Assembly (NCBI RefSeq): GCF_030652235.1
Contig: NZ_JAUSBA010000044.1
Coordinates: 1-64,000 of the forward strand
Reading direction: 5' to 3'
DNA length: 64,000 nucleotides
Source: Cypionkella sp.
Lineage (GTDB): Bacteria; Pseudomonadota; Alphaproteobacteria; Rhodobacterales; Rhodobacteraceae
In this document: positions 1 to 64,000 of the stretch, piece after piece
Layout: each line of letters opens with the position of its first letter
Position numbering within the stretch: the stretch's first letter is position 1
The notes under the pieces: model-generated
The model's database searches: none
Told to the model about the DNA's origin: nothing
Seen by the model: only the letters and a program-made list of their open reading frames with translations
Position numbers and translations under genes: made by a program

Positions 1-105
1 GCACGGATGCTGGATAGTCTCACCAATGGTGACTCAATCGACGTCCAGTCTCACATACCCTGAATCAGTCTCAGAAATGCGACATAGGCAACCTATTGAA
101 AACAA

Positions 106-1227
106 ATGGACCCCAGCCTCAGAAACCTCGACCATCCGACAGAGCCGCTGGAACGTCCCGATCGCCATGAAGGGGACGACAGCGCTGATCTGGCGCGCGA
201 CACGATCGCCCTGCCCTCCCATGTCGCTGGCTCGGGCACGCTCGACCGCCTGGTCGAAACCGCGCGAGACTATGCGCGGCAGGCGGCGTCTGAGAACACG
301 CTGAAGGCCTATGCCAAGGACTGGGCCCATTTCGCGCGTTGGTGCCGGATGCGCGGCGCGGACCCCCTGCCCCCGTCGCCCCAGTTGATCGGCCTCTACA
401 TCGCCGATCTGGCAGCGCCGGGCGGCAAGGCCCTTTCGCTGTCGGCGTCCCGACCCCTCTCGGTCTCCTCAATAGAGCGGCGGCTGTCCGGCCTGACCTG
501 GGGCTATGCGCAGCGCGGCCAGCGCATGGACCGCAAGGACCGCCACATTGCCAGCGTGCTGGCTGGCATCCGCCGAAAGCACGCACGGCCACCGGCACAG
601 AAAGAGGCCATCCTGCCGGGAGACCTGCGAGACATGCTGGCCACCCTGCCCCATGATCTGCGGGGTTTGCGCGACCGCGCCATCCTGCTGATCGGCTTTG
701 CTGGTGGCCTGCGTCGATCCGAAATCGTCAGCCTCGATCACGGCAAGGATGACACGCCAGACAGTGGCGGCTGGGTAGAGATGCTGGAGGGCGGTGTTCT
801 GATCACCCTGCGCGGCAAGACCGGCTGGCGTGAGGTGGAAATTGCCCGCGGCTCAGCCGAGCAGACCTGCCCCGTTCATGCCCTGACGCAGTGGCTGCAC
901 TATGCCCGCATCGACTTTGGGCCCGTCTTCGTCGCCGTGTCGCGCAATGGGCTGAAGGCTACCACCGAACGCCTGTCCGACAAACACGTCGCGCGACTGA
1001 TCAAGACATGCGTCCGCGAGGCAGGTATTCGCCCCGACCTGCCCGAGGCCGAACGGGTGAGGCTCTACTCGGGCCACTCGTTGCGGGCCGGGCTGGCCAG
1101 CAGCGCCGAGGTGGATGAGCGCTATGTGCAAAAGCAGCTCGGCCATGCCAGCGCCGAAATGACCCGCCGCTACCAGCGCCGCCGCGACAGATTCCGCGTC
1201 AACCTGACAAAGGCGGCGGGGCTTTGA
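106..1227 (+). CDS. tyrosine recombinase / site-specific integrase
   Basis: The 373-residue protein has the catalytic residues of the phage integrase/XerCD superfamily: Arg near 203 in GGLRRSEI, Lys near 238 in RGKTG, the H-x-x-R pair near 324-327 in GHSLRAGL, His near 347 in LGHAS, and the nucleophile Tyr near 356 in RRYQRR. The N-terminal SAM-like core-binding domain lies at about 45-155. Such enzymes cut and rejoin DNA at short inverted core sites, and this one may have integrated or resolved the plasmid-like segment it sits on. No attachment site could be identified next to it. The ATG at 106 gives the full length, but no strong ribosome site precedes it, so the N-terminus is uncertain. 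The family call is secure; its DNA target is unknown. Confidence 0.9.
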   Translation: MDPSLRNLDHPTEPLERPDRHEGDDSADLARDTIALPSHVAGSGTLDRLVETARDYARQAASENTLKAYAKDWAHFARWCRMRGADPLPPSPQLIGLYIADLAAPGGKALSLSASRPLSVSSIERRLSGLTWGYAQRGQRMDRKDRHIASVLAGIRRKHARPPAQKEAILPGDLRDMLATLPHDLRGLRDRAILLIGFAGGLRRSEIVSLDHGKDDTPDSGGWVEMLEGGVLITLRGKTGWREVEIARGSAEQTCPVHALTQWLHYARIDFGPVFVAVSRNGLKATTERLSDKHVARLIKTCVREAGIRPDLPEAERVRLYSGHSLRAGLASSAEVDERYVQKQLGHASAEMTRRYQRRRDRFRVNLTKAAGL

Positions 1228-1259
1228 TGCCCCCCCTGCCCCATCGCGGGGCATCGCGC

Positions 1260-1661
1260 CTAGAAGGGGTTCTCGACCGCAGCCCCGGTCGGCGCAAAGT
1301 CACTGACGTTCCCCGTCACGATGATGGCGCCATAGCGCAACGCTGTTGCAGCGATCATGAGATCAGCGCCGCTGTGGCCAATCTCGGCCGAAAGCCGCCC
1401 CCAGATGCGTGCGTCCTCGGCCTCAAAGGCAAGCAGCCGGTCCGAGAACAGCAAGACCGTCCGATCGAGCCATATGCGGAGATCGCTGGCAAACGCAGGG
1501 TCGCGGAACTCCTGCTGACGAATGCCTCGCTCGATTTCGCCCAGAGTGATGGCACTTAGAAAAAGGTCCTGCTCAGCCTTTCCGCGCAACCAGACTGCCA
1601 CTTGGGGTGCGCGGTCTGGGCGGCGTACAGCCGAGATCACGTTGGTATCGAGGATGTACAT
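1260..1661 (-). CDS. vapC: PIN-domain toxin, VapC-like ribonuclease
   Basis: This 133-residue protein has the acidic pattern of PIN-domain nucleases: D in MYILDTNVIS at the N-terminus, E in TLGEIERG, D in SGADLMIAATA, and a final TGNVSDF motif. VapC toxins cut tRNA or rRNA in a Mg-dependent way when their antitoxin is degraded. The gene follows the antitoxin with a 1-bp junction at 1661, so the two are translationally coupled. The pair sits between two recombinase genes on the plasmid-like segment, where such systems usually stabilise the replicon. Its RNA target cannot be read from the sequence. Confidence 0.88.
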   Translation of the reverse strand: MYILDTNVISAVRRPDRAPQVAVWLRGKAEQDLFLSAITLGEIERGIRQQEFRDPAFASDLRIWLDRTVLLFSDRLLAFEAEDARIWGRLSAEIGHSGADLMIAATALRYGAIIVTGNVSDFAPTGAAVENPF

Positions 1662-1903
1662 CAGAAACTCACGTCACGCGGTGCGGCCGCGGCGCGCGGA
1701 AACTCCCCGCCGGGAAATGCCAACAGGTGCTCCGCAAAGCTTTCGCGCGTTTTCACAGCCCCCTCGACCAGCCGGTGGTACTCATCAGCCGAAAGGATGA
1801 CCACCGCGGGCTTGCCACGACGGGTCACCTCTTGCGGCGTCCCCGCCAGCGCGGCATCGACAACCGCGCTGAACTTGTTTTTTGCATCCTGAACAGTCCA
1901 CAT
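1661..1903 (-). CDS. Phd/YefM-family antitoxin
   Basis: This 80-residue protein starts MWTVQDAKNKFSAVVDAA and carries the VTRRGKPAVVILSADEYHRL signature of Phd/YefM antitoxins, whose N-terminal half binds DNA and whose C-terminal tail masks the toxin. It is the first gene of the pair with the PIN toxin and shares its last base region with the toxin start. Phd-type antitoxins are known both with Doc/RelE toxins and, in alphaproteobacteria, with PIN toxins, so the pairing is plausible. Autoregulation through the inverted repeats just upstream (1914-1936) is inferred. Confidence 0.88.
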   Translation of the reverse strand: MWTVQDAKNKFSAVVDAALAGTPQEVTRRGKPAVVILSADEYHRLVEGAVKTRESFAEHLLAFPGGEFPRAAAAPRDVSF

Positions 1904-1913
1904 GGCGCATCTC

Positions 1914-1936
1914 CTAGCTAGCTATCTGGCTAGATA
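1914..1936. promoter_or_regulatory. inverted-repeat operator candidate of the toxin-antitoxin pair
   Basis: Just upstream of the antitoxin start lie CTAGCTAG (1914-1921) and TATCT-N4-AGATA (1923-1936), two adjacent palindromes in an AT-richer patch. Phd/YefM antitoxins bind such palindromes over their own promoter. Binding is inferred from position and symmetry only. Confidence 0.5.
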
Positions 1937-2081
1937 AGTGGCATCTTGGTTTGATTAAGTCAAGGCGCGCCCAAGTCGCAAACTTCAGATGGTTGAGTTC
2001 GGGTGGGAAGACTCATCCGCCACCATCTTCGCCAATCGGTCGTTTAATAGCGGCCACCTAAATTGCAAACGGGTGCTTTTG

Positions 2082-2975
2082 ATGGCGCTGATCGGCTACG
2101 CTCGCGTTTCGACCGAGGATCAGACCCCCCTGCCCCAAGTCGACGAGCTGCGTGCAGCAGGTTGCCGCGAAATCCACGAAGAACAAGCGTCCGGCGCCAG
2201 CAGATCACGTCCGATCCTAGCCCGTGTGCTGGACCGCATCAGCACAGGTGATGTGCTGCTGGTCGTCCGGATTGATCGGCTAGCACGGTCGTTGAGCCAT
2301 TTGCTCGAGGTAATTGAGCTTCTTGAGGCCAAAGGTGCGCATTTCCGCTCTCTGCGTGACCCGATCGACACCACGAGTCCACAAGGCAAGTTCACGCTTC
2401 AGGTGCTTGGCGCAGCTGCGGAGCTAGAACGAGCGTTGATTCGGGAGCGGACAGTAGCAGGCCTGCGTTCGGCCAAGGCCCAAGGGCGGATCGGCGGCAA
2501 TCCCGGCCTGCGGGCACGCGATCCGGCTGCCTTGCGCAAAGTCGCCGCGGCACGGGATGAGACTTATTTCAACCGGTTGAACGTGACGGCGGGAGAATGG
2601 GTTCCACACGTCCGCCGCCTGCGCCCGGGCATGGCTTGGGAAGATGTTCTGCGGATCATCAATGGATCCCTGCCCTCGGATCGCCTCTGGACGCAAAGCC
2701 GGCTCCTTCGCGCCGTGAAGTCCTATGTTCGCGATGGCTTCTTGCCCACGATGGTGCTGGGGCGGGCCGGGCAACGAGAAAAGGACGATCGCTTACCTGC
2801 TATTGTCGCGGCCATCAAAGGCGCAGATCCGACGATCACGTTGCAGGCCATCTGCAACCGACTAGAGGCCATGCGAGAACGCACGCCGCGTGGTCGGGCC
2901 AGTTGGCAACCATCGTCTGTGAAGATGTTACTTGAGCGGGCCGAAAGGCTAGGACTCTTTCCTACCGAAAAATAG
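2082..2975 (+). CDS. serine recombinase (resolvase/invertase family)
   Basis: The product starts MALIGYARVSTEDQ, with the catalytic serine in YARVST. It continues with the resolvase pattern EEQASGASRSRPIL, VVRIDRLARSL and the E-helix ELERALIRERT. The catalytic domain covers about residues 1-140. The remaining 155 residues are longer than in Tn3 or Hin enzymes and include a second segment about 60 residues from the end that looks helix-turn-helix-like. I place the start at the ATG at 2082, because the 31 extra residues of the longer frame (from 1989) lie before the conserved first strand. Serine recombinases resolve multimers or invert DNA; no res site could be recognised nearby. It is transcribed convergently with the downstream parB. 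Confidence 0.88.
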   Translation: MALIGYARVSTEDQTPLPQVDELRAAGCREIHEEQASGASRSRPILARVLDRISTGDVLLVVRIDRLARSLSHLLEVIELLEAKGAHFRSLRDPIDTTSPQGKFTLQVLGAAAELERALIRERTVAGLRSAKAQGRIGGNPGLRARDPAALRKVAAARDETYFNRLNVTAGEWVPHVRRLRPGMAWEDVLRIINGSLPSDRLWTQSRLLRAVKSYVRDGFLPTMVLGRAGQREKDDRLPAIVAAIKGADPTITLQAICNRLEAMRERTPRGRASWQPSSVKMLLERAERLGLFPTEK

Positions 2976-3011
2976 CGTAAGACATTGTTTTAGCGTACTT
3001 ACTCAACACTC

Positions 3012-3025
3012 TTGCCATGTGGCAA
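3012..3025. repeat. 14-bp inverted repeat TTGCC-N4-GGCAA (left copy), centromere or terminator candidate
   Basis: TTGCCATGTGGCAA lies 1 bp beyond the parB stop codon. A second TTGCC-N4-GGCAA lies 2 bp beyond the initiator stop (6923-6936), so the pair brackets the replicon. Low-copy plasmids often carry short palindromic ParB-binding sites beside parAB. There is no T-run, which argues against a simple intrinsic terminator. Confidence 0.45.
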
Positions 3026-3026
3026 C

Positions 3027-4022
3027 TCATGGTTTCCGTTTGGCCCTATGGGTCAGATACGCTTCGAAGGCCGCGCGCAACGCAGTGTCAGAGAGCTTTT
3101 CGCTAAATTCCAGCGTTACCTTAATCCCACGCTTCCGAAACGTCACTCCAATGGCCTCGGCATCCCCTCGGAAAATGTGCTCCGGAGGACGCGAACGCTT
3201 CGGCCCACTTGCGGCAGTCTTGAGTGTGACGAGCACATGAGCCGCGTCAATTAAAGCCCCCTGCCCCGCTCGGGCGGCAACCTGATTTTCAGCAAGTTTG
3301 CGGGCAGCATCAAGGATGGATGGCGCAACGTTCGGGTCCGCCAAAAGTGGCTTTAGGACTCGCGCATGTAACTCTTTGATGTCCCGGATCGACGGATAAG
3401 CGGCAATCACCACTTCTGGTAGCCGTGCCAAGGCGAGGTAGCGAGATAGCCAACCTTCCGAGACCTCGAGTCTCGCCGCCATCGCCTTCTGTCTACCGCC
3501 ATAATACTGCTCTAGAGCCACTGCGTAGTCCCGGGCGCGCTCGAAATCGGAGATGTCTTCCCGATCGCGGTTTTCCACGTCAGCCAGACGGAAGGCTTCT
3601 TCGTCGGTCATGTCGCGCACTTCAACTAGGTAGCGGAATTGCGGATAATTGTGGGAGCGGAGCCATGATACCGCGAAATGCCGTCGTGCCCCACAGATGA
3701 CTTCGTACTCTACACCACCAGGCGCCTGCAGACGGCGGACGATGGCTGGGAACTCTTGTTGCCCCTGAGACTTGATCGAGTCGATTAGATCACGACAGTT
3801 GTCTTCATTAAGCAGTTCATAGGCACGGTTGTGGCGTGCCCACATCGCGCAGTGAGACGGGTCTACCCAGCGCAGCACCTTCTCTTCCCGCTCACCGACG
3901 TCCGCTAAGGCATTTGACCTGCGCAGAAAACGCGTCGCACCGCGATCTTCCTCCGCGGGCGCAGCCTCCCTGTTCATGTCCTTCAGGACGTCTTCAAAAA
4001 TCGCGTCATGACGTTTGCTCAC
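3027..4022 (-). CDS. parB: plasmid partition protein ParB/RepB type
   Basis: This 331-residue protein has a ParB N-terminal domain with the CTP-binding box in a variant form, ICGARRHFAVSWL (usual GERR). It is followed by the arginine-rich box DVENRDREDISDFERARDYA and a helix-turn-helix around AMAARLEVSEGWLSRYLALARLP. It binds a centromere site, loads and spreads as a clamp, and drives segregation with ParA. The gene overlaps the upstream parA by 4 bp (ATGA), so the two form one operon. It is clearly distinct from the chromosomal parB at 34691-35596 in sequence and organisation. Its binding site is unproven; the 14-bp inverted repeats at 3012 and 6923 are the best candidates. Confidence 0.9.
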   Translation of the reverse strand: MSKRHDAIFEDVLKDMNREAAPAEEDRGATRFLRRSNALADVGEREEKVLRWVDPSHCAMWARHNRAYELLNEDNCRDLIDSIKSQGQQEFPAIVRRLQAPGGVEYEVICGARRHFAVSWLRSHNYPQFRYLVEVRDMTDEEAFRLADVENRDREDISDFERARDYAVALEQYYGGRQKAMAARLEVSEGWLSRYLALARLPEVVIAAYPSIRDIKELHARVLKPLLADPNVAPSILDAARKLAENQVAARAGQGALIDAAHVLVTLKTAASGPKRSRPPEHIFRGDAEAIGVTFRKRGIKVTLEFSEKLSDTALRAAFEAYLTHRAKRKP

Positions 4023-5236
4023 AGGACCCCCTCCTTACGAAGTGCGCGGTGATGACTGGGCCAAGTCTTGCGCGCCAATGTCTCGATCTCACGCCCAACC
4101 GCATCGAGATAGACGCGGCACCGTTTATGGGTTTCTGTCCGCGTGGTCGGCCCGGTCAATTCGTACACGGTCGACAGGTTAGCTGTAGCATTATCTATTT
4201 CGGCACTGTCTTTCAGGACCGATTGAAGCATGTCCTGCGGGAAAACCGCATCCATCATGCGTTTGATTGCCACATGCGCGGACTTTTGGTCGTTCATCTT
4301 CGACGCAAGAATCTTGACGAAGCTGTATGATCGCTCACCACCGTACTTCGCGAGTTCGGTCAGCGTCGCTTCCATCATCTTCAAAAAATGAGCGGTTGAG
4401 GCGAAGTCGATATTGCTGGGTGGTGCCGGGATCAAAAGCGCACTGGCCGCCCTCAGAACTGATAGGGAGATCATTCCTAGGGCCGGAGGTGGATCCAAAA
4501 GGATGACATCGAACTGGTCGGAAATGGTCGCGATTCCATCGCGCAATCGATCTAGGATGAAAGTGGGCTCTCGCGCCATCCGGGCAGCGAATTCGTATTC
4601 TGCGTCGTAGAGACCAAGGTTTGCCGGGATCAAGGCGATCCCCGGCCAGTATGTCGCACGTAAAGCGTAGTGCAGTGACTTCGGGCCGCCGTGACGTAGG
4701 AAGGGGTAGAGTGTGTCTTCTTCTTCATCGACATCGACATCCGGATTCATGCCGAAGATTGCAGTCGTGGACGCCTGGCTGTCGCAGTCAATGACACAGA
4801 CCCGGTAGCCCTTCAGAGCGAAGTATTGCGCAAGATGGCTGACGATGGTCGACTTTCCGACACCGCCTTTGAAGTTCTGGACAGCCAGCACCAGCGGCGG
4901 ATCGTCCGGGCTGCGATGCGGCAATGTCCCAAAAACTTCCCGCATTTTGTTGACTTGTGAGAGAGTATAGCCCGTGCGCCGACCCGTTTCAGTGTCTTTA
5001 TCTGGCTCGGTCAAGCGTCCGTCAGATTCGGCATCTCGGATAGCCTTTTCCGTTCGGCCCACCATCTCCGCCGCTGTCCGCACGTTGAAGCGAATGTCGA
5101 GGCGTTTTTCCGCATTTGGCGAGAAGACCCTTTCTCGCAGCCGTTCGATGACCGTGGCGGCTCTGCGTGTCAGGAGGGAAAGTTCATTCAGTGTAACTGG
5201 TGGCAGTACGGTATCGTCCATCAACTGCTCTCTCAT
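4019..5236 (-). CDS. parA: plasmid partition ATPase ParA (type Ia, with N-terminal HTH)
   Basis: This 405-residue protein has about 100 N-terminal residues with a MerR-like helix-turn-helix (TAAEMVGRTEKAIRDAESDGR). A P-loop ATPase domain follows, with deviant Walker A VQNFKGGVGKSTIVSHLAQ, switch I CDSQASTT and Walker B VILLDPPP. This long form is the P1/F-type ParA found on plasmids; chromosomal Soj proteins lack the HTH domain. In that family the HTH allows autorepression of the par operon, so this ParA probably represses its own promoter in 5237-5440. It is the first gene of the parA-parB operon and diverges from the replication initiator across the iteron region. Confidence 0.92.
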   Translation of the reverse strand: MREQLMDDTVLPPVTLNELSLLTRRAATVIERLRERVFSPNAEKRLDIRFNVRTAAEMVGRTEKAIRDAESDGRLTEPDKDTETGRRTGYTLSQVNKMREVFGTLPHRSPDDPPLVLAVQNFKGGVGKSTIVSHLAQYFALKGYRVCVIDCDSQASTTAIFGMNPDVDVDEEEDTLYPFLRHGGPKSLHYALRATYWPGIALIPANLGLYDAEYEFAARMAREPTFILDRLRDGIATISDQFDVILLDPPPALGMISLSVLRAASALLIPAPPSNIDFASTAHFLKMMEATLTELAKYGGERSYSFVKILASKMNDQKSAHVAIKRMMDAVFPQDMLQSVLKDSAEIDNATANLSTVYELTGPTTRTETHKRCRVYLDAVGREIETLARKTWPSHHRALRKEGVL

Positions 5237-5438
5237 GCTATTATTTGCGAATCATGCGACAACTTCGACTTGCCGTAAAGTTCGTAATTTGCTCGGTGTA
5301 GCCAGATACTTCGGAAATGGGTGGTTGCGCCATCAACTTCCGATCTTTTCCTTGTGATTCCTTGAAAGGCGATAGTTGGGGGGTCTGTGGGCTATGACAG
5401 CATCCCAAAAAGTATGTCGTGAAGGGAACTGCGTATCG

Positions 5439-5815
5439 CTTACTTCACTTCTTCCAAAAAGTTATCCACAAAGAGAACCTCTCTGGTTCAGATTCTTTCT
5501 AGTTCTATGGTTCATACGGAGTAAATATCTGTATTTGCTATGAAAAGCCCAAGATAACTTACCTCCTGGGTGCATCCGCTTACGTCTTGGGATGAAAGAA
5601 CTTACGAATCGGGGCGGGAAGACTTACGTTTTGTTGTTCTAGGAAGACTTACATTTGGGGTGAACCAGCAGGACGACCGAACCTGCTCGAGATTTCTCTT
5701 TGTATTCAGATACCTGCGAATCACCTGCCTACGAGCCTCACACGCTAGACTTACAAATTGGGTGGTCCGCGCTCCTTTGCCATTCACCCCTGCCCCAAAG
5801 GCCTTGATCGCTTAC
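5439..5815 (+). repeat. iterons, CTTAC core
   Basis: The pentamer CTTAC recurs in one orientation, starting at 5439, 5558, 5579, 5601, 5623, 5648, 5750 and 5811. Several copies extend to a loose consensus (A/G)(A/C/G)CTTACnnnnTGGGGTG, best seen at 5648 (CTTACATTTGGGGTG) and 5750 (CTTACAAATTGGGTGG). The five central copies are 21, 22, 22 and 25 bp apart, about two helical turns, so bound initiators would sit on one face of the helix. The copies are degenerate, so the exact repeat length is uncertain. Confidence 0.7.
5462..5470 (+). promoter_or_regulatory. DnaA box in the plasmid-type origin
   Basis: TTATCCACA is an exact match to the high-affinity DnaA box. It lies about 90 bp upstream of the main iteron cluster, as expected for an origin that recruits host DnaA alongside its own initiator. 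Confidence 0.7.
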
Positions 5816-5849
5816 GTTGTTCGCGATACAAAAGTAAGGATAACTATGT

Positions 5850-6920
5850 ATGGGCTCCATGGCTGAAAAATCCTATCGCACCCTCGACGCTCGGCCAAGC
5901 ACCGACAGTCTGATCAAACCAGGTGAACTGGTTGATCTGATCGAGGTTACGCCTCTCAGCCTCAACGACCGTCGGATCTATAACCTGCTTCTTGAGAATG
6001 CCTGGGATGCCATCGACAAGCCCGTCAGCCATGTCATCTCGAAGGCGGCATTGCGCGGAAAGCACAACTCCAACGACCGAGTCGGCGAGAGCCTCGAACG
6101 TTTGATGTCCGCCGTTGTGAAAGTCTCCGTCATCTGGGATGGCGGACCGGCGATCGAGCGGGTTCAACTGTTAGGCGGGAACATCGAAGCACTGCGGTCA
6201 GATGGGCTCATCGAGTACGAGATACCAGCGCGTCTCCGGAAGATTATTGGGAACTCGACCGTTTTTGCCCGACTTCAGCGGGAGGTAATGTTTGCCCTGT
6301 CCTCCAAATACTCGCTGACCTTGTACGAGATGGTACAAAAGCGGGGCAATCTGCGGTGGCGATCCTCGGAGCGGTTTTCGCTTGATGCTTTGCGTGGAAT
6401 TCTTGGCGTGCCAAAGGGCAAGCTCACCTCATGGTCAAACCTAAAGCTGCGGGCACTGGATCCTGCTGTCGCCGAGGTGAATGACCTCTCTGATTTCATG
6501 GTCGCTTTTGAGCCGATAAAGTCTGGCCGCAGTGTCAGCCATGTTGAGCTTAAGTGGTGGCGGAAAGACGAAGAAGCAACTGGCGCAGCTGGTCGCGCGC
6601 TCCAGTTTTCGAAGGTCGGTAGGCGCGTGAAGGCAGCAGGCAAGGAGGACCAAGTTGTTCCTGGAGACGGCGCCGAGCGAGGCGTGGCCGCACAGCCCAG
6701 AGCGCCAGAATTGAGGCCGCGGCCTGCGTGGCTTCTATCACGCGGCGCTCCGCTTAGGACAGAGACCTATGAGACCGCCCGCCTAAGGCACGCCGGTTAC
6801 GATATCTATTTTGTCGAAGGGGAGTGGCGGGCATGGGCATCCGGTAAGCCACCTGCAGACGACCCAGATCGAGCATTTCTTGCATTTTTTCGTAAGTATG
6901 CTGAAAGCAATCCTATTTGA
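5850..6920 (+). CDS. plasmid replication initiator, Rep_3 superfamily type
   Basis: This 356-residue protein has the two-winged-helix layout of plasmid initiators. The first domain is PLSLNDRRIYNLLLENAW through EIPARLRKII. The second has the ALSSKYSLTLYEMVQKRGNLRWRS and FSLDALRGILGVP...KLRALDPAVAEVN segments typical of RepA/RepB-type initiators of Rhodobacterales plasmids. The conserved tail WRAWASGKPPADDPDRAFLAFFRKY is also seen in such proteins. It would bind the iterons directly upstream and open the origin. An AAGGA ribosome site at 5836-5840 supports the ATG at 5850; ATG 5859 is the alternative. A Gly/Ala/Pro-rich linker sits at about residues 240-290. I cannot assign the compatibility subgroup from sequence alone. 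Confidence 0.82.
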   Translation: MGSMAEKSYRTLDARPSTDSLIKPGELVDLIEVTPLSLNDRRIYNLLLENAWDAIDKPVSHVISKAALRGKHNSNDRVGESLERLMSAVVKVSVIWDGGPAIERVQLLGGNIEALRSDGLIEYEIPARLRKIIGNSTVFARLQREVMFALSSKYSLTLYEMVQKRGNLRWRSSERFSLDALRGILGVPKGKLTSWSNLKLRALDPAVAEVNDLSDFMVAFEPIKSGRSVSHVELKWWRKDEEATGAAGRALQFSKVGRRVKAAGKEDQVVPGDGAERGVAAQPRAPELRPRPAWLLSRGAPLRTETYETARLRHAGYDIYFVEGEWRAWASGKPPADDPDRAFLAFFRKYAESNPI

Positions 6921-6922
6921 AG

Positions 6923-6936
6923 TTGCCTGTTGGCAA
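6923..6936. repeat. 14-bp inverted repeat TTGCC-N4-GGCAA (right copy)
   Basis: TTGCCTGTTGGCAA starts 2 bp after the initiator stop codon and has the same arms and spacer length as the copy at 3012-3025. It is followed by an AT-rich run (6939-6976). It could be a parS-like site or a weak terminator for the initiator gene. Confidence 0.45.
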
Positions 6937-7035
6937 TTACTCAATATTATACATTATAAACAATATGTTATGTAGTGAATTTGCGCTCTGTCGTCTTCGC
7001 GCTCGGGCGATCTGGCAGAGAGATCAGGGACAAGA

Positions 7036-7464
7036 ATGATCTGGTCTTGGCTCAAAAGGAAAACTACCCTCATGGACATGAAACAAGAGGACAAAGAGCG
7101 GATCGCTGCCAGTCTGGCCAAGGTCATGGCCATGATGTGCGTGCGCAATACCGGGTTGGAGGCCCTGCATGCGGGCGTGGTCCCGGTCACCGAAGTCGGT
7201 GACTATTCCGACGTGTTTGTGCTCGATGCAGAGGGTCGAAAAATCCCATGGGCCGATACTTCACATATCGACGATGATCAGATGCGGACCCTTATGCGCG
7301 AAATCGTCAATCGGCTCTATACGTTCCACATCGGTTGCGACGATCCTGAGTTTCTGAAGCTGGCGGAGAAATGGATGACCGTCGCCGGGAAATGGGATGA
7401 GCCCGAGCTGGACCGCAAGTTTCTGGGCGCGATCAAGTATAACCCGGACGAACACGGTGATTGA
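7036..7464 (+). CDS. hypothetical protein downstream of the replication initiator
   Basis: The 142-residue product is mostly acidic and soluble, with no signal peptide or membrane segment. A second possible start is ATG 7072 (MDMKQEDKERIAASLAKVMAMM), which removes 12 basic, hydrophobic residues; neither start has a clear ribosome site. The conserved-looking core is VGDYSDVFVLDAEGRKIPWADTSHIDDDQMRTLMREIVNRLYTF, which could form a small alpha/beta domain. I do not recognise the family. It lies on the plasmid-side border, convergent with dnaE2, and codon use looks coding throughout. Confidence 0.7.
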   Translation: MIWSWLKRKTTLMDMKQEDKERIAASLAKVMAMMCVRNTGLEALHAGVVPVTEVGDYSDVFVLDAEGRKIPWADTSHIDDDQMRTLMREIVNRLYTFHIGCDDPEFLKLAEKWMTVAGKWDEPELDRKFLGAIKYNPDEHGD

Positions 7465-7506
7465 TGCGATCAGTCGTGCGCTGCTTTTCTCTTAACCATC
7501 TGACCT

Positions 7507-10500
7507 TCAATGAAAATCCCGACTTGGGAACAGCTTCTTGGCCTGCTCGCGTGGATGGTGGGCGGAGGACCTGACGCTGCCCCCGGCAGGCCGCTTGGTC
7601 TCGTCCGCTCGGCCATCATTGGCGTCGATGATCACGGGGCGACCCAAAGTCGCCAGCAAGGGCGAGACATCCTCGACCCGTTCGGCAATCAAATGGGTGG
7701 TTGGGCCGTCGCGCTGGATGCGCCCGGTGACGCGGACCAGTCGCCCGGCGATGACGGCCTTGCGGAACGCCTCGTAGACCTGTTTCCAGACAATCACATT
7801 TGCGGTGCCGGTTTCATCTTCCAGCGTCAGGAAAATCACGCCTGCGGCAGTGCCGGGCCTCTGGCGGGTGATAACGAGGCCAGTAATGGTGGCGCGGCCC
7901 TTGGCTTGGCCCAGGCGGTCATGCGGCAGGCTTTCGGGCAGGCGCGCGCGCAGGAGCTCCATCGGATGGGCGCGCAAGCTGAGACGCAGTGACAAGTAAT
8001 CTTCGATCACCTCTTGGCCCAAAGTCATCTGGGGCAGGGTGACAGTTGGTTCAATGCCGCCTTCGCCATCCGGGCCAAACAGCGGCAGCGGGGCAGGGGC
8101 CTTCAGCGCTTTGGCGGCCCACAGGGCATCTCGACGCATCAGGCCGAGGGCCGCAAAGGCATCGGCTTCGGCAAGTCGCTCCAGCGTATCTGGATGCATG
8201 CCCGCCCGGCGCCAGAGGCTTTCAACATCGGGATAGCCGTTGCCGCGCGAGGCCACGATCCAAGAGGCATCCTCTTCCCGCATCCCCTTGATTTGACGGA
8301 ATCCCAGCCGCAAGGCCAGGCCACCATCGGCGCGCAGTTCCAGCGTGCAATCCCAAACCGAATGGTTGACCGAGATCGGGCGTATCTCGACGCCATGATC
8401 GCGGGCATCGCGCACCAGTTGGGCCGGGGCATAAAAGCCCATCGGCTGGCTGTTCAGCAGGGCGCAGGTAAAGACCGCCTGGTGATGGCACTTTAGCCAG
8501 GCCGAGATATAGACCAGCCGCGCGAAACTGGCGGCATGGCTTTCGGGAAAGCCGTAAGACCCGAAGCCTTCGATCTGCGCAAAACAGCGTGCCGCGAAAT
8601 CCGCGTCATAACCCCGCGCCAGCATGCCGGAGACGAAACGGTCGCGAAACGAGCCGATGGTGCCCATGCGCTTGAAGGTTGCGAGGCTACGGCGCAAACG
8701 ATCTGCTTCCGACGGCGTGAACCCTGCGGCCACCACAGCTATTTGCATCGCCTGTTCCTGAAACAGTGGCACGCCATAGGTGCGCGCCAGCACCTCCATC
8801 AAGGCGGGGCCAAGGTCTTCGACCTTCTCGCGCCCCATGCGGCGGTTGATGAACGGATGCACCATGCCACCCTGAATCGGGCCGGGGCGGACGATGGCCA
8901 CCTCGCAAACCAGATCATAGAACTTGCGGGGCCGCATCCGGGGCAGGAAGTTCAACTGCGCCCGGCTTTCCACCTGAAACACTCCGATGGCATCAGCGCG
9001 GCAGAGCATGTCATAGACCGGGACATTCTCTGGCGGGACGTTGGCCAGCGTCAGCTTTTGGCCGCGATGATCGGCCAGCAAGGTGAAGGCCTTGCGGATC
9101 GCGGTCAGCATGCCAAGGGCGAGGATATCGACCTTCAAAAGGCCAAGGGCATCAATATCATCCTTGTCCCATTCGAGGATGGTGCGATCCTCCATCGCGG
9201 CGTTTTCGATGGGGCAGAGTTCATCCAGCCGCCCATGGGTGATCACGAACCCGCCGACATGCTGCGACAGGTGGCGGGGGAAGCCGATGATTTCGCCGAT
9301 CAGTCTGGCGGCCAGCACCATGCGACCGTCGCTCGGATCGAGGCCGGCATCGCGCATCCGGTCATCGCCGGGCGCGGCAGAGGACCAGCCCCATATTTGG
9401 CCCGACAGGCGCGCAATCACGTCCTGGCTTAGGCCCATGACCTTGCCGACCTCGCGAATCGCGGCGCGGCTGCGGAAATGGATCACCACGGCTGTCAGGC
9501 CGGCGCGCTCGCGGCCATAGCGCTCGTAAATCCACTGGATCACCTCTTCGCGGCGTTCATGCTCGAAATCGACGTCGATATCCGGCGGCTCGCCGCGTTC
9601 TTTCGAGATGAACCGCTCAAAAATCAGAGTGATGCTCTCTGGTGGCACCTCGGTGACGCCCAACAGGTAGCACACGACCGAATTGGCCGCCGAGCCGCGC
9701 CCTTGGCAGAGGATACCTTTGGAGCGGGCGAACTGGACGATGTCATGCACGGTTAGGAAATAGGGCGCGTAGTCCACTTCGTGGATCAGGGTCAGTTCCT
9801 TCTCGACACGATGGACGATCTTGGGCGGCGGGCCTGCGGGATAGCGCCAGTGCAACCCTTCGCGGGTCAGGCGCTCCAACCGGGCTTGCGCGGGTTCGCC
9901 ACCCTGCGCCTCATCGGGGTATTGGTAGCGCAGATCGCTCAGCCTGAAGGCGCAGCGATCTGCAATCTCGACGGTGCGGCGCAGAGCGGCGGGGTGGCGA
10001 TGGAACAGCCGGGCCATTTCGGCCCCGGATTTCAGGCGGCGTTCACCGTTGGCCAGCCGCCGCTCGCCGATATTGTCGATGGTGACGCCTTCCCGCATGC
10101 AAGTCAGCACATCGGCCAGGGGGCGGCGGGCAGATCGGTGCATCAGCACATCTCCCACCGCAACCAAGGGCAGGTTCACGCCTTGCGCCAAGATGCCGAG
10201 TTTATCGACGAGGGCTTGATCACGGCCGTCGTACCGGGGTGCTGCCCCAAGGAAACATCGGCCGGGAAAGCCGCGGGCGATGGCCAGCAGATCGCTGCGG
10301 GTGGTTTTGGGGTTCTGATCTTCCATCGGATCGGGGGGCAGGGCGATCAGGATCATGCCTGTCCCCCATGCGATCAGATCGACGCGTTGCAGGTGGCATT
10401 TACCCTTTGGCGCGCGGCGCTTGCCCAAGGACAAGAGCCGCGTCAGGCGCGACCAGGCGGTCAGATCGGTCGGCAGGGCCAGCCACTCGACCGCAGAATC

Positions 10501-10896
10501 GGTCAACACCAACCTTGCGCCCGCGATCAGCTTTGGCAGCGGCACCTCGGATAGGGCAGGGGGGTCCGTGTGGCCGGTGAAATGCGGTGGGTTTGTATGA
10601 GATATGGGTAGGCGACTGGAATGATCGGTCACGCGCTGTGACCGGATGGTCGGGCCCTCTTGCACAGTCTCCGCAGTCGTGGCCTTTGCCTCGTCCCGCA
10701 ACCGCGCCAGTTCCTTCAGCGCGGAGAAGGCCCGCACGACACCAGCCACAGAATTGCGGTCAGTGATGGCGATGGCGGTCAGTCCCAATTCTGCCGCCCG
10801 CGTGACCAGTTCCTCAGGATGCGACGCACCGGTCAGGAACGTGAAGTTCGAGGTGACGCACAACTCGGCATAGGGCTGAAAGCGGGGTGCGGTCAT
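7507..10896 (-). CDS. dnaE2: error-prone DNA polymerase III alpha subunit DnaE2 (ImuC)
   Basis: The 1129-residue protein has the PHP domain at its N-terminus (SNFTFLTGASHPEELV, then AIAITDRNSVAGVVRA). The polymerase core carries PDIDVDFEHERREEVIQW with catalytic aspartates and the YGVPLFQEQAMQ segment. Tandem HhH follows, and an OB-fold lies near the C-terminus (ATITGLVITRQRPGTAAGVIFLTLEDETGTANVIVW). This is the translesion paralogue of the replicative DnaE. It acts with ImuA and ImuB on damaged DNA and is the cause of SOS mutagenesis in many alphaproteobacteria. The start at 10896 overlaps the imuB stop by 4 bp (ATGA); the longer frame to 11001 is rejected. The gene is last in the imuA-imuB-dnaE2 operon under the LexA box at 13028. 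Confidence 0.95.
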   Translation of the reverse strand: MTAPRFQPYAELCVTSNFTFLTGASHPEELVTRAAELGLTAIAITDRNSVAGVVRAFSALKELARLRDEAKATTAETVQEGPTIRSQRVTDHSSRLPISHTNPPHFTGHTDPPALSEVPLPKLIAGARLVLTDSAVEWLALPTDLTAWSRLTRLLSLGKRRAPKGKCHLQRVDLIAWGTGMILIALPPDPMEDQNPKTTRSDLLAIARGFPGRCFLGAAPRYDGRDQALVDKLGILAQGVNLPLVAVGDVLMHRSARRPLADVLTCMREGVTIDNIGERRLANGERRLKSGAEMARLFHRHPAALRRTVEIADRCAFRLSDLRYQYPDEAQGGEPAQARLERLTREGLHWRYPAGPPPKIVHRVEKELTLIHEVDYAPYFLTVHDIVQFARSKGILCQGRGSAANSVVCYLLGVTEVPPESITLIFERFISKERGEPPDIDVDFEHERREEVIQWIYERYGRERAGLTAVVIHFRSRAAIREVGKVMGLSQDVIARLSGQIWGWSSAAPGDDRMRDAGLDPSDGRMVLAARLIGEIIGFPRHLSQHVGGFVITHGRLDELCPIENAAMEDRTILEWDKDDIDALGLLKVDILALGMLTAIRKAFTLLADHRGQKLTLANVPPENVPVYDMLCRADAIGVFQVESRAQLNFLPRMRPRKFYDLVCEVAIVRPGPIQGGMVHPFINRRMGREKVEDLGPALMEVLARTYGVPLFQEQAMQIAVVAAGFTPSEADRLRRSLATFKRMGTIGSFRDRFVSGMLARGYDADFAARCFAQIEGFGSYGFPESHAASFARLVYISAWLKCHHQAVFTCALLNSQPMGFYAPAQLVRDARDHGVEIRPISVNHSVWDCTLELRADGGLALRLGFRQIKGMREEDASWIVASRGNGYPDVESLWRRAGMHPDTLERLAEADAFAALGLMRRDALWAAKALKAPAPLPLFGPDGEGGIEPTVTLPQMTLGQEVIEDYLSLRLSLRAHPMELLRARLPESLPHDRLGQAKGRATITGLVITRQRPGTAAGVIFLTLEDETGTANVIVWKQVYEAFRKAVIAGRLVRVTGRIQRDGPTTHLIAERVEDVSPLLATLGRPVIIDANDGRADETKRPAGGSVRSSAHHPREQAKKLFPSRDFH

Positions 10897-12428
10897 GCAA
10901 ACTCCCCCTGCACATACCAATTTTGCGCCCCTGCGGTCGCGGGCCAGTTCGCATCTTGCGGGCCGGTCCAGCTCTGCGCTTGTGGGGTCACGAACAGCCA
11001 AAGGCGCGGACCTTCCTGCGTCTCGACCCGCCAGTAATCGCGCAGGCCCGAACGCCAGGCCGGGTCATCGAACCACCATTCGGGTGCTATCCGCTCCGGT
11101 CCCGCTGCGCGCAGGGTGGTGAAGCGCATCCGACGCCAGCGGAAACTGGCGGGAGGGGTGCCGGAGGCATCCGTCACAGGTTCTGGCGGGAAAAGGGTGA
11201 TCGGGCGGTTCGAGCCTGCGCGATGAGGGGTTGGCTCGGGTGCCGAATAGGCCGCAGGGGCCATGAGAAAGCTGCGCTCTGGGATCAGGCTGGTCGCGGG
11301 CAGAAGGCGCAGGACACGCTCAAAGCCGATCCGGTTGCCGACCGAGGACATCAGGTCTGCCAAGGCATCTTCCGTTCGGATGGACGTGCCGCCGCCGATC
11401 TGCCCCGATACCTGCTCTGGGGCAAGAGCTTCGGTCACGGGGGCTGTCAGACGCATCGCGTCGATGCCAAAGCCGGAATCGATCTCGTCGACGCCTTTGG
11501 CGAACAGCGCCGCAATACGGGCAGGGTCGCGCATCGGGCGGGCGAGGCCGATCTCGACCTGTGCGGAGCCGCGATCCACGCGCCGCAACTCCAGCCGCAC
11601 CCGTCGTGCGCCCATGTGATGCTGGGCGAGTTTTGCGCATAGACGGTCCAGCAGGCGCGCGAGGCCCGCCATGACATCTGATTGCAGACCGATCGGTTCC
11701 GGCAAGGTCATCCGCACCCCGAAATGTGGGGCATCGGGCTCCGCTGCCACCGGCTCGGATTGCGCGCCAAGTGCCTGATCCAGCCGCAGCACCAGCCCCT
11801 GACCAAAACGCCGCGCCAGTGGTGCGCGGGGCAGCGGAATCAGATCAGCGATGCGCAGCAGCCCCATGCGCGACAAGCCTTCCGCAGTGTCATGATCCAC
11901 TCGGAGGGCCGTGACGGGCAGGTGTCCGATTTCTTCGGCCAGCCGTCCATCGGGCACGATCCCACCGCCATGGCGGGCGAGGGCATGGGCTGCTCCGCGC
12001 GTGCCGGCAATGGCACTGGCGGCATGCAGGCCAGCGCGCTCCAGCCGGGCTTGCAGATCCTCGCGCAAATCCTCCTCACCGCCAAAGAGATGCGGCACAC
12101 CTGAGATATCTGCCATCAGCCCGTCAACACCGTCGGTTGCCACCATGGGCGCATAGCGGCTGGCCCAGCGGCGCAAGCTGGCCAGCGCCGCCGCCTCGCG
12201 CGCCAGATCGGCAGGGCGCGTGGCGAGATCGGGACACATGGCACGGGCATCGGCCAGCGCCATGCCGCGCCTGAGGCCCCGTGCCGAGGCCGCCTGGTTC
12301 AGGCAATGCAAATGATCGGAATTGCCCGACCGATGGGTCAGGGCAAAGGGCCCCTCAAGGGGCCGTTTCCGCAGGCTCGTGTCGCTGGCGAGCCTCGGAA
12401 ACCATATGGAAAGCAGCCGACGTGCCAT
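10893..12428 (-). CDS. imuB: ImuB, Y-family polymerase-like mutasome protein
   Basis: The 511-residue protein starts MARRLLSIWFPRLASD and follows the Y-family fold (AASARGLRRGMALADARAMCPDL, then DGVDGLMADISGVPHLFGGEEDL). The acidic catalytic set of true DinB enzymes is not preserved: the first strand has WFP where active enzymes have D-x-D. ImuB is known as a catalytically dead adaptor that links ImuA and DnaE2 to the sliding clamp. The segment RPITLFPPEPV near residue 407 matches the place where ImuB proteins carry a clamp-binding motif. It overlaps imuA by 74 bp and dnaE2 by 4 bp, so the three are translationally coupled. Confidence 0.92.
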   Translation of the reverse strand: MARRLLSIWFPRLASDTSLRKRPLEGPFALTHRSGNSDHLHCLNQAASARGLRRGMALADARAMCPDLATRPADLAREAAALASLRRWASRYAPMVATDGVDGLMADISGVPHLFGGEEDLREDLQARLERAGLHAASAIAGTRGAAHALARHGGGIVPDGRLAEEIGHLPVTALRVDHDTAEGLSRMGLLRIADLIPLPRAPLARRFGQGLVLRLDQALGAQSEPVAAEPDAPHFGVRMTLPEPIGLQSDVMAGLARLLDRLCAKLAQHHMGARRVRLELRRVDRGSAQVEIGLARPMRDPARIAALFAKGVDEIDSGFGIDAMRLTAPVTEALAPEQVSGQIGGGTSIRTEDALADLMSSVGNRIGFERVLRLLPATSLIPERSFLMAPAAYSAPEPTPHRAGSNRPITLFPPEPVTDASGTPPASFRWRRMRFTTLRAAGPERIAPEWWFDDPAWRSGLRDYWRVETQEGPRLWLFVTPQAQSWTGPQDANWPATAGAQNWYVQGEFA

Positions 12429-12960
12429 TCCAGTTCAAAACCCACCTTCCAAGAGTTCCCTTTTTGTTCTTGTTAAGGGCCCATTGATGCAGAGTCGAGT
12501 CCGCAGGCTGGCTGGCCAGAGGCTCGCAGGCCCAGCGTGTCTCGGTGGCATTGCTGCCCGCCTCTTGCCGGATCAACATCAAACCGGTGGTGCGCCCGGC
12601 CTCGGCAGCGAGTTGCAACCGGCGGCCTGCGGTCAGCGAGAGGGGTTTTTCCGGCTCGGCGATCACCAGACTGACCGGCACCGCGCGCAGGGCTTCCTCG
12701 ATGCACCAGAGCAGGTCGGTCTCACCCATGGGGCGAAAGAGATGCAGCCGCTCGCCCACACCGCGCGGCAAGCCGCGCAGCATCGGCAGTTCCGGCGCAT
12801 GGGAAGGCAGAATCCAGACCAGCGGCCCCGGGTGCCGCGCCGCCTGAAACAGCGCGAAGGCCCGGCGGCCGCGGCCTTCAGCTTCGTGCACGCGCCGCGC
12901 GCGCAGATCGAAGGGATCGGCGGGGTTGGTGGCAATGCCAAGATCAGACCGCATCTGCAC
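12355..12960 (-). CDS. imuA: ImuA, RecA-like mutasome accessory protein
   Basis: This 201-residue protein is the first gene of the mutasome operon. It has the ImuA pattern: GPLVWILPSHAPELPMLRGLP, ETDLLWCIEEALRA, VSLVIAEPEKPLSLTAGRRLQLAAEAGRTTGLMLIR and TRWACEPLAS. ImuA is distantly related to RecA/SulA and binds ImuB and RecA. It lacks an obvious Walker A motif. The start could be 12960 or the in-frame ATG at 12954; a LexA box lies 68-82 bp upstream at 13028-13042. The last 74 bp are shared with imuB in another frame, a long overlap for this operon, and the C-terminal 25 residues may be poorly conserved. Confidence 0.88.
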   Translation of the reverse strand: MQMRSDLGIATNPADPFDLRARRVHEAEGRGRRAFALFQAARHPGPLVWILPSHAPELPMLRGLPRGVGERLHLFRPMGETDLLWCIEEALRAVPVSLVIAEPEKPLSLTAGRRLQLAAEAGRTTGLMLIRQEAGSNATETRWACEPLASQPADSTLHQWALNKNKKGTLGRWVLNWNGTSAAFHMVSEARQRHEPAETAP

Positions 12961-13027
12961 GCATTCCTTCCGCCATGACCTGCTGTTGACCTGCGGGAGA
13001 GCAGCCCCAAGCTTTTCGAATCCATTT

Positions 13028-13042
13028 GTTCATGCTATGTTC
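13028..13042. promoter_or_regulatory. LexA box (SOS), GTTC-N7-GTTC
   Basis: GTTCATGCTATGTTC is an exact match to the GTTC-N7-GTTC LexA operator described in Rhodobacter and other alphaproteobacteria. It lies between the divergent imuA operon (start 12960) and the small gene starting at 13067, and could repress both. Confidence 0.85.
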
Positions 13043-13066
13043 ATGCAATAAGGGAGGGACTAGCCA

Positions 13067-13324
13067 ATGGTCAACACCATAGAGGTGCCGCGGCCCGCAG
13101 CTGACGGCTGGGTCATTGAGGTTATGCCCAACACGGGCCAGCCTGTTACGAACTGGTTGGTCGTCGGGCCCTTTTATGAGTCCGGGTCAGAGACCAATCG
13201 CCAAGGCGTCCCTGATTGGATGTTTGACGATGAAGAAGAAGCCCTCAGCTATGCCCGCGCGGCTGCTGAAGACGCGCCGTATCATGTAAAGGTCGTTGTT
13301 TATCCGGCGGACCCGATTGACTGA
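13067..13324 (+). CDS. small hypothetical protein of the SOS mutasome locus
   Basis: The 85-residue acidic protein (MVNTIEVPRPAADGWVIEVM...) has a strong AGGGAGGG ribosome site 8 nt before the ATG. It has no signal peptide, membrane segment or cysteine. The pattern of short beta strands (GWVIEVMPNTG, NWLVVGPFY, YHVKVVVYP) and a helix rich in Glu/Ala (FDDEEEALSYARAAAEDA) suggests a compact alpha/beta fold. I do not recognise the family. The LexA box at 13028-13042 ends 24 bp before the start, so SOS control is likely. It is convergent with the SRAP gene, 9 bp away. Confidence 0.8.
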   Translation: MVNTIEVPRPAADGWVIEVMPNTGQPVTNWLVVGPFYESGSETNRQGVPDWMFDDEEEALSYARAAAEDAPYHVKVVVYPADPID

Positions 13325-13333
13325 GGGGCGGGT

Positions 13334-14014
13334 TCAGGCCGCGTCCTCGCGCATCCCTTCCGCGACGATCTGCAGCATCCCGTCCGGCAGGGGCCGTTGT
13401 AACTGCGGTGCCTCGGCTACGGGTGCAGTCAGCCAGCGCCGCCAGTCTTCGGGCGTCGTCAGGATGACTGGCATGGCCTTGGGATGAATCGGTGCCACCT
13501 CACGGTTGGGCGGACAGGTCAGGAATGCGAACAACTCCGCCGTGACCGCGCCCTCCTTCAGCTTGCGCACCGAGGTCCATTCGGTGCGGATGCCTGCAAA
13601 AAACGCCAGCGGCCGATCAGCGCCGAGGGCAAACCAGACCGGATGGTTGCGGGGTGCGCCGGGACGGCTGTCGATCTCGGAAAAGCTGGTGAAGGGCACA
13701 AGGCAGCGGTTGGAAACCCCGAGCCAGCGCTTCCAATGCGAGGAGGCCACGTTGCGGATATTGGTGACGCCGGGATCGGTGCGTTTGCCTTCCAGAAACA
13801 CCTGCGGTGTTGGCATCCCCCAACGAGCCTTGGTCAACTGCCAGCCACCATTCACCCCATGCCGGATGATTGGTGCGGCATAGTCGGGGAAAATTCCAGC
13901 CATCGGTGGCAGGTTGCCCACCAGATCCTCATAGACCTCGTCTTCACCGGCCATGTCGTCAAAGACATGCCGCATCGCGTCCTGGCTTTTGGTCTGGGAA
14001 TAGAGGTTGCACAT
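13334..14014 (-). CDS. SRAP domain protein (HMCES/YedK family)
   Basis: The 226-residue protein starts MCNLYS, with the catalytic Cys2 that forms a thiazolidine link to abasic sites in single-stranded DNA. Other family features are ARWGMPTP, TNIRNVASSHWKRWL, NRCLVPFTSFSEI and the late histidine in APIHPKAMPVIL. HMCES/YedK shields abasic sites and competes with error-prone bypass, so its position beside imuA-imuB-dnaE2 is sensible. A LexA box lies 38-52 bp upstream of the start (14052-14066), which puts it in the SOS regulon of this strain. Met1 must be removed to expose Cys2. Confidence 0.93.
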   Translation of the reverse strand: MCNLYSQTKSQDAMRHVFDDMAGEDEVYEDLVGNLPPMAGIFPDYAAPIIRHGVNGGWQLTKARWGMPTPQVFLEGKRTDPGVTNIRNVASSHWKRWLGVSNRCLVPFTSFSEIDSRPGAPRNHPVWFALGADRPLAFFAGIRTEWTSVRKLKEGAVTAELFAFLTCPPNREVAPIHPKAMPVILTTPEDWRRWLTAPVAEAPQLQRPLPDGMLQIVAEGMREDAA

Positions 14015-14051
14015 GGGCTGATCCGGAATCGGGGGCAGGGCGGGTAATCTG

Positions 14052-14066
14052 GAACATTGCCAGAAC
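14052..14066. promoter_or_regulatory. LexA box upstream of the SRAP gene
   Basis: GAACATTGCCAGAAC is GAAC-N7-GAAC, the reverse complement of GTTC-N7-GTTC. It lies 38 bp upstream of the SRAP start codon in the promoter position for the minus-strand gene. Confidence 0.8.
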
Positions 14067-14228
14067 GCAGGCTGTGTTGGAAGAGCTGCCTTGAAGGGCC
14101 TCGGTTCCCAGCGGACGTCTGATCGTTGCTTTGCTGGTCCACATCAGAGTCAGAGAGGGGCTGTTTCGTCTGTGACGGGTTGATGAGTTGGGGGAGAGGC
14201 CTCCGGCCCCCGTCGCGGAGTTATTGTC

Positions 14229-15425
14229 ATGAACAGCATGGAAATCCTGGAACCCGCCCGGCCGGTGCGCGGCGGCTACAAGGTGGATGTCACCCGCGGG
14301 GAGCGGAACGGGCGGGTGTCGTCCGAATGGTGGGGTCGCCCCGATGACGAGCGGTTCCTCTCGCTCGATGACCTCTGGTCTTCGGTCAAGGCGCGGTCCG
14401 AGCGCAGCCGGACCCGGATTGTCGAGACGGCGAAGATCCATGTCGAGGCGAGCCGGGACAATGCGGAGAAGCTGCACCTGATACTGCCCAAATCGGACGT
14501 ACCCGTTGCTCCGACCCATTGGGCCTTCGGCCAGCTTGCCAGCATCGTCGGAGCGCCCGCAGCCTATCTACGCCAGCTGCCCGCAACGCTCGCCGGCGTC
14601 AATCTGCAATATGGCCTCTCGTCGCATCGCGCCGAGCAGGTGAAGACCTTCGAGTTTGAGGATGGCCGAACCGAACTGCGCGCGGTCACCGGGCCAGATT
14701 ATGGCCGTATCCACGACCACGAACTGGTCGAAGCCGTACAGCGCATCGCTGGCAACGGTACCGGCGATACGCGCTGGAAAGTGCCGGGCGTGCTTGACTG
14801 GTCGACCGGGGTCTACAATCCCGATGTCGAGATCAGCCGCGACACGACCACGCTCTATGCCTCGGACCGGGATGTCTTCGTCTTCCTGGTCGACGACCGC
14901 AATCCGATCGAAGCGGGCCGGTTGCCAGATGGCTCTCCCGATCTCTATTTCCGGGGATTTTATTGCTGGAACTCCGAGGTCGGGGCAAAGACCCTTGGAA
15001 TGGCCAGCTTCTATCTGCGCGCCGTCTGTCAGAACCGCAACCTCTGGGGCGTCGAGGATTTCCAGGAGATTACGATCCGCCACTCGAAATACGCCGCCTC
15101 TCGCTTCGCCCAGGAGGCGGCACCAGCACTGACCCGCTTTGCCAATTCCTCGCCCATGGGCTTCGTGAACGGCATCACGGCGGCGCGCCAGCAGATCGTC
15201 GCGCGCGACGACGAGGAGCGGGAGACATTTCTGCGCAAGCGCGGGTTCTCGAAGGCCGAGTCCGGCAAGATCATCGAAAAGGTGCTGATGGAGGAGGGCC
15301 GTCCACCCGAGAGCATCTTCGATTTCGTGCAGGGCATCACGCGGCTTGCACGGGACAAGACCCAGCAGGATGCCCGGCTCGATATGGAAGGCCGTGCCAA
15401 GAAGCTCCTCGACCGCGTCGGCTGA
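14229..15425 (+). CDS. DUF932 family protein of mobile elements
   Basis: The 398-residue soluble protein matches the DUF932 / phage-plasmid-like protein pattern: LHLILPKSDVPVAPTHWAFGQ, LSSHRAEQVKTFEFEDGRTELRAVTGPDYGRI, STGVYNPDVEISRDTTTLYASDRDVFVFLVDD and FYLRAVCQNRNLWGVEDFQE. Its biochemical role is unknown. DUF932 genes occur on conjugative plasmids and integrative elements, often in a cassette with small hypothetical genes and a short radC-like gene, exactly as here. GGAG 8 nt upstream supports the ATG at 14229 (MNSMEI). It is followed by the 75-residue protein and the radC fragment on the same strand. It is full length, so the mobile-type cassette is intact up to the junction at 16095. 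Confidence 0.85.
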   Translation: MNSMEILEPARPVRGGYKVDVTRGERNGRVSSEWWGRPDDERFLSLDDLWSSVKARSERSRTRIVETAKIHVEASRDNAEKLHLILPKSDVPVAPTHWAFGQLASIVGAPAAYLRQLPATLAGVNLQYGLSSHRAEQVKTFEFEDGRTELRAVTGPDYGRIHDHELVEAVQRIAGNGTGDTRWKVPGVLDWSTGVYNPDVEISRDTTTLYASDRDVFVFLVDDRNPIEAGRLPDGSPDLYFRGFYCWNSEVGAKTLGMASFYLRAVCQNRNLWGVEDFQEITIRHSKYAASRFAQEAAPALTRFANSSPMGFVNGITAARQQIVARDDEERETFLRKRGFSKAESGKIIEKVLMEEGRPPESIFDFVQGITRLARDKTQQDARLDMEGRAKKLLDRVG

Positions 15426-15581
15426 CCGCATCGGTTTCTGAGATCCGTATTCTGCTCCGCAGCGCAAAGCGCTGCGGGCTGCTTGGGCACGTCGAGGTCG
15501 GCAGAAAGCCGCTCCTGCTCGCGAACCCAACATCTCCGCCAAGCCTCCCATCCACTTCGACCGTTTGATCGGGGAGGGGGC

Positions 15582-15809
15582 ATGGCGGCCTTTCATATCG
15601 AGGATGACATGCAGACCTTTGACTACAAAGTGGACAATGCAGTTCACGCCGCTTTCATGGCTCTCGGACTTGCGGTCGCGAACCATATCGAGCTGGCCTA
15701 TCGGCTCAACGACTTCATCACGCAGGAGTTCCAGTTCGTCGTGACTGATGATGACGGCGAGGATCCGGCCGGTGCCGCAATCGATCAGGGGATCGCCGAT
15801 GCTGAATGA
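15582..15809 (+). CDS. small hypothetical protein of the DUF932-radC cassette
   Basis: The ATG at 15582 follows a strong GGGAGGGGG ribosome site and gives 75 residues ([37 protein letters not shown]...). The C-terminal end is very acidic ([21 protein letters not shown]). The protein is probably mostly helical and has no membrane segment. Its end overlaps the start of the radC fragment at 15799, so the two were translationally coupled. I do not recognise the family. Confidence 0.7.
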
Positions 15810-16095
15810 GCAAGAGCAGACCGTGATCCTGGAGGCACGCGAGATTCTCGGGCGCTACCTGAACCGAAACCCCGTCCTTGGCAGTTGGCAAGCGGTCATG
15901 GATTACTGTGCCCTTTCGGTGCGCGGCGAAGTTGAGTGCTTCCACGTGCTTTACCTCGACCGGAAAAACCGGCTGATCGCGGACGAGCGGCTGTCTGTCG
16001 GCACCGTCGACCACGTTCCGGTCTATCCCCGCGAGATCCTGAAACGCGCATTGGCACTCAATGCCTCCGCGCTGATCCTGGTCCATTATGTGGCG
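15799..16095 (+). pseudogene. radC: 5' part of a mobile-type radC (JAB/MPN domain), truncated at a palindromic junction
   Basis: From ATG 15799 the frame reads [20 protein letters not shown], then the RadC domain: [49 protein letters not shown]. It then stops matching exactly where the metal-binding HNHPSGDP motif should begin, replaced by YVACHK. The frame stays open to 16674 but only because it reads the opposite strand of the second radC copy. Without the H-x-H and Asp residues no JAMM metal site can form, so this is a broken gene. It lacks the N-terminal HhH half of chromosomal RadC, as is usual for plasmid and island versions. Confidence 0.8.
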
Positions 16096-16145
16096 TGCCA
16101 CAAAATGCACCAGGATCAGCGCCGAGGCGTTCAGTTCCAGCCCGC
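16046..16145. repeat. inverted-repeat junction joining two radC genes
   Basis: The two strands are near-mirror images around a centre at 16095/16096. The inner arms are GTGGC (16090-16094) and GCCAC (16097-16101). The next arms are CATTATGTGGC (16084-16094) against GCCACAAAATG (16097-16107). Further out, GCGCTGATCCTGGT matches ACCAGGATCAGCGC. The outer arms are the homologous, diverged parts of the two radC genes, so the similarity continues for about 150 bp on each side. The central 18 bp (16087-16104) do not encode any expected RadC residues. Confidence 0.8.
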
Positions 16146-16713
16146 GCTTGACCACCTCCCGCGGATACACAGGAACATGATCAACGGTGCCCTTGGCCTG
16201 CTCCTCATCTGCGATCAGCACATTTTTGCGATCCAGAAAAAGGATGCGGAATTGTTCGGTTTCGCGGTGCGCCATCGCGGTGTGGCAGTAATCCAGCAGC
16301 GCATCCCAAGACGACAGCAAGGGCCGGTTCATCACCCGCGCCCGCATCATACGTTGGGCGGCGGCCTCGATGATCTTCAGCTCTTGCACCACAGCATCCC
16401 CGACACCTTTCACCATCATCAGACGGGCGGGCACGGCGGCAACGACGCGATTGAAGTCGCCGAATTCATCCAGCAGGGCGCGGGCAAGCGGTTTCACATC
16501 CTGCCGGGGAATGGCGCGGAACAGCAGCAACTCCAGCAGTTCGTAATCGGGGATCGCCGTGGCACCGCCTTCCATGAACCGGGTACGCAGGCGTTTGCGG
16601 TGGTCGGCGATATAGGACGGCAACCTTTCCGGCAAAGCCTGACCCACAGCCTCATCGCCATCAGAGGCGAATAAGGGCAAGGCGGCTTCGTGAAAGGCGC
16701 GGGGTTTGCTCAT
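16096..16713 (-). pseudogene. radC: chromosomal radC, 3' end lost at the inverted junction
   Basis: The minus-strand gene starts [19 protein letters not shown] and has the N-terminal helix-hairpin-helix part ([30 protein letters not shown]...[13 protein letters not shown]). The RadC core follows through [49 protein letters not shown]. It then breaks at the same codon as the facing copy (FVARHI instead of NHPSG). About 206 residues remain and about 45, including the metal ligands, are missing. The frame continues to 15718 only across antisense of the other copy. RadC's cellular role is uncertain; this copy cannot bind the metal. Confidence 0.82.
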
Positions 16714-16758
16714 GGCGGCTAGGCTGCCATGAAACTGGTGAAGGAATCGTTAACGGCC

Positions 16759-17985
16759 TTAAAGCATCCGCAGCAATTCCATGCTGGGCTGGCCCGTCAC
16801 CGACAGCCCCCGCGCACGTTGGAAATCACTGATCGCGGCGATGGTTTTCGCGCCGATCACGCCATCTGCACCTTGGGTGTCGAACCCTGCCGCCGTCAGT
16901 TTACGCTGCAGTTCCTGCCGATCTTGCAGAGTCATGCCCTGCGCATCCGGGCCAAACGCCGCCCGCAACGGCCCTGCGCCGTTCAGACGGTCTGACAGAT
17001 AGCCGACGCCCAGCGCATAATTCTCGGCGTTGTTATAGCGCAGGATGACGTTGAAGTTCTGATACAGCAGGAAAGCCGGGCCACTGGGGCCAGCGGGCAG
17101 CAGCAAAGACGCCGCACCATGCCCGCCCAAACCACCATTCACCCCGCGCACCCCCAGATCAGCCCAATCCGACCGCCCCTTGCCGCGCCCCACAAGCCCG
17201 GTGTTGAAACCGCTTGGCAGCGTCACCTCTTGCCCCCAAGGCTGACCATGCGTCCAACCGTTTTTGGACAGATAGGCGGCGGTCGATGCGAGGGCATCGG
17301 TTGGATCATCGCTCCAGATATCGCGGCGGCCATCGCCGTTGAAATCCACTGCGAAGGCTTGATAGCTGGTCGGGATGAATTGGGTGTGGCCCATCGCCCC
17401 TGCCCAACTGCCCTGCATGTTTTGCGCAGTAGTGTCGCCGTTTTGCAGAATCTTCAGCGCGGCCACCAACTGCTGTTCAAAGAACGTGGCGCGACGGCCT
17501 TCATAGGCCAAGGTCGCCAGCGCCGAGATGGTCGGAACATTGCCGCGCCTTGTACCAAAAAAGCTTTCCAGCCCCCAGAAGGCGGCAACGACATGAGGTT
17601 CCACGCCATAGCGCGCCTCAATCGCGCGCAGAGTGCCCATCTGTTGCGCCAGAACCTGACGGCCCATGATCAGGCGTTCATCGCTGGCGGCAATCGCCAA
17701 ATAGTCTTCGGTGGTGCGGGTGAATTCGGTCTGGTTGCGGTCTTTCTCGATTACGCCGGGGATGAAACCCGAGGCGCGGAAGGCGGTGCTAAAGGTCGCG
17801 TCCGAGATGCCTTTCGACAAGGCCCGTGGACGGAACGCCTGCACCCAAGCGTCAAAGCCTGCGTCGGGCACCATCGGCATGACGGCTGGGGCCTGCGCAC
17901 GGCTGGATGCACCGCCGCCTCCAACGCAGGCAGACAGCCCAAGTGCGGCGATACCGAATGAGAAATTGCGCCGCGTGACCTGCAT
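16759..17985 (-). CDS. lytic murein transglycosylase, MltB type with peptidoglycan-binding domain
   Basis: The 408-residue product starts MQVTRRNFSFGIAALGLSACVGGGG: a twin-arginine-like start followed by a lipobox (LSAC), so it is probably an outer-membrane lipoprotein. The SLT_2 domain has catalytic Glu in FWGLESFFGTRRGN, AMGHTQFIPTSY, and an EF-like VDFNGDGRRDIWSDDPTDALASTAAYL. The C-terminal 60 residues are a PG_binding_1 domain (LQDRQELQRKLTAAGFDTQGADGVIGAKT...FQRARGL). It cleaves murein glycan strands to 1,6-anhydro products. The ATG at 17985 follows GGAGGTTTAC; the longer frame is rejected. Confidence 0.9.
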   Translation of the reverse strand: MQVTRRNFSFGIAALGLSACVGGGGASSRAQAPAVMPMVPDAGFDAWVQAFRPRALSKGISDATFSTAFRASGFIPGVIEKDRNQTEFTRTTEDYLAIAASDERLIMGRQVLAQQMGTLRAIEARYGVEPHVVAAFWGLESFFGTRRGNVPTISALATLAYEGRRATFFEQQLVAALKILQNGDTTAQNMQGSWAGAMGHTQFIPTSYQAFAVDFNGDGRRDIWSDDPTDALASTAAYLSKNGWTHGQPWGQEVTLPSGFNTGLVGRGKGRSDWADLGVRGVNGGLGGHGAASLLLPAGPSGPAFLLYQNFNVILRYNNAENYALGVGYLSDRLNGAGPLRAAFGPDAQGMTLQDRQELQRKLTAAGFDTQGADGVIGAKTIAAISDFQRARGLSVTGQPSMELLRML

Positions 17986-18070
17986 GTAAACCTCCAGCAC
18001 CCTGCTTTTGGCCAAGCTTAAAGCATTCTCCGCGAAGGGCAAACCGATGCAGGGCATTTCCGCCGAAGCC

Positions 18071-18682
18071 TTAAGCCTGCAACTGCGCCCGCTCGGCTTC
18101 GGTCAGCAACGCGGCTGCCACAGCCAGCACCAGCGCGATGGAGTCGTGTGGTGACAGCGCCTCACCCGTGGCACGCCGCAGCCACAGCCCATCAATCATC
18201 GTGCCCAGCGCGAGGGCGATCTGCTTAAAGCGCGCGTCGGGCAGCACGTCGCGGAACACCGAGGCAAGGTTCGATTGCAGGCGGGCGTAGAAAATCCGTT
18301 GCAGGCGGGCATAGCGGGCGTTGGTGGCCGAGGCCGCGCAGACCGACAGCCACGCGTTGGCGATGTTCGGCTCGAACAGACCTTCAGGGAAGTTGCCCGC
18401 GATGATCGCCTGAAGCCTGCCCCAACGCGTCTTCGCCTGCGCCAGCCCCGACGCCACCGCCTCCATCAGCAGGCGATTGTTCAGCCGCACCATCGCGAAC
18501 AGCACGTCTTCCTTGCCTTTGAAGTAATACGACAGGATGCCCGCAGACATGCCGGCTTCCTCGCAGATGCGCTTGGTGGTCATGCCGCCCAAGCCATGCT
18601 GCATGAACACGCGATGCGCGGCTTGTATAAGTTCGCGGCGGCGGAGGTCTTCGATACGGGTGCGGAAGGCAATTTTGGTCAT
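18071..18682 (-). CDS. TetR-family repressor, BetI-like
   Basis: The 203-residue protein has the TetR helix-turn-helix at the N-terminus (RRRELIQAAHRVFMQHGLGGMTTKRICEEAGMSAGILSYYFKGKEDVLFAMV). The C-terminal domain contains ARLQRIFYARLQSNLASVFRD and LALGTMIDGLWLRRATGEAL, close to the BetI-type ligand domain. BetI represses choline-uptake and betaine-synthesis genes and is relieved by choline. The divergent neighbour encodes a choline-type binding protein, which supports that role. The start at 18682 was chosen because the frame upstream has no conserved sequence and runs into the neighbour's promoter. Confidence 0.85.
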   Translation of the reverse strand: MTKIAFRTRIEDLRRRELIQAAHRVFMQHGLGGMTTKRICEEAGMSAGILSYYFKGKEDVLFAMVRLNNRLLMEAVASGLAQAKTRWGRLQAIIAGNFPEGLFEPNIANAWLSVCAASATNARYARLQRIFYARLQSNLASVFRDVLPDARFKQIALALGTMIDGLWLRRATGEALSPHDSIALVLAVAAALLTEAERAQLQA

Positions 18683-18722
18683 GGGTTTTTGTAGCAGATC
18701 AAAAAACTGAACGCACATACAA

Positions 18723-18747
18723 AAATTTATATTGACGTATAAAATTT
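18723..18747. promoter_or_regulatory. AT-rich operator candidate between the TetR gene and choX
   Basis: In the 103-bp divergent gap, TTTATATTGACGTATAAA (18726-18743) has TTTATA/TATAAA arms and sits in longer AAATTT-rich flanks. It lies 39-64 bp from both starts. TetR/BetI regulators bind such palindromes; the assignment is positional. Confidence 0.45.
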
Positions 18748-18785
18748 GCCCGCGCAGGGTTGGATCAGCAATCGGGGAGATAACC

Positions 18786-19715
18786 ATGCGCAAGGTTCTG
18801 GCAGGATTGGTGATGACAATGATGGCCACGGGGGCCGCGCAAGCGGGCGAGCCCGAGGCTTGTAAAGCGGTGCGGATGTCGGACTTGGGTTGGACCGATA
18901 TCGGGCTGACCAATGCCACAGCCGAAACCATTCTGAACACGCTGGGCTATCAGGCCACGCAAACCCTGCTCAGCCTTGATGTGACTTTCGTGTCGATGCA
19001 GCGCGGCGATATTGATGTGTTTCAGGGCAACTGGCGGCCGTTCCAAGACGTGCAATACGCGCAGTTCTTTGACGATGGCTCGGTCGAGCGCTTGGGGATG
19101 AACCTTGAGGGCGCGAAATACACCCTCGCAGTACCGAAATATGTCGCGGACGCCGGCGTGCATAGTTTCAACGATCTGGCGGCGCATGGCGATCAGTTTG
19201 AGAAGAAGATCTACGCGATCGAGCCGGGCTCGAACCAACCTCTGCTGGATATGGTCGCCGCGAATGCGCATGGCTTGGGCGATTGGACGATTGTGGAAAG
19301 CTCGGAAGCCGGGATGCTGGCTGAGGTTGAACGTTCGGTCACGCGTAAGGATTGGATTGTGTTCCTCGGCTGGCAGCCGCATCCGATGAATGTGGTCTAT
19401 CAGATGGATTATCTGGCAGATGGCGATGCCGAGTTTGGCCCGAATTTCGGTGGTGCTTCGGTCTACACCATCGCGCGCAAGGGCTATGCGCAGACCTGCC
19501 CGAATGTGACGAAGTTCTTCAGCCAGCTTGCGTTCAACATCGACTACGAAAACACCGGGATGCAGATGGTGATGGGCAAGGGGATCGAGTTTCCGGCTGC
19601 CGCCAGTGCGATGATGGCCAAGCATCCCGAGATGGTTGAAGCTTGGCTTAAGGACGTCACCACCTTTGACGGCCAGCCAGCCCTGCCTGTGGTGAAATCC
19701 GCTTTGGGTCTGTAA
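18786..19715 (+). CDS. choX: choline/betaine ABC-transporter periplasmic binding protein (ChoX/OpuAC type)
   Basis: The 309-residue protein has a signal peptide (MRKVLAGLVMTMMATGAAQA) and the OpuAC fold: VRMSDLGWTDIGLTNATAETILNTLGY, DVFQGNWRP, YAIEPGSNQPLLDMV, WIVFLGWQPHPMN and the late hinge. Trp residues of the binding cage (WTD, NWRP, WQPHPMN) are present. It would bind choline or a related quaternary amine. GGGGAG upstream supports ATG 18786. The permease and ATPase genes usually next to choX (choW, choV) are absent; an alcohol dehydrogenase follows with no gap. Regulation by the divergent TetR gene is inferred. Confidence 0.85.
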   Translation: MRKVLAGLVMTMMATGAAQAGEPEACKAVRMSDLGWTDIGLTNATAETILNTLGYQATQTLLSLDVTFVSMQRGDIDVFQGNWRPFQDVQYAQFFDDGSVERLGMNLEGAKYTLAVPKYVADAGVHSFNDLAAHGDQFEKKIYAIEPGSNQPLLDMVAANAHGLGDWTIVESSEAGMLAEVERSVTRKDWIVFLGWQPHPMNVVYQMDYLADGDAEFGPNFGGASVYTIARKGYAQTCPNVTKFFSQLAFNIDYENTGMQMVMGKGIEFPAAASAMMAKHPEMVEAWLKDVTTFDGQPALPVVKSALGL

Positions 19716-20729
19716 ATGGCCTTGATGCGTGCTGCCGTGATGCACGGCTTTGGCCAGCCCTTGCGGCTGGTCGATCTGCCCGTACCTACCCCAGGTCCTG
19801 GTGAAATCCTGATCCGACTAGAGGCCAGCGGGGTTTGCCATTCCGACGTGCATATCTGGACCGGCGACACCCAGCCCGCCACGGCCCCCGATCCGTTTAT
19901 CCTCGGGCATGAGGGTGTCGGCGAGGTTGCCGCCATCGGCGCCGGAGTTGAAGGCTGGGTGCTGGGTGAACGTGCCGGAGCGGCTTGGCTGCATGACACC
20001 TGTGGCGTCTGCGATCTGTGCTTGGCGGGCGAGGAAAGCTTCTGCGCCGCCCAGCGCGCGCACGGCTTCAACGTGCCGGGGACGTTCGCCGAATATGTCG
20101 TGGCGAAAGCAGCTTTCGCGGTGAAGGTTCCGGCGGGCGACGGGCCTGCTTTGGCCCCTTTGATGTGCGCTGGCTTGACAGCTTTTGGCGCGATTGAGCG
20201 GGCAAAGCTGGCACATGGCGAAACCTGTGCGATCTTTGGCTGCGGCGGGCTGGGCCTGTTCGCGGTGCAACTCGCAGCAAGGCGGGGCGCGACGGTGATT
20301 GCCGTCGATACCGACCCGGCCAAACTCGACATGGCGCGGCGATTGGGGGCAAGCGCCACCGAACTGGCGACCGCCACCCTGCCCGACACTTGGCCCAGCG
20401 CCTTGCGTGCCCATGTCACGATCAACTTTGCCCCCACAACCCGCACTTGGCCCGCGATGCAGGCCGCCACGCGACCCTTGGGGCGGATCATTGCAGCGGC
20501 AATGGTGGCAGAGCCCGTACCGCTCAGCCAGGAATGGCTGACATGGACAGGCATCACCTTGACAGGAACCAGCGTTGGCACCCGCGCGCAGATGGCGGCG
20601 CTGATGGCCTTGCACCAAGCTGACCCGCTGGAAAGCGCCGTCGAGGTGATCCGGCTGCAAGATGCCTCGGACGCGTTGCGGGCATTGCGCGAAGGCCGCG
20701 CCAAAATGCGGTATAGCATCGTTTTCTAA
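19716..20729 (+). CDS. zinc-dependent alcohol dehydrogenase (MDR superfamily)
   Basis: The 337-residue protein has the catalytic zinc ligands Cys in GVCHSDVH and His-Glu in GHEGVGEV. The four-cysteine structural zinc loop is present in CGVCDLCLAGEESFC, with one expected Cys position at the end. A Rossmann fold follows (IFGCGGLGLFAVQLAARRGATVIAVDTD). The pattern resembles NAD(P)-dependent primary alcohol/propanol-preferring dehydrogenases. The ATG starts directly after the choX stop codon, so the two are cotranscribed. A link to choline or another amino alcohol is possible but unproven. ATG 19725 (MRAAVM) is an alternative start. Confidence 0.85.
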   Translation: MALMRAAVMHGFGQPLRLVDLPVPTPGPGEILIRLEASGVCHSDVHIWTGDTQPATAPDPFILGHEGVGEVAAIGAGVEGWVLGERAGAAWLHDTCGVCDLCLAGEESFCAAQRAHGFNVPGTFAEYVVAKAAFAVKVPAGDGPALAPLMCAGLTAFGAIERAKLAHGETCAIFGCGGLGLFAVQLAARRGATVIAVDTDPAKLDMARRLGASATELATATLPDTWPSALRAHVTINFAPTTRTWPAMQAATRPLGRIIAAAMVAEPVPLSQEWLTWTGITLTGTSVGTRAQMAALMALHQADPLESAVEVIRLQDASDALRALREGRAKMRYSIVF

Positions 20730-20794
20730 CCCGGCTTGGAACCGCGCTGCTTTCGCGGCTATGCTGCCCGCGTAGCGAAAAGGAAGGCGACACA

Positions 20795-21556
20795 ATGCGC
20801 ATCGACCTGAACTCTGATCTTGGCGAGGGCTACGGCCCTTGGGCGATGGGCGACGATGCGGCGATGCTGGGGCTTGTGACCAGCGCCAATATTGCCTGCG
20901 GCGGTCATGCGAGCGATCCTGAGACGATGTTCCACACCCTACGATTGGCCGCTCAGAACGGCGTCACCGTGGGGGCGCATCCCGGCTATAATGACACGCT
21001 GGGCTTTGGCCGCCGCGTACTCCCGATGGCTGCGGCAGAGGTTGGCCGCATGGTCGCCGCACAGATCGGCAGCTTGCAAGGGGTGGCCGCGCTGGCGGGA
21101 ACCCGGGTGGCTTATGTCAAGCCGCATGGCGCACTGGCAAACCTCGCCGCCGATGACCGCGCTGTGGCGGATGCGATTGCGGCGGCCGTGAAGGCGATCT
21201 CGCCCGATCTGGCGCTGCTGGCGATTTCGGGCACCGAATTGGAACATGCCGCCCGCGCTGCTGGTATCAACGTGTTCTCCGAGATTTTCGCCGACCGCGG
21301 CTATCTGCCCAACGGTCGCCTCGTGCCACGCAGCCAGCCCGGCGCGATGATCCATGACCCGGAAGCGGCGGTCACCCGGCTGCTCTGGTTTTTTGCGTCC
21401 GGCCTGATGCCCGTGGTCGGTGGCGATCCGATCCCGCTCGCAGCGCAGTCGATCTGTGTGCATGGCGACAGCCCTGGCGCGGTCGAGATGGCCCGCCAGA
21501 TCCGCAGCGGTCTGGGCACGGCAGGGGTCACCATCGCCGCCTTTCTGCCCGCCTGA
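20795..21556 (+). CDS. pxpA: 5-oxoprolinase subunit A (LamB/YcsF family)
   Basis: The 253-residue protein starts MRIDLNSDLGEGYGPW and carries the family motifs SANIACGGHASDPETM, GVTVGAHPGYNDTLGFGRR, VKPHGALAN and EIFADRGYLPNGRLVPR. With PxpB and PxpC it hydrolyses 5-oxoproline to glutamate in an ATP-dependent reaction, clearing a damage product of glutamine. AAGGAAGG lies just before the ATG. It is the first gene of pxpA-pxpB-pxpC, with a 3-bp gap to pxpB. Confidence 0.95.
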   Translation: MRIDLNSDLGEGYGPWAMGDDAAMLGLVTSANIACGGHASDPETMFHTLRLAAQNGVTVGAHPGYNDTLGFGRRVLPMAAAEVGRMVAAQIGSLQGVAALAGTRVAYVKPHGALANLAADDRAVADAIAAAVKAISPDLALLAISGTELEHAARAAGINVFSEIFADRGYLPNGRLVPRSQPGAMIHDPEAAVTRLLWFFASGLMPVVGGDPIPLAAQSICVHGDSPGAVEMARQIRSGLGTAGVTIAAFLPA

Positions 21557-21559
21557 GCC

Positions 21560-22246
21560 ATGCAGCCCACCCCAAACGCCCCGATCTTCCGCCCCATCGC
21601 CGAACGCGCGGTGCTGGTGGAGTTTGGCACGGTGCTGGGTCAAGCTGCTCATCAGGCCGTGTTACGGCTGGATCAGGCGCTGGCTGCGCAGCGCTTCGTG
21701 GGGTTTCGCGAATCCGTACCCGCCTTGGTCAACCTGCTGGTCGAATTTGACACGCTGGCCACCGATCACCCCACCGTCATCGCACATCTGCGCGGCTTAC
21801 TCACTGCGCAAACGATTGCCTGCCCGCAACCCGCCCAGCGCGAGGTACTGATCTGCTACGACACTGACCTCGCCCCCGATCTGGCCGCTGTCGCCCAACA
21901 AAGCGGCCTGACACCCGAGGCGGTGATCAACGCTCATCTCTTCGGCAATTACGCCGTGTTCATGTATGGCTTCGCCCCCGGCTACGCCTATCTCGGTGGC
22001 GTGCCGAAAGCGATCCGGCTGGACCGCAAGCCCAGCCCTGTGCGCGGCGTCGCGGCGGGATCAGTGATTATCGCCGGGGCGCAATGCCTGATCACCACGC
22101 TGCTGATGCCAACCGGGTGGTGGATCATTGGCAGATCGCCCACCGCGATCCTGACCCGTGACCCCGCCCGCCCCTTCCTGTTCGACGTCGGCGACAAAGT
22201 GCACTTCCGCCGCATCAGCCGGGCGGAATACGAGGCGGCACAATGA
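21560..22246 (+). CDS. pxpB: 5-oxoprolinase subunit B (KipI family)
   Basis: The 228-residue protein has the allophanate-hydrolase subunit 1 fold: ERAVLVEFG at the start, SVPALVNLLVEFD, and the signature YGFAPGYAYLGGVP, followed by RGVAAGSVIIAGAQCLI and PTGWWIIGRSP. It pairs with PxpC to activate the substrate. Its stop codon overlaps the pxpC start by 4 bp. The protein is full length and unremarkable. Confidence 0.93.
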   Translation: MQPTPNAPIFRPIAERAVLVEFGTVLGQAAHQAVLRLDQALAAQRFVGFRESVPALVNLLVEFDTLATDHPTVIAHLRGLLTAQTIACPQPAQREVLICYDTDLAPDLAAVAQQSGLTPEAVINAHLFGNYAVFMYGFAPGYAYLGGVPKAIRLDRKPSPVRGVAAGSVIIAGAQCLITTLLMPTGWWIIGRSPTAILTRDPARPFLFDVGDKVHFRRISRAEYEAAQ

Positions 22247-23187
22247 CCGAAGCCATCCTTCGCGTCGCATTCTCTGGCCCGCATGTGACCATCCAAGACG
22301 CAGGCCGCCCCGGCCTGATGCGGTACGGTGTCTCGGCTTCTGGCCCAATGGACCGCCAAAGTTTCAAGCTGGCCAATGCCGTCTTGGGCAATCCGCCGGG
22401 TCATCCTGGCATCGAAATATCGCTCGGCGGGCTATCGCTGCGCTGCAAGAGCGGAGCCGTCACCCTGGCCCTTGCAGGCGGTGGCTTCATCGCCGAAACC
22501 CCTGACCGCAAGCTTGGCGCGTGGAACGTGCTGACTCTGCGCGCCGGCGAAACCCTGACCATCCGCCCCGGTCCTTGGGGCAGTTGGAGCTACCTTGCCT
22601 TCGCGGGCAATCTGCAAGCCGAAAGCTGGCTTGGCAGCCGCGCCACACATGGCTCATCCGGCTTTGGTGGTGGCAAACTGGCAATGGGGCAGACGCTGAC
22701 GATCACCAATGCACAAGCTCTCCCGAACCGCGAAGGCCCAATCCCCTGCCCGATCTGGGCCCGCCCGCGCCACTTGTTGCGCTGCACGCTTGGCCCGCAA
22801 GATCGCTTTTTTAATACCGAAACGCTGAACACGTTCACTTCGGCGCGGTTCGAGATGTCCGACGCTTTCGACCGGATGGGTCTGCGCCTGCGCGGGCCGT
22901 CCATCGCACCCACCGCGGCGCTGTCGATCCCGTCCGAGCCGATCCTGCGCGGTTCGGTGCAGGTTTCGGGCGATGGCACAGCCACGGTGCTGTTGTCAGA
23001 TCACCAGACCACCGGAGGTTATCCGAAAATCGCCACCGTTTTGGCCGATGATCTGGATGCTTTCGTACAATGCCGCCCGCGCGATGCGGCGATGTTCCAA
23101 GCCATCACGCCCGCGCAAGCCATCGCGATCACGCGGCAAAACGCCATCCGCTTTGCCGCGTTTGAAGATCGGCTCCGCCGCGCTTAA
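22243..23187 (+). CDS. pxpC: 5-oxoprolinase subunit C (KipA family)
   Basis: The 314-residue protein has the biotin-dependent-carboxyltransferase-like fold of allophanate hydrolase subunit 2: GPHVTIQDAGRPGLMRYGVSASGPMDRQSF, ANAVLGNPPGHPGIEI, SWLGSRATH and SDHQTTGGYPKIATV near the C-terminus. It is the last gene of the 5-oxoprolinase operon and its end overlaps the convergent gndA by 4 bp, so the operon has no room for its own terminator. Confidence 0.93.
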   Translation: MTEAILRVAFSGPHVTIQDAGRPGLMRYGVSASGPMDRQSFKLANAVLGNPPGHPGIEISLGGLSLRCKSGAVTLALAGGGFIAETPDRKLGAWNVLTLRAGETLTIRPGPWGSWSYLAFAGNLQAESWLGSRATHGSSGFGGGKLAMGQTLTITNAQALPNREGPIPCPIWARPRHLLRCTLGPQDRFFNTETLNTFTSARFEMSDAFDRMGLRLRGPSIAPTAALSIPSEPILRGSVQVSGDGTATVLLSDHQTTGGYPKIATVLADDLDAFVQCRPRDAAMFQAITPAQAIAITRQNAIRFAAFEDRLRRA

Positions 23188-24593
23188 ATGCCGTGACCAG
23201 ACCAAGGCCCGTGCTTGTCTGCCAGCCCGTCAATCCGCTCAAACCCGTGTGCGCCAAAGAAATCGCGCTGGGCCTGGATCATGTTGGCGGTCGAACGCCC
23301 GGTGCGCATCATGTCAAACCACGCCAGACCCGAGGCCAAAGCGGGCAGCGGTAAGCCACTGAGTGCCCCCGCCGCGATCACCTGCCGCAGCCCGCCATGG
23401 GTGGCTTTCAGATGATCGGCAAAGAACGGCGCCAGCATCAGATTGCGCGCCGGATCATCGGTCAACGCCGTCGCCATATCGTTCAGCATCGACGAGCGGA
23501 TGATGCAACCTTCCCGCCAAACCCGCGCGATTTCGGGCAGAGGCATCGGCCAATCGAACGCCTTCGATGCCGCCGAGATCAGCGCGAAACCCTGCGCATA
23601 GCACAGGATTTTGCCCGCGATCATCGCCTGTTCCAACTGCGTCAACGTCACATTGGCCCCCACTTGCGGGGCCGCGCCAAACACCGCCTCGCCCGCCAGC
23701 CGTTCCTCCAACCGCGACGACAAATTCCGCGCCATCACGGCGGCTTCAATCGCCGGAATCGTGGCGGCCAGATGCTGCGCCTCAATCACCGTCCAACGCC
23801 CGGTGCCTTTTTGGCCCGCGCGGTCGAGGATCATATCCAGCATCGGTTTGCCGGAATGGGTGTCTATAGCCGCTGCCACTTCGCCCGAAATCTCAATCAG
23901 ATAAGATTGCAGCGGGCCTTGGTTCCACACGTTGAACGTCTCGGCAATCTCTGCCGCAGCCATGCCCAAACCATCGCGCATCACGCCATAACCCTCGGCG
24001 ATCATTTGCATATCGGCGTATTCGATGCCGTTATGCACCGCCTTGACAAAATGCCCTGCCCCCGCTGGCCCCATATAATCGGCACAAGGCGCGCCCTTAT
24101 ACTTCGCCGCAATCGCATTCAGCACCGGAGCTACAAGATCCCAATCCGACCGCAAGCCGCCGCCCATGATCGCCGGACCATGCCGCGCGCCTTCTTCGCC
24201 GCCCGACACGCCGATGCCCATGAAATGCGGCCCCTGCACCGCAGCCTCTGCCGAGCGGCGATCGGTGTCGTGGAACAACGCGTTGCCGGCATCAATGATC
24301 AGATCATCCGCCGCCATCAACGGGCGCAGGGCGGCAATCATATCATCCACCGCCTGCCCCGCCGGAACCATCAGAATGATCGCGCGCGGCGGTTTGATCG
24401 CGGCCACCAGATCGGCCAGAGTTTCACAAGGTGTGATCTTCTCGGCCAAAGCGCCCGCCTCGGCCTTAAAGCCATGCGTCACCGCCACGGTGCGGTTCCA
24501 CACCGCAATCGGAAAGCCTTTTTCAGCGATGTTCAGGGCCAGCATCGCCCCCATGGTGCCAAGGCCGATCAGGCCGATTTGCGATTGGGTCAT
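23184..24593 (-). CDS. gnd: 6-phosphogluconate dehydrogenase, decarboxylating
   Basis: The 469-residue protein starts MTQSQIGLIGLGTMGAMLALN (NADP-binding Rossmann fold). It has GVSGGEEGARHGPAIM, FVKAVHNGIEYADMQMIAEGYG, and the C-terminal domain with GTGRWTVIEA and RDFFGAHGFERID. It converts 6-phosphogluconate to ribulose 5-phosphate, CO2 and NADPH. The start at 24593 overlaps the stop of a decayed gluconolactonase fragment by 4 bp (ATGA), the relic of an operon in which lactonase and dehydrogenase were coupled. Length matches the family. Confidence 0.95.
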   Translation of the reverse strand: MTQSQIGLIGLGTMGAMLALNIAEKGFPIAVWNRTVAVTHGFKAEAGALAEKITPCETLADLVAAIKPPRAIILMVPAGQAVDDMIAALRPLMAADDLIIDAGNALFHDTDRRSAEAAVQGPHFMGIGVSGGEEGARHGPAIMGGGLRSDWDLVAPVLNAIAAKYKGAPCADYMGPAGAGHFVKAVHNGIEYADMQMIAEGYGVMRDGLGMAAAEIAETFNVWNQGPLQSYLIEISGEVAAAIDTHSGKPMLDMILDRAGQKGTGRWTVIEAQHLAATIPAIEAAVMARNLSSRLEERLAGEAVFGAAPQVGANVTLTQLEQAMIAGKILCYAQGFALISAASKAFDWPMPLPEIARVWREGCIIRSSMLNDMATALTDDPARNLMLAPFFADHLKATHGGLRQVIAAGALSGLPLPALASGLAWFDMMRTGRSTANMIQAQRDFFGAHGFERIDGLADKHGPWSGHGI

Positions 24594-24763
24594 GGTCTCT
24601 GTGCTCCGACGCGGTTCAAGGTGATAGCGTATAGGCTGGTGGTGGCGGCGATATACAACTGACGCTTGGCCCGCCCGCCAAAGCACAGATTAGAAACGGT
24701 TGGCGGCACCAGAATCTGGCCCATAGGATGGCCGTCAGCTGCGATGCAATGCACACCATCGCC
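24590..24763 (-). pseudogene. 3' remnant of an SMP-30/gluconolactonase-family gene
   Basis: The last 57 codons read DGVHCIAADGHPMGQILVPP, then TVSNLCFGGRAKRQLYIAAT and TSLYAITLNRVGAQRP. This is the C-terminal beta-propeller blade of SMP-30/gluconolactonases, which usually ends VANLCFGG...TASTSLYALYLN. Nothing upstream (24764-24910) matches the first five blades; the frame there only runs into unrelated sequence and then to the promoter of the divergent SPFH gene. So about 80% of the gene is gone. Such lactonases supply gluconate-type acids, which fits the neighbour gnd. Confidence 0.75.
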
Positions 24764-24997
24764 AGCCGTGGGGCGGCCCCAACCCATCGCAAAGCGGCCA
24801 AATGCTGGGTCGTTGGTTTCAAAGCATGACATGAAGCCGCCTCCCCGCGCAATGTGAGCGATAACATAGCGCAAGGTCAAACCGAAAGGTATCCCGCCGT
24901 ATACCGCCAAAACAGCGGCCCGTTGCGAAACGCTGCGAAAAGGGGCACCTTGAGGCAGGCCCTACAGCCCCCTTTTGATGTGACACAGGAGCTTTTC

Positions 24998-25879
24998 ATG
25001 AACTTCGACCAATTCCTTGGCAGCGGTGCGGTGTTTGCCGCCATCGCGCTGTTTATCATCGTCGCCCTGTTCAAAGCCGTTCGGATCGTGCCACAAAGCG
25101 ATAAATACGTCGTCGAACGGCTGGGCCGCTTGCGCTCGGTTCTGGGGCCAGGCATCAACTTTACCGTCCCGTTTCTCGACCGGGTGGCGCATAAGGTTTC
25201 GATCCTAGAACGTCAGTTGCCCACCGCGCATCAAGACGCCATCACCACCGATAACGTGCTGGTCAAGGTCGAAACCAGCGTGTTCTACCGGGTGATCTCG
25301 CCAGAAAAAACCGTCTACCGCATTAAGGATGTGGATAGCGCCATTGCCACCACCGTAGCCGGGATCGTGCGTTCGGAAATCGGCAAGATGGAGCTGGATC
25401 AGGTGCAATCCAACCGCAACGAGTTGACCGCAAACATCCGAGAGCATGTGCGTGCGATGGTGGAAGACTGGGGTATCGAAGTGACCCGCGCCGAGATCCT
25501 CGACGTGTCACTGGATGAAGCCACCCGCCACGCCATGATGCAACAGTTGAACGCCGAGCGCGCACGTCGGGCGCAAGTGACCGAGGCAGAGGGCAAAAAG
25601 CGCGCGGTAGAACTGAACGCCGATGCCGAACTTTACGCAGCCGAACAAGGTGCCAAGGCCCGCCGCGTTTTGGCCGATGCCGAAGCCTATGCAACCGAAG
25701 TGATCGCGGGCGCGATCAAGGAAAACGGCATCGAGGCCGCGCAATATCAGGTGGCTTTGAAGCAGGTTGAGGCGCTGACAACCGTGGGCCAAGGTGCGGG
25801 CAAGCAGATGATCATCGTACCCGCCCAGGCATTGGATGCCTTTGGCGATGCGTTCAAGATGTTGAAAGGGCGTTTATAA
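24998..25879 (+). CDS. SPFH-domain membrane protein (stomatin/QmcA type)
   Basis: The 293-residue protein has one N-terminal membrane helix (GAVFAAIALFIIVALFKAV), followed by the SPFH domain (VVERLGRLRSVLGPGINFTVPFLDRVAHKVSILERQ, DNVLVKVETSVFYRV) and a long Ala/Glu-rich coiled coil (NAERARRAQVTEAEGKKRAVELNADAE). Members oligomerise into membrane cages and protect membrane proteins. The gene ends one base before the NfeD-like gene, its usual partner. ACAGGAGC upstream supports ATG 24998; the longer frame from 24854 is rejected. Confidence 0.9.
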   Translation: MNFDQFLGSGAVFAAIALFIIVALFKAVRIVPQSDKYVVERLGRLRSVLGPGINFTVPFLDRVAHKVSILERQLPTAHQDAITTDNVLVKVETSVFYRVISPEKTVYRIKDVDSAIATTVAGIVRSEIGKMELDQVQSNRNELTANIREHVRAMVEDWGIEVTRAEILDVSLDEATRHAMMQQLNAERARRAQVTEAEGKKRAVELNADAELYAAEQGAKARRVLADAEAYATEVIAGAIKENGIEAAQYQVALKQVEALTTVGQGAGKQMIIVPAQALDAFGDAFKMLKGRL

Positions 25880-26146
25880 ATGTGGACAGTCTGGTGGGTT
25901 TGGATCGCAGGTGGCTTTGCTTTGGGCGTGGCCGAGGTGCTGCTGCCGGGCTTTATCTTCCTCGGCTTCGCGGCAGGCGCGGTGCTGACCGGGGTACTGT
26001 TGGGCATCGGCCTGTCGGTCAGCCTGCCGCTGACATTGCTGATCTTCGCCCTGCTCTCGCTGGCGTCTTGGATCGCCCTGCGCGCGACGGTTGGAGTGAA
26101 GAAGGGTCAGGTCAAACTGTGGGACAAAGACATCAATGACAACTGA
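25880..26146 (+). CDS. short NfeD-like membrane protein
   Basis: The 88-residue protein has three hydrophobic segments (WWVWIAGGFALGVAEVLLPG, FIFLGFAAGAVLTGVLLGIG, LPLTLLIFALLSLASWIAL), and the last is followed by a short basic and acidic tail (GVKKGQVKLWDKDINDN). It lacks the C-terminal OB domain of longer NfeD proteins. Its start follows the SPFH stop with no gap. NfeD proteins and SPFH proteins work as pairs in membrane organisation. The short form is common in alphaproteobacteria. Confidence 0.85.
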   Translation: MWTVWWVWIAGGFALGVAEVLLPGFIFLGFAAGAVLTGVLLGIGLSVSLPLTLLIFALLSLASWIALRATVGVKKGQVKLWDKDINDN

Positions 26147-26155
26147 CGCGCGCTG

Positions 26156-26566
26156 ATGGATTTTGTCGGCGCAAAGGTGGCGCTGCTGTGCGGTGACGCC
26201 TTGCTGACCTATCTGCGCGATGACAAGCTCGGCCTGCCGTGGCCTGCAACGTGGGATCTTCCCGGTGGCGGACGTGAGGGGGATGAGACGGCTGAGACCT
26301 GCCTGCTGCGTGAGTTGCACGAGGAGTTCGGGCTTATGCTGCCGCCCGAACGGCTGATCTGGCGCAGGATTTGGCCCAGCATGATGGACGCCAGCCGTGC
26401 CTCGGTATTCTTCGCAGGCCGGATCACGCCGGATGAAATCGGTGCCATCTGTTTTGGCAACGAAGGCCAATATTGGCAGATGATGCCGGTGGCCGACTAC
26501 CTGAACCACCCAAAAGCCATCCCGGAATTGCAGCGCCGCGTCGCCGTGGCGCTGTGCGATCTATAG
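26156..26566 (+). CDS. Nudix hydrolase
   Basis: The 136-residue protein has a complete Nudix box, GGGREGDETAETCLLRELHEEFG (G-x5-E-x7-R-E-x2-E-E-x-G), centred near residue 50. It hydrolyses a nucleoside diphosphate linked to another group; the substrate cannot be predicted. It is 9 bp downstream of the NfeD gene on the same strand. The ribosome site is poor, so translation may depend on coupling. Its 3' end abuts the decayed malic enzyme on the other strand. Confidence 0.88.
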   Translation: MDFVGAKVALLCGDALLTYLRDDKLGLPWPATWDLPGGGREGDETAETCLLRELHEEFGLMLPPERLIWRRIWPSMMDASRASVFFAGRITPDEIGAICFGNEGQYWQMMPVADYLNHPKAIPELQRRVAVALCDL

Positions 26567-26569
26567 CCG

Positions 26570-27208
26570 ACCTTGCAGGCCGCCATCACCGCCATGTTCA
26601 GAATAGGCCCGATCACCATCGCCCCGGCCATTTCGTGCATCAGCTTGACCGAGATCGACGCCGAATGTCGCGCGGGCACCACCAGAATATTCGCCGAGCC
26701 TGACAAGCAGCAGAACGGACATTGCGCCATCACCCCCACCGCACCATCCGAGGCTTTGGCGTCAAACACCGGATTGAACAGGCTCTGCACATCGCCATGG
26801 CCGTTTTGCAGCATCAAGGCCGAGAACACATGCCGATCCCGGCTGGCCAAACGGGGCACTTCATGGCGGTCAAAGCCTTCGCACTGCGGGCGGGTGTGCA
26901 GAAAATCCGTACGAGCTTCGAGATACCGGGAATGGGCAGCGAAGACGATTTCCAACGCGCGCACCGCATCGCGTGGGCTACTTCCGGGGTGATTTCCGGG
27001 TCCGGATTCTCTATAACAAAGATTACCGGATTAACGCCGATCGCCTGCCCGGCACCGCTACGCCGGGCGAATAGGCGAGGCTGAGGTCGCGCAGCGTCGC
27101 AATCGGAGTCGCGGCGATGACCTCACATCTGCCGGGGCGCGGCTCTAATCGTACGCAACCGCGTCTTTCGGCGTGATTTTTCTCTCTGGTCATCAGGGGG
27201 CCGTGCAA
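26570..27208 (-). pseudogene. maeB: remnant of NADP-dependent malic enzyme (maeB/tme)
   Basis: On the minus strand two pieces of one gene remain in the right order. At 27023-27208 the N-terminal segment reads PRPGRCEVIAATPIATLRDLSLAYSPGVAVP, matching the MaeB start. At 26572-26722 the phosphotransacetylase-like C-terminus reads CPFCCLSGSANILVVPARHS, then ASISVKLMHEMAGAMVIGPIL and NMAVMAA. Compared with normal MaeB about 18 residues are lost between GPIL and NMA, and most of the 750-residue middle is missing. The two pieces are in different frames. Rhizobia keep tme next to mutS, so this is the expected position. The gene is dead. Confidence 0.75.
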
Positions 27209-27307
27209 TTTGTCTGCAAGTCTGTCGGTGATGACGAGGCGACACCCGCACGCTTAGAGCCTTTCCGTCACCCCCCGGGTTTTGTAGGATGAAGTGCGAT
27301 CAGGGGG

Positions 27308-29953
27308 ATGAATGTGGCCGACGACACCGTAACGCCGATGATGGCGCAATATCTAGAGATCAAAGCGCAAAACCCCGGCGCTTTGCTGTTCTACCGTCTG
27401 GGCGATTTCTACGAGATGTTCTTTGAGGATGCCGTGGCTGCTGCCGAGGCCCTGGACATCACTTTGACCCAACGCGGCTTTCACAATGGCAAACCGATTG
27501 CGTTGTGCGGCGTGCCCTATCATGCCGCCGAGGGCTATCTGCTGACGCTGATCCGCAAGGGTTTTCGGGTGGCGATTGCCGAGCAGATGGAAGACCCAGC
27601 CGAGGCAAAAAAGCGCGGCGCAAAATCGGTGGTGAAGCGCGACGTGGTGCGGCTGGTAACGCCGGGCACGTTAACGGAAGATTCGCTGCTGGAAGCCCGT
27701 CGGCACAATTATCTGGTCGCCTTCGCCGAGGTGCGCGAGGAAAGCGCGCTGGCTTGGGTCGATATCTCAACCGGCGAATTGCGCGTGATGCCCTGCCCAG
27801 AAGTGCGGCTTGGCCCGGAACTGGCGCGGTTGGCCCCGCGTGAGGTACTGGTGTCTGAAGCGCGCGAGCGCGATCTGGCCTTAATAGTAACTGAATCAGG
27901 GGCGGCGCTTACTGCTTTGTCACGTGGCAGCTTCGATTCCACCAGCTCGGAACAACGGCTGTGCAAACTGTGGAACGTCGGATCCCTCGATGCGTTCGGC
28001 GCGTTCGGACGGGCCGAGGTTTCCGCAATCGGCGCGCTGGTCGATTACCTCGACCTTACCCAACGTGGCAAACTGCCGCTGCTGCGCCCGCCCGTGCGCG
28101 AAAATGCCAATGGCGCGATGCAAATCGATGCCTCGACCCGGCGCAATCTGGAACTCACCCAAGCCTTGTCGGGTGGGCGCGGCGGCTCGTTGCTCGCCGC
28201 TGTGGATCGCACCGCCACGGCCGCGGGCGGGCGGCTGTTGGAGCGCCGCATTTCCAGCCCCTCGCGCGACTTGGGCGTGATCCATCAACGGCTGGAATCG
28301 GTGCGGTTTCTGCTGGACCAGAGCCGTTTGCGCGAAGACCTGCGCACCGATCTGCGCCGGGTGCCCGATATCGACCGCGCGCTGTCACGACTGGCACTGG
28401 AGCGTGGTGGGCCACGGGATCTGGCCGCGATCCGCGCTGGATTGACGCAAGCGGAAAGCATCGCGGCCCGGATGGTTGAGGGGCCGCTGTTGCTAACGCA
28501 GGCCGCAAAAGCTTTGGTCGGGCATGGCGCGCTGATCGACCTGCTGGACGAAGCTCTGGTCGCAGAGCCGCCATTGATGGCGCGCGATGGCGGTTATATC
28601 GCGGCAGGGTTTAATGCTGATCTCGATGAAACCCGCCGTCTGCGCGATGAGGGACGCGGCGTGATTGCGCAGATGCAGGCCGCGTATATCGCGTTGTCTG
28701 GCGTGCAAAGCTTGAAGATCAAGCACAACAACGTGCTGGGTTATTTTATTGAGACGACTGCTCTGCATGCTGAAAAGATGTTCGCAGCGCCACTGTCGGA
28801 AACCTTTATCCACCGCCAAACCACCGCCAATCAGGTGCGCTTCACCACCCTGCCGCTGAATGAGATCGAGACGAAGATTCTCAACGCCGGCAATCGCGCT
28901 CTGGAGATCGAAAAGCGTCACTACGAGGCGCTTAGAGCCGCAATTCTGGATCAATCTGGCCCGATTGGCGCGACAGCGCGCGGGCTGGCCGAGATTGATC
29001 TCAGCGGCGCTTTTGCCGATCTCGCCGCCGCCGAAAACTGGGCCGAACCGCGTGTCGACGATAGCCATGCCTTCACAGTGACAGGCGGGCGGCACCCTGT
29101 GGTCGAACGCGCCCTGCGCAGGCAAAACGGCGGGGCGTTTGTCGCCAATGACTGCGCTTTGACGGAAGCCGCAACGCCGGCTATTTGGCTTTTGACTGGG
29201 CCGAATATGGCGGGTAAATCGACCTTCCTGCGGCAGAACGCTTTGATCGCTTTGCTTGCACAGGCGGGCAGCTTTGTGCCTGCGACGGCGGCGCATATTG
29301 GGCTGGTCAGCCAGTTGTTCAGCCGGGTGGGGGCTTCGGACGATCTGGCGCGTGGACGATCAACCTTCATGGTCGAAATGGTCGAAACCGCAGCGATTTT
29401 GAACCAAGCCGATGATCGGGCTTTGGTTATTTTGGATGAAATCGGACGCGGCACGGCAACCTATGACGGGCTGTCGATCGCTTGGGCGACGATGGAGCAT
29501 CTGCACGAAACCAACCGCTGCCGCGCTTTGTTCGCCACACATTATCATGAGATGACGGCGCTTTCCGGCAAACTCGCCGGGGTGGAGAATGCCACTGTCA
29601 CCGTGAAGGAATGGGACGGCGAGGTGATTTTTCTGCACGAGGTCAAGAAAGGTGCGGCGGATCGCTCTTACGGGGTGCAAGTGGCACGGTTGGCAGGGCT
29701 GCCTGCCACGGTGATTGAGCGAGCAAAGGTGGTGCTGGAGGCGCTGGAGTCGGGCGAGCGCGAAGGTGGGTCACGGCAAAAGACGCTGATAGATGATCTG
29801 CCGCTGTTCCGCGCGATGCCCGCACCTGCGCCCAAAGCGGCGGCGAAGGCTTCAAAGGTAGAGACTGCGCTGAAAGACGTGCTGCCGGATGAGTTGACGC
29901 CAATTCAGGCGTTGCGGCTGGTTTATGCGTTGAAAGAGATGCTGACAACTTAA
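27308..29953 (+). CDS. mutS: DNA mismatch repair protein MutS
   Basis: The 881-residue protein has the mismatch-sensing domain with LLFYRLGDFYEMFFEDA (Phe-x-Glu), the connector, lever and clamp, and the ATPase domain with Walker A LTGPNMAGKSTFLRQNALI, Walker B VILDEIGRGTATYDG and the ATHYHEMTAL segment. A C-terminal helical region (LPDELTPIQALRLVYALKEML) mediates tetramer formation. It recognises mispairs and recruits MutL. The start ATG 27308 follows GGGG; no other conserved start exists upstream. The gene is convergent with grpE. Confidence 0.97.
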   Translation: MNVADDTVTPMMAQYLEIKAQNPGALLFYRLGDFYEMFFEDAVAAAEALDITLTQRGFHNGKPIALCGVPYHAAEGYLLTLIRKGFRVAIAEQMEDPAEAKKRGAKSVVKRDVVRLVTPGTLTEDSLLEARRHNYLVAFAEVREESALAWVDISTGELRVMPCPEVRLGPELARLAPREVLVSEARERDLALIVTESGAALTALSRGSFDSTSSEQRLCKLWNVGSLDAFGAFGRAEVSAIGALVDYLDLTQRGKLPLLRPPVRENANGAMQIDASTRRNLELTQALSGGRGGSLLAAVDRTATAAGGRLLERRISSPSRDLGVIHQRLESVRFLLDQSRLREDLRTDLRRVPDIDRALSRLALERGGPRDLAAIRAGLTQAESIAARMVEGPLLLTQAAKALVGHGALIDLLDEALVAEPPLMARDGGYIAAGFNADLDETRRLRDEGRGVIAQMQAAYIALSGVQSLKIKHNNVLGYFIETTALHAEKMFAAPLSETFIHRQTTANQVRFTTLPLNEIETKILNAGNRALEIEKRHYEALRAAILDQSGPIGATARGLAEIDLSGAFADLAAAENWAEPRVDDSHAFTVTGGRHPVVERALRRQNGGAFVANDCALTEAATPAIWLLTGPNMAGKSTFLRQNALIALLAQAGSFVPATAAHIGLVSQLFSRVGASDDLARGRSTFMVEMVETAAILNQADDRALVILDEIGRGTATYDGLSIAWATMEHLHETNRCRALFATHYHEMTALSGKLAGVENATVTVKEWDGEVIFLHEVKKGAADRSYGVQVARLAGLPATVIERAKVVLEALESGEREGGSRQKTLIDDLPLFRAMPAPAPKAAAKASKVETALKDVLPDELTPIQALRLVYALKEMLTT

Positions 29954-29977
29954 GGATAGCGCGCCGCGTCCTGTGAA

Positions 29978-30022
29978 ATATCCCCGAGGGAGGTCCGGAG
30001 GGTGAGGAGCCCTCCGGGATAT
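29978..30022. terminator. nested stem-loop between mutS and grpE
   Basis: Two nested inverted repeats lie in the convergent gap: outer ATATCCC (29978-29984) with GGGATAT (30016-30022), and inner CCGGAGGG (29995-30002) with CCCTCCGG (30010-30017). The inner hairpin is strong but has no T-run, so it may be a factor-dependent terminator or mRNA-stabilising structure for both genes. Confidence 0.5.
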
Positions 30023-30031
30023 GCCACGCAA

Positions 30032-30568
30032 TCAGCCTTGGGTATTTGAAGAAACGCCGACCTGCGCCGGACGCAGCAGGCGGTCATGCAGCATGAAACC
30101 GACACCGAGCACTTGAATGATTTGGCCAGCTTTGGTGCCGGGCAGCGGGGCTTCAAACATCGCTTGGTGCTGCTGGGGATCGAAAACTGCGCCAATTTCC
30201 GGATTGATCTCATCAACGCCGTGCTTTTTCAGCACATTGGTCAACTCGCGCATTGTAAGTTCTAGCCCTTCGATCAGGGCGGGCGCCTGCGTGCGGGTTT
30301 CCTCGGATGCCGCGTCAAGCGCGCGCTTCAGGTTGTCGTAGACCGGCAACATGTCGCGAGCGAGTTTCGAGCCGCCGTATTGCTCGGCCTCACGGCGATC
30401 CCGCTCACCGCGTTTGCGGGCATTTTCGGCGTCCGCCAGCGCGCGCATAAAGCGGTCGCGCATGTCGTCGCGCTCGGCGCGCAGCGCATCGAGTTCTTCG
30501 GCTGCAACGAAATCTTCGAGCCCTTCAAGATCGCCAGTCTCTGGTGCGGTGTTTTCCTGCGCCATCAT
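30032..30568 (-). CDS. grpE: nucleotide-exchange factor GrpE
   Basis: The 178-residue protein has a long N-terminal coiled coil (ELDALRAERDDMRDRFMRALADAENARKRGERDRREA) and the C-terminal beta domain (GVDEINPEIGAVFDPQQHQAMFEAP, IIQVLGVGFMLHDRLLRPAQVGVS). It speeds ADP release from DnaK. The start at 30568 is supported by AAGGAAG on the minus strand; the frame reaches back to 30601 but without a better site. It lies 36 bp after hrcA in the same direction, giving an hrcA-grpE heat-shock operon. Confidence 0.94.
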   Translation of the reverse strand: MMAQENTAPETGDLEGLEDFVAAEELDALRAERDDMRDRFMRALADAENARKRGERDRREAEQYGGSKLARDMLPVYDNLKRALDAASEETRTQAPALIEGLELTMRELTNVLKKHGVDEINPEIGAVFDPQQHQAMFEAPLPGTKAGQIIQVLGVGFMLHDRLLRPAQVGVSSNTQG

Positions 30569-30604
30569 CGTCTTCCTTACATGCGTTTCGTCTTTGAGCA
30601 CGCC

Positions 30605-31675
30605 TTAACCCGAACCGCGTTCGGACAAAAGCCTGCCGACCAGTTGGGCGGTGTAATCGACAATCGGAACAATCCGGCCATAATTTAGCCGGGTCGGTCC
30701 GATCACGCCCACCGCGCCAATGATCTTGCGATCAGCGTTCATATAGGGAGAGACCACCAGAGAGGAACCCGAAAGTGAAAAGAGTTTGTTCTCGGAGCCA
30801 ATAAAAATGCGCACACCTTCACCAGTTTCGGCCAATTCAAGGAAATCGGCGATATCGCGCTTACGCTCTAGGTCATCGAACAGCACGCGGATGCGGTCGA
30901 TGTCTTGGGATTCGGCAGAGCTTTCGATCAAGTTGGAACGGCCACGGACGATCAGGCGCTCGGAATGCTCGTCGGAATTATCCCAAAGGGCAATGCCGCT
31001 TTCCACCAGGGCGCGGGCGAGCGAATCAATTTCCTGTCGGCGTTTGGCGATATCTTGGCCAATGCTGCGGCGGAGTTCCGAGAGGGTTTTGCCCTCGGCC
31101 AACGCGTTGAGAAAATTCGCGGCCTCACGCATTGACGACGGAGTTTGGCCGGGGGGCGGAGTGAAGACGCGGTTTTCGACATGGCCGTTGGCGAAGACCA
31201 GCACCACCAGGGCGCGTTCGGCGGCAAGGCTGACGAATTCGATATGGCGGATTGGCGCCTCGGCTTTCGGGGCCAGCACCACCGAGGCCCCCTTGGTGAT
31301 CCCGGACAGCGTGCCGCCGATATGGTCAAGCAGGCTAGTGATGTCAGGCTCGTTGCTGGCGGAGGCGGTGTCGATCAGTTGGCGGTCTTCCGCAGCCAGC
31401 GTGCCGACTTCCAACAGTCCATCGACGAACATCCGTAAGCCCAGCTGGGTCGGGATGCGGCCTGCCGAAATATGCGGGCTGTCGAGCAGGCCGAGGAACT
31501 CAAGATCCTGCATGACGTTGCGGATCGTGGCGGCAGACAGCCGCTCGGTCATGCTGCGGGTCAGGGTGCGCGAGCCGACCGGATCGCCGGAGGCGAGGTA
31601 GCCTTCGACGACGCGGCGAAACACCTCGCGCGAGCGCTCGTTCATCTCGGTAAGGATTTTGTTGCCGTCGGTCAT
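30605..31675 (-). CDS. hrcA: heat-inducible transcription repressor HrcA
   Basis: The 356-residue protein has the winged-helix N-terminus (SREVFRRVVEGYLASGDPVGSRTLTRSM..LSAATIRNVMQDLEFLGLLDSPHISAGRIPT) and a C-terminal regulatory part ending SPYMNADRKIIGAVGVIGPTRLNYGRIVPIVDYTA. HrcA represses chaperone genes through CIRCE elements and needs GroEL to fold. I found no CIRCE-type TTAGCACTC repeat upstream of this operon, so HrcA probably acts at a groESL promoter elsewhere. It diverges from rph. Confidence 0.95.
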   Translation of the reverse strand: MTDGNKILTEMNERSREVFRRVVEGYLASGDPVGSRTLTRSMTERLSAATIRNVMQDLEFLGLLDSPHISAGRIPTQLGLRMFVDGLLEVGTLAAEDRQLIDTASASNEPDITSLLDHIGGTLSGITKGASVVLAPKAEAPIRHIEFVSLAAERALVVLVFANGHVENRVFTPPPGQTPSSMREAANFLNALAEGKTLSELRRSIGQDIAKRRQEIDSLARALVESGIALWDNSDEHSERLIVRGRSNLIESSAESQDIDRIRVLFDDLERKRDIADFLELAETGEGVRIFIGSENKLFSLSGSSLVVSPYMNADRKIIGAVGVIGPTRLNYGRIVPIVDYTAQLVGRLLSERGSG

Positions 31676-31819
31676 CTTGCGGTTCTCAATGGGGCCATCA
31701 CGAGGGCCCGTTCAATAGGGAGGCCCATCCATTAAGGAGGCTCTGGCACGAACGTCAATGAGGGTTGCATCGGGAGGGGGCGCGGGACTATCTGGAGCAA
31801 AGCGAAAAAGGATGATGCG

Positions 31820-32539
31820 ATGCGCCCCTCTGGTCGGAAATTAAACGAAATGCGCCCTGTTTCGATGGAAATTGGCGTGATGAAGCATGCGGAAGGCTCT
31901 TGCCTGATCAAGATGGGCGAGACGCATGTTTTGTGTTCGGCTACCATCGAGGATAAGGCGCCGCCGTTTTTGAAGAACACCGGTTTGGGCTGGGTGACGG
32001 CAGAATACGGCATGTTGCCGCGTGCGACCAATTCGCGGATGCGGCGGGAAGCAGCGACGGGCAAGCAATCCGGAAGAACACAGGAAATTCAGCGTCTTAT
32101 CGGGCGGGCATTGCGGGCCGGGGTGGATCGCTCGGCTTTGGGCGAACGGCAGATTGTGATTGATTGCGATGTTATTCAAGCCGATGGCGGCACGCGTTGC
32201 GCGTCAATCACCGGTGGTTGGGTGGCGTTGCGGTTGGCGATGAATAGGTTGCTGAAGACCGGGGTGATAGTCAGCGATCCGATGATGGATCATGTCGCGG
32301 CGGTGTCTTGCGGGATTTATGCTGGACAGCCTGTGTTGGATCTGGATTATCCTGAGGATTCTGCAGCGGGTACAGATGGCAATTTCATCCTGACCGGGCG
32401 TGGCCGGATGATCGAGGTGCAGATGTCGGCGGAGGGCGCGACGTTCTCGCGCGACGAGATGGGCGAGTTGCTGGATCTGGCTGAAGCCGGGGTTGCCAGG
32501 CTGGTTGCCGCGCAGAGGGCGGCTTTGGGGATCGCGTGA
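31820..32539 (+). CDS. rph: ribonuclease PH
   Basis: The 239-residue protein has the RNase PH signatures [80 protein letters not shown], and [20 protein letters not shown]. It trims the 3' ends of tRNA precursors phosphorolytically. It is the first gene of rph-rdgB-ridA-hemW, whose genes overlap or nearly touch. Confidence 0.97.
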
Positions 32540-33147
32540 TGCGGAAGTTTTCGGGCAATCGGCTGCTGGTTGCGACGCACAATCGCGGCAAGCTGGAAGA
32601 AATCGCTAAGCTGTTGGAGGATTTTGAGATTTCTGTGGTCTCAGCCGGTGATCTGGGTCTGCCGGAGCCGGTTGAGACCGAGGACAGCTTTGTCGGCAAT
32701 GCCCGGATCAAGGCGCATGCGGCGGCGCAGGCCACCGGATTACCCGCGCTTTCCGATGACTCTGGCATCACGATTGAGGCTTTGGATGGCGCTCCGGGAG
32801 TCTATACTGCGGACTGGGCAGAGACGCCGACCGGGCGAGACTTTGTGATGGCGATGACGAAAACCTGGGACAAGCTGGAGGCGATTGCGGCGCCAGAGCC
32901 TCGGCTGGCGCAGTTTCGCTGCACTTTGGTCTTGGCTTGGCCGGATGGCCATGATGAGGTGTTTGAAGGGGTGATGGCGGGGCAGATTGTTTGGCCGATG
33001 CGCGGCGATCAGGGCCATGGCTATGATCCGATTTTCCAACCTTTGGGCAGTGATTTGACCTTTGGTGAGATGGATCGCTGGCAGAAAAACCGGATCAGTC
33101 ACCGCGCTGATGCGTTCCGCAAACTTGTAGAAGGATGTTTCACGTGA
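32539..33147 (+). CDS. rdgB: XTP/dITP pyrophosphatase (RdgB/Ham1)
   Basis: The 202-residue protein has the Ham1 pattern: RLLVATHNRGKLEEIAKLL, VETEDSFVGNARIKAHAAAQATG, PALSDDSGITIEALDGAPGVYTADWAE, GHGYDPIFQPLGSDLTFGEM and RISHRADAFRKL. It removes deaminated purine nucleotides. The ATG at 32539 overlaps the rph stop by one base (TGATG); a GTG at 32536 in the same frame is possible but less likely. Confidence 0.95.
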   Translation: MRKFSGNRLLVATHNRGKLEEIAKLLEDFEISVVSAGDLGLPEPVETEDSFVGNARIKAHAAAQATGLPALSDDSGITIEALDGAPGVYTADWAETPTGRDFVMAMTKTWDKLEAIAAPEPRLAQFRCTLVLAWPDGHDEVFEGVMAGQIVWPMRGDQGHGYDPIFQPLGSDLTFGEMDRWQKNRISHRADAFRKLVEGCFT

Positions 33148-33518
33148 AACAAATTTCCACCGGATCGCCGTTTGAGGCGACAATGGGCTATAGCCGCGCC
33201 ATCGTCAAAGGCGGCTGGTGTTTCGTATCAGGCGTCACGGGCTATGATTATGCGACGATGCAGATGCCGGATGAGATTGCCGATCAGGCGCGAAATTGTT
33301 TTGCCACCATCGCTGGGGTTTTGACCGAGGCTGGGTTCGAGATGTCTGATATTGTGCGGGTGCAGTATACCGTGGTTGCCCCTGAACTGGTGGAAGCCCT
33401 GGTGCCGGTGCTGGGTGCGACTTTGGGGCAGATCCGGCCCGCCGCGACCATGGTGATTGCCGGGTTGATCCGGCCCGAGATGAAGGTCGAAATCGAAGTC
33501 ACGGCATTTAAGGGCTAG
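33135..33518 (+). CDS. RidA/YjgF-family protein
   Basis: The 127-residue protein belongs to the RidA superfamily (GGWCFVSGVTGYD, ADQARNCFATIAGVLTEAGFEMSDIVRVQYTVV, PAATMVIAGLIRPEMKVEIEVTAFKG), with the substrate-binding Arg replaced or shifted: RPAAT gives P-A where canonical RidA has R-x-x-x-E near the end, so deaminase activity is uncertain. Its first six codons, MFHVKQ, are encoded by a perfect parS site. It overlaps rdgB by 13 bp. Confidence 0.85.
   Translation: MFHVKQISTGSPFEATMGYSRAIVKGGWCFVSGVTGYDYATMQMPDEIADQARNCFATIAGVLTEAGFEMSDIVRVQYTVVAPELVEALVPVLGATLGQIRPAATMVIAGLIRPEMKVEIEVTAFKG
33136..33151. promoter_or_regulatory. chromosomal parS site 1
   Basis: TGTTTCACGTGAAACA is the perfect 16-bp ParB-binding palindrome. 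It covers the start codon region of the RidA-family gene (frame FHVK) and lies about 9.2 kb left of the oriC candidate. Confidence 0.95.
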
Positions 33519-33520
33519 CG

Positions 33521-34678
33521 ATGGAAGACTGGCAGCATGGCGGTTTTGGCCTGTATCTACATTGGCCCTATTGCGAGTCAAAATGCCCCTATTGCGATTT
33601 CAACAGCCATGTCGCCAGTCATATTGACCAGAAGCAATGGCAACACGCGTATCTGTCAGAGATTGATCGGCTGGGGCAAGAAACCCACGGCCGGATTCTA
33701 AATTCGGTGTTCTTCGGAGGTGGCACGCCGTCCCTGATGGAGCCAGAGCTGGTTGCCGCAATCATTGAGCGCATCCGGGCAACCTGGCCAATGTCCAACG
33801 ATCCAGAAATCACCCTGGAAGCCAACCCTGGTTCTGTCGAGGCCGGACGTTTTCACGGCTTTCAGCAGGCTGGGGTGACGCGGGTTTCGATGGGGATGCA
33901 GGCGATGAACGATGAGGATTTGCGCCGTCTGGGACGCAAGCACAGTGCAGAGGAAGCGCGAAAAGCCTTTGAAATCGCACGAAATTGCTTTGATCGCGTC
34001 AGCTTCGATCTGATCTATGCGCGGCAGGATCAAAGCCTTGCTACCTGGCGAGATGAGTTGGGCAAGGCGCTGGAACTTGCGATTGACCACCTGTCGCTGT
34101 ACCAGCTGACCATTGAAGATGGCACCGCCTTTGCGGACCGCTTTGCTAAAGGAGGCCTGCGCGGCTTGCCAAGCGAGGATCTTGCGGCTGATATGTTTGA
34201 GCTGACGCAAGAGCTCTGCGACAAGGCCGGGTTGCCTGCATATGAAGTGTCAAACCACGCCAAAAGCGGCTGCGAATCGCGCCACAACCTGATTTATTGG
34301 CGTGGTGGTGACTATGTTGGCATTGGCCCCGGCGCGCATGGGCGCCTCACGCTGCTGGGGACAAGATGGGCAACGGAGGCACTGAAATCTCCGGTACTTT
34401 GGTTGGGTATGGTTCAATCCGGCAAGGTCCCCGAACTGCCACGCAGCGCCCTGACGGCAGAAGAACACAGCTTGGAATATCTGCTGATGTCTTTGCGTCT
34501 TAGCGAAGGGCTAGATCTGGCACGCTACCAGACTGTTTCTGGCACAGCACTAAACGCTCAGAAAATCCGCGAATTGTCCAATATTGGGATGGTTGAAATT
34601 AGAGGTGACCGACTGCGCACAACGCCAAATGGTCGCATGGTGTTGAACGCCGTCCTGCGCGATCTGGCAACCGCCTAA
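33521..34678 (+). CDS. hemW: HemW-like heme chaperone (radical SAM)
   Basis: The 385-residue protein has the radical-SAM CxxxCxxC motif in LHWPYCESKCPYCDFNSH (Cys 18, 22, 25), GGGTPSLM, and the HemW-specific HNLIYWRGGDYVGIGPGAHG. That HN-x-x-YW motif and the absence of the HemN N-terminal extension point to the heme-trafficking protein HemW. It is not a coproporphyrinogen dehydrogenase. It starts 2 bp after the ridA stop and is convergent with parB, 12 bp away. Confidence 0.92.
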   Translation: MEDWQHGGFGLYLHWPYCESKCPYCDFNSHVASHIDQKQWQHAYLSEIDRLGQETHGRILNSVFFGGGTPSLMEPELVAAIIERIRATWPMSNDPEITLEANPGSVEAGRFHGFQQAGVTRVSMGMQAMNDEDLRRLGRKHSAEEARKAFEIARNCFDRVSFDLIYARQDQSLATWRDELGKALELAIDHLSLYQLTIEDGTAFADRFAKGGLRGLPSEDLAADMFELTQELCDKAGLPAYEVSNHAKSGCESRHNLIYWRGGDYVGIGPGAHGRLTLLGTRWATEALKSPVLWLGMVQSGKVPELPRSALTAEEHSLEYLLMSLRLSEGLDLARYQTVSGTALNAQKIRELSNIGMVEIRGDRLRTTPNGRMVLNAVLRDLATA

Positions 34679-34690
34679 GCGAAAGAAGCG

Positions 34691-35596
34691 CTAAAACTCC
34701 GCATCGCGCGGAATCACCGACAGCACCCTGCACAGCAGATCAAGCTGGTCAAGCGAGCGGTAGCTGATCGTCAGCTTGCCGCCTTCGCCGCCCGGAAAAT
34801 GGTCGATTTGGACCGACATATGCAGATTTGCCGAAAGATCAGATTCCAGTGCGCGCGTATCCGCATCTTTCTCCCTGCGCGGCCGCAGCGAGCGCCTCTT
34901 GGCCGGGTCGATAGCGGATTTTCGCACCAGTTCCTCGGTATCGCGCACCGAAAGACCGCGCCCAACCACCTGCAGCGCAAGCTCCGTTGCATTGCCCGTG
35001 GTGATTAACGCCCGTGCGTGTCCGGCCGACAAGGTGCCAGATTTGACCATCTGTTGCACATCGTCCGGCAACGCCAGCAAACGCAGCAAATTAGCGATAT
35101 GACTGCGGCTGCGCGACAGAGCTTCGGCGATCTTTTCTTGGGTATGGCCAAACCGATCCATCAACTGACGATAGGCGAGCGCCTCTTCGATCGAATTCAG
35201 CTCGGCGCGTTGGATGTTTTCAATGATTGCGATCTCAAGCACTTCCGAATCACTGAACTCGCGCACAATCACCGGCAGTTCATGCAGTTGCGCGATCTGC
35301 GCCGCCCGCCACCGTCGTTCGCCCGCTACGATTTCGTAAAGATCCTGATTGGGCTTCTTGCGTACGATCAGTGGCTGAATCACGCCCTTTTGACGCAGAG
35401 AATCCGCGAGATCCCTCAAGGCCTCTGGCTGAAAATCGCGCCGTGGCTGATCAGGGTTCGGCACAATTTTTTCGACAGGCAACATCAACTCGGAGCGCCG
35501 AGTTTCGGACACAGCAGAGGGCGCCTCAAGGTTCACGTCCGCCATCAGCGCCGAAAGTCCGCGGCCCAGGCCGCGCCGGTCGAACTTCTTTTCCAT
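34691..35596 (-). CDS. parB: chromosome partitioning protein ParB
   Basis: The 301-residue protein starts RRGLGRGLSALMADV, then has the N-terminal CTPase box GERRWRAAQIAQLHELPVIVREF, the NIQRAELNSIEEALAYRQLMDRFGHTQEKIAEALSRSRSHIANLLRLLALP helix-turn-helix that reads parS, and a C-terminal dimerisation end (KLTISYRSLDQLDLLCRVL). It loads at parS, spreads and recruits SMC and ParA. The gene overlaps parA by one base at 35596. Confidence 0.96.
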   Translation of the reverse strand: MEKKFDRRGLGRGLSALMADVNLEAPSAVSETRRSELMLPVEKIVPNPDQPRRDFQPEALRDLADSLRQKGVIQPLIVRKKPNQDLYEIVAGERRWRAAQIAQLHELPVIVREFSDSEVLEIAIIENIQRAELNSIEEALAYRQLMDRFGHTQEKIAEALSRSRSHIANLLRLLALPDDVQQMVKSGTLSAGHARALITTGNATELALQVVGRGLSVRDTEELVRKSAIDPAKRRSLRPRREKDADTRALESDLSANLHMSVQIDHFPGGEGGKLTISYRSLDQLDLLCRVLSVIPRDAEF

Positions 35597-36423
35597 CAGA
35601 CGATCTCCTCTTTGAACCGATTACGCGTCGGATGCCGCAACAAAATCTCAGTTGCAAGAGCACGATAAGCTTCTGAGCCTTTCGACGCACTGTCATAGCT
35701 CAGAACAGGCTGCGCATAAGACGGCGCTTCGCTAAGCCGCACATTGCGTGGAATCATGGTTTTGAACACCAAATCCCCTAGGGTCGAGCGCGCATCCTGT
35801 TCAACCTGCTGTGAAAGTCGGTTTCGGCCATCGACCATCGTCAGCACCACGCCTTCAATGCGCAGCCCCGGATTGGCGCTGCGCCGTACTTCGCGAATCG
35901 TCAGCATCAGTTGCGATAGGCCCTCAAGCGCGAAAAACTCGGCCTGTAGCGGCACCAGTACAGCATGACTCGCCACCATTGCATTGATGGTCAGTAGACT
36001 CAAAGAAGGGGGGCAATCAATCAAAATGAAGTCAAGATCCAGCGTTTCAACCCGTGGTTCGCGCAGTGAATCGTGCAGCAAAAAGCTGCGCTTTTCATTG
36101 GAGACAAGTTGAATATCGGCGGAAGACAGGTCTGCACTTGACGGGCAAAGCAACAAGCCCGCGAATTCGGTGCCAACCACCGCCTCAACAAGCGGGGTCT
36201 CATCCAACAGTAAGTCATAGGTGGTCTTTTTGCGCTCTGTCGGTGCGAAGCCAAGGCCGGTCGAAGCATTGCCCTGCGGATCCAAATCCACCAATAGCAC
36301 ACGCGCGCCCCGCTCGACTAAAGCAGCCGCAAGGTTGATCGCGGTGGTCGTCTTTCCCACTCCACCTTTTTGATTGGCGATCGAGAGGATGCGTGGTCCT
36401 TCCGCACCGATGAGGTCATGCAC
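35596..36423 (-). CDS. parA: chromosome partitioning ATPase ParA (Soj)
   Basis: The 275-residue protein has deviant Walker A SIANQKGGVGKTTTAINLA and LLVDLDPQGNASTG near the N-terminus, and the Walker B FILIDCPPSLSLL. There is no N-terminal HTH, unlike the plasmid-type ParA at 4019-5236, which fits a chromosomal Soj. It overlaps rsmG by 8 bp. The cluster rsmG-parA-parB with mnmE-mnmG upstream is the classical alphaproteobacterial arrangement near oriC. Confidence 0.96.
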   Translation of the reverse strand: MHDLIGAEGPRILSIANQKGGVGKTTTAINLAAALVERGARVLLVDLDPQGNASTGLGFAPTERKKTTYDLLLDETPLVEAVVGTEFAGLLLCPSSADLSSADIQLVSNEKRSFLLHDSLREPRVETLDLDFILIDCPPSLSLLTINAMVASHAVLVPLQAEFFALEGLSQLMLTIREVRRSANPGLRIEGVVLTMVDGRNRLSQQVEQDARSTLGDLVFKTMIPRNVRLSEAPSYAQPVLSYDSASKGSEAYRALATEILLRHPTRNRFKEEIV

Positions 36424-37042
36424 GCTGAATGCCCCTCACTGCAAGAACAACCGCTTCAGAGTCGGTATGGCTTTGCATAGCATCACAGTTGAACCGCCAC
36501 AGCTTCTGCGCAGCCTCGATTTCGCGCGTTGCAGCGGCACCCTTTGGAAAAATGGCGACGCCTTGCGGTTTCAAATGCCGATATGCGTAACCACACAAAG
36601 TAGACAATGGTGCCAATGCCCGCGCAGTAAGGACATCAACATTCTGTGGCGCAAGATCTTCGATACGCAGCGTTTTAACGCTAACAGAAATATCCAAGAG
36701 ACGTGAGGCTTCGGACAGAAACACTGATTTCCGACGATCTGATTCCACCAGAATCATCCGCGTCTCTGGCTGCAATTCCTTCGCAAGTATGGCCAGCACA
36801 ATGCCCGGAAACCCGCCGCCGCTGCCCAGATCGCACCAGAGGCCAGCTGCAGATGGCATTTTTCGAATAATCTGTGCAGAATCAATAATATGTCTGTCCC
36901 AAATTTCAGAAATTCCTGATTTTGAGATTAGATTTATGGCTGGATTCCATTTTTCTACCAACGCGCAGTAGGCAAAAAGCCGCTCCAATGTTTCACGTGA
37001 AACATTCAGCCAAGCAGGGACCTCAACCTCATCACGGTTCAT
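36416..37042 (-). CDS. rsmG: 16S rRNA (guanine-527-N7) methyltransferase RsmG (GidB)
   Basis: The 208-residue protein has the GidB pattern NPAINLISKSGISEIWDRHIIDSAQI, DLGSGGGFPGIVLAIL, VESDRRKSVFLSEASRL and ARALAPLSTLCGYAYRHLK. It methylates G527 of 16S rRNA. Codons 13-18 (NVSRET) are encoded by parS site 2 at 36989-37004. The ATG start overlaps the end of mnmG by 1 base. Confidence 0.95.
   Translation of the reverse strand: MNRDEVEVPAWLNVSRETLERLFAYCALVEKWNPAINLISKSGISEIWDRHIIDSAQIIRKMPSAAGLWCDLGSGGGFPGIVLAILAKELQPETRMILVESDRRKSVFLSEASRLLDISVSVKTLRIEDLAPQNVDVLTARALAPLSTLCGYAYRHLKPQGVAIFPKGAAATREIEAAQKLWRFNCDAMQSHTDSEAVVLAVRGIQRA
36989..37004. promoter_or_regulatory. chromosomal parS site 2
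   Basis: TGTTTCACGTGAAACA, perfect 16-bp match, inside the N-terminal codons of rsmG in the frame that reads NVSRET on the minus strand. It lies about 5.4 kb left of the oriC candidate. Confidence 0.95.
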
Positions 37043-38919
37043 TACGAGGCGACCTCTCGACGGGCCTTGCGGATGTGCGCCAAGATAAGCGTCAACGCGG
37101 CCGGGGTCATTCCCTCAATTCGCGCCGCTTGCGCCAAGTTGGCCGGTCGCACATGCGACAGTTTTGCGCCCAATTCAGTTGAGAGACCGGGCAGGCCAAT
37201 GAACACGAACCCATTTGGAATTTCGGCCGATTCTTCGCGCTTCAGCGCGGAAATCTCATGCTTTTGCCGCTCGACATACTGCGCATATAGCGCGTCCGTC
37301 GCGGTCTGTTGCTGAATCTCCAGGGCAAACTCGGCAAACTCTGGCACCAACGCGGCGATTTGCGCCACAGTCACATCCGGCAATGCCATCAGCGCCTGCG
37401 CAGTGCGTCGGGTGCCGTCCTGACTTACAGAAATCCCTGCCTTGTTAAGCTCAGTGGGTGAGAATGCTCTTTGTTGCAACACATCCGCCGCCGCCGTGAG
37501 ACTGTCGCACTTGCGTAAAAATATCGCTTTGCGCTCATCCCGAACACAGCCTAACGCAAGCCCTATCGGTGTCAGCCGCTGGTCCGCATTGTCCGCCCGT
37601 AACGTCAAGCGATACTCTGCCCGCGAGGTAAACATACGATAAGGCTCCGTTACGCCCCGCGTGGTTAAATCATCAACCATAACCCCGATATAGCTTTCCG
37701 AACGGCTGAAATGCACCGGAGCTTTTTCTTGCGCCAAGGCCGCCGCGTTCAAGCCAGCCAATAAGCCCTGCGCCGCAGCCTCCTCATATCCAGTCGTCCC
37801 ATTGATCTGACCCGCCAGAAACAACCCCTGCATTGCTTTCAACTGCAGCGACAAGTCAAGCGCACGGGGATCAAAGTAATCATATTCAATGGCATAGCCC
37901 GGTTGCGTGATCCGCACGTTCTCAAGCCCAAGGATAGAGCGAACATAAGCCTCTTGCACCTCTTGTGGCAATGAGGTCGAAATTCCGTTTGGGTAGACAG
38001 TGGTATCGTCCAGCCCCTCAGGTTCCAAAAACACCTGATGCGAGGTCTTATCGGCGAATCGCACGATCTTATCCTCGATCGACGGACAATAGCGCGGCCC
38101 AATCCCTTCGATATGGCCACCATACATCGCAGAGCGGCTCAGATTTTGCCGCACAATCGCATGGGTTTTCTCATTGGTATGGGTTATTCCGCAAGAAATC
38201 TGCCGCACCTGCGGCAACTTGTTCAGGAAAGAAAATACAACCGGATCTTCGTCGCCGGGTTGGGTTTCCAACATATCCCAGTTTATCGTGCTGCCGTCCA
38301 GACGCGGCGGGGTGCCGGTTTTCAAGCGCCCGCGCGCCAGCCCAAGCTCTGCCAGTTGTTCGGCCAACAACACAGAAGGCCGATCACCGACCCGACCACC
38401 GGGCCGCCGCTGATCGCCAATATGAATAACGCCATTCAGGAATGTACCCACCGTCAACACCACGGCATCAGCCGATAAATCAACCAAATCCGCCAAGGTA
38501 ACTCCAGTCACCCTGCCATTTTCCTGTTTCAGCGCAATGACTTCAGCTTGCAGGATCGTCAGGTTTTCCTCAGCGCTCAGCAAATCCAGAACAGCGGTCC
38601 GATACAGCTTTCGATCGGCCTGCGCCCGTGGGCCCTGCACCGCCGGACCCTTACGCCGATTAAGCAAGCGATACTGAATCGCCGCACGATCCGCTGCCAG
38701 GCCCATGATGCCGTCCATCGCGTCGATTTCTCGCACCAGATGGCCCTTGCCCAAGCCTCCGATCGCCGGATTACATGACATCACTCCAATGGCATCCCGG
38801 CGCAAAGATATCAACGCCGTCCGCGCGCCCATCCGTGCCGAAGCCGCCGCAGCTTCCGCGCCAGCATGGCCCCCGCCAATAACAATCACCTCAAAATGTT
38901 TCACGTGAAACAACCTCAT
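37042..38919 (-). CDS. mnmG: tRNA uridine-34 5-carboxymethylaminomethyl modification enzyme MnmG (GidA)
   Basis: The 625-residue protein has the FAD-binding [17 protein letters not shown] near residue 15, the GidA signatures [56 protein letters not shown] and [24 protein letters not shown], and a C-terminal helical part ([19 protein letters not shown]). With MnmE it builds the cmnm5 group on wobble uridines. Residues 4-8 (FHVKH) are encoded by parS site 3. It overlaps mnmE by 4 bp. Confidence 0.96.
38897..38912. promoter_or_regulatory. chromosomal parS site 3
   Basis: TGTTTCACGTGAAACA, perfect, overlapping codons 3-8 of mnmG. It lies about 3.5 kb left of the oriC candidate. Confidence 0.95.
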
Positions 38920-40217
38920 TTTCCGATGCAGAAGCTAGAGAATATCTCATCGAGCAGATTCTCAACATCAATTCTTCCCACCATGACTTCCAAAGAACGC
39001 ATCGACGCGCGCAAATCCGCCGCAACCAACTCTGGCAAATTCTGTGCTTGCCCCATCCTGTCGCGTGCTGATTCCAGTCCAGTCACCGCAACCTGCATCG
39101 CGATACGCTGCCGCTCACGGATCAGCAAGCCCGCTGACGCCGCGCGCCCTGACAAACACGTTGCAATCTCAGCTATAAGCCTGTCCATCCCGGCCCCCGT
39201 CTTGCCTGAAACCGCCCAAGAATCCGCCAATGCCGCGCCATCGCGCGTGTCTGCCTTGCCCAAAAACACAAGATCATCGACCTCGGGCAACAACATCAGC
39301 ACCTCATCAGGGTCCGCTTGCAAGAAAATCCTCAAATCAGCCTGACGTGCGCGCTCCAGCGCCCGCTTCACGCCAATCCGCTCAACCACATCCACCGAAT
39401 CACGCAAGCCGGCAGTGTCCAGCAATGTCACCGACAGCCCCGAAATATCCATGCGAACCTCAATCACATCCCGAGTCGTCCCCGCAACTTCCGAGGTGAT
39501 CGCCGCCTCCCGCCCCGCCAGCGCATTGAGCAGCGTCGATTTCCCGGCATTCGGTGCCCCAACAATTGCCACCTCAAAACCGTGCCTGATCCGCTCCGCA
39601 GCCCGCGCACCATCCAGCTCACCGCGCAACTGGACCAACAGACCCTCAATCAGAGCCTGAACCTCAGGGCTGACATCCAGCGGCACATCTTCATCAGCAA
39701 AATCAATCGTCGCCTCGATCAAAGCCGCCGCCCGCACCAGATCCAGCCGCCAAGCCTCCACCCGGCGCCCCAAAGCTCCCGACAACACCCGCAACGCTTG
39801 CTTGCGCTGTGCTTCGGTCTCGGCATCAATCAGATCGGCAAGCCCCTCCACCTGCGTCAGATCAAGCCGCCCATTCTCCAGCGCCCGGCGCGTAAACTCC
39901 CCCGCCTCGGCCATCCGCAACCCGTCTGTCGCCGCCAGTGCCTGCAACACCCGCGCCACCACCGCGGTGCTGCCATGCAGTTGCAACTCGGCGCTGGCTT
40001 CACCCGTAAAACTTGCCCCCGCCGCAAACAACAGCACCAAGGCTTCGTCCAATACCTCGCCCTGCCAGATCAGACGCCGCAATCCGGCTTGGCGGAGCGG
40101 CGGCAACGCACAGAACTCGGCCACCGCATCGTGCGCCGCAGGCCCAGAGATCCGAATTACCGCAACGCCTGCCTTACCCCGCGCAGAGGCGAGGGCAAAA
40201 ATCGTATCCATAGCCAA
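38916..40217 (-). CDS. mnmE: tRNA modification GTPase MnmE (TrmE)
   Basis: The 433-residue protein has the N-terminal tetrahydrofolate-binding domain ([24 protein letters not shown]), the central helical domain, the G domain ([49 protein letters not shown]) and ends CIGK, with the essential C-terminal cysteine. It works with MnmG. It is in an operon mnmE-mnmG-rsmG-parA-parB that runs away from oriC. A palindromic repeat lies 12 bp upstream of its start. Confidence 0.96.
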
Positions 40218-40229
40218 GCCTTTGATTAA

Positions 40230-40326
40230 AGCGTGTCAGGTCTTTATAGAGATGTTCTTATCGAAAAACGCGTTCGAGCGCATGCAAGAGACAGCGATTT
40301 TCGATTCAATCCGAACCCGACGCGCT
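40230..40326. repeat. dispersed palindromic repeat, copy A
   Basis: Outer arms AGCGTGTC (40230-40237) and GACGCGCT (40319-40326) and inner arms ATCGAAAA (40260-40267) and TTTTCGAT (40298-40305) form a large imperfect stem-loop between mnmE and rho. Ends (AGCGTGT..., ...CGCTCTA) match two other copies at 48202 and 49341. It may be a REP-like element. Confidence 0.7.
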
Positions 40327-40339
40327 CTAGATGCGCAAG

Positions 40340-41611
40340 TTATGCGTTCATCGACTCGAAAAACTCACCGTTGCTCTTGGTTTGTTTCAGCTTCGAGATT
40401 AAGAATTCGATGGCGTCCGTGGTGCCCATTGGGTTCAGAATCCGCCGCAACACATAGGTTTTCTGCAGATCGATCTTCTCGACCAGCAGTTCTTCCTTCC
40501 GCGTGCCGGATTTCAGAATATCAATCGCCGGGAACACCCGCTTGTCGGCAACCTTACGGTCCAACACAATCTCGCTGTTGCCGGTGCCTTTGAATTCTTC
40601 AAAGATCACCTCATCCATCCGGCTGCCGGTATCAATCAAGGCGGTTGCAATGATGGTCAGTGACCCGCCTTCTTCGATATTGCGCGCAGCACCAAAGAAC
40701 CGCTTTGGCCGCTGCAGCGCATTGGCATCCACACCACCGGTCAACACCTTACCCGAGGACGGCACCACAGTGTTGAACGCCCGACCCAATCGCGTGATCG
40801 AATCAAGCAAAATCACCACATCGCGCTTATGCTCAACCAGCCGCTTGGCCTTCTCGATCACCATCTCCGCCACCGCCACATGCCGCGTCGCCGGTTCGTC
40901 GAAGGTCGAGGACACCACCTCGCCCTTCACCGAACGCTGCATATCGGTGACTTCCTCGGGCCGCTCATCAATCAGCAGCACGATCAGATAACATTCCGGA
41001 TGATTGGTGGCGATCGAATGGGCAATATTCTGCAGCAACACCGTCTTACCAGTCCGCGGCGGCGCCACGATCAGCGCACGCTGGCCCTTACCGATCGGGC
41101 AAACCAGGTCAATAATCCGCGCCGAACGATCTTTGATCGTCGGATCTTCAACTTCCATCTTTAACCGCTCATCCGGGTAAAGCGGCGTCAGGTTGTCGAA
41201 GTGAACCTTGTGACGCGCCTTTTCGGGATCGTCAAAATTGATCCGGGTGACCTTGGTCAGACAAAAATATTTCTCATTTTCCTTCGGCGCCGCCATGGTT
41301 CCTTCGATCGTATCACCCGTTCGTAGGCTGAACTGCCGCAGAATATCCGGCGAGACATAGATATCATCCGGACCAGGCAGATAATTCGCAGATGGCGAGC
41401 GCAGAAAGCCAAAGCCATCCTGCAACACTTCCAACACGCCATCCCCGCCAATTTCCCAACCTTCTTCCGCATGTTCTTTCAGGATCGAGAACATCATCTC
41501 GCCCTTGCGCATGGAGGGCGCGTTTTCAATCTCCCATTCCTCCGCCATCGCCAGCAGCTCTGCCGGGGTCTTGGCTTTCAGATCAGCAAGATTCAAATGC
41601 TCAACAGTCAT
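40340..41611 (-). CDS. rho: transcription termination factor Rho
   Basis: The 423-residue protein has the N-terminal helical and OB-fold RNA-binding domain ([26 protein letters not shown]) and the RecA-like motor ([26 protein letters not shown] Walker [19 protein letters not shown] Walker B; the Q-loop and R-loop [58 protein letters not shown]). It is a hexameric helicase that ends transcription. It lies between oriC-side hemJ and mnmE. Confidence 0.97.
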
Positions 41612-41751
41612 GTGGAATTCACCTTAGGCGCGCGGCCCCACGCTTAGGCCAGCAGCAGCAATGTCAATGGAAAGCGGAATAGCCGAATGGCCGCGCTAAG
41701 TTCCACCTAAGACCAGCCTGCGCCCAAGTCAAGGATTTCAGATTGGGGATT

Positions 41752-42201
41752 TCAGAACTTCACGATCACCGAGATCACGATAATAATCATAAGCAGCGTC
41801 GGCACCTCATTCATCATGCGGTACTGTCGACCCGTGACGCTGTTGGTGCCTCCGACAAAATCTTTCCGCTGCTGCCCCAGCCAATGGTGAAACAGCGACA
41901 TGGCAATCACGCAAAACGCCTTGGTCCAAGGCCAAACTTCCGTCCAATCGACAATCCCCGGTGTGCACACCAACGCCAGACCAAATACCCAAGTCGCCAC
42001 AGACGCCGGATTGATGATCGCCTTCAGCAACCGCCGCTCCATCACCTGAAACATCGCGTCGGTGGCAGATCCTGCCTCAACTTGCTCCACATGATACACA
42101 AACAGCCTTGGCAGGTAGAACAACCCCGCCATCCAAGCGATCACCGCCATCACATGCAATGCCTTGATCCAAGGATAATACGTCGCCAGAAAGTCGCCCA
42201 C
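41752..42201 (-). CDS. hemJ: protoporphyrinogen oxidase HemJ
   Basis: The 149-residue protein has four predicted membrane helices and the HemJ residues: WIKALHVMAVIAWMAGLFYLPRLFVYHVE (including the conserved His), VWPWTKAFCVIAMSLFHHWL, and GRQYRMMNEVPTLLMIIIVISVIVKF. HemJ oxidises protoporphyrinogen IX in many bacteria that lack HemG/HemY. In alphaproteobacteria it sits between rho and the origin-side genes, as here. Confidence 0.9.
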   Translation of the reverse strand: MGDFLATYYPWIKALHVMAVIAWMAGLFYLPRLFVYHVEQVEAGSATDAMFQVMERRLLKAIINPASVATWVFGLALVCTPGIVDWTEVWPWTKAFCVIAMSLFHHWLGQQRKDFVGGTNSVTGRQYRMMNEVPTLLMIIIVISVIVKF

Positions 42202-42270
42202 AGGTCCACCTCGTTTCTTAGCTTCTTCTTAAAGTATAGATTCTAGAAAGAAAGATGTTGTTGTAGGGGG

Positions 42271-42279
42271 AGTGGATAA
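42271..42279 (-). promoter_or_regulatory. DnaA box, 8 of 9 match
   Basis: AGTGGATAA is the reverse complement of TTATCCACT, one base off the DnaA consensus. First box of the oriC candidate. Confidence 0.55.
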
Positions 42280-42324
42280 CAGAATTTCACGCGTTCTCCC
42301 GTCAGATATCCCCAAGGTGCGGGC

Positions 42325-42333
42325 TGTGCATAA
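42325..42333 (-). promoter_or_regulatory. DnaA box beside the AT-rich element
   Basis: TGTGCATAA is the reverse complement of TTATGCACA, a perfect TTATNCACA match. It borders the AT-rich stretch that starts at 42331. Confidence 0.65.
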
Positions 42334-42372
42334 CTTAAGTACGATTTTTTGGATTTAAATTTAAACTTTTAA

Positions 42373-42385
42373 AATCAATAATTTA
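42373..42385 (+). promoter_or_regulatory. IHF consensus site in oriC
   Basis: AATCAATAATTTA fits WATCAANNNNTTR exactly. IHF bends many bacterial origins; the location inside the AT-rich stretch suits that role, but AT-rich DNA gives chance matches. Confidence 0.5.
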
Positions 42386-42579
42386 CACGATATTCTTGCG
42401 GCACAGAGTGCTCCACAGCCTCTGGATACATGCCTCGCACACAGCCTAGCTCTTATGTCATCCCCATGTGGGCAAACCCGCCGAGCCTTGCCTCTGCGCT
42501 TGACAAAACTCCTCCCATCCCGCCTTTTCGGCGCTAAATCGGGCTTACCCCCAAATCCACCTGCCGGAACAAACCCAGC

Positions 42580-42588
42580 TTATCCACA
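42580..42588 (+). promoter_or_regulatory. DnaA box next to maf
   Basis: TTATCCACA is a perfect high-affinity DnaA box, 14 bp before the maf start codon. DnaA bound here could also repress maf transcription. Confidence 0.75.
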
Positions 42589-42602
42589 AGGCCGCCCCCA
42601 TC

Positions 42603-43199
42603 ATGCGCCCGTTGCTTTTAGCCTCTGCATCGCCGATCCGCTTGCAGCTTTTACGCAACGCTGGGCTTGAGGTCACAGCGCAACCTGCCCGGATTGACGA
42701 AGACGCCATCCGCCAAGGCCTTCAAGCCGATGCCGCCTCACCCCGCGATATCGCCGATGCGCTTGCTGAAATGAAAGCCCGCAAACTGGCCGAGAAGAAT
42801 ATCGACGCGCTTGTCCTAGGCTGCGATCAGATCCTCGCCTTCAAAGGCCGGGTCTTTGGCAAGCCCGAAACCCCGGACGAGGCCCGCAGTCAACTGAGCG
42901 AATTTCGCGGCCAAACCCACCAACTGATCTCAGCTTTGGTGCTTTATGACGGTGGAAAGCCGATTTGGCGGCATATGTCTGAGGCAAAACTTACGATGCG
43001 TCCGCTCTCCGACAGCTATCTTGACGATTACATCTCCCGCAACTGGCAGTCCTTGCGCGAATCCGTTGGCGGCTACAAACTCGAAGAAGAAGGCATCCGG
43101 CTGTTCTTCACCATCGAGGGCGATTACTTCAGCATTCTCGGCCTGCCCATTCTCCCCTTACTTGGCTATTTAGGCACCAGAGGCTTCATCCCAACATGA
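42603..43199 (+). CDS. maf: Maf-like nucleotide pyrophosphatase
   Basis: The 198-residue protein has the Maf pattern: [86 protein letters not shown] and [38 protein letters not shown]. It hydrolyses modified or non-canonical nucleoside triphosphates. It is the first gene of maf-aroE-coaE-dnaQ, all overlapping, running right from oriC. Confidence 0.93.
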
Positions 43200-44035
43200 C
43201 CGACCTACCCCGCATCCCACTTGCCGGCGTCATCGGCCACCCGATTGCGCACAGCCGCTCGCCCACGCTGCACGGCTTCTGGTTGAAGCGCTATGGCATC
43301 AAAGGCCATTATATCCCGATGGATGTGGCGCCACAGGATCTGCGGCAAGTGCTTGAAATCTTGCCAAAACTTGGCTTCGTCGGCGTCAATGTGACCATTC
43401 CCCACAAGGAAGCGGTCCTGAAAATTGTCGATGTTGTGACCGACCGTGCCGCCCTTATTGGTGCTGCCAACACGCTGATATTTCGCAAGGATGGTCGGAT
43501 TCACGCCGATAACACCGATGGCGCGGGCTTCATCGCTAACCTGCGGCAAAACGCGCCGCACTGGAACCCCGCCGCTGGCCCCGCCGCCGTGTTTGGGGCC
43601 GGGGGCGCCGCCCGCGCCATAGTCGCCGCGTTGATCGAGGTCGGTGTGCCAGAGATTCGCATCGCCAACCGCACTCAGCCTCGGGCTCAGGCTCTGCGCG
43701 CAGATTTTGGTGCAAAACTGCAGATCTACGATTGGGTGCAGGCCCCAAATATGTTGGAAGGTGCTGCCACCGTCATAAATACGACCTCGCTCGGCATGGC
43801 TGGAAAATCGGATTTTCGGGTGCCGCTGGATGGGCTTGAACGCGATGCGCTTGTTACTGATCTTGTCTACAACCCATTGAAGACGCACTTCCTTCTCGAA
43901 GCAGAAGCCAGGGGCTGCACGGCGGTCGATGGCCTCGGCATGTTGCTCCACCAAGCCGCCCCTGGCTTTGAACGCTGGTTCGACCAACGGCCCGAAGTGG
44001 ACGAAGCCACCCGCCAAGCCGTGCTATCAGCATGA
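43196..44035 (+). CDS. aroE: shikimate dehydrogenase
   Basis: The 279-residue protein has the shikimate-binding [17 protein letters not shown], catalytic Lys in [21 protein letters not shown], and the nucleotide-binding [19 protein letters not shown] with NRTQPRAQ. It reduces 3-dehydroshikimate with NADPH. It overlaps maf and coaE by 4 bp each. Confidence 0.95.
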
Positions 44036-44619
44036 CCTACCGCCTTGGCCTCACCGGCTCAATCGGCATGGGTAAGTCCACCACAGCCGCAATGTTCGCC
44101 GCAGCGGGCCTGCCGGTTTGGGATGCCGATACGGCCGTCCACCGCCTCTACGCAGCCGGCGGCCTCGCCGTCACTCCAATCCGCGAAATCTGCCCTGAAG
44201 CTACGGCAAGTGGAAATGTTTCACGTGAAACATTGAAACGCTCGATTGCAGACGATCCCAGCCTGCTGGCCAAACTCGAAGCCATCACCCACCCGCTTGT
44301 CGCCGCCGATCGCGCTGCCTTCCTCGCGCAAACCAGCACCGACATTGCCGTCCTCGACATCCCGCTGCTGTTCGAGAAATCCAGCCAACACGAATTCCAC
44401 GCCACCCTCCTCGTCACCGCTCCGCCTGACCTGCAACGTCAACGTGTTTTGCAACGACCCGGTATGACTGAACAGCACTTCCAAACTCTGCTCAGCCGCC
44501 AAATGCCCGACGCTCAAAAACGCAGCTTAGCCACCCATATCGTTGAAACGCTGGATCTTTTCGCCACCGAGGCCTATGTTAAATCCTTGATCGCCCATAT
44601 CCGAGCCCGCCATGCGTGA
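44032..44619 (+). CDS. coaE: dephospho-CoA kinase
   Basis: The 195-residue protein has the P-loop GLTGSIGMGKSTTAAMFAAAGLPVWDADTAVHRLY and the lid-side VLDIPLLFEKSSQHEFHATLLVTAPPDLQRQRVLQR. It catalyses the last step of coenzyme A synthesis. Codons for GNVSRET are encoded by parS site 4, in a surface segment just before the conserved SIADDP region, so the site fits the protein without disrupting the fold. Confidence 0.94.
   Translation: MTYRLGLTGSIGMGKSTTAAMFAAAGLPVWDADTAVHRLYAAGGLAVTPIREICPEATASGNVSRETLKRSIADDPSLLAKLEAITHPLVAADRAAFLAQTSTDIAVLDIPLLFEKSSQHEFHATLLVTAPPDLQRQRVLQRPGMTEQHFQTLLSRQMPDAQKRSLATHIVETLDLFATEAYVKSLIAHIRARHA
44217..44232. promoter_or_regulatory. chromosomal parS site 4
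   Basis: TGTTTCACGTGAAACA, perfect, inside coaE (frame NVSRET). It lies about 1.8 kb right of the oriC candidate and is the closest parS on the right arm. Confidence 0.95.
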
Positions 44620-45307
44620 GATCGTCCTCGACACCGAAACCACTGGTTTTGAACCCTCCGAAGGCGATCGAATCGTCGAAATCGGTGCAGTCGAACTGTT
44701 CAACCACCTGCCCACGGGCAAAACCTACCACCAATATATCAACCCCGAACGCCTGATGCCGAAAGCCGCCTTCGACGTCCACGGCCTCGGCGACGATTTT
44801 CTGCGCGACAAACCCGTGTTCAAACTTATCGCGCAAGACTTTCTCGATTTCATCGGCGACGCCCAACTGATCATCCACAACGCCAGTTTTGACATGAAAT
44901 TTCTCAACGCCGAATTAACAGCTGTCAAACGGCCAATCCTGCCGATGACCCGCGCCACCGACACTCTGATGATGGCCCGCCGTAAATTTCCCGGCTCTCC
45001 CGCCACGCTAGACGCGCTGTGCCGCCGCTTCGGGGTCGACAATTCGGCCCGCGAAAAGCACGGCGCTCTGCTCGATTCCGAAATCTTGGCCGAGGTCTAC
45101 CTTGAACTTGTCGGCGGCAGGCAACCGGATTTCGGGCTCAATCCTGCGACGCAGACCGCCTCTGGCCCCGCGAAAACCCTCTCGGATTGGCGCCCACGCC
45201 CACGTCCGAATCCGCTGCCGCCGCGCTTGACCGAGCCAGAATCCGCCGCGCATACCGCCTTCGTCGATAAAATGGGCGCGGGTGCGATCTGGAAAAAGCG
45301 GCTCTAA
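44612..45307 (+). CDS. dnaQ: DNA polymerase III epsilon subunit (proofreading exonuclease)
   Basis: The 231-residue protein has the DEDDh exonuclease motifs: VLDTETTGFEPSEGDRIVEIGAVEL (Exo I), QLIIHNASFDMKFLNAEL (Exo II) and REKHGALLDSEILAEVYLELVGG (Exo III, with the general-base His). A C-terminal tail (PRPRPNPLPPRLTEPESAAHTAFVDKMG) is the likely alpha-subunit contact. It starts 8 bp before the coaE stop. It is the last gene of the maf operon. Confidence 0.95.
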   Translation: MREIVLDTETTGFEPSEGDRIVEIGAVELFNHLPTGKTYHQYINPERLMPKAAFDVHGLGDDFLRDKPVFKLIAQDFLDFIGDAQLIIHNASFDMKFLNAELTAVKRPILPMTRATDTLMMARRKFPGSPATLDALCRRFGVDNSAREKHGALLDSEILAEVYLELVGGRQPDFGLNPATQTASGPAKTLSDWRPRPRPNPLPPRLTEPESAAHTAFVDKMGAGAIWKKRL

Positions 45308-45367
45308 CACCGCATCACTCGCAAATCGGCGTACGCAACCGACACCGCCCATCCCAAAAAGGCCCCC

Positions 45368-46381
45368 ATGAAAACCATCTTTGTCACTGGCTCCGCAGGC
45401 TTCATTGGCTATCACCTCTGCAAACACCTCTTGGCCGAGGGCTTTCGTGTCGCAGGCTACGATGGCATGACCGATTACTACGATGTGACCCTGAAACAGC
45501 GCCGCCTCGCCATGCTGCTGCAAAACCCCAACTTCACCAATTCCGAGGCGCTTCTGGAAGACCAAACTGCCCTCGAAGCCGCGATGCGCGCCGCGGGTCC
45601 GCAAGTCATCATCCACCTCGCCGCCCAAGCCGGGGTGCGCTACTCGCTTGAAAACCCACGCGCGTATCTGAATGCCAACCTCGTCGGCGGCTTCAACGTC
45701 CTCGATCTCGCCCGTGAACTCAACGTTGAGCATCTGCTGATGGCCTCCACCTCCTCGGTCTACGGCGCCAACACCGAAATGCCGTTCCTTGAGACCCACA
45801 AGACGGAAACCCCACTCACCTTCTACGCCGCGACCAAAAAAGCCAATGAGGCGATGGCACATTCCTACGCCCATATCTACGGCCTGCCCGTCACGATGTT
45901 CCGCTTTTTCACCGTCTATGGGCCTTGGGGCCGCCCCGACATGGCGCCCTATAAATTCACCAAAGGCATCCTTGAAGGCACGCCGATCGATATCTACAAC
46001 AACGGCGAGATGTGGCGCGACTTCACATATGTCGACGACCTTGTGCGCGGCATCCGTCTGCTGGTCGACGCCGTCCCACAACGCCCGGCCACCGCCGCAG
46101 ACATCCCGCTTGGCGACAGCCTCTCCCCCGCCGCCGCCTACCGAGTCGTCAACATCGGCAATTCCGACAAGGTCAAACTGTTGGATTTCATCGAAGCCAT
46201 CGAAGACGCCACCGGCTGCAAAGCCATCCGCAACTACATGCCGATGCAAACCGGCGATATCGTAGCCACTTGGGCCGACGCCAACCTGTTAAAAACCCTC
46301 ACTAACTATCAACCGCAAACCAACGTCCGCGATGGCATGGCAAACTTCGTCACCTGGTATCGCGACTACTACCAGATCTGA
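45368..46381 (+). CDS. NAD-dependent epimerase (UDP-glucuronate 4-epimerase type)
   Basis: The 337-residue extended short-chain dehydrogenase has the glycine-rich TGSAGFIGYHLCKHLL, the Ser and YxxxK active-site residues in STSSVYGANTEMP and YAATKKANEAMAHSYAHIYGLP, and RFFTVYGPWGRPDMAPYKFT. This pattern (YDVTLKQRRL, KPMEVFN-like region) resembles UDP-GlcA C4-epimerases that make UDP-galacturonate for surface polysaccharides. It follows dnaQ after 60 bp and ends before a strong terminator. Confidence 0.85.
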   Translation: MKTIFVTGSAGFIGYHLCKHLLAEGFRVAGYDGMTDYYDVTLKQRRLAMLLQNPNFTNSEALLEDQTALEAAMRAAGPQVIIHLAAQAGVRYSLENPRAYLNANLVGGFNVLDLARELNVEHLLMASTSSVYGANTEMPFLETHKTETPLTFYAATKKANEAMAHSYAHIYGLPVTMFRFFTVYGPWGRPDMAPYKFTKGILEGTPIDIYNNGEMWRDFTYVDDLVRGIRLLVDAVPQRPATAADIPLGDSLSPAAAYRVVNIGNSDKVKLLDFIEAIEDATGCKAIRNYMPMQTGDIVATWADANLLKTLTNYQPQTNVRDGMANFVTWYRDYYQI

Positions 46382-46390
46382 AACGCAAAA

Positions 46391-46412
46391 GGCCGACCCC
46401 GCAAGGTCGGCC
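46391..46412. terminator. bidirectional terminator between the epimerase gene and secB
   Basis: GGCCGACC (46391-46398) pairs with GGTCGGCC (46405-46412) around a 6-base loop. It is preceded by AAAA, so on the minus strand (secB side) a T4 run follows the hairpin. Both convergent genes can end here. Confidence 0.8.
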
Positions 46413-46435
46413 CCCCGAACGCTACCGCCCTAAAC

Positions 46436-46921
46436 TCAGTTCGCAACCGGCGCAGGCTGCGCCCGCCGTGCAATTTCCTGCCGATACAAAGCCAGAAAAT
46501 CCACCGTGTCGATGTTCAGCGGCGGGAAGCCGCCATCGCGCGTCACATCCGAGATGATCCGCCGCACGAACGGAAACAGCAGCCGCGGACATTCGATCAT
46601 CAGGAACGGATGCAACTGTTCTTCCGGTACGCCCTCAACGTGAAAAATCCCGCCGTAATCGACCTCCAACAAGAACAGCGTGTCGCCATTCACCTTGTTC
46701 TTCGAGGTCACCTTGAACTTCGTCACAATGTCAAACTGGTGGTCTTGCGAGCGCTTCCGCGCATCCAAACTCACCTGAACCTGAATATCCGGCTGAACTT
46801 CCGAAGCCGTCAGGCCCTTCTGCGCCACCATGTTTTCAAATGACATATCCCGCACAAACTGCGCCAGAACCGACATCTTGATCTGCGGCGTGCCGCCATT
46901 TTCCTCGGCCATAAGCCCCAC
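46436..46921 (-). CDS. secB: protein-export chaperone SecB
   Basis: The 161-residue protein has the SecB fold: QIKMSVLAQFVRDMSFENM, PDIQVQVSLDARKR, FLLEVDYGGIFHVEGVPEEQLHPFLMIECPRLLFPFVRRIISDVTRDGGFPPLNIDTVDFLALYRQE. It is a tetrameric chaperone that keeps precursors unfolded for SecA. It is followed by fxsA on the same strand, upstream in the genome. Confidence 0.96.
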   Translation of the reverse strand: MGLMAEENGGTPQIKMSVLAQFVRDMSFENMVAQKGLTASEVQPDIQVQVSLDARKRSQDHQFDIVTKFKVTSKNKVNGDTLFLLEVDYGGIFHVEGVPEEQLHPFLMIECPRLLFPFVRRIISDVTRDGGFPPLNIDTVDFLALYRQEIARRAQPAPVAN

Positions 46922-46966
46922 TCCCTGAAAAATCCTGCATACCCCTAGCAGGTCATCTCAAAGGCC

Positions 46967-47434
46967 TCAATCCTCACGCCACTTCGAAGGTCGCGTCACC
47001 CCACCAATCTTGTCGCGCTCTGGCACCACTTCCTCATATTCCGCATCAACCCAATCTGCCTGACCGTGCCGCGCAAAGCCATGCGCCTGCACACGCGACG
47101 CCAGCAGCGCAATCAACGCCGTCCGCACAAACGGCAGCAACAACACCAACCCGAGAAAATCGGTGAAAAACCCCGGCAGGATCAGCAATATCCCGCTCAG
47201 CATGATCAGCGCACTATGCGCCATCGGCTGCAACGCAACGATACCGCCGCCGCCGCGCACTTCGCGCAACGCCCCCATGCCCTGCCAGCGGATCAACCCG
47301 ACCCCCAGCGTCGCGCTCAAAACCACCCAAGCCAGCGTCGTCCACAGCCCCAACCCGCCGCCAACAACCACAAACAGCCCAATTTCCAGCATTGGCCATG
47401 CCAAAATCAGCGCAAAAATCCACATCTCAAGCAC
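46967..47434 (-). CDS. fxsA: FxsA family membrane protein
   Basis: The 155-residue protein has the FxsA pattern: MLEMWIFALILAWPMLEIGLFVVVGGGLGLWTTLAWVVLSATLGVGLIRWQGM, then LIMLSGILLILPGFFTDFLGLVLLLPFVRTAL. It has four membrane segments and a basic-acidic cytoplasmic tail. FxsA suppresses F-exclusion of phage T7 in E. coli; its physiological role is unclear. It is divergent from the Tim44-like gene. Confidence 0.9.
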   Translation of the reverse strand: MLEMWIFALILAWPMLEIGLFVVVGGGLGLWTTLAWVVLSATLGVGLIRWQGMGALREVRGGGGIVALQPMAHSALIMLSGILLILPGFFTDFLGLVLLLPFVRTALIALLASRVQAHGFARHGQADWVDAEYEEVVPERDKIGGVTRPSKWRED

Positions 47435-47541
47435 CCTCCGTGCATTCTGACGGCCAAACCATAGACTTGGACGCCCTCAGCCCCTACATAAGGGTCCAAC
47501 GCCCGGATCACCAACCCCTCGGGCCCCGTTTTGAGGCGCTT

Positions 47542-48201
47542 ATGAATTCCTCCTTGATTCAACTGCTCGTTCTGGCTGGGATCGCTGTATTCCTGATCCT
47601 GAAACTACGTTCGGTGCTTGGCAGCCGTGAAGGCTTTGAAAAGCCCGCGCTGCCCGCCGATGACAATCGTCCGCGGCCGAAACTGGTGCAGCCTGCCGCT
47701 GAAGACGGCACCGATCTCGACATCACCGATCACGCGCCCGCAGGCAGCCCCGCCGCCCTCGCCCTTGCCGCGATGAAAGTGGCCGAACCAGACTTCTCTG
47801 TCGGTGAATTTCTCCATGGCGCGCGCGGCGCATACGAGATGATTCTGATGGCGTTTGAGCGTGGCGATATCGACCCGGTTCGCCCCTTCCTCGCTGATGA
47901 GGTTGAGGCATCCTTCACCCAAGCCATCAATGCCCGCGAACGCGATGGCCAAACGGTAGAGGCCAACTTCCTCGGCCTGCGCGAAATGACTTTGTCCGAC
48001 GCCGAATACGATCCCACCACCCGCACCGCCGAAATCACCCTGCGCTATACCGGCGAGCTGACCTCACTGGTGCGCAACAAAGCCGGCGAGATCATCGAGG
48101 GCTCTGCCACCGAGGTCAAACGCCAGCGCGACAGCTGGACCTTCGCCCGCCGCATGGGCGTGCAAGACCCGAACTGGCAACTCGTCGGCACCAGCGATTG
48201 A
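47542..48201 (+). CDS. Tim44-like domain membrane protein
   Basis: The ATG at 47542 gives 219 residues: an N-terminal membrane anchor (SLIQLLVLAGIAVFLILKL) and a Tim44-like domain (EFLHGARGAYEMILMAFERGDIDPVRPFLADEVEASFTQAINARERDGQTVEANFLG, then EVKRQRDSWTFARRMGVQDPNWQLVGTSD). The longer frame from 47392 only adds the divergent promoter. The bacterial relatives of mitochondrial Tim44 are thought to act in membrane protein export; the gene lies next to fxsA and secB, consistent with that. Confidence 0.9.
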   Translation: MNSSLIQLLVLAGIAVFLILKLRSVLGSREGFEKPALPADDNRPRPKLVQPAAEDGTDLDITDHAPAGSPAALALAAMKVAEPDFSVGEFLHGARGAYEMILMAFERGDIDPVRPFLADEVEASFTQAINARERDGQTVEANFLGLREMTLSDAEYDPTTRTAEITLRYTGELTSLVRNKAGEIIEGSATEVKRQRDSWTFARRMGVQDPNWQLVGTSD

Positions 48202-48310
48202 AGCGTGTTGCGTTCCATTTCAATCAAATCCTTGCTTGCGCAGCCGAGGCAGCGATTGCTCTGCAAGCGCGTTCGGCTGCGCAAGCAAGGTCAAATTGAC
48301 GCAACGCGCT
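48202..48310. repeat. dispersed palindromic repeat, copy B
   Basis: Directly after the Tim44 stop there is a perfect 18-bp inverted repeat, CCTTGCTTGCGCAGCCGA (48230-48247) and its complement (48273-48290), with a 25-base loop. Outer arms AGCGTGTTGCGT (48202-48213) and ACGCAACGCGCT (48299-48310) pair with one mismatch. The ends match copies A and C. Its hairpin may stop transcription from the Tim44 gene. Confidence 0.75.
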
Positions 48311-48318
48311 CTTGGCGG

Positions 48319-49341
48319 ATGCGTGCTGTTCTCGCCTCCTGCCTTCTTTCCCTTACGATGACAGCCACGCCCGCCCCGGCGCAAATGCTGGCCTTTGAGG
48401 CGCTTGAGGGCTGGTCTGGGGACAATCACCTCGCCGCCCTCACCGCGTTCCAAGAGACCTGCGATATACTTGATGCCCCCGATTGGCGGCCGATTTGCCA
48501 CCTCGCCGCCGTTGCGGGCAGTTCCGACGCCTCCGCCAAAGCGTTTTTCGAGCTGATGTTCAAACCCGTGCTGATCGGCCAACCCCCTGCGCTGTTCACC
48601 GGCTATTACGAGCCCGAACTCAACGGCTCCTACACCCGCACCCCGCGCTTCGCCTACCCGATTTACGCCCGCCCGCCCGAGTTGCAAGACGGTCAAGCTT
48701 ACTACGACCGGGCCACCATTGAAAGCGGCGCACTCCGGGGCCGTGGCTTAGAGATCGCATGGCTCGAAGACCCGGTAGAGGTTTTCTTCCTGCAAATCCA
48801 AGGCTCTGGCCGGATCAAAATGACCAACGGCCATGTCATCCGTGTCGGCTACGCAGGCCGCAACGGCCACGCCTATCGCTCGGTCGGCAAGGAAATGATC
48901 GCGCGCGGCATGCGCACCCCCGATCAGGTTTCGGCGCAAGACATTAAACTCTATGTCCGCTCCAACCCCACCGCAGGCACCGCCCTGCTGTCGGTAAACC
49001 CGTCCTATATCTTTTTCCGCAAAATCGCCGACCTACCGTCTGACAAAGGCCCGATCGGTGCCATGGGCCGCAGCATCACCCCGATGCGCTCCGTCGCCAT
49101 CGACCCTGCCTTTACCCCGCTTGGCGTCCCGGTCTGGATTGAGAAATCCGGCGATAATCCCATTCACAGCCTGATGATCGCCCAAGACACCGGCGGTGCC
49201 ATCAAAGGCCCCCAGCGCGCCGATATCTTCTTCGGCACGGGCGACGGCGCGGGCGATGCCGCTGGCACGATCAAAGACAGCGGCCGCATGATCCTGCTGC
49301 TGCCCATTGACCGTGCTTATGCCATGCTGCCGGAAGGCTAG
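48319..49341 (+). CDS. mltA: membrane-bound lytic murein transglycosylase A family (MltA)
   Basis: The 340-residue protein has a signal peptide (MRAVLASCLLSLTMTATPAPAQ), the MltA specificity domain (FTGYYEPELNGSYTRTPRFAYPIYARP, VEVFFLQIQGSGRIKM, GYAGRNGHAYRSVGKEMIARG, SVNPSYIFFRKI) and the 3D domain with catalytic aspartates (LMIAQDTGGAIKGPQRADIFFGTGDGAGDAAGTIKDSGRMILLLP). It cuts murein glycans. There is no lipobox, so it may be free in the periplasm. The start ATG 48319 follows GGCGG; the longer frame runs through repeat copy B and is rejected. Confidence 0.93.
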   Translation: MRAVLASCLLSLTMTATPAPAQMLAFEALEGWSGDNHLAALTAFQETCDILDAPDWRPICHLAAVAGSSDASAKAFFELMFKPVLIGQPPALFTGYYEPELNGSYTRTPRFAYPIYARPPELQDGQAYYDRATIESGALRGRGLEIAWLEDPVEVFFLQIQGSGRIKMTNGHVIRVGYAGRNGHAYRSVGKEMIARGMRTPDQVSAQDIKLYVRSNPTAGTALLSVNPSYIFFRKIADLPSDKGPIGAMGRSITPMRSVAIDPAFTPLGVPVWIEKSGDNPIHSLMIAQDTGGAIKGPQRADIFFGTGDGAGDAAGTIKDSGRMILLLPIDRAYAMLPEG

Positions 49342-49455
49342 GAACTTGTCGCGTTTCACATTCAAACACGTAGTCAATCCAAGCGCCGAGCCAGCGTTTG
49401 ACCTTCAAACGCGTTCGGCGCTTCGATCGCATGCTCTTCAGCGCGACACGCTCTA
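49341..49455. repeat. dispersed palindromic repeat, copy C
   Basis: From the last base of the mltA stop to the smr start codon: inner arms AAGCGCCGA (49381-49389) and TCGGCGCTT (49415-49423), outer arms TGTCGCG (49347-49353) and CGCGACA (49443-49449). The right end, ACACGCTCTA, and the left AACTTGTCGCGTTTC resemble copies A and B. It fills the whole intergenic region between mltA and smr. Confidence 0.7.
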
Positions 49456-50043
49456 ATGCGCCGCCGCACTCTGCACCCCGATGAGCAAGAAATTTGGCAA
49501 GCCGTCGCCCGCACCGCCAAGCCGATGCACCCGATGGGCCACGTTTTCCTGAAACCCGCCGAGCCGAAACCAAAACCGACGCAAACCGCAGCCCCGGCGA
49601 TGCCGCGCCTGCCCCTGTTCCGCTTGGGCGAAAAATCGCGCAGCAAACCCGGTCACGACATTCTGCCCTCCCTCGCAGAAAGCCTCACCGCAGCTCCCTT
49701 ACAGATGGATGCCAAAACCCACGGCAAAATGACCCGTGGCAAACTGTCGCCCGAGGCCCGTATCGACCTGCACGGCATGACGCTTTCTGAAGCCCACCCC
49801 GAACTGATCCGTTTCATCCTCAACGCCCAATCCGCCGGGATGCGCTTGGTGCTGGTGATCACCGGAAAAGGCAAACGCGGCCATGACGTGGGCCCCATCC
49901 CGCAACGCATGGGCGCTCTGCGCCATCAAGTCCCACACTGGCTGCGTCTGCCACCCTTAGGTGCTGCGGTGCTGCAAATCTCGGAAGCCCACCTAAAACA
50001 CGGTGGCTCTGGCGCGTATTACATCTATCTGCGCAGGCGCTAA
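49456..50043 (+). CDS. Smr-domain protein
   Basis: The 195-residue protein has a C-terminal Smr domain: RIDLHGMTLSEAHPELIRFILNAQSAGMRLVLVITGKGKRG, then PHWLRLPPLGAAVLQISEAHLKHGGSGAYYIYLRRR. The LDLHGM and TGKG motifs mark Smr nucleases of the MutS2 C-terminus type, though many stand-alone members act on RNA. The N-terminal 90 residues are low-complexity and Pro/Lys-rich. The ATG directly follows repeat copy C with no clear ribosome site. Confidence 0.9.
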   Translation: MRRRTLHPDEQEIWQAVARTAKPMHPMGHVFLKPAEPKPKPTQTAAPAMPRLPLFRLGEKSRSKPGHDILPSLAESLTAAPLQMDAKTHGKMTRGKLSPEARIDLHGMTLSEAHPELIRFILNAQSAGMRLVLVITGKGKRGHDVGPIPQRMGALRHQVPHWLRLPPLGAAVLQISEAHLKHGGSGAYYIYLRRR

Positions 50044-50102
50044 AACGTTAACAAGCTGTTAAATCAGCTTCGTAACGCATTGATTTTAAATCATGTAGAA
50101 TT

Positions 50103-50119
50103 GGTCCCAACGCGGGACC
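50103..50119. terminator. hairpin between smr and the esterase gene
   Basis: GGTCCC (50103-50108) and GGGACC (50114-50119) flank AACGC. It lies 4 bp beyond the stop codon of the minus-strand esterase gene and 60 bp beyond smr. There is no T-run, only an AT-rich flank on the smr side, so its strength is doubtful. Confidence 0.4.
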
Positions 50120-50123
50120 GCCG

Positions 50124-51230
50124 CTACCGCGTCAAATCCGAAGCCACAGTCGCCACAGGCCGCAGCACAATCTGAGTCGCATTTTGAACTGACAAAACCA
50201 CCCCTGGCAGCAATCCAACCCGCGCCCTCCGGTCCGCTTCGAACGCGTTGGAAACGTCCCCCAACCGATCCAAAAGCGCGATCAAAGCCGCCGAATCCCC
50301 AACCACAAAATGCCCCGAGCCTTTCGAGAACGCTGCCACATCCATGAACGTCACCTTCAAATCCGCCACCCGCGACACATCCTTCAGCGATCCCAAGCGT
50401 TCATCCTGCCCGGTCAGCAGCGCCGACAACCGCAGATATTTATCACGGTCCGAGCCAAAGATTACGAACGGCTGCGGCAGCGTCCCCATCACATTGGCGC
50501 TGATTTTGAACACATCGACGTCGATATCCGGCGAGATAAAGATCACCCCGCCAATCAGCCCCAGCGTCTTCTTATCGCCCCGGATCGCCGCCTGCCGCAG
50601 CGCCTCCATCGTCAACCCGGCCCCCATCGAATGTGCCACGATCAAGATCCGCTTCGCCCCGGCCGCCGCCACCTCATGCATCAAGCTTTCCAAGCCATCC
50701 CGCGCAAACAGCGCGGAATCGCGGTCATAAGCATAGCCCAATGGCTCCGCCGCCGAAGGCCACGCATAATGTACCACCGCCCCCGGCAGCTTCAGATCAT
50801 GCGCAAACTGCGCGACCCGGTAGACCCCTTCCGAGAAGTTGTTGTTGTAGCCGTGCACGAAAATCACCGCCTCGCCGCCATGCGCCGCCAGCTGTGCTTT
50901 CAGGTCTTTGCGGAAGGGCACGTCATTTTGATAGACAATCTGATCGGTGGTCAGGAAATGCTTCGCCGGGTTGACGCGGCCGTGCCGGGGCGGCCAGTTG
51001 ATTTCGCCCAGCTTGCGATCTGGCGGGACGGAGACATCATAACGGGCGAAGTTAAGTTGCTCGGATCGGTAGGTGCCGAAGGATCCATCCTGATCCTGCT
51101 TGCGGGTCGTGCCGATAAAAATCTTCTCGACCTGCCCGACAGAGGCTGCTTGCGCGTCAAGCGTGACATGGCCGCGCGGAGAGCAGGCCAAAGTGAGGGT
51201 CAGGGACAGCATTAGCAGAAATCGGGTCAT
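50124..51230 (-). CDS. alpha/beta hydrolase lipoprotein (DUF900 family)
   Basis: The 368-residue protein has a lipoprotein signal (MTRFLLMLSLTLTLAC with Cys at position 16) and an alpha/beta-hydrolase domain: AVIFVHGYNNNFSEGVYRVAQFAHDL, LIVAHSMGAGLTMEALRQAA with the nucleophile Ser in GHSMG-like AHSMG, and ISPDIDVDVF. A catalytic His is in GSGHFVV. It is probably an envelope esterase of unknown substrate. It is a single-gene unit convergent with smr. Confidence 0.88.
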   Translation of the reverse strand: MTRFLLMLSLTLTLACSPRGHVTLDAQAASVGQVEKIFIGTTRKQDQDGSFGTYRSEQLNFARYDVSVPPDRKLGEINWPPRHGRVNPAKHFLTTDQIVYQNDVPFRKDLKAQLAAHGGEAVIFVHGYNNNFSEGVYRVAQFAHDLKLPGAVVHYAWPSAAEPLGYAYDRDSALFARDGLESLMHEVAAAGAKRILIVAHSMGAGLTMEALRQAAIRGDKKTLGLIGGVIFISPDIDVDVFKISANVMGTLPQPFVIFGSDRDKYLRLSALLTGQDERLGSLKDVSRVADLKVTFMDVAAFSKGSGHFVVGDSAALIALLDRLGDVSNAFEADRRARVGLLPGVVLSVQNATQIVLRPVATVASDLTR

Positions 51231-51501
51231 TGCACGCCTTTTTCTAACAAGTTTCGGGGTTTAGGGGCGTGGGTCAAGTGACGTTATGTTGCAGGCTCGG
51301 AATACGAGCTGTCCACGCGTGGCGCGCGGGCAATGCTTGAACTTTTCAATGTGTTGGATAGTTTCGTCGATGATTTGTTGGCACTTTGCAATCTGAGCAT
51401 TTAGGTCAAGATGAAGCCACTTCAAAAATGAAGAAAGGGTGAAGGACACCCCCCTAACCCTTTAAAGTCAAACAGGTCACACCCCAGTCCACGCGTGGCG
51501 G
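51231..51501. other. intergenic region with two 14-bp direct repeats
   Basis: This AT-richer gap carries GTCCACGCGTGGCG at 51311-51324 and again at 51487-51500, each built on the palindrome CCACGCGTGG, 176 bp apart. A 62-codon open frame (51261-51449, minus, GTG start, MSFTLSSFLKWLHLDLNAQI) lies between them but has no convincing ribosome site. The repeats could mark a small insertion or regulator sites for the hslU side. Confidence 0.5.
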
Positions 51502-52797
51502 TTACAAAACATAGCGTGAGATGTCAGCCGACCGCGCCAGCGCGCCAAGGTTTTTCTCGACGAAAGCGGCATCCACCACAACTGCCTCACCAGCTCGGTC
51601 CGGGGCGGTGAAAGACAACTCCTCAAACACCCGCTCCATCACCGTATAAAGCCGGCGCGCGCCAATGTTTTCGATGGATTTGTTGACCTCAGCCGCAATC
51701 CGCGCCAGCGCCGCGATCCCATCCACGGTGAAAGAAACCGCGACATCTTCGGTCCCCATCAGCGCCGCATATTGCCGGGTCAGCGCGTTGTCGGTCTCGG
51801 TTAAGATGCGGACAAAGTCGCCCTCGGTCAGTGGGGCCAACTCCACCCGGATCGGCAGCCGCCCCTGTAGTTCCGGCAGCAAATCTGAAGGCTTGGCGAC
51901 ATGAAACGCGCCGCTCGCGATGAACAGGATATGATCGGTTTTTACCGGGCCATATTTGGTGGAAACCGTGGTGCCCTCAATCAGCGGCAACAGATCGCGT
52001 TGCACGCCTTCCCGAGAAATATCCGCCCCCCGCGCATCCGCCCGCGCGCAGATTTTGTCAATTTCATCCAGAAACACGATGCCGTTTTCCTGCACCGCCG
52101 CCAGCGCCGCCGTCTTTACGGCCTCATCATCCAGCAGTTTATCGGCCTCTTGCCCGATCAGCAGATCATAGCTCTCGGCCACCGTGACTTTCTTGCGCGT
52201 GGTCCGCCCGCCGAACGATTTGAACAGATCTTGCAGGCCCTGCATCTGCATTTCCATGCCCTGCCCGCCCATCATCGGCATCGCAGGGGCGGTGTAGGCG
52301 ATCTCTAACTCAATCACTGTGGCGTCCAATTCCCCGCGCCGCAGCTTGCCGCGAAACATCTCTCGGGTTTGCTCGCGCGCGTCTTTGCCCGCCAAAGCCT
52401 CAACCACCCGCTCTTCTGCCGCCTGCTTGGCCTTCGCGGCAACATCCTCCCGCATCCGCGCCCGAGTGTCGATCATCGCGGCATCGACCAGATCGCGGAT
52501 GATGCTTTCGACATCGCGCCCAACATAACCGACCTCGGTGAACTTGGTGGCCTCAACCTTCAGAAACGGGGCTTTTGCCAGTTTGGCCAGACGGCGGGCG
52601 ATCTCGGTTTTGCCCACCCCGGTTGGGCCGATCATCAGGATATTCTTCGGATAGACCTCATCCCGAATGTCATCCGGCAGATTGCGGCAACGCCAACGGT
52701 TGCGCAAAGCCACAGCCACGGCGCGCTTGGCGTCGCTTTGGCCGATGATGTGGCGGTCAAGCTCCGAGACGATCTCACGGGGGGTCAGGTTGGTCAT
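51502..52797 (-). CDS. hslU: ATP-dependent protease ATPase subunit HslU
   Basis: The 431-residue AAA+ unfoldase has Walker [45 protein letters not shown] with the GYVG pore loop, the I domain, Walker [14 protein letters not shown] and sensor motifs ([38 protein letters not shown]). The C-terminus YVL inserts into HslV. It starts at 52797, overlapping the hslV stop by 4 bp. HslUV degrades misfolded and regulatory proteins. Confidence 0.96.
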
Positions 52798-53351
52798 TTG
52801 GAAATCCGTTCTACGGTCAAGTTGCCGTTGGTGAACACACAAATCTCGGCAGCAATCGCCATAGCCCGGCGGGCGACATCTTCTGCGGGCAAATCGGTGG
52901 TCATCAAGCCCCGTGCGGCGGCGAGGGCGAAGTTGCCGCCGGAGCCAATGGCTGCAACGTCATGCTCGGGTTCCAGCACATCGCCAGCCCCGGTGATGAC
53001 GTAAAGATCGCGGCCGTCGGTGACGATCAGCATGGCCTCAAGATTGCGCAGGTATTTATCCATCCGCCAGTCTTTCGCCAGATCAACGCAAGCGCGGGCA
53101 AGCTGGCCGGGGGCGGATTCGAGCTTTTTCTCGAGCCGTTCCAGCAGGGTAAAGGCATCAGCGGTCGATCCGGCAAAGCCTGCGACCACATCGTGGCCGC
53201 CGGGTGACAGGCGGCGGACCTTACGGGCGGTGCCCTTGATCACGGTATTGCCCAATGAGACTTGGCCATCGCCCGCCACCACAACCTCACCGCCGCGACG
53301 GACGGCGAGAATGGTGGTGCCATGCCAACCGGGGAATTTGTCTTCGGCCAT
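52794..53351 (-). CDS. hslV: ATP-dependent protease peptidase subunit HslV
   Basis: The 185-residue protein has a propeptide of about 10 residues ([11 protein letters not shown]) before the catalytic Thr in [24 protein letters not shown], then [23 protein letters not shown] and [13 protein letters not shown]. Removal of the propeptide exposes the N-terminal threonine. GGAG lies 7 nt before ATG 53351, so I prefer that to the in-frame ATG at 53363. First gene of hslV-hslU. A propeptide longer than one residue is normal for alphaproteobacterial HslV. Confidence 0.95.
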
Positions 53352-53447
53352 TTTGCGCTCCATCTGATCAGCTTTATATGGAAGGGCGCGGCGCTGCGTG
53401 CAAGCGGGTGGCTGGCGGGGCCGGGGAAAAGTGCCTAGTTTGGTGCG

Positions 53448-54305
53448 ATGGAACGGATGCTGAGTTTTTATCTGGACGGCGACAAGCGCGCCCGCGCCGA
53501 GGCGGGGGACGGGATTTTTGGCGCTGTGGTGCGCGTGGTCAGGTCGGCAGGCTGGGAGGTTCGATACGCTGGGCAAGACGCCGAAATTGCGGGCGATGGC
53601 TATCACCTTGTCTACAATCGCGCGGTGGAGGGGCCATTTTGTTTCAGTCTAAGACGCTGTTACCTTGAGAAATTCTACCGGATTGAGGCGACGAATGATC
53701 GCTGGGATTGGCAGGTGGCGGGGCTGCCTTTTTTTGCGACCCCGGGGCAGGCGTGGTTTCAACGCTATTGGCGAGAGCGGTTGTTTGGCGGTCTGACCTT
53801 CGCGCGGGGTGGTTACATTTTCATGCCGTTGCAGGGGAAATTGTTGCAGCGGCGGCATTTTCAAGCGGCGTCGCCGATTGAGATGATCCGGGCGACCTTG
53901 GCGGCGGACCCAGAGCGGCGGATCGTGGCGACACTGCATCCGCGCGAGGTTTATTCCGAGGCGGAGTTGGACGCGCTGCGGGGGATTGAGCGGTTTGAGC
54001 TGTCTCAGGGCTCGCTGACTGTGTTGGTGGGTTGCGATTATGTGGTGACGCAGAATTCGTCGATGGCGCTGACCGGGTTCTTTGCCGACAAGCCAGCGGT
54101 GCTGTTTGCGCGGATTGATTTTCACCATATCGCGGCGTCGGTGGCGCGGTTGGGGGTGGCGGGGGCGTTTGCGGCGGTGCATCGGCCGCAGCCCTATGCG
54201 TCGTATCTGCACTGGTTTTTTAAGCGGCAGGCCTTGGCTGCGTCGGGTGACGGGCGCGAGATGCAGATCGCAGCGCGGCTGCGGGCGCATGGCTGGCCGC
54301 TGTGA
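53448..54305 (+). CDS. hypothetical protein, possibly related to capsule polysaccharide transferases
   Basis: The 285-residue soluble protein has no clear signal peptide. The segment [24 protein letters not shown], followed by [36 protein letters not shown], is reminiscent of the second Rossmann domain of capsule-synthesis (KpsC/KpsS-like) transferases, where a bound sugar nucleotide is contacted by an S/T-rich loop after the GCD-like strand. I am not sure of this. It is divergent from hslV and ends before a strong terminator. ATG 53457 is an alternative start. Confidence 0.75.
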
Positions 54306-54308
54306 AAA

Positions 54309-54330
54309 AAGGCTCCCCGCGGGGAGCCTT
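54309..54330. terminator. strong intrinsic terminator between the 53448 gene and trxA
   Basis: GGCTCCCC-GC-GGGGAGCC, extended by AA/TT, forms a perfect 22-bp palindrome. On the minus strand it is followed by six T, so it ends trxA transcription; on the plus strand the T-run is short, but the hairpin should still help to end the convergent gene. Confidence 0.88.
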
Positions 54331-54350
54331 TGATCCGATTTTTGCAGCGC

Positions 54351-54677
54351 TCAGAGCGCGGTGGCGATCCAGTTGGCAAGGGCGGCTTTCGGGGCTGCCC
54401 CAGTTTTATTTGAGAAGATTTCGCCGTTTTTGAACAGGAACAGCGCCGGAATACCGCGCACGCCGAGGGCGGCGGGGCTGTCGGGGTTCTCATCGACGTT
54501 GATCTTCACGATCTTGACGCGGCCCGCGTATTCAGCGGCGAGTTCTTCTAAAGCTGGGCCGATTTGACGGCACGGGCCGCACCATTCGGCCCAGAAATCG
54601 ACGACAACCGGGATCGCGGATTTACGAACTTCGGCGTCGAAAGTGGCGTCGGTTACAGCGACGGTATTGGCACCCAT
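54351..54677 (-). CDS. trxA: thioredoxin
   Basis: The 108-residue protein has the WCGPC active site in [24 protein letters not shown], the cis-Pro in [15 protein letters not shown] and the typical length. It reduces protein disulfides in the cytoplasm. It is the last gene of the tsaE-amgK-murU-addB-addA-trxA block, 58 bp after addA. Confidence 0.96.
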
Positions 54678-54735
54678 GATGGGATCTCCTAGGGGAAATG
54701 TCAGGCATCAAACCTAGGCACGGCGGTCACGCGCG

Positions 54736-57700
54736 TCAAGGCATAGTGGTGCGTTGCAGAGCTGCCCGCACAATATCGGGGGGCAGCGGCATCAGGGTGG
54801 CGGTGCGGGTCCACAGGATCGCGGTGTCGATGCGGTGGTTGGGGTAGATTTGGCGTAAAGCTTCGGCATAGGCGGCCATTTGGCGCAGGATACCTTCGGG
54901 AGTTTGCGCAGCGGTTGCGGGCGTGCGGTGGTTGGATTTGAAATCGACGGCGAGGATATGGTCGCGGGCGATCAGCAGGCGGTCGATGGTGCCTAGCATG
55001 GGCTGGCCGTTGAGACTGGCGATGAAGGTGACTTCTGATAGGGCTTCAGCGGCGAAGATCTGGGGATGGGCGGTGAGCACGGCTGCGGCTTCGGCCAAAA
55101 GGGCTGCACGTTCGGCAGGGTCGGGGATTAGCGCGGCGCTGAAATTTGGCCAATCGGCGCGGCGGGCATTGGGCAGGTGTTCAAGCAACAGATGCAAAGC
55201 GGTGCCTCGGGCTTTGGCGGCGTCTTCGCCAGACCCATCAACCTCGCCCGGCATGACCTTTGCGCCGCCGAGATCAGACGGCGAGAGCGGTTGTGCAGGG
55301 CGGTCGGGCGCGGCGGCGGGTTCGGTTGCCCAGATCGGGAGTTCTCGTGATTCCGGCACAGTTAGAGACTGTTTTTCAACCGGACCGGGCCAGTTGCCGA
55401 AGCCATGACGCAACGCGCCGTCGGCGATGGCCTCAAATCCTGCGGCCTGCATGCCTTGCTGGATTAGCTTATACCATGCGCCGTCCTTCTTCGCTTCGCC
55501 CGCGCCGCAGACGATCAACCAGGTGCGGGCGCGGGTGAGGGCAACATAAAGCAGGCGCAGGCTTTCTTCCTCGCCTTTGTCTTTGCGCAGGGTTCGGGCG
55601 GTCGCAATCGGCGGCGGGCTTTCGTCAGAGGGGGTTTTCCAGACGGGGATGCCGTTTTCCAACGCATAAATCTCATCTCGGTCTTGCGGATTGCGGTCGC
55701 AAGTGTCGGGCAGGATAACCAAGGGCGCTTCCAGACCCTTCGCGCCGTGGACGGTCATCACACGGATGCGGTGGCCTTCGCTGTCCATCTGGCGCTTGAC
55801 CTCGATGTCATCGGTTTCAAGCCAGATCAGAAACCCAGTCAGGCTTGGGATTTCGTTGCGCTCAAAGGCGAGGGCCTGGGACAGAAATTCGTCAATGCCA
55901 TCTTCCGCTTCGGGGCCAAGCCGGGTCAGCAGGCGGCGGCGACCATCGTGGCGGGTCAGGGCGCGCTCGATCAGATCGTAGGGGCGCAGGAAGTCGGCAT
56001 TGTTGCGCAGATCGTGCAGCATGGCGAGGCTTTCGGGGTGGGTGGTGGTGTCACGCAGGGTTTCCCACAGATAGCCTTTGCGGGGCTGAGCGAGGGCGTA
56101 AAGTTCGGCCTCTGTCCAACCACAAAGCGGGGAGCGGAGGAGGGCCGCAAGCGACAGATCATCTTCGGGCGTGGCGAGGAAGGAGAGCAGGGCGGCGAGG
56201 TCTTTGACCGCGAGTTCGGCGCCGAGTTTCAGGCGGTCTGCGCCCGCGATGGGGAGATTGGCTTTTTTGCAGGCGCGGATGATTTCCGAGAACAGGGCAG
56301 AGCGGCGCTGCACGAGGATCAGCACATCTCCTGCGTGCAGCGGGCGCGGGCCGTCATCGGTGGGAATTTGCGTGCCCGCGTCGATCAGCGCTTTGATATA
56401 GCTGGCAATTTTCTCGGCCAGACGGGCGGTGTGATGGGTGTCAGTGATCAGATCGACGGGGTCTTCCCAATTTTCATCCTTGGGGTCTTCGGATTTTTCC
56501 AGCAGTGGCCAAAGGTCTACCCGGCCAGGCAAATCGGATTTGAAGGCGAGGTGATGGACAGATGAGCCCATGGCTTTTGGGAAGCGGTCGGCGAAGGTTT
56601 CATCCACCACACGCAAGATCGCGGTGGACGAGCGGAAGGAATATTCGAGATCGAGGCGAACGAAGTTCTTTTGGGCGGCGTGGAATTTGGTTTGGAAATC
56701 GGTCTGCTTTTCATCAAAGGCGGCGACATCCGCGCCCTGGAAGGAGTAGATCGACTGCTTTTTATCGCCGACGACGAACAGGGTGCGGGTTTCATCGCGG
56801 GTTCCAAGCCCGGCGGTAAATTCGGCGGACAAGAGTTCGATGACGCGCCATTGATCGGGGCTGGTGTCTTGCGCTTCGTCGACAAGGATATGGTCGATGC
56901 CGCCGTCAAGACGGAACAGCACCCATGCGGCGACGGAGGGGTCGGTCAGCAGGGCCTTGGCGCGGGTGATCAGATCGTCGAAATCGAGGAAGCCTCTGGC
57001 CGCTTTGGCGGACTCATAAAGCGGCAGGAAGGCGGCGGCAAAGCGGTGCAGGATGGCGGTCTTTTGGGCGGCTTGCAGGGCGATGCGGCGGGGGCGGGCG
57101 GTTTCAACGCGGAGCATCAAGGCGTCGAGTTGCGGCAGGTGGTTGCCGATCAGTTTCTGCGTGGGCTTGGTGGGCAGCGCGCCGATTTTTGCACCGTAAG
57201 GGGCCTTGGCGGTGCCACCGTAGAGCAGGGTGTTCTCAAGCGTGCTAAGGGTGGCGAGGCTGGGGGCGGACAGGTCGAGCGCCGCGAGTTTGGCGGCGGT
57301 TTTGCTGTCGGTGGGGCCGCCGTTTTGCAGGGCGGGCAGGATGTTAGCGATGAGGTCGGATTCAATGCCGAGCAGCACGTCGGCGAGCAGGGTTTGCGTG
57401 GTTTCCGCGTTGGGAACATTGAACAAATCGCGGGATTGCGCTTCGCTTAGCGCTTTGGCGAAGCCTGCGCGTTTGGCTGAGACTTGCTCCATCAGCGCGG
57501 TAAAGTCTTCGCCTGTGTAGGCGCGCGCGACTTCGGCCATCAATTCTGGTGCGCGAAACTCGGCCATTTCTTCGATGATGTTTTCGCGCAGCAGCCGGGC
57601 GGCGCGGTCATCCAGTTCGGTGAATTGCGGCGAAACGCCAGCCTCAAGGGGGAAGCGGCGCAGCAGGGTGGCGCAGAAGCTGTGGATGGTCTGGATCCGC

Positions 57701-58053
57701 AACCCGCCCGGGGTCTCAATCGCGCGGGCGAACAACTGCCGGGCTTTGGCCAGCGCGCCGGGGGCGTGGCGGGTGGCGTCGCCCAGATCGGCAAGGGCGC
57801 GGTGCAGGTCGGCGTCGGGTTTCATCGCCCATTCACCCAAGCGGCGGAACAGCCGGTTCTGCATCTCGGTCGCGGCGGCTTTGGTGTAAGTGAGGCACAG
57901 GATGTGCTGGGGCTCGACGCCGCGCAGCAGCAGGCGGGCGACGCGATCTGTCAACACGCGCGTTTTGCCGGAGCCAGCGTTGGCGGAAAGCCAGACGGTA
58001 TCGGTGGGGTTAGAGGCTTGAACTTGGCGCTCGGAAGCGTCGTTGCGGGTCAT
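54736..58053 (-). CDS. addA: double-strand break repair helicase-nuclease AddA
   Basis: The 1105-residue UvrD-family helicase has Walker A WLSANAGSGKTRVLTDRVARLLL, motif II DHILVDEAQDTSPDQWRV, motif III LFVVGDKKQSIYSFQGADV, motif V/VI in VMTVHGAKGLEAPLVILPD and LRLLYVALTRAR. A RecB-type nuclease domain at the C-terminus has GTIDRLLIARDHILAVDFKSNH. It works with AddB as a RecBCD equivalent. The start at 58053 overlaps the addB stop by 4 bp; the longer frame to 58224 is rejected. Confidence 0.96.
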   Translation of the reverse strand: MTRNDASERQVQASNPTDTVWLSANAGSGKTRVLTDRVARLLLRGVEPQHILCLTYTKAAATEMQNRLFRRLGEWAMKPDADLHRALADLGDATRHAPGALAKARQLFARAIETPGGLRIQTIHSFCATLLRRFPLEAGVSPQFTELDDRAARLLRENIIEEMAEFRAPELMAEVARAYTGEDFTALMEQVSAKRAGFAKALSEAQSRDLFNVPNAETTQTLLADVLLGIESDLIANILPALQNGGPTDSKTAAKLAALDLSAPSLATLSTLENTLLYGGTAKAPYGAKIGALPTKPTQKLIGNHLPQLDALMLRVETARPRRIALQAAQKTAILHRFAAAFLPLYESAKAARGFLDFDDLITRAKALLTDPSVAAWVLFRLDGGIDHILVDEAQDTSPDQWRVIELLSAEFTAGLGTRDETRTLFVVGDKKQSIYSFQGADVAAFDEKQTDFQTKFHAAQKNFVRLDLEYSFRSSTAILRVVDETFADRFPKAMGSSVHHLAFKSDLPGRVDLWPLLEKSEDPKDENWEDPVDLITDTHHTARLAEKIASYIKALIDAGTQIPTDDGPRPLHAGDVLILVQRRSALFSEIIRACKKANLPIAGADRLKLGAELAVKDLAALLSFLATPEDDLSLAALLRSPLCGWTEAELYALAQPRKGYLWETLRDTTTHPESLAMLHDLRNNADFLRPYDLIERALTRHDGRRRLLTRLGPEAEDGIDEFLSQALAFERNEIPSLTGFLIWLETDDIEVKRQMDSEGHRIRVMTVHGAKGLEAPLVILPDTCDRNPQDRDEIYALENGIPVWKTPSDESPPPIATARTLRKDKGEEESLRLLYVALTRARTWLIVCGAGEAKKDGAWYKLIQQGMQAAGFEAIADGALRHGFGNWPGPVEKQSLTVPESRELPIWATEPAAAPDRPAQPLSPSDLGGAKVMPGEVDGSGEDAAKARGTALHLLLEHLPNARRADWPNFSAALIPDPAERAALLAEAAAVLTAHPQIFAAEALSEVTFIASLNGQPMLGTIDRLLIARDHILAVDFKSNHRTPATAAQTPEGILRQMAAYAEALRQIYPNHRIDTAILWTRTATLMPLPPDIVRAALQRTTMP

Positions 58054-60995
58054 TCTGGTTCTCCTACCGGTTCGGGTGCGGCGCGGTCGGACATTTCCCA
58101 TTCGCCAAAGCGCGACAAGTGGTCGTAATCGCCGGCGTGGCGGACTTCGAACAGGGCACGGCGGGCGGTGTAGCCGGTTGTGCGCCGCAGGTAGCGCGAG
58201 ATCAGGTGCAGCAGTTTTTCCCAATGTTCGGTCAGCAGGGCCTCGGTGATGTCGGTTTCCACCACGTCTTCGCTGCTGCCCAGACCGATGTAGCTGATTT
58301 TCGCCACGTCAGACGGCCCGAGATCGGCGAAACCGCCGCGGTCGGCCATGACCGCGGCGAGCAGAAGTTGCTTGGCGTATTGCTTTTGCTGGGCGGCTTT
58401 GGGGGCGGTGCCGGTTTTGTAATCAATCAGATGCAGGGTGCCGTCGGGAAGGCGGTCGATGCGGTCGGGGGTGCCGAACAGGGTGAAATCGAGCGGGTCG
58501 AGTTTGAGGGCCCCTTTGGTTTCAAGCGCAAGCGGGGTGCCGCTGTGCTTGGCGTCTTGGGTCAGGAAATGGTCGGCGGCGCGGTCGAGTTTGGCCAGCC
58601 ACAAAGCGCGGGCGGCCGGAAAGGGGGATTCTTGCGCAAGGACATCGCGGGCGAGGGTCAGCAGGCGGGCGCGGGCCTCGGCGCGGGTTTCTGTTGCGGG
58701 GCGAGTCTTGACGAAACGTTCCAGCACCTCATGCACGATGATGCCGCGATCGCGGGCGTCGGGGGTTTGGTGTAGCGGGTCGAGCGGGTTGAGGCGCAGG
58801 ATGTAGCGGGCGTAGATCGCGTAAGGGTCGCGGATCAGGCGCTCGATATTGGTGAGCGACAGTTTCGGCGGGCGCGCGGCGATGGGTGGCTGCGGGGCGG
58901 GGCGTTTGGCGGGCTGTAGCCGGGGGTCGGCTTGCTGTGCGGCGGTGGGCTGTTCTAGGGCGCGGGCAAGCGTAAGCCATTGGGTGCCGCGCGCGCGCAT
59001 TTCGGCCAGAGCCTGCTTGCCATTTTGCTGCGGCAGGCCGTCCATCAGGTTCATCAGGCGGTTCAGCCAGCGGCTGGGCACAGTTTCAGCTTCGGCATTG
59101 CGGACCGCGCGGGACAGGATCACGCGGGGGGCGGCGATGGCTTGTTGGTAATCGTGGGCAGAGAGGCCGATTTGACGTTCTGGCAAAAGTAGAGCCGCTT
59201 TTTTGCGCATTGAGCGGTTGAGCCAGGGGTCCGGTTCGGGCAATTTTGGCCAGATGCCGTCGTTGAGACCGCCCAGGATCACCAGATCAGCACCCTGGAC
59301 GCGGGCCTCTAGGGTGCCCCAGATCATGATGTTGGGATGGGCTTGCACGGGTTCGCGCACTTCGCCTTTGTTGATGAGGGCTTCGAGCAGATCGCGATAT
59401 TCGGCGGCAGAGAAAGTGCCGCCGTGCGGTGCTTCGGCGGAAAGATTTTCCATCAGGGCCAAGGCCTCGATGCCGGCGGTTTTGTTCCAGAGATCACCGC
59501 TGCCGGAGGGATCAAGGCCGCGCGCCAAGGCTTCGGACAGGGCGCGATGTTGGGTGACGTGATCGGTCAGCGGGCGGTGGGGGACTTGGTCGAGGTTTTG
59601 CAGGGTATCGGCGAGAAATTGCGCCCAAGGTAGGGCGTTATCGGTCCGCGGGGCGGCCCATTCCAAAAGATCCGGGCCAGTGGGGAAGGCGGGGCCAGTT
59701 TTGCGCAGTTTGAGTTCGAGATAGCGGGTCAGCAGCAAATGTGGACCGCGTGCGGTGCCGGAGGCAGTCAGCGGGTGTTTCAGAATCGTGAGCAGGCTGT
59801 CGGCGGTCAGCCTTTGGCCGAGCAAAGCGGCGGTGTGGCGCAGGAAACGGCCGGGGGCCGAGAGCGCCAAGGGGCGGCCCGCAGAATCATCAGGCAGGAT
59901 CGCCCAACGGTCGAGGGCTGCGGTGACTTGGCGGCTTAGGTTGCGGTCGGGGGTGATCAGCGCGGCCTTGGTGCCAGCTTCGGCGGCTTCGCGCAGGATC
60001 ATCGCGATGGCCAGCGCCTCGGCGCGCGGCGAGGCGGCTTCGATCAGGGTGAGGTTTTCAGTGGCGCGGGGGAGGTCGGGCAGGGCTGGCCCCTCGACCA
60101 GCCATTGATCGGTGACCGGCGCGGGGCGGAGGGACAGCGAAATCAAACGGTTGCGGTTGGGGTCTGGCGGGATTGTGTCTCGCCAGGGTTTGATACTGCT
60201 GGGCAGGATGTGCAAAAGGTTTGTCAGGTGGCGGAAGCGATATTGCGGGTGATCCTCGGCGGTGAGGGCGTCATCCATCACCTGCCAGACGCTGGCGGGC
60301 GTATCAAAATCAAAGCCTGGCAGGATCAGCGCCCCTTGTGGCAGGGCTGCGACCTCTTGCATCAGCAGGGCGGTGGTGCCACGCGAGCCAGTGGAGCCCG
60401 CGATCAGCACCGGGTCTTGCGGCGGGGCGCTTTGCCAGCGCTGGGCAAGTTGCTGCACGGCAAGGCGTTGGCGCGATTCGGCATCGGCGGCATCGCTGAA
60501 CAGTGGGGCTATGATCCGCAGGAAGGTTTGGGTTCTTTCCCAGTGTTTGGAATGGGTTGAGACATCGAGGGCGGCGATGGCCTCGGCCGGAACGCCTTCG
60601 CCCTGCATCTCATCCATCAGATTGGCGAGGCTGTCGGCGAGATCGTAGAGTGCCGAGCGCGGAGCGAGGTCAGGCTGCGCGTCGAGCAGTTTGGCGATGA
60701 GTTTGGCCATTTGCAGGCGGCGGCGCAGCGGCGGAATGGCGGGGGAAAGGTCGAGGCTGGGGTCACTTGCGATGTCGCTGAGTAGAAGCAGGCGTGGCAA
60801 GAAGCGCGCGCCATGGGTCGCGAACAGGTCGCGGACGCGGCGCGCCATGCGGGCGGTGTTGAGGTAGATCGTGACGCGCGCCATGGCTTCTGGCTGCTGG
60901 GCGGCCATGCGTTCGATCAGGCCCGCGACCAGTTCGGCGGGGAAATCGGTGCCGGGGGGCAGGGCGAAAATGCGGGTTGTGTCTGGGCTAAACAT
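58050..60995 (-). CDS. addB: double-strand break repair protein AddB
   Basis: The 981-residue protein is the alphaproteobacterial AddB type: an N-terminal helicase-like half (VLIAGSTGSRGTTALLMQEVAALPQGALILPGFD), RVQGADLVILGGLNDGIWPKLPEPDPWLNRSMRK, and a C-terminal RecB-like nuclease with FGTPDRIDRLPDGTLHLIDYKTGTAP. It starts 8 bp inside the murU end. Together with AddA it processes DNA ends for RecA loading. Confidence 0.95.
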   Translation of the reverse strand: MFSPDTTRIFALPPGTDFPAELVAGLIERMAAQQPEAMARVTIYLNTARMARRVRDLFATHGARFLPRLLLLSDIASDPSLDLSPAIPPLRRRLQMAKLIAKLLDAQPDLAPRSALYDLADSLANLMDEMQGEGVPAEAIAALDVSTHSKHWERTQTFLRIIAPLFSDAADAESRQRLAVQQLAQRWQSAPPQDPVLIAGSTGSRGTTALLMQEVAALPQGALILPGFDFDTPASVWQVMDDALTAEDHPQYRFRHLTNLLHILPSSIKPWRDTIPPDPNRNRLISLSLRPAPVTDQWLVEGPALPDLPRATENLTLIEAASPRAEALAIAMILREAAEAGTKAALITPDRNLSRQVTAALDRWAILPDDSAGRPLALSAPGRFLRHTAALLGQRLTADSLLTILKHPLTASGTARGPHLLLTRYLELKLRKTGPAFPTGPDLLEWAAPRTDNALPWAQFLADTLQNLDQVPHRPLTDHVTQHRALSEALARGLDPSGSGDLWNKTAGIEALALMENLSAEAPHGGTFSAAEYRDLLEALINKGEVREPVQAHPNIMIWGTLEARVQGADLVILGGLNDGIWPKLPEPDPWLNRSMRKKAALLLPERQIGLSAHDYQQAIAAPRVILSRAVRNAEAETVPSRWLNRLMNLMDGLPQQNGKQALAEMRARGTQWLTLARALEQPTAAQQADPRLQPAKRPAPQPPIAARPPKLSLTNIERLIRDPYAIYARYILRLNPLDPLHQTPDARDRGIIVHEVLERFVKTRPATETRAEARARLLTLARDVLAQESPFPAARALWLAKLDRAADHFLTQDAKHSGTPLALETKGALKLDPLDFTLFGTPDRIDRLPDGTLHLIDYKTGTAPKAAQQKQYAKQLLLAAVMADRGGFADLGPSDVAKISYIGLGSSEDVVETDITEALLTEHWEKLLHLISRYLRRTTGYTARRALFEVRHAGDYDHLSRFGEWEMSDRAAPEPVGEPE

Positions 60996-61671
60996 GCAAG
61001 GACTCAGCCAGCGCGATGCCTTCGGGGCGGCCCACGTCGCACCAGCCGCCGTGATGGATCAGCCCGTAGGCGCGGCCGTTTCCGATGGCGATATCCCAGA
61101 GGCGATTCAGGCTAAAAACAGGTTCTGATATGGCGGAAAGCCCTTGGGTCTTCAGGATTTGCGCACCCAGATAGATCGGGGCGCTGACGCCGTTCGCGCG
61201 GGAGATGCGGCCATGGGGATCAAGCTGGAAGTCGCCTTTGCCGCTGTGGCCGAGGGCGGCTTCGGCGGGCAGCAGCAGCAGCAGCGCATCCATTTTAGCG
61301 GGGTCCCAAGCATTCAGCAGTTGGGTGAGCGGGTTTTGGCCGCTCCACACCGCATCGGTGTTCAGGGTCAGCACCGGGCCATCGCCCAACAGCGGCAGAG
61401 CGGCCTTCAGACCGCCGCCGGTTTCGAGGATCTGACCTTGTTCCCACGACCAGAGGATGTTGCGGTTTTTCAGGTGGTCGGCAATCTGGTCGCCAAGGTA
61501 GTGCAGGTTTACCACGATTTTTTTGATCTCCGCGGCATCGGCAACAGCCAAGGCGTGGTCGATCAGCGGCTTCCCAGCGGCCTCGATCAGCGGTTTCGGT
61601 TTATTGGCGGTCAGGGCACCCATGCGAGCACCGAAGCCTGCGGCGAAAAGCATTAACGGAAATGGCTGCAT
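60988..61671 (-). CDS. murU: N-acetylmuramate-1-phosphate uridylyltransferase MurU
   Basis: The 227-residue protein has the nucleotidyltransferase signature LFAAGFGARMGALTANKPKPLIEAAGKPLIDHAL (G-x-G-x-R-x12-K), VLTLNTDAVW with the metal-binding Asp, and the GGWCDVGRPEG end. Together with the adjacent AmgK it forms the UDP-MurNAc recycling route described in Pseudomonas and common in alphaproteobacteria. It overlaps amgK by 19 bp. Confidence 0.85.
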   Translation of the reverse strand: MQPFPLMLFAAGFGARMGALTANKPKPLIEAAGKPLIDHALAVADAAEIKKIVVNLHYLGDQIADHLKNRNILWSWEQGQILETGGGLKAALPLLGDGPVLTLNTDAVWSGQNPLTQLLNAWDPAKMDALLLLLPAEAALGHSGKGDFQLDPHGRISRANGVSAPIYLGAQILKTQGLSAISEPVFSLNRLWDIAIGNGRAYGLIHHGGWCDVGRPEGIALAESLHV

Positions 61672-62663
61672 TGGGCACCTATTCGGGCAAGGACTTCGGG
61701 GGTTGGCTCGGGCAGCAGTTGGGCGCAGATTTTGGCGAGCGGGGCGAGTTCAGGCACGGAGAGGTTGCGTTGCAGGTAGTGCCAGACCCGAGGGATCAGC
61801 GACAGGTAGTTGGGTTTGCCGCTGTGCAGGCAGAGGCGGGCGAAAATGCCAAGGATGCGCAGAGCGCGCTGTGCGCCAAGCGTGGCATAGGCGGGGCGGA
61901 AACTTGTGGTGGAAATGCCGGTTTGATTGCAGAATGCGCAGATCATCCCGGCCTCGGTTTCACGTGAAACATTCCGGCGCGCATCTTGCAGCAATGAGAC
62001 GAGATCGTAGCCGGGCTGGCCAAGTTGGGCGAGTTGGAAATCCAGCACGCCGACGCGGGCGAGGCCGGGCCGATCTGGCAGCCAAAGCAGATTTTCGGCG
62101 TGATAATCGCGCAGGATCATCACGCGTGGGCCGTCGGCGTGGCGCGATAGGGCGTCGGTGAGGGCGTTGCGGAAATCGGCAGGGTCGGTGCGGTCGCCGG
62201 TGATTGCGAAGCTATACCAATCGAGGGCAAAGCAAGCTGCCTCGGCCCAGTCCTGCGCGGTCAGATTGGCGAGGTTGGCGGCGGGTGGATGGCATTGCAG
62301 ATGTGCAAGAACCTTGGTTGCCGCAGTATAGAGACTGTTTTCAAGCACCGGAGCAGTTTTCAGTAGTGTGGCATAGATGGTGTCGCCCAAATCTTCCAAC
62401 AGCAGAAAGCCGTTTTTCAGATCCTGCGCGTAGCAGCTTGGCGCAGAGAGGCCGATGGCCGAGAGATGCTGCGCAATCGCCAGAAATGTCGCCGGATCGT
62501 CGCCCTTGCCCGGCGGCGCATCCATCAGCACGGCGGTATTTAGGCCCTGCCGAAGCCGATCATAGCTGCGATCCGAAGCGTCGCCGGCCAGAAACTGGCG
62601 GCTGGCTGCGCCCCAGCCAGCTTTGGCGAGAAAGGCTTGCGATAAAGCGGCGCGGTCGTTCAT
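61653..62663 (-). CDS. amgK: anomeric MurNAc/GlcNAc kinase AmgK
   Basis: The 336-residue aminoglycoside-phosphotransferase-fold protein has FLAGDASDRSYDRL, FLLLEDLGDTIYATL, the catalytic loop VMILRDYHAENLLWLPDRPGLARVGVLDFQLAQLGQPGYDLVSLLQDARR (D-x-H-x-x-N, then DFQ in place of DFG/DxD) and a C-terminal helical end. The position before murU supports MurNAc kinase over antibiotic resistance. Its codons for NVSRET carry parS site 5. The ATG at 62663 overlaps the tsaE stop by 4 bp. Confidence 0.85.
   Translation of the reverse strand: MNDRAALSQAFLAKAGWGAASRQFLAGDASDRSYDRLRQGLNTAVLMDAPPGKGDDPATFLAIAQHLSAIGLSAPSCYAQDLKNGFLLLEDLGDTIYATLLKTAPVLENSLYTAATKVLAHLQCHPPAANLANLTAQDWAEAACFALDWYSFAITGDRTDPADFRNALTDALSRHADGPRVMILRDYHAENLLWLPDRPGLARVGVLDFQLAQLGQPGYDLVSLLQDARRNVSRETEAGMICAFCNQTGISTTSFRPAYATLGAQRALRILGIFARLCLHSGKPNYLSLIPRVWHYLQRNLSVPELAPLAKICAQLLPEPTPEVLARIGAQCSHFR
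61956..61971. promoter_or_regulatory. chromosomal parS-like site 5 (15 of 16)
   Basis: GGTTTCACGTGAAACA differs from the parS consensus only at the first base. It lies inside amgK in the NVSRET frame, about 19.5 kb right of the oriC candidate, more distant than the other four. Confidence 0.8.
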
Positions 62664-63133
62664 TTCTGCCAACGCCGCGCAAACTCTGCCAGCAGATCGG
62701 GATGGTTCGGTGCGGCCAGCGTGACATTGCGGCCCTCGCCGCTGGCTGACAGCGCAATCCGAATGGCATCGGCGGGCATCAGGCGACCCAGACGGTCCGG
62801 CCATTCAACCAGACAAATCGCTTGTGAAAACGCGTCTTCCAGCCCCAGTTCGGCGGCCTCATCTGGATGCGACAACCGATAAAGGTCGGCGTGCCAGATT
62901 TCGACATCGGCGAGGTAGGTCTGCACGAGGGTGAAGGTCGGCGAGGGCACGTCCTCCATCCGCCCCAAGCGTGCGCGGATCAAGGCGCGGGCGAAGTGGC
63001 TTTTGCCAGCACCAATCGGGCCTTCCAGCAGCACAGCATCCCCCGCAACCAGCCGCACAGCCAGCCAGCCGCCAAGATCGGCGGTGTCCTCCTCGGAGGG
63101 CAGAAAGGCGGTAACGGAATGCGGCTTTCTCAT
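62660..63133 (-). CDS. tsaE: tRNA threonylcarbamoyladenosine biosynthesis ATPase TsaE
   Basis: The 157-residue protein has Walker A LLEGPIGAGKSHFARALIRARLG, PSPTFTLVQTYLADVEIWHADLYRLSHPDEAAELGLEDAF and CLVEWPDRLGRLMPADAIRIAL. It supports t6A37 formation on ANN-decoding tRNAs with TsaB, TsaC and TsaD. It is the first complete gene of the tsaE-amgK-murU-addB-addA block; the PAS gene upstream is on the same strand with a 44-bp gap. Confidence 0.93.
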   Translation of the reverse strand: MRKPHSVTAFLPSEEDTADLGGWLAVRLVAGDAVLLEGPIGAGKSHFARALIRARLGRMEDVPSPTFTLVQTYLADVEIWHADLYRLSHPDEAAELGLEDAFSQAICLVEWPDRLGRLMPADAIRIALSASGEGRNVTLAAPNHPDLLAEFARRWQK

Positions 63134-63177
63134 GCCGCAAGTCTACCCTGCCCGCCCGCCGCTGCAAGTCGCGAAGT

Positions 63178-64000
63178 TCAGGCGCGCCGCAGGCCCGCAC
63201 CTTCGGCCAACCTTGTCTGGACTGATTCGACGGGCGGCATTGACCTGAAGGTTGCCAGTGTCGAGCCGCCTGCCAAGGGCGCGAATCGGCATCCGATCAG
63301 ACGGCCATCCAGCAGCCGCACCTCGCCGCGCCAGCTGTCACGATCCCCGACGGTGGCGACGTATTCTTCGACTTCGGCCCAGATGGCACTAGGCGCTGAT
63401 TGCACGCGCCAATATGCCGACAGGGTGCGGACGGTGTCGTCTGCCAAAGTTTCCGCCGGATCATGACCCCAAAGCGCGGTATAGCTTTTGTTCGACATCA
63501 CCAACTGCCCCGATTGCGAAAACACCGCAATCGCTTCATCCATATGGTCAATCACCGACTGCCCAAGCTCCAGATCGGCGCGGTAGCGGCGGGTACGCAG
63601 CATTTCCGACGAAATATCTTCGATCAGCAGCGCTAAAGCCCCGTTCGGATGCGGTCGCCCGACCACCCGATAGGTTTGGCCATCTGGCAGGCTCCAGGTT
63701 TCCTCATAAAGCCCGGTGGCAGCAGCCTTTTCGATCTCGACAATCTGCCGGCACCAATCGCGGTAGTCTTTTGGCTCGGGCAGCATTTTGCGATCGCGCA
63801 TCGCGTCCAGCACCGCCAGCAGCGAAGGGCGCAGTGACAGGAAATCCGCGGGCAGTTGGGTTAGATCCATCATGGCGGGATTGAACAGTTGCAATTTGCG
63901 CTGGCGGTCAAAGATCGCAAGGCCGATCGGCAGTTGCGCAAAGGTCTTGGTCAGGGTTTGCATGAAATCGCGCAAAGCAGCTTCGGCCTGCACCGCTGCA
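63178..64000 (-). CDS. PAS-domain signalling protein (C-terminal part, cut by the window edge)
   Basis: The frame is open to the right edge of the window, so only about 274 C-terminal residues are seen. One PAS domain (QLPIGLAIFDRQRKLQLFNPAMMDLT) is followed by a PAS-like segment with LEDISSEMLRTRRYRADLELGQSVIDHMDEAIAVFSQSGQLVMSNKSYTALWG. The end has no H-box, kinase, GGDEF or output domain. Proteins of this layout sit upstream of tsaE in Rhodobacteraceae. The output may be in the missing N-terminal part, or the protein may act by interaction. Confidence 0.8.
   Translation of the reverse strand, partial: AAVQAEAALRDFMQTLTKTFAQLPIGLAIFDRQRKLQLFNPAMMDLTQLPADFLSLRPSLLAVLDAMRDRKMLPEPKDYRDWCRQIVEIEKAAATGLYEETWSLPDGQTYRVVGRPHPNGALALLIEDISSEMLRTRRYRADLELGQSVIDHMDEAIAVFSQSGQLVMSNKSYTALWGHDPAETLADDTVRTLSAYWRVQSAPSAIWAEVEEYVATVGDRDSWRGEVRLLDGRLIGCRFAPLAGGSTLATFRSMPPVESVQTRLAEGAGLRRA

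Follow-up and report, generated by a model that had tools for sequence, protein, structure and literature searches.

Two truncated radC genes meet tail to tail in the 64,000-bp window analyzed here (positions 1 to 64,000 of contig C40, in a draft genome of 4.80 Mb and 76 contigs), and between them lies a 20-bp unit of the type that accompanies RIT elements. The reading that we favor, at a probability of roughly 70%, is that site-specific recombination by a RIT element at the radC codons ILVH/NHPSG fused a plasmid to the chromosome. The RIT itself is located outside the window.

The junction occupies positions 15799 to 16713 and reads, in order, radC1, GGTCCA, TTATGTGGCGTGCCACAAAA, TGCACC, and chromosomal radC. 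RadC hidden Markov models matched the 5′ part of a plasmid-type gene, radC1, on the plus strand (15799 to 16079) and the 5′ part of the chromosomal radC on the minus strand (16112 to 16713). TIGR00608 aligned over model positions 85 to 167 in radC1 and 1 to 167 in the chromosomal radC, of 218 positions, and PF04002 aligned over positions 3 to 72 and 2 to 72, respectively, of 121. Both matches thus stop just before HNHPSG, and this metal-binding segment is absent at the junction, such that no complete RadC is encoded there. The original prediction had placed the meeting of two radC 5′ parts at 16095/16096, each cut before HNHPSG, and that point is the exact center of the 20-bp unit (16086 to 16105). 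The tail-to-tail contact was borne out, but a simple fusion of two genes was not, since the 20-bp unit and two 6-bp sites intervene. The unit is part of neither gene, as radC1 with its 6-bp site extends to 16085 and the chromosomal radC with its own site begins at 16106. The site on the radC1 side, GGTCCA (16080 to 16085, plus strand), has the position and length of the 6-bp sites found beside RIT elements in other loci (L017, L014/L015, and contig C27), and a homologous unit, TTATGTGGCGCGCCACATAA, separates the gene 5′ half from the RIT in L017, L014, and C27. The site on the chromosomal side, GGTGCA on the minus strand (TGCACC on the plus strand, 16106 to 16111), was defined by alignment with an intact radC of the same genus and by a 6-bp contig overlap described below. 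With RIT-like arms on either side, the 6-bp sites look like tyrosine-recombinase core sites, and a RIT target site accounts for the break point common to the two genes.

The two gene halves resemble each other closely. Recomputation returned the 37 identities previously reported among the last 49 residues shared by radC1 and the chromosomal radC. At the DNA level, arms of 177 bp lying 2 nt apart (15918 to 16094 and 16097 to 16273) were 71% complementary, and reading frames of 308 and 331 amino acids were open on the two strands, in keeping with the near-palindromic, doubly open segment that had been predicted. Complementarity of this extent might have allowed homologous recombination between similar radC genes, or an unrelated deletion at a fragile palindrome. 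We regard these events as very improbable because a homologous crossover would yield 5′/3′ hybrids rather than a foreign 20-bp unit flanked by two 5′ halves, and because an identical break occurs in C27 and in other species. A search of the 4.80-Mb genome with the degenerate pattern TTWTGTGGCRYGCCACAWAATG, allowing up to 3 mismatches, returned two sites only, the junction and the radC break in C27, and a backwards control of the pattern returned 0 matches. The junction unit is a variant, carrying the TGCCACAAAA half, that the pattern search found nowhere else in the genome. No recombinase trio is present at the junction, where the 20-bp unit stands alone between the two radC halves, and the 64-kb window contains no tRNA that could have served as the insertion site.

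DNA to the left of the junction is of plasmid type. Pfam searches identified a Rep_3 replication initiator on the plus strand (5850 to 6920; Rep3_N and Rep3_C above cutoff), a ParA-like gene on the minus strand (4019 to 5236; AAA_31 above cutoff), and a ParB-like gene on the minus strand (3027 to 4022; SoPB_HTH above cutoff and ParB_N at 24.9 bits, just under the cutoff of 26.3). This partition and replication region (3027 to 6920) matched plasmids (H104 and H105). Pfam also identified, on the minus strand at 7507 to 14014, a plasmid SOS block encoding a DnaE-type error-prone polymerase, a Y-family polymerase, and an SRAP peptidase. Next comes a DUF932-type gene on the plus strand (14229 to 15425), of the kind found ahead of radC in plasmid modules; its plasmid matches are annotated as DUF932, and its Pfam score was 19.8 bits, below the cutoff of 23. 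Consistent with a plasmid arrangement, a similar polymerase-peptidase-DUF932 block runs into an annotated radC on Gemmobacter fulvus plasmid p3. The homologous DUF932-radC module of C27, used as a query, matched 312 of 72,556 plasmid records, 59 of them over at least 80% of its length. At the far left of the window, an integrase gene occupies 106 to 1227, and the start of C27 reads as its last codons; the integrase is therefore probably repeated, which would have interrupted the assembly.

DNA to the right of the junction (16112 to 25134) follows the order of contig C6 of G247, a genome of the same genus, except for approximately 1.6 kb of G247 that has no counterpart in C40. The assignment of a mobile-type radC to the plus strand and a chromosomal radC to the minus strand therefore stood, as did the proposed island/chromosome boundary. 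Further to the right, two identical perfect palindromes, AATGTTTCACGTGAAACATT, occur at 36987 to 37006 and 44215 to 44234; they contain what we take to be the parS consensus, and on that basis the right-hand portion of the window would lie close to the origin of the chromosome. A 24-bp perfect palindrome at 54308 to 54331, AAAGGCTCCCCGCGGGGAGCCTTT, is possibly a terminator.

Four RadC matches were found in the genome, three of them 5′ halves (both strands of C40 and one on C27) and one a 3′ half (C4), and all four pieces were cut at model position 70 to 72. On C4, a RIT terminal repeat immediately precedes the 3′ half, which begins at 2644, and C4 positions 1 to 2640 hold a row of tyrosine-recombinase genes, the tail of one followed by two complete ones. 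G247 carries a single intact radC that represents the empty site for the chromosomal gene. When aligned to this locus (L054), C40 matched up to position 10375 and C4 from position 10370, leaving exactly 6 bp in common, and both contigs continued in L054 order for 9 to 10 kb. The overlap and the kept order indicate that C40 and C4 were once neighbors at radC. This is the comparison with a relative carrying an intact radC that was originally proposed. In the window, an intact HNHPSG-containing radC, which would have spoken against the junction, did not turn up at 15799 to 16713; the chromosomal 3′ half lies on another contig. The proposed search for the missing 3′ ends succeeded for the chromosomal radC, behind the RIT end on C4, but not for radC1.

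The state of radC in this genome is rare in the family. A RadC match was present in 266 of 295 family genomes, this one included, and among the other 265 the best E value was 1.4e-35 or lower in 264 and 1.8e-20 in G273 (73% complete), compared with 1.9e-19 here; a good RadC E value is not in itself proof of an intact gene.

The third 5′ half, radC2, is of plasmid type and lies at the end of C27, where it is followed by GGTCCA, TTATGTGGCGCGCCACATAA, TGGATC, a RIT terminal repeat, and the end of the contig. The start and end of C27 suggest that it is a second such plasmid; genes for denitrification and oxidases, assigned by similarity at 60001 to 80000, make its nature less sure. The ritC-side RIT ends of C4 and C27 were identical at 123 of 135 positions, whereas the C27 end was indistinguishable from the L017 and L014 ends (135 of 135), and we conclude that at least two RIT copies are present. 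A single RIT spanning C27 and C4 was accordingly ruled out, as both contigs show a ritC-side end and the ends differ. Only 132 bp of the C27-type RIT is present, its interior being missing, and the assembly yielded no 3′ half for radC1 or radC2 and no ritA-side RIT end. The lack of ritA-side ends could also be due to two truncated RITs lying head to head. Plasmid genes downstream of the missing 3′ halves were not found in the examined stretches of C40, C27, C4, and C42, and a weak C42 match, considered as the missing 3′ or downstream piece, led nowhere.

Relatives show what an occupied site looks like. The usual locus consists of a radC 5′ half, 6 bp, a 20-bp palindrome, 6 bp, a RIT in either orientation, 6 bp, and the 3′ half. 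In the window, by contrast, another radC 5′ half stands where the RIT would adjoin the unit. In Pseudooceanicola sediminis (L017), a complete three-gene RIT lies inside a plasmid-type radC with the layout GGTCCA, TTATGTGGCGCGCCACATAA, TGGATC, RIT, GATCCA, and CAACCACCC, followed by the radC 3′ half. Its genes, putatively ritA (3704 to 4972), ritB (ending at 5961), and ritC (5958 to 6968), overlap at ATGA, and C4 has a partial first recombinase gene and two complete ones with the same ritA/ritB overlap. Four stretches were found in a terminal-repeat scan, and the L017 element is bounded by inverted 25-bp words at 3578 to 3602 (plus) and 7120 to 7144 (minus), a span of approximately 3.5 kb; on C4, the contig ends within the element. 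The C4 and L017 elements were classed as RITs on the basis of an overlapping tyrosine-recombinase trio, a defined target that is unoccupied in a relative, and, for L017, the terminal repeats and length of approximately 3.5 kb. Two contigs of one Pseudotabrizicola metagenome-assembled genome (L014 and L015), which probably join, given their shared end sequence, have an L017-like layout with the RIT reversed. Close RITs are rare, as RitC matched at an E value of 1e-60 or lower in 4 of 394 family genomes, including this one, and the other three matches had 38 to 40% identity.

For the chromosomal radC, the 6 bp of intact G247 (TGTGCA) was found on the C4 side, and GGTGCA was found on the C40 side. 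Likewise, when L017 was compared with an intact radC on a Celeribacter plasmid (L024), the 3′ side carried the 6 bp of the intact relative and the 5′ side differed, so that the pattern holds in two cases only. In L014/L015, the 6-bp sites are alike on both sides.

In the radC and strawberry-notch-type loci, the palindrome keeps to one side of its target. It adjoined the gene 5′ half in all three radC loci holding that side (L017, L014, and C27) and in three of three strawberry-notch-type loci examined (L044, L045, and L046), irrespective of RIT orientation. The latter are plasmid genes carrying a more distant RIT with a 20-bp palindrome of its own, TTATGCGCAGCTGCGCATAA, which in L046 has one mismatch pair. 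A scan of 15 loci for perfect arms of at least 9 bp returned a palindrome near the RIT end in seven (L017, L014, L023, L044, L045, L047, and L050). That of L046 is imperfect, L015 and L016, which contain only the gene 3′ side, had none, the palindromes of L048 and L049 were not at the RIT end examined, and no perfect palindrome was found in L051, L052, and L053. Of 20 plasmid records, seven were compared (H1, H2, H3, H5, H7, H12, and H14). On plasmids of Sinorhizobium (L047, 4820 to 4849) and Cupriavidus (L050, 4841 to 4860), palindromes near ritC-like sequence fit a 20-bp unit with 6-bp flanks. On a phage contig (L023, 1470 to 1640), a RIT-like terminal sequence and the 20-bp palindrome of the radC RITs sit beside one phage-integrase-family recombinase gene. 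The palindrome was also considered as a general chromosomal site and rejected as such: CATTWTGTGGCNNGCCACAWAATG occurred in 1 of 394 family genomes and TTATGTGGCNNGCCACATAA, a pattern that excludes the window variant, in 1 of 385 genomes at the class level, in each case this genome only.

The junction probably arose when a site composed of palindrome, 6 bp, and RIT end, which looks like the termini of a circular intermediate once joined, recombined with a bare 6-bp radC site on another replicon. In an orientation permitted by symmetry, exchange would produce the chromosomal radC 5′ half, 6 bp, the 20-bp unit, 6 bp, the reversed radC1 5′ half, and the plasmid. At its far end, the product would read plasmid, RIT, 6 bp, and chromosomal radC 3′ half. 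The first part would correspond to the window and the last to C4, and one exchange would give both. The product would be identical whether the RIT first resided in plasmid radC1 or in the chromosomal radC. Since the order of this product matches that of the junction, the 20-bp unit would be a scar, and a plasmid with replication and partition genes would lie in the chromosome. We infer recombinase action, the order of events, and an unbroken run of plasmid DNA from the window to C4; the radC1 and radC2 3′ halves and the ritA-side ends being absent, the far boundary is unproven and the link between the window plasmid and C4 unseen.

The same recombinase system might instead have acted by inversion, on plasmid DNA residing elsewhere in the chromosome or on an inverted pair of RIT-split radC genes on one molecule. 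Inversion between two inverted sites would give the same junction, and the occurrence of RITs in both orientations among relatives is compatible with either inversion at these sites or bidirectional insertion. We consider inversion unlikely, as plasmid replication and partition genes adjoin the junction with no need for a second chromosomal locus, and on either side of the break the chromosome follows the order of G247. A chimera of two RIT-split radC loci, created in assembly or in the library, could be suspected because the draft comprises 76 contigs, RIT sequence lies at the end of two contigs, the junction is near-palindromic, and partner pieces are missing. Such a chimera is improbable, since the exact 6-20-6 layout is kept and the pattern search found the TGCCACAAAA-half variant nowhere else in the genome. 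Moreover, exact matches of the 36-bp junction reached 17 bp with the end of C27 and stayed below 10 bp with the first 5 kb of C4, making it unlikely that these pieces were misjoined through shared k-mers. We conclude that plasmid-chromosome fusion by RIT recombination best accounts for the junction.

More tentatively, RITs may come with a 20-bp palindromic docking unit fixed to the 5′ side of the target, giving three core sites rather than two, and may fuse replicons at radC with a tail-to-tail scar. Because radC is conserved on chromosomes and on many plasmids, such a unit would let RIT recombinases fuse whole replicons. The junction, as read here, illustrates how a conserved housekeeping gene can act as a docking site common to plasmids and chromosome. 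For RIT elements, which move by a mechanism still to be proven, it provides a concrete, testable site structure of 6 bp, 20 bp, and 6 bp.

Insertion of RITs in radC is already published, for CMGI-2 of C. metallidurans and GI3 of B. petrii in one paper (PMC2864759) and for RIT6 in radC of Tn6054, as "data not shown," in another (PMC3414803). The latter also notes an inverted repeat and palindrome near RIT ends and describes RIT mobility as being without experimental proof. We found no published description of the tail-to-tail fusion scar or of a palindrome kept on the gene 5′ side; Ricker et al. 2013 may describe the palindrome. The elements reported here resemble published RITs in having three consecutive overlapping tyrosine-recombinase genes, approximately 3.5 kb between terminal inverted repeats, and insertion in radC, but no RIT is present at the junction, where the 20-bp unit lies between the 5′ halves of two distinct radC genes. 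SE elements (strand-biased circularizing) and GInts (three-integrase islands) are also comparable (PMC10214605), in that a 6-bp site lies at each end, one apparently nonnative, as reported for SEs, but they carry a further conserved gene, srap or ginD. Finally, the neighborhoods of radC1 and radC2 resemble plasmid DUF932-radC modules, but each of the two copies here is truncated at the RIT target.
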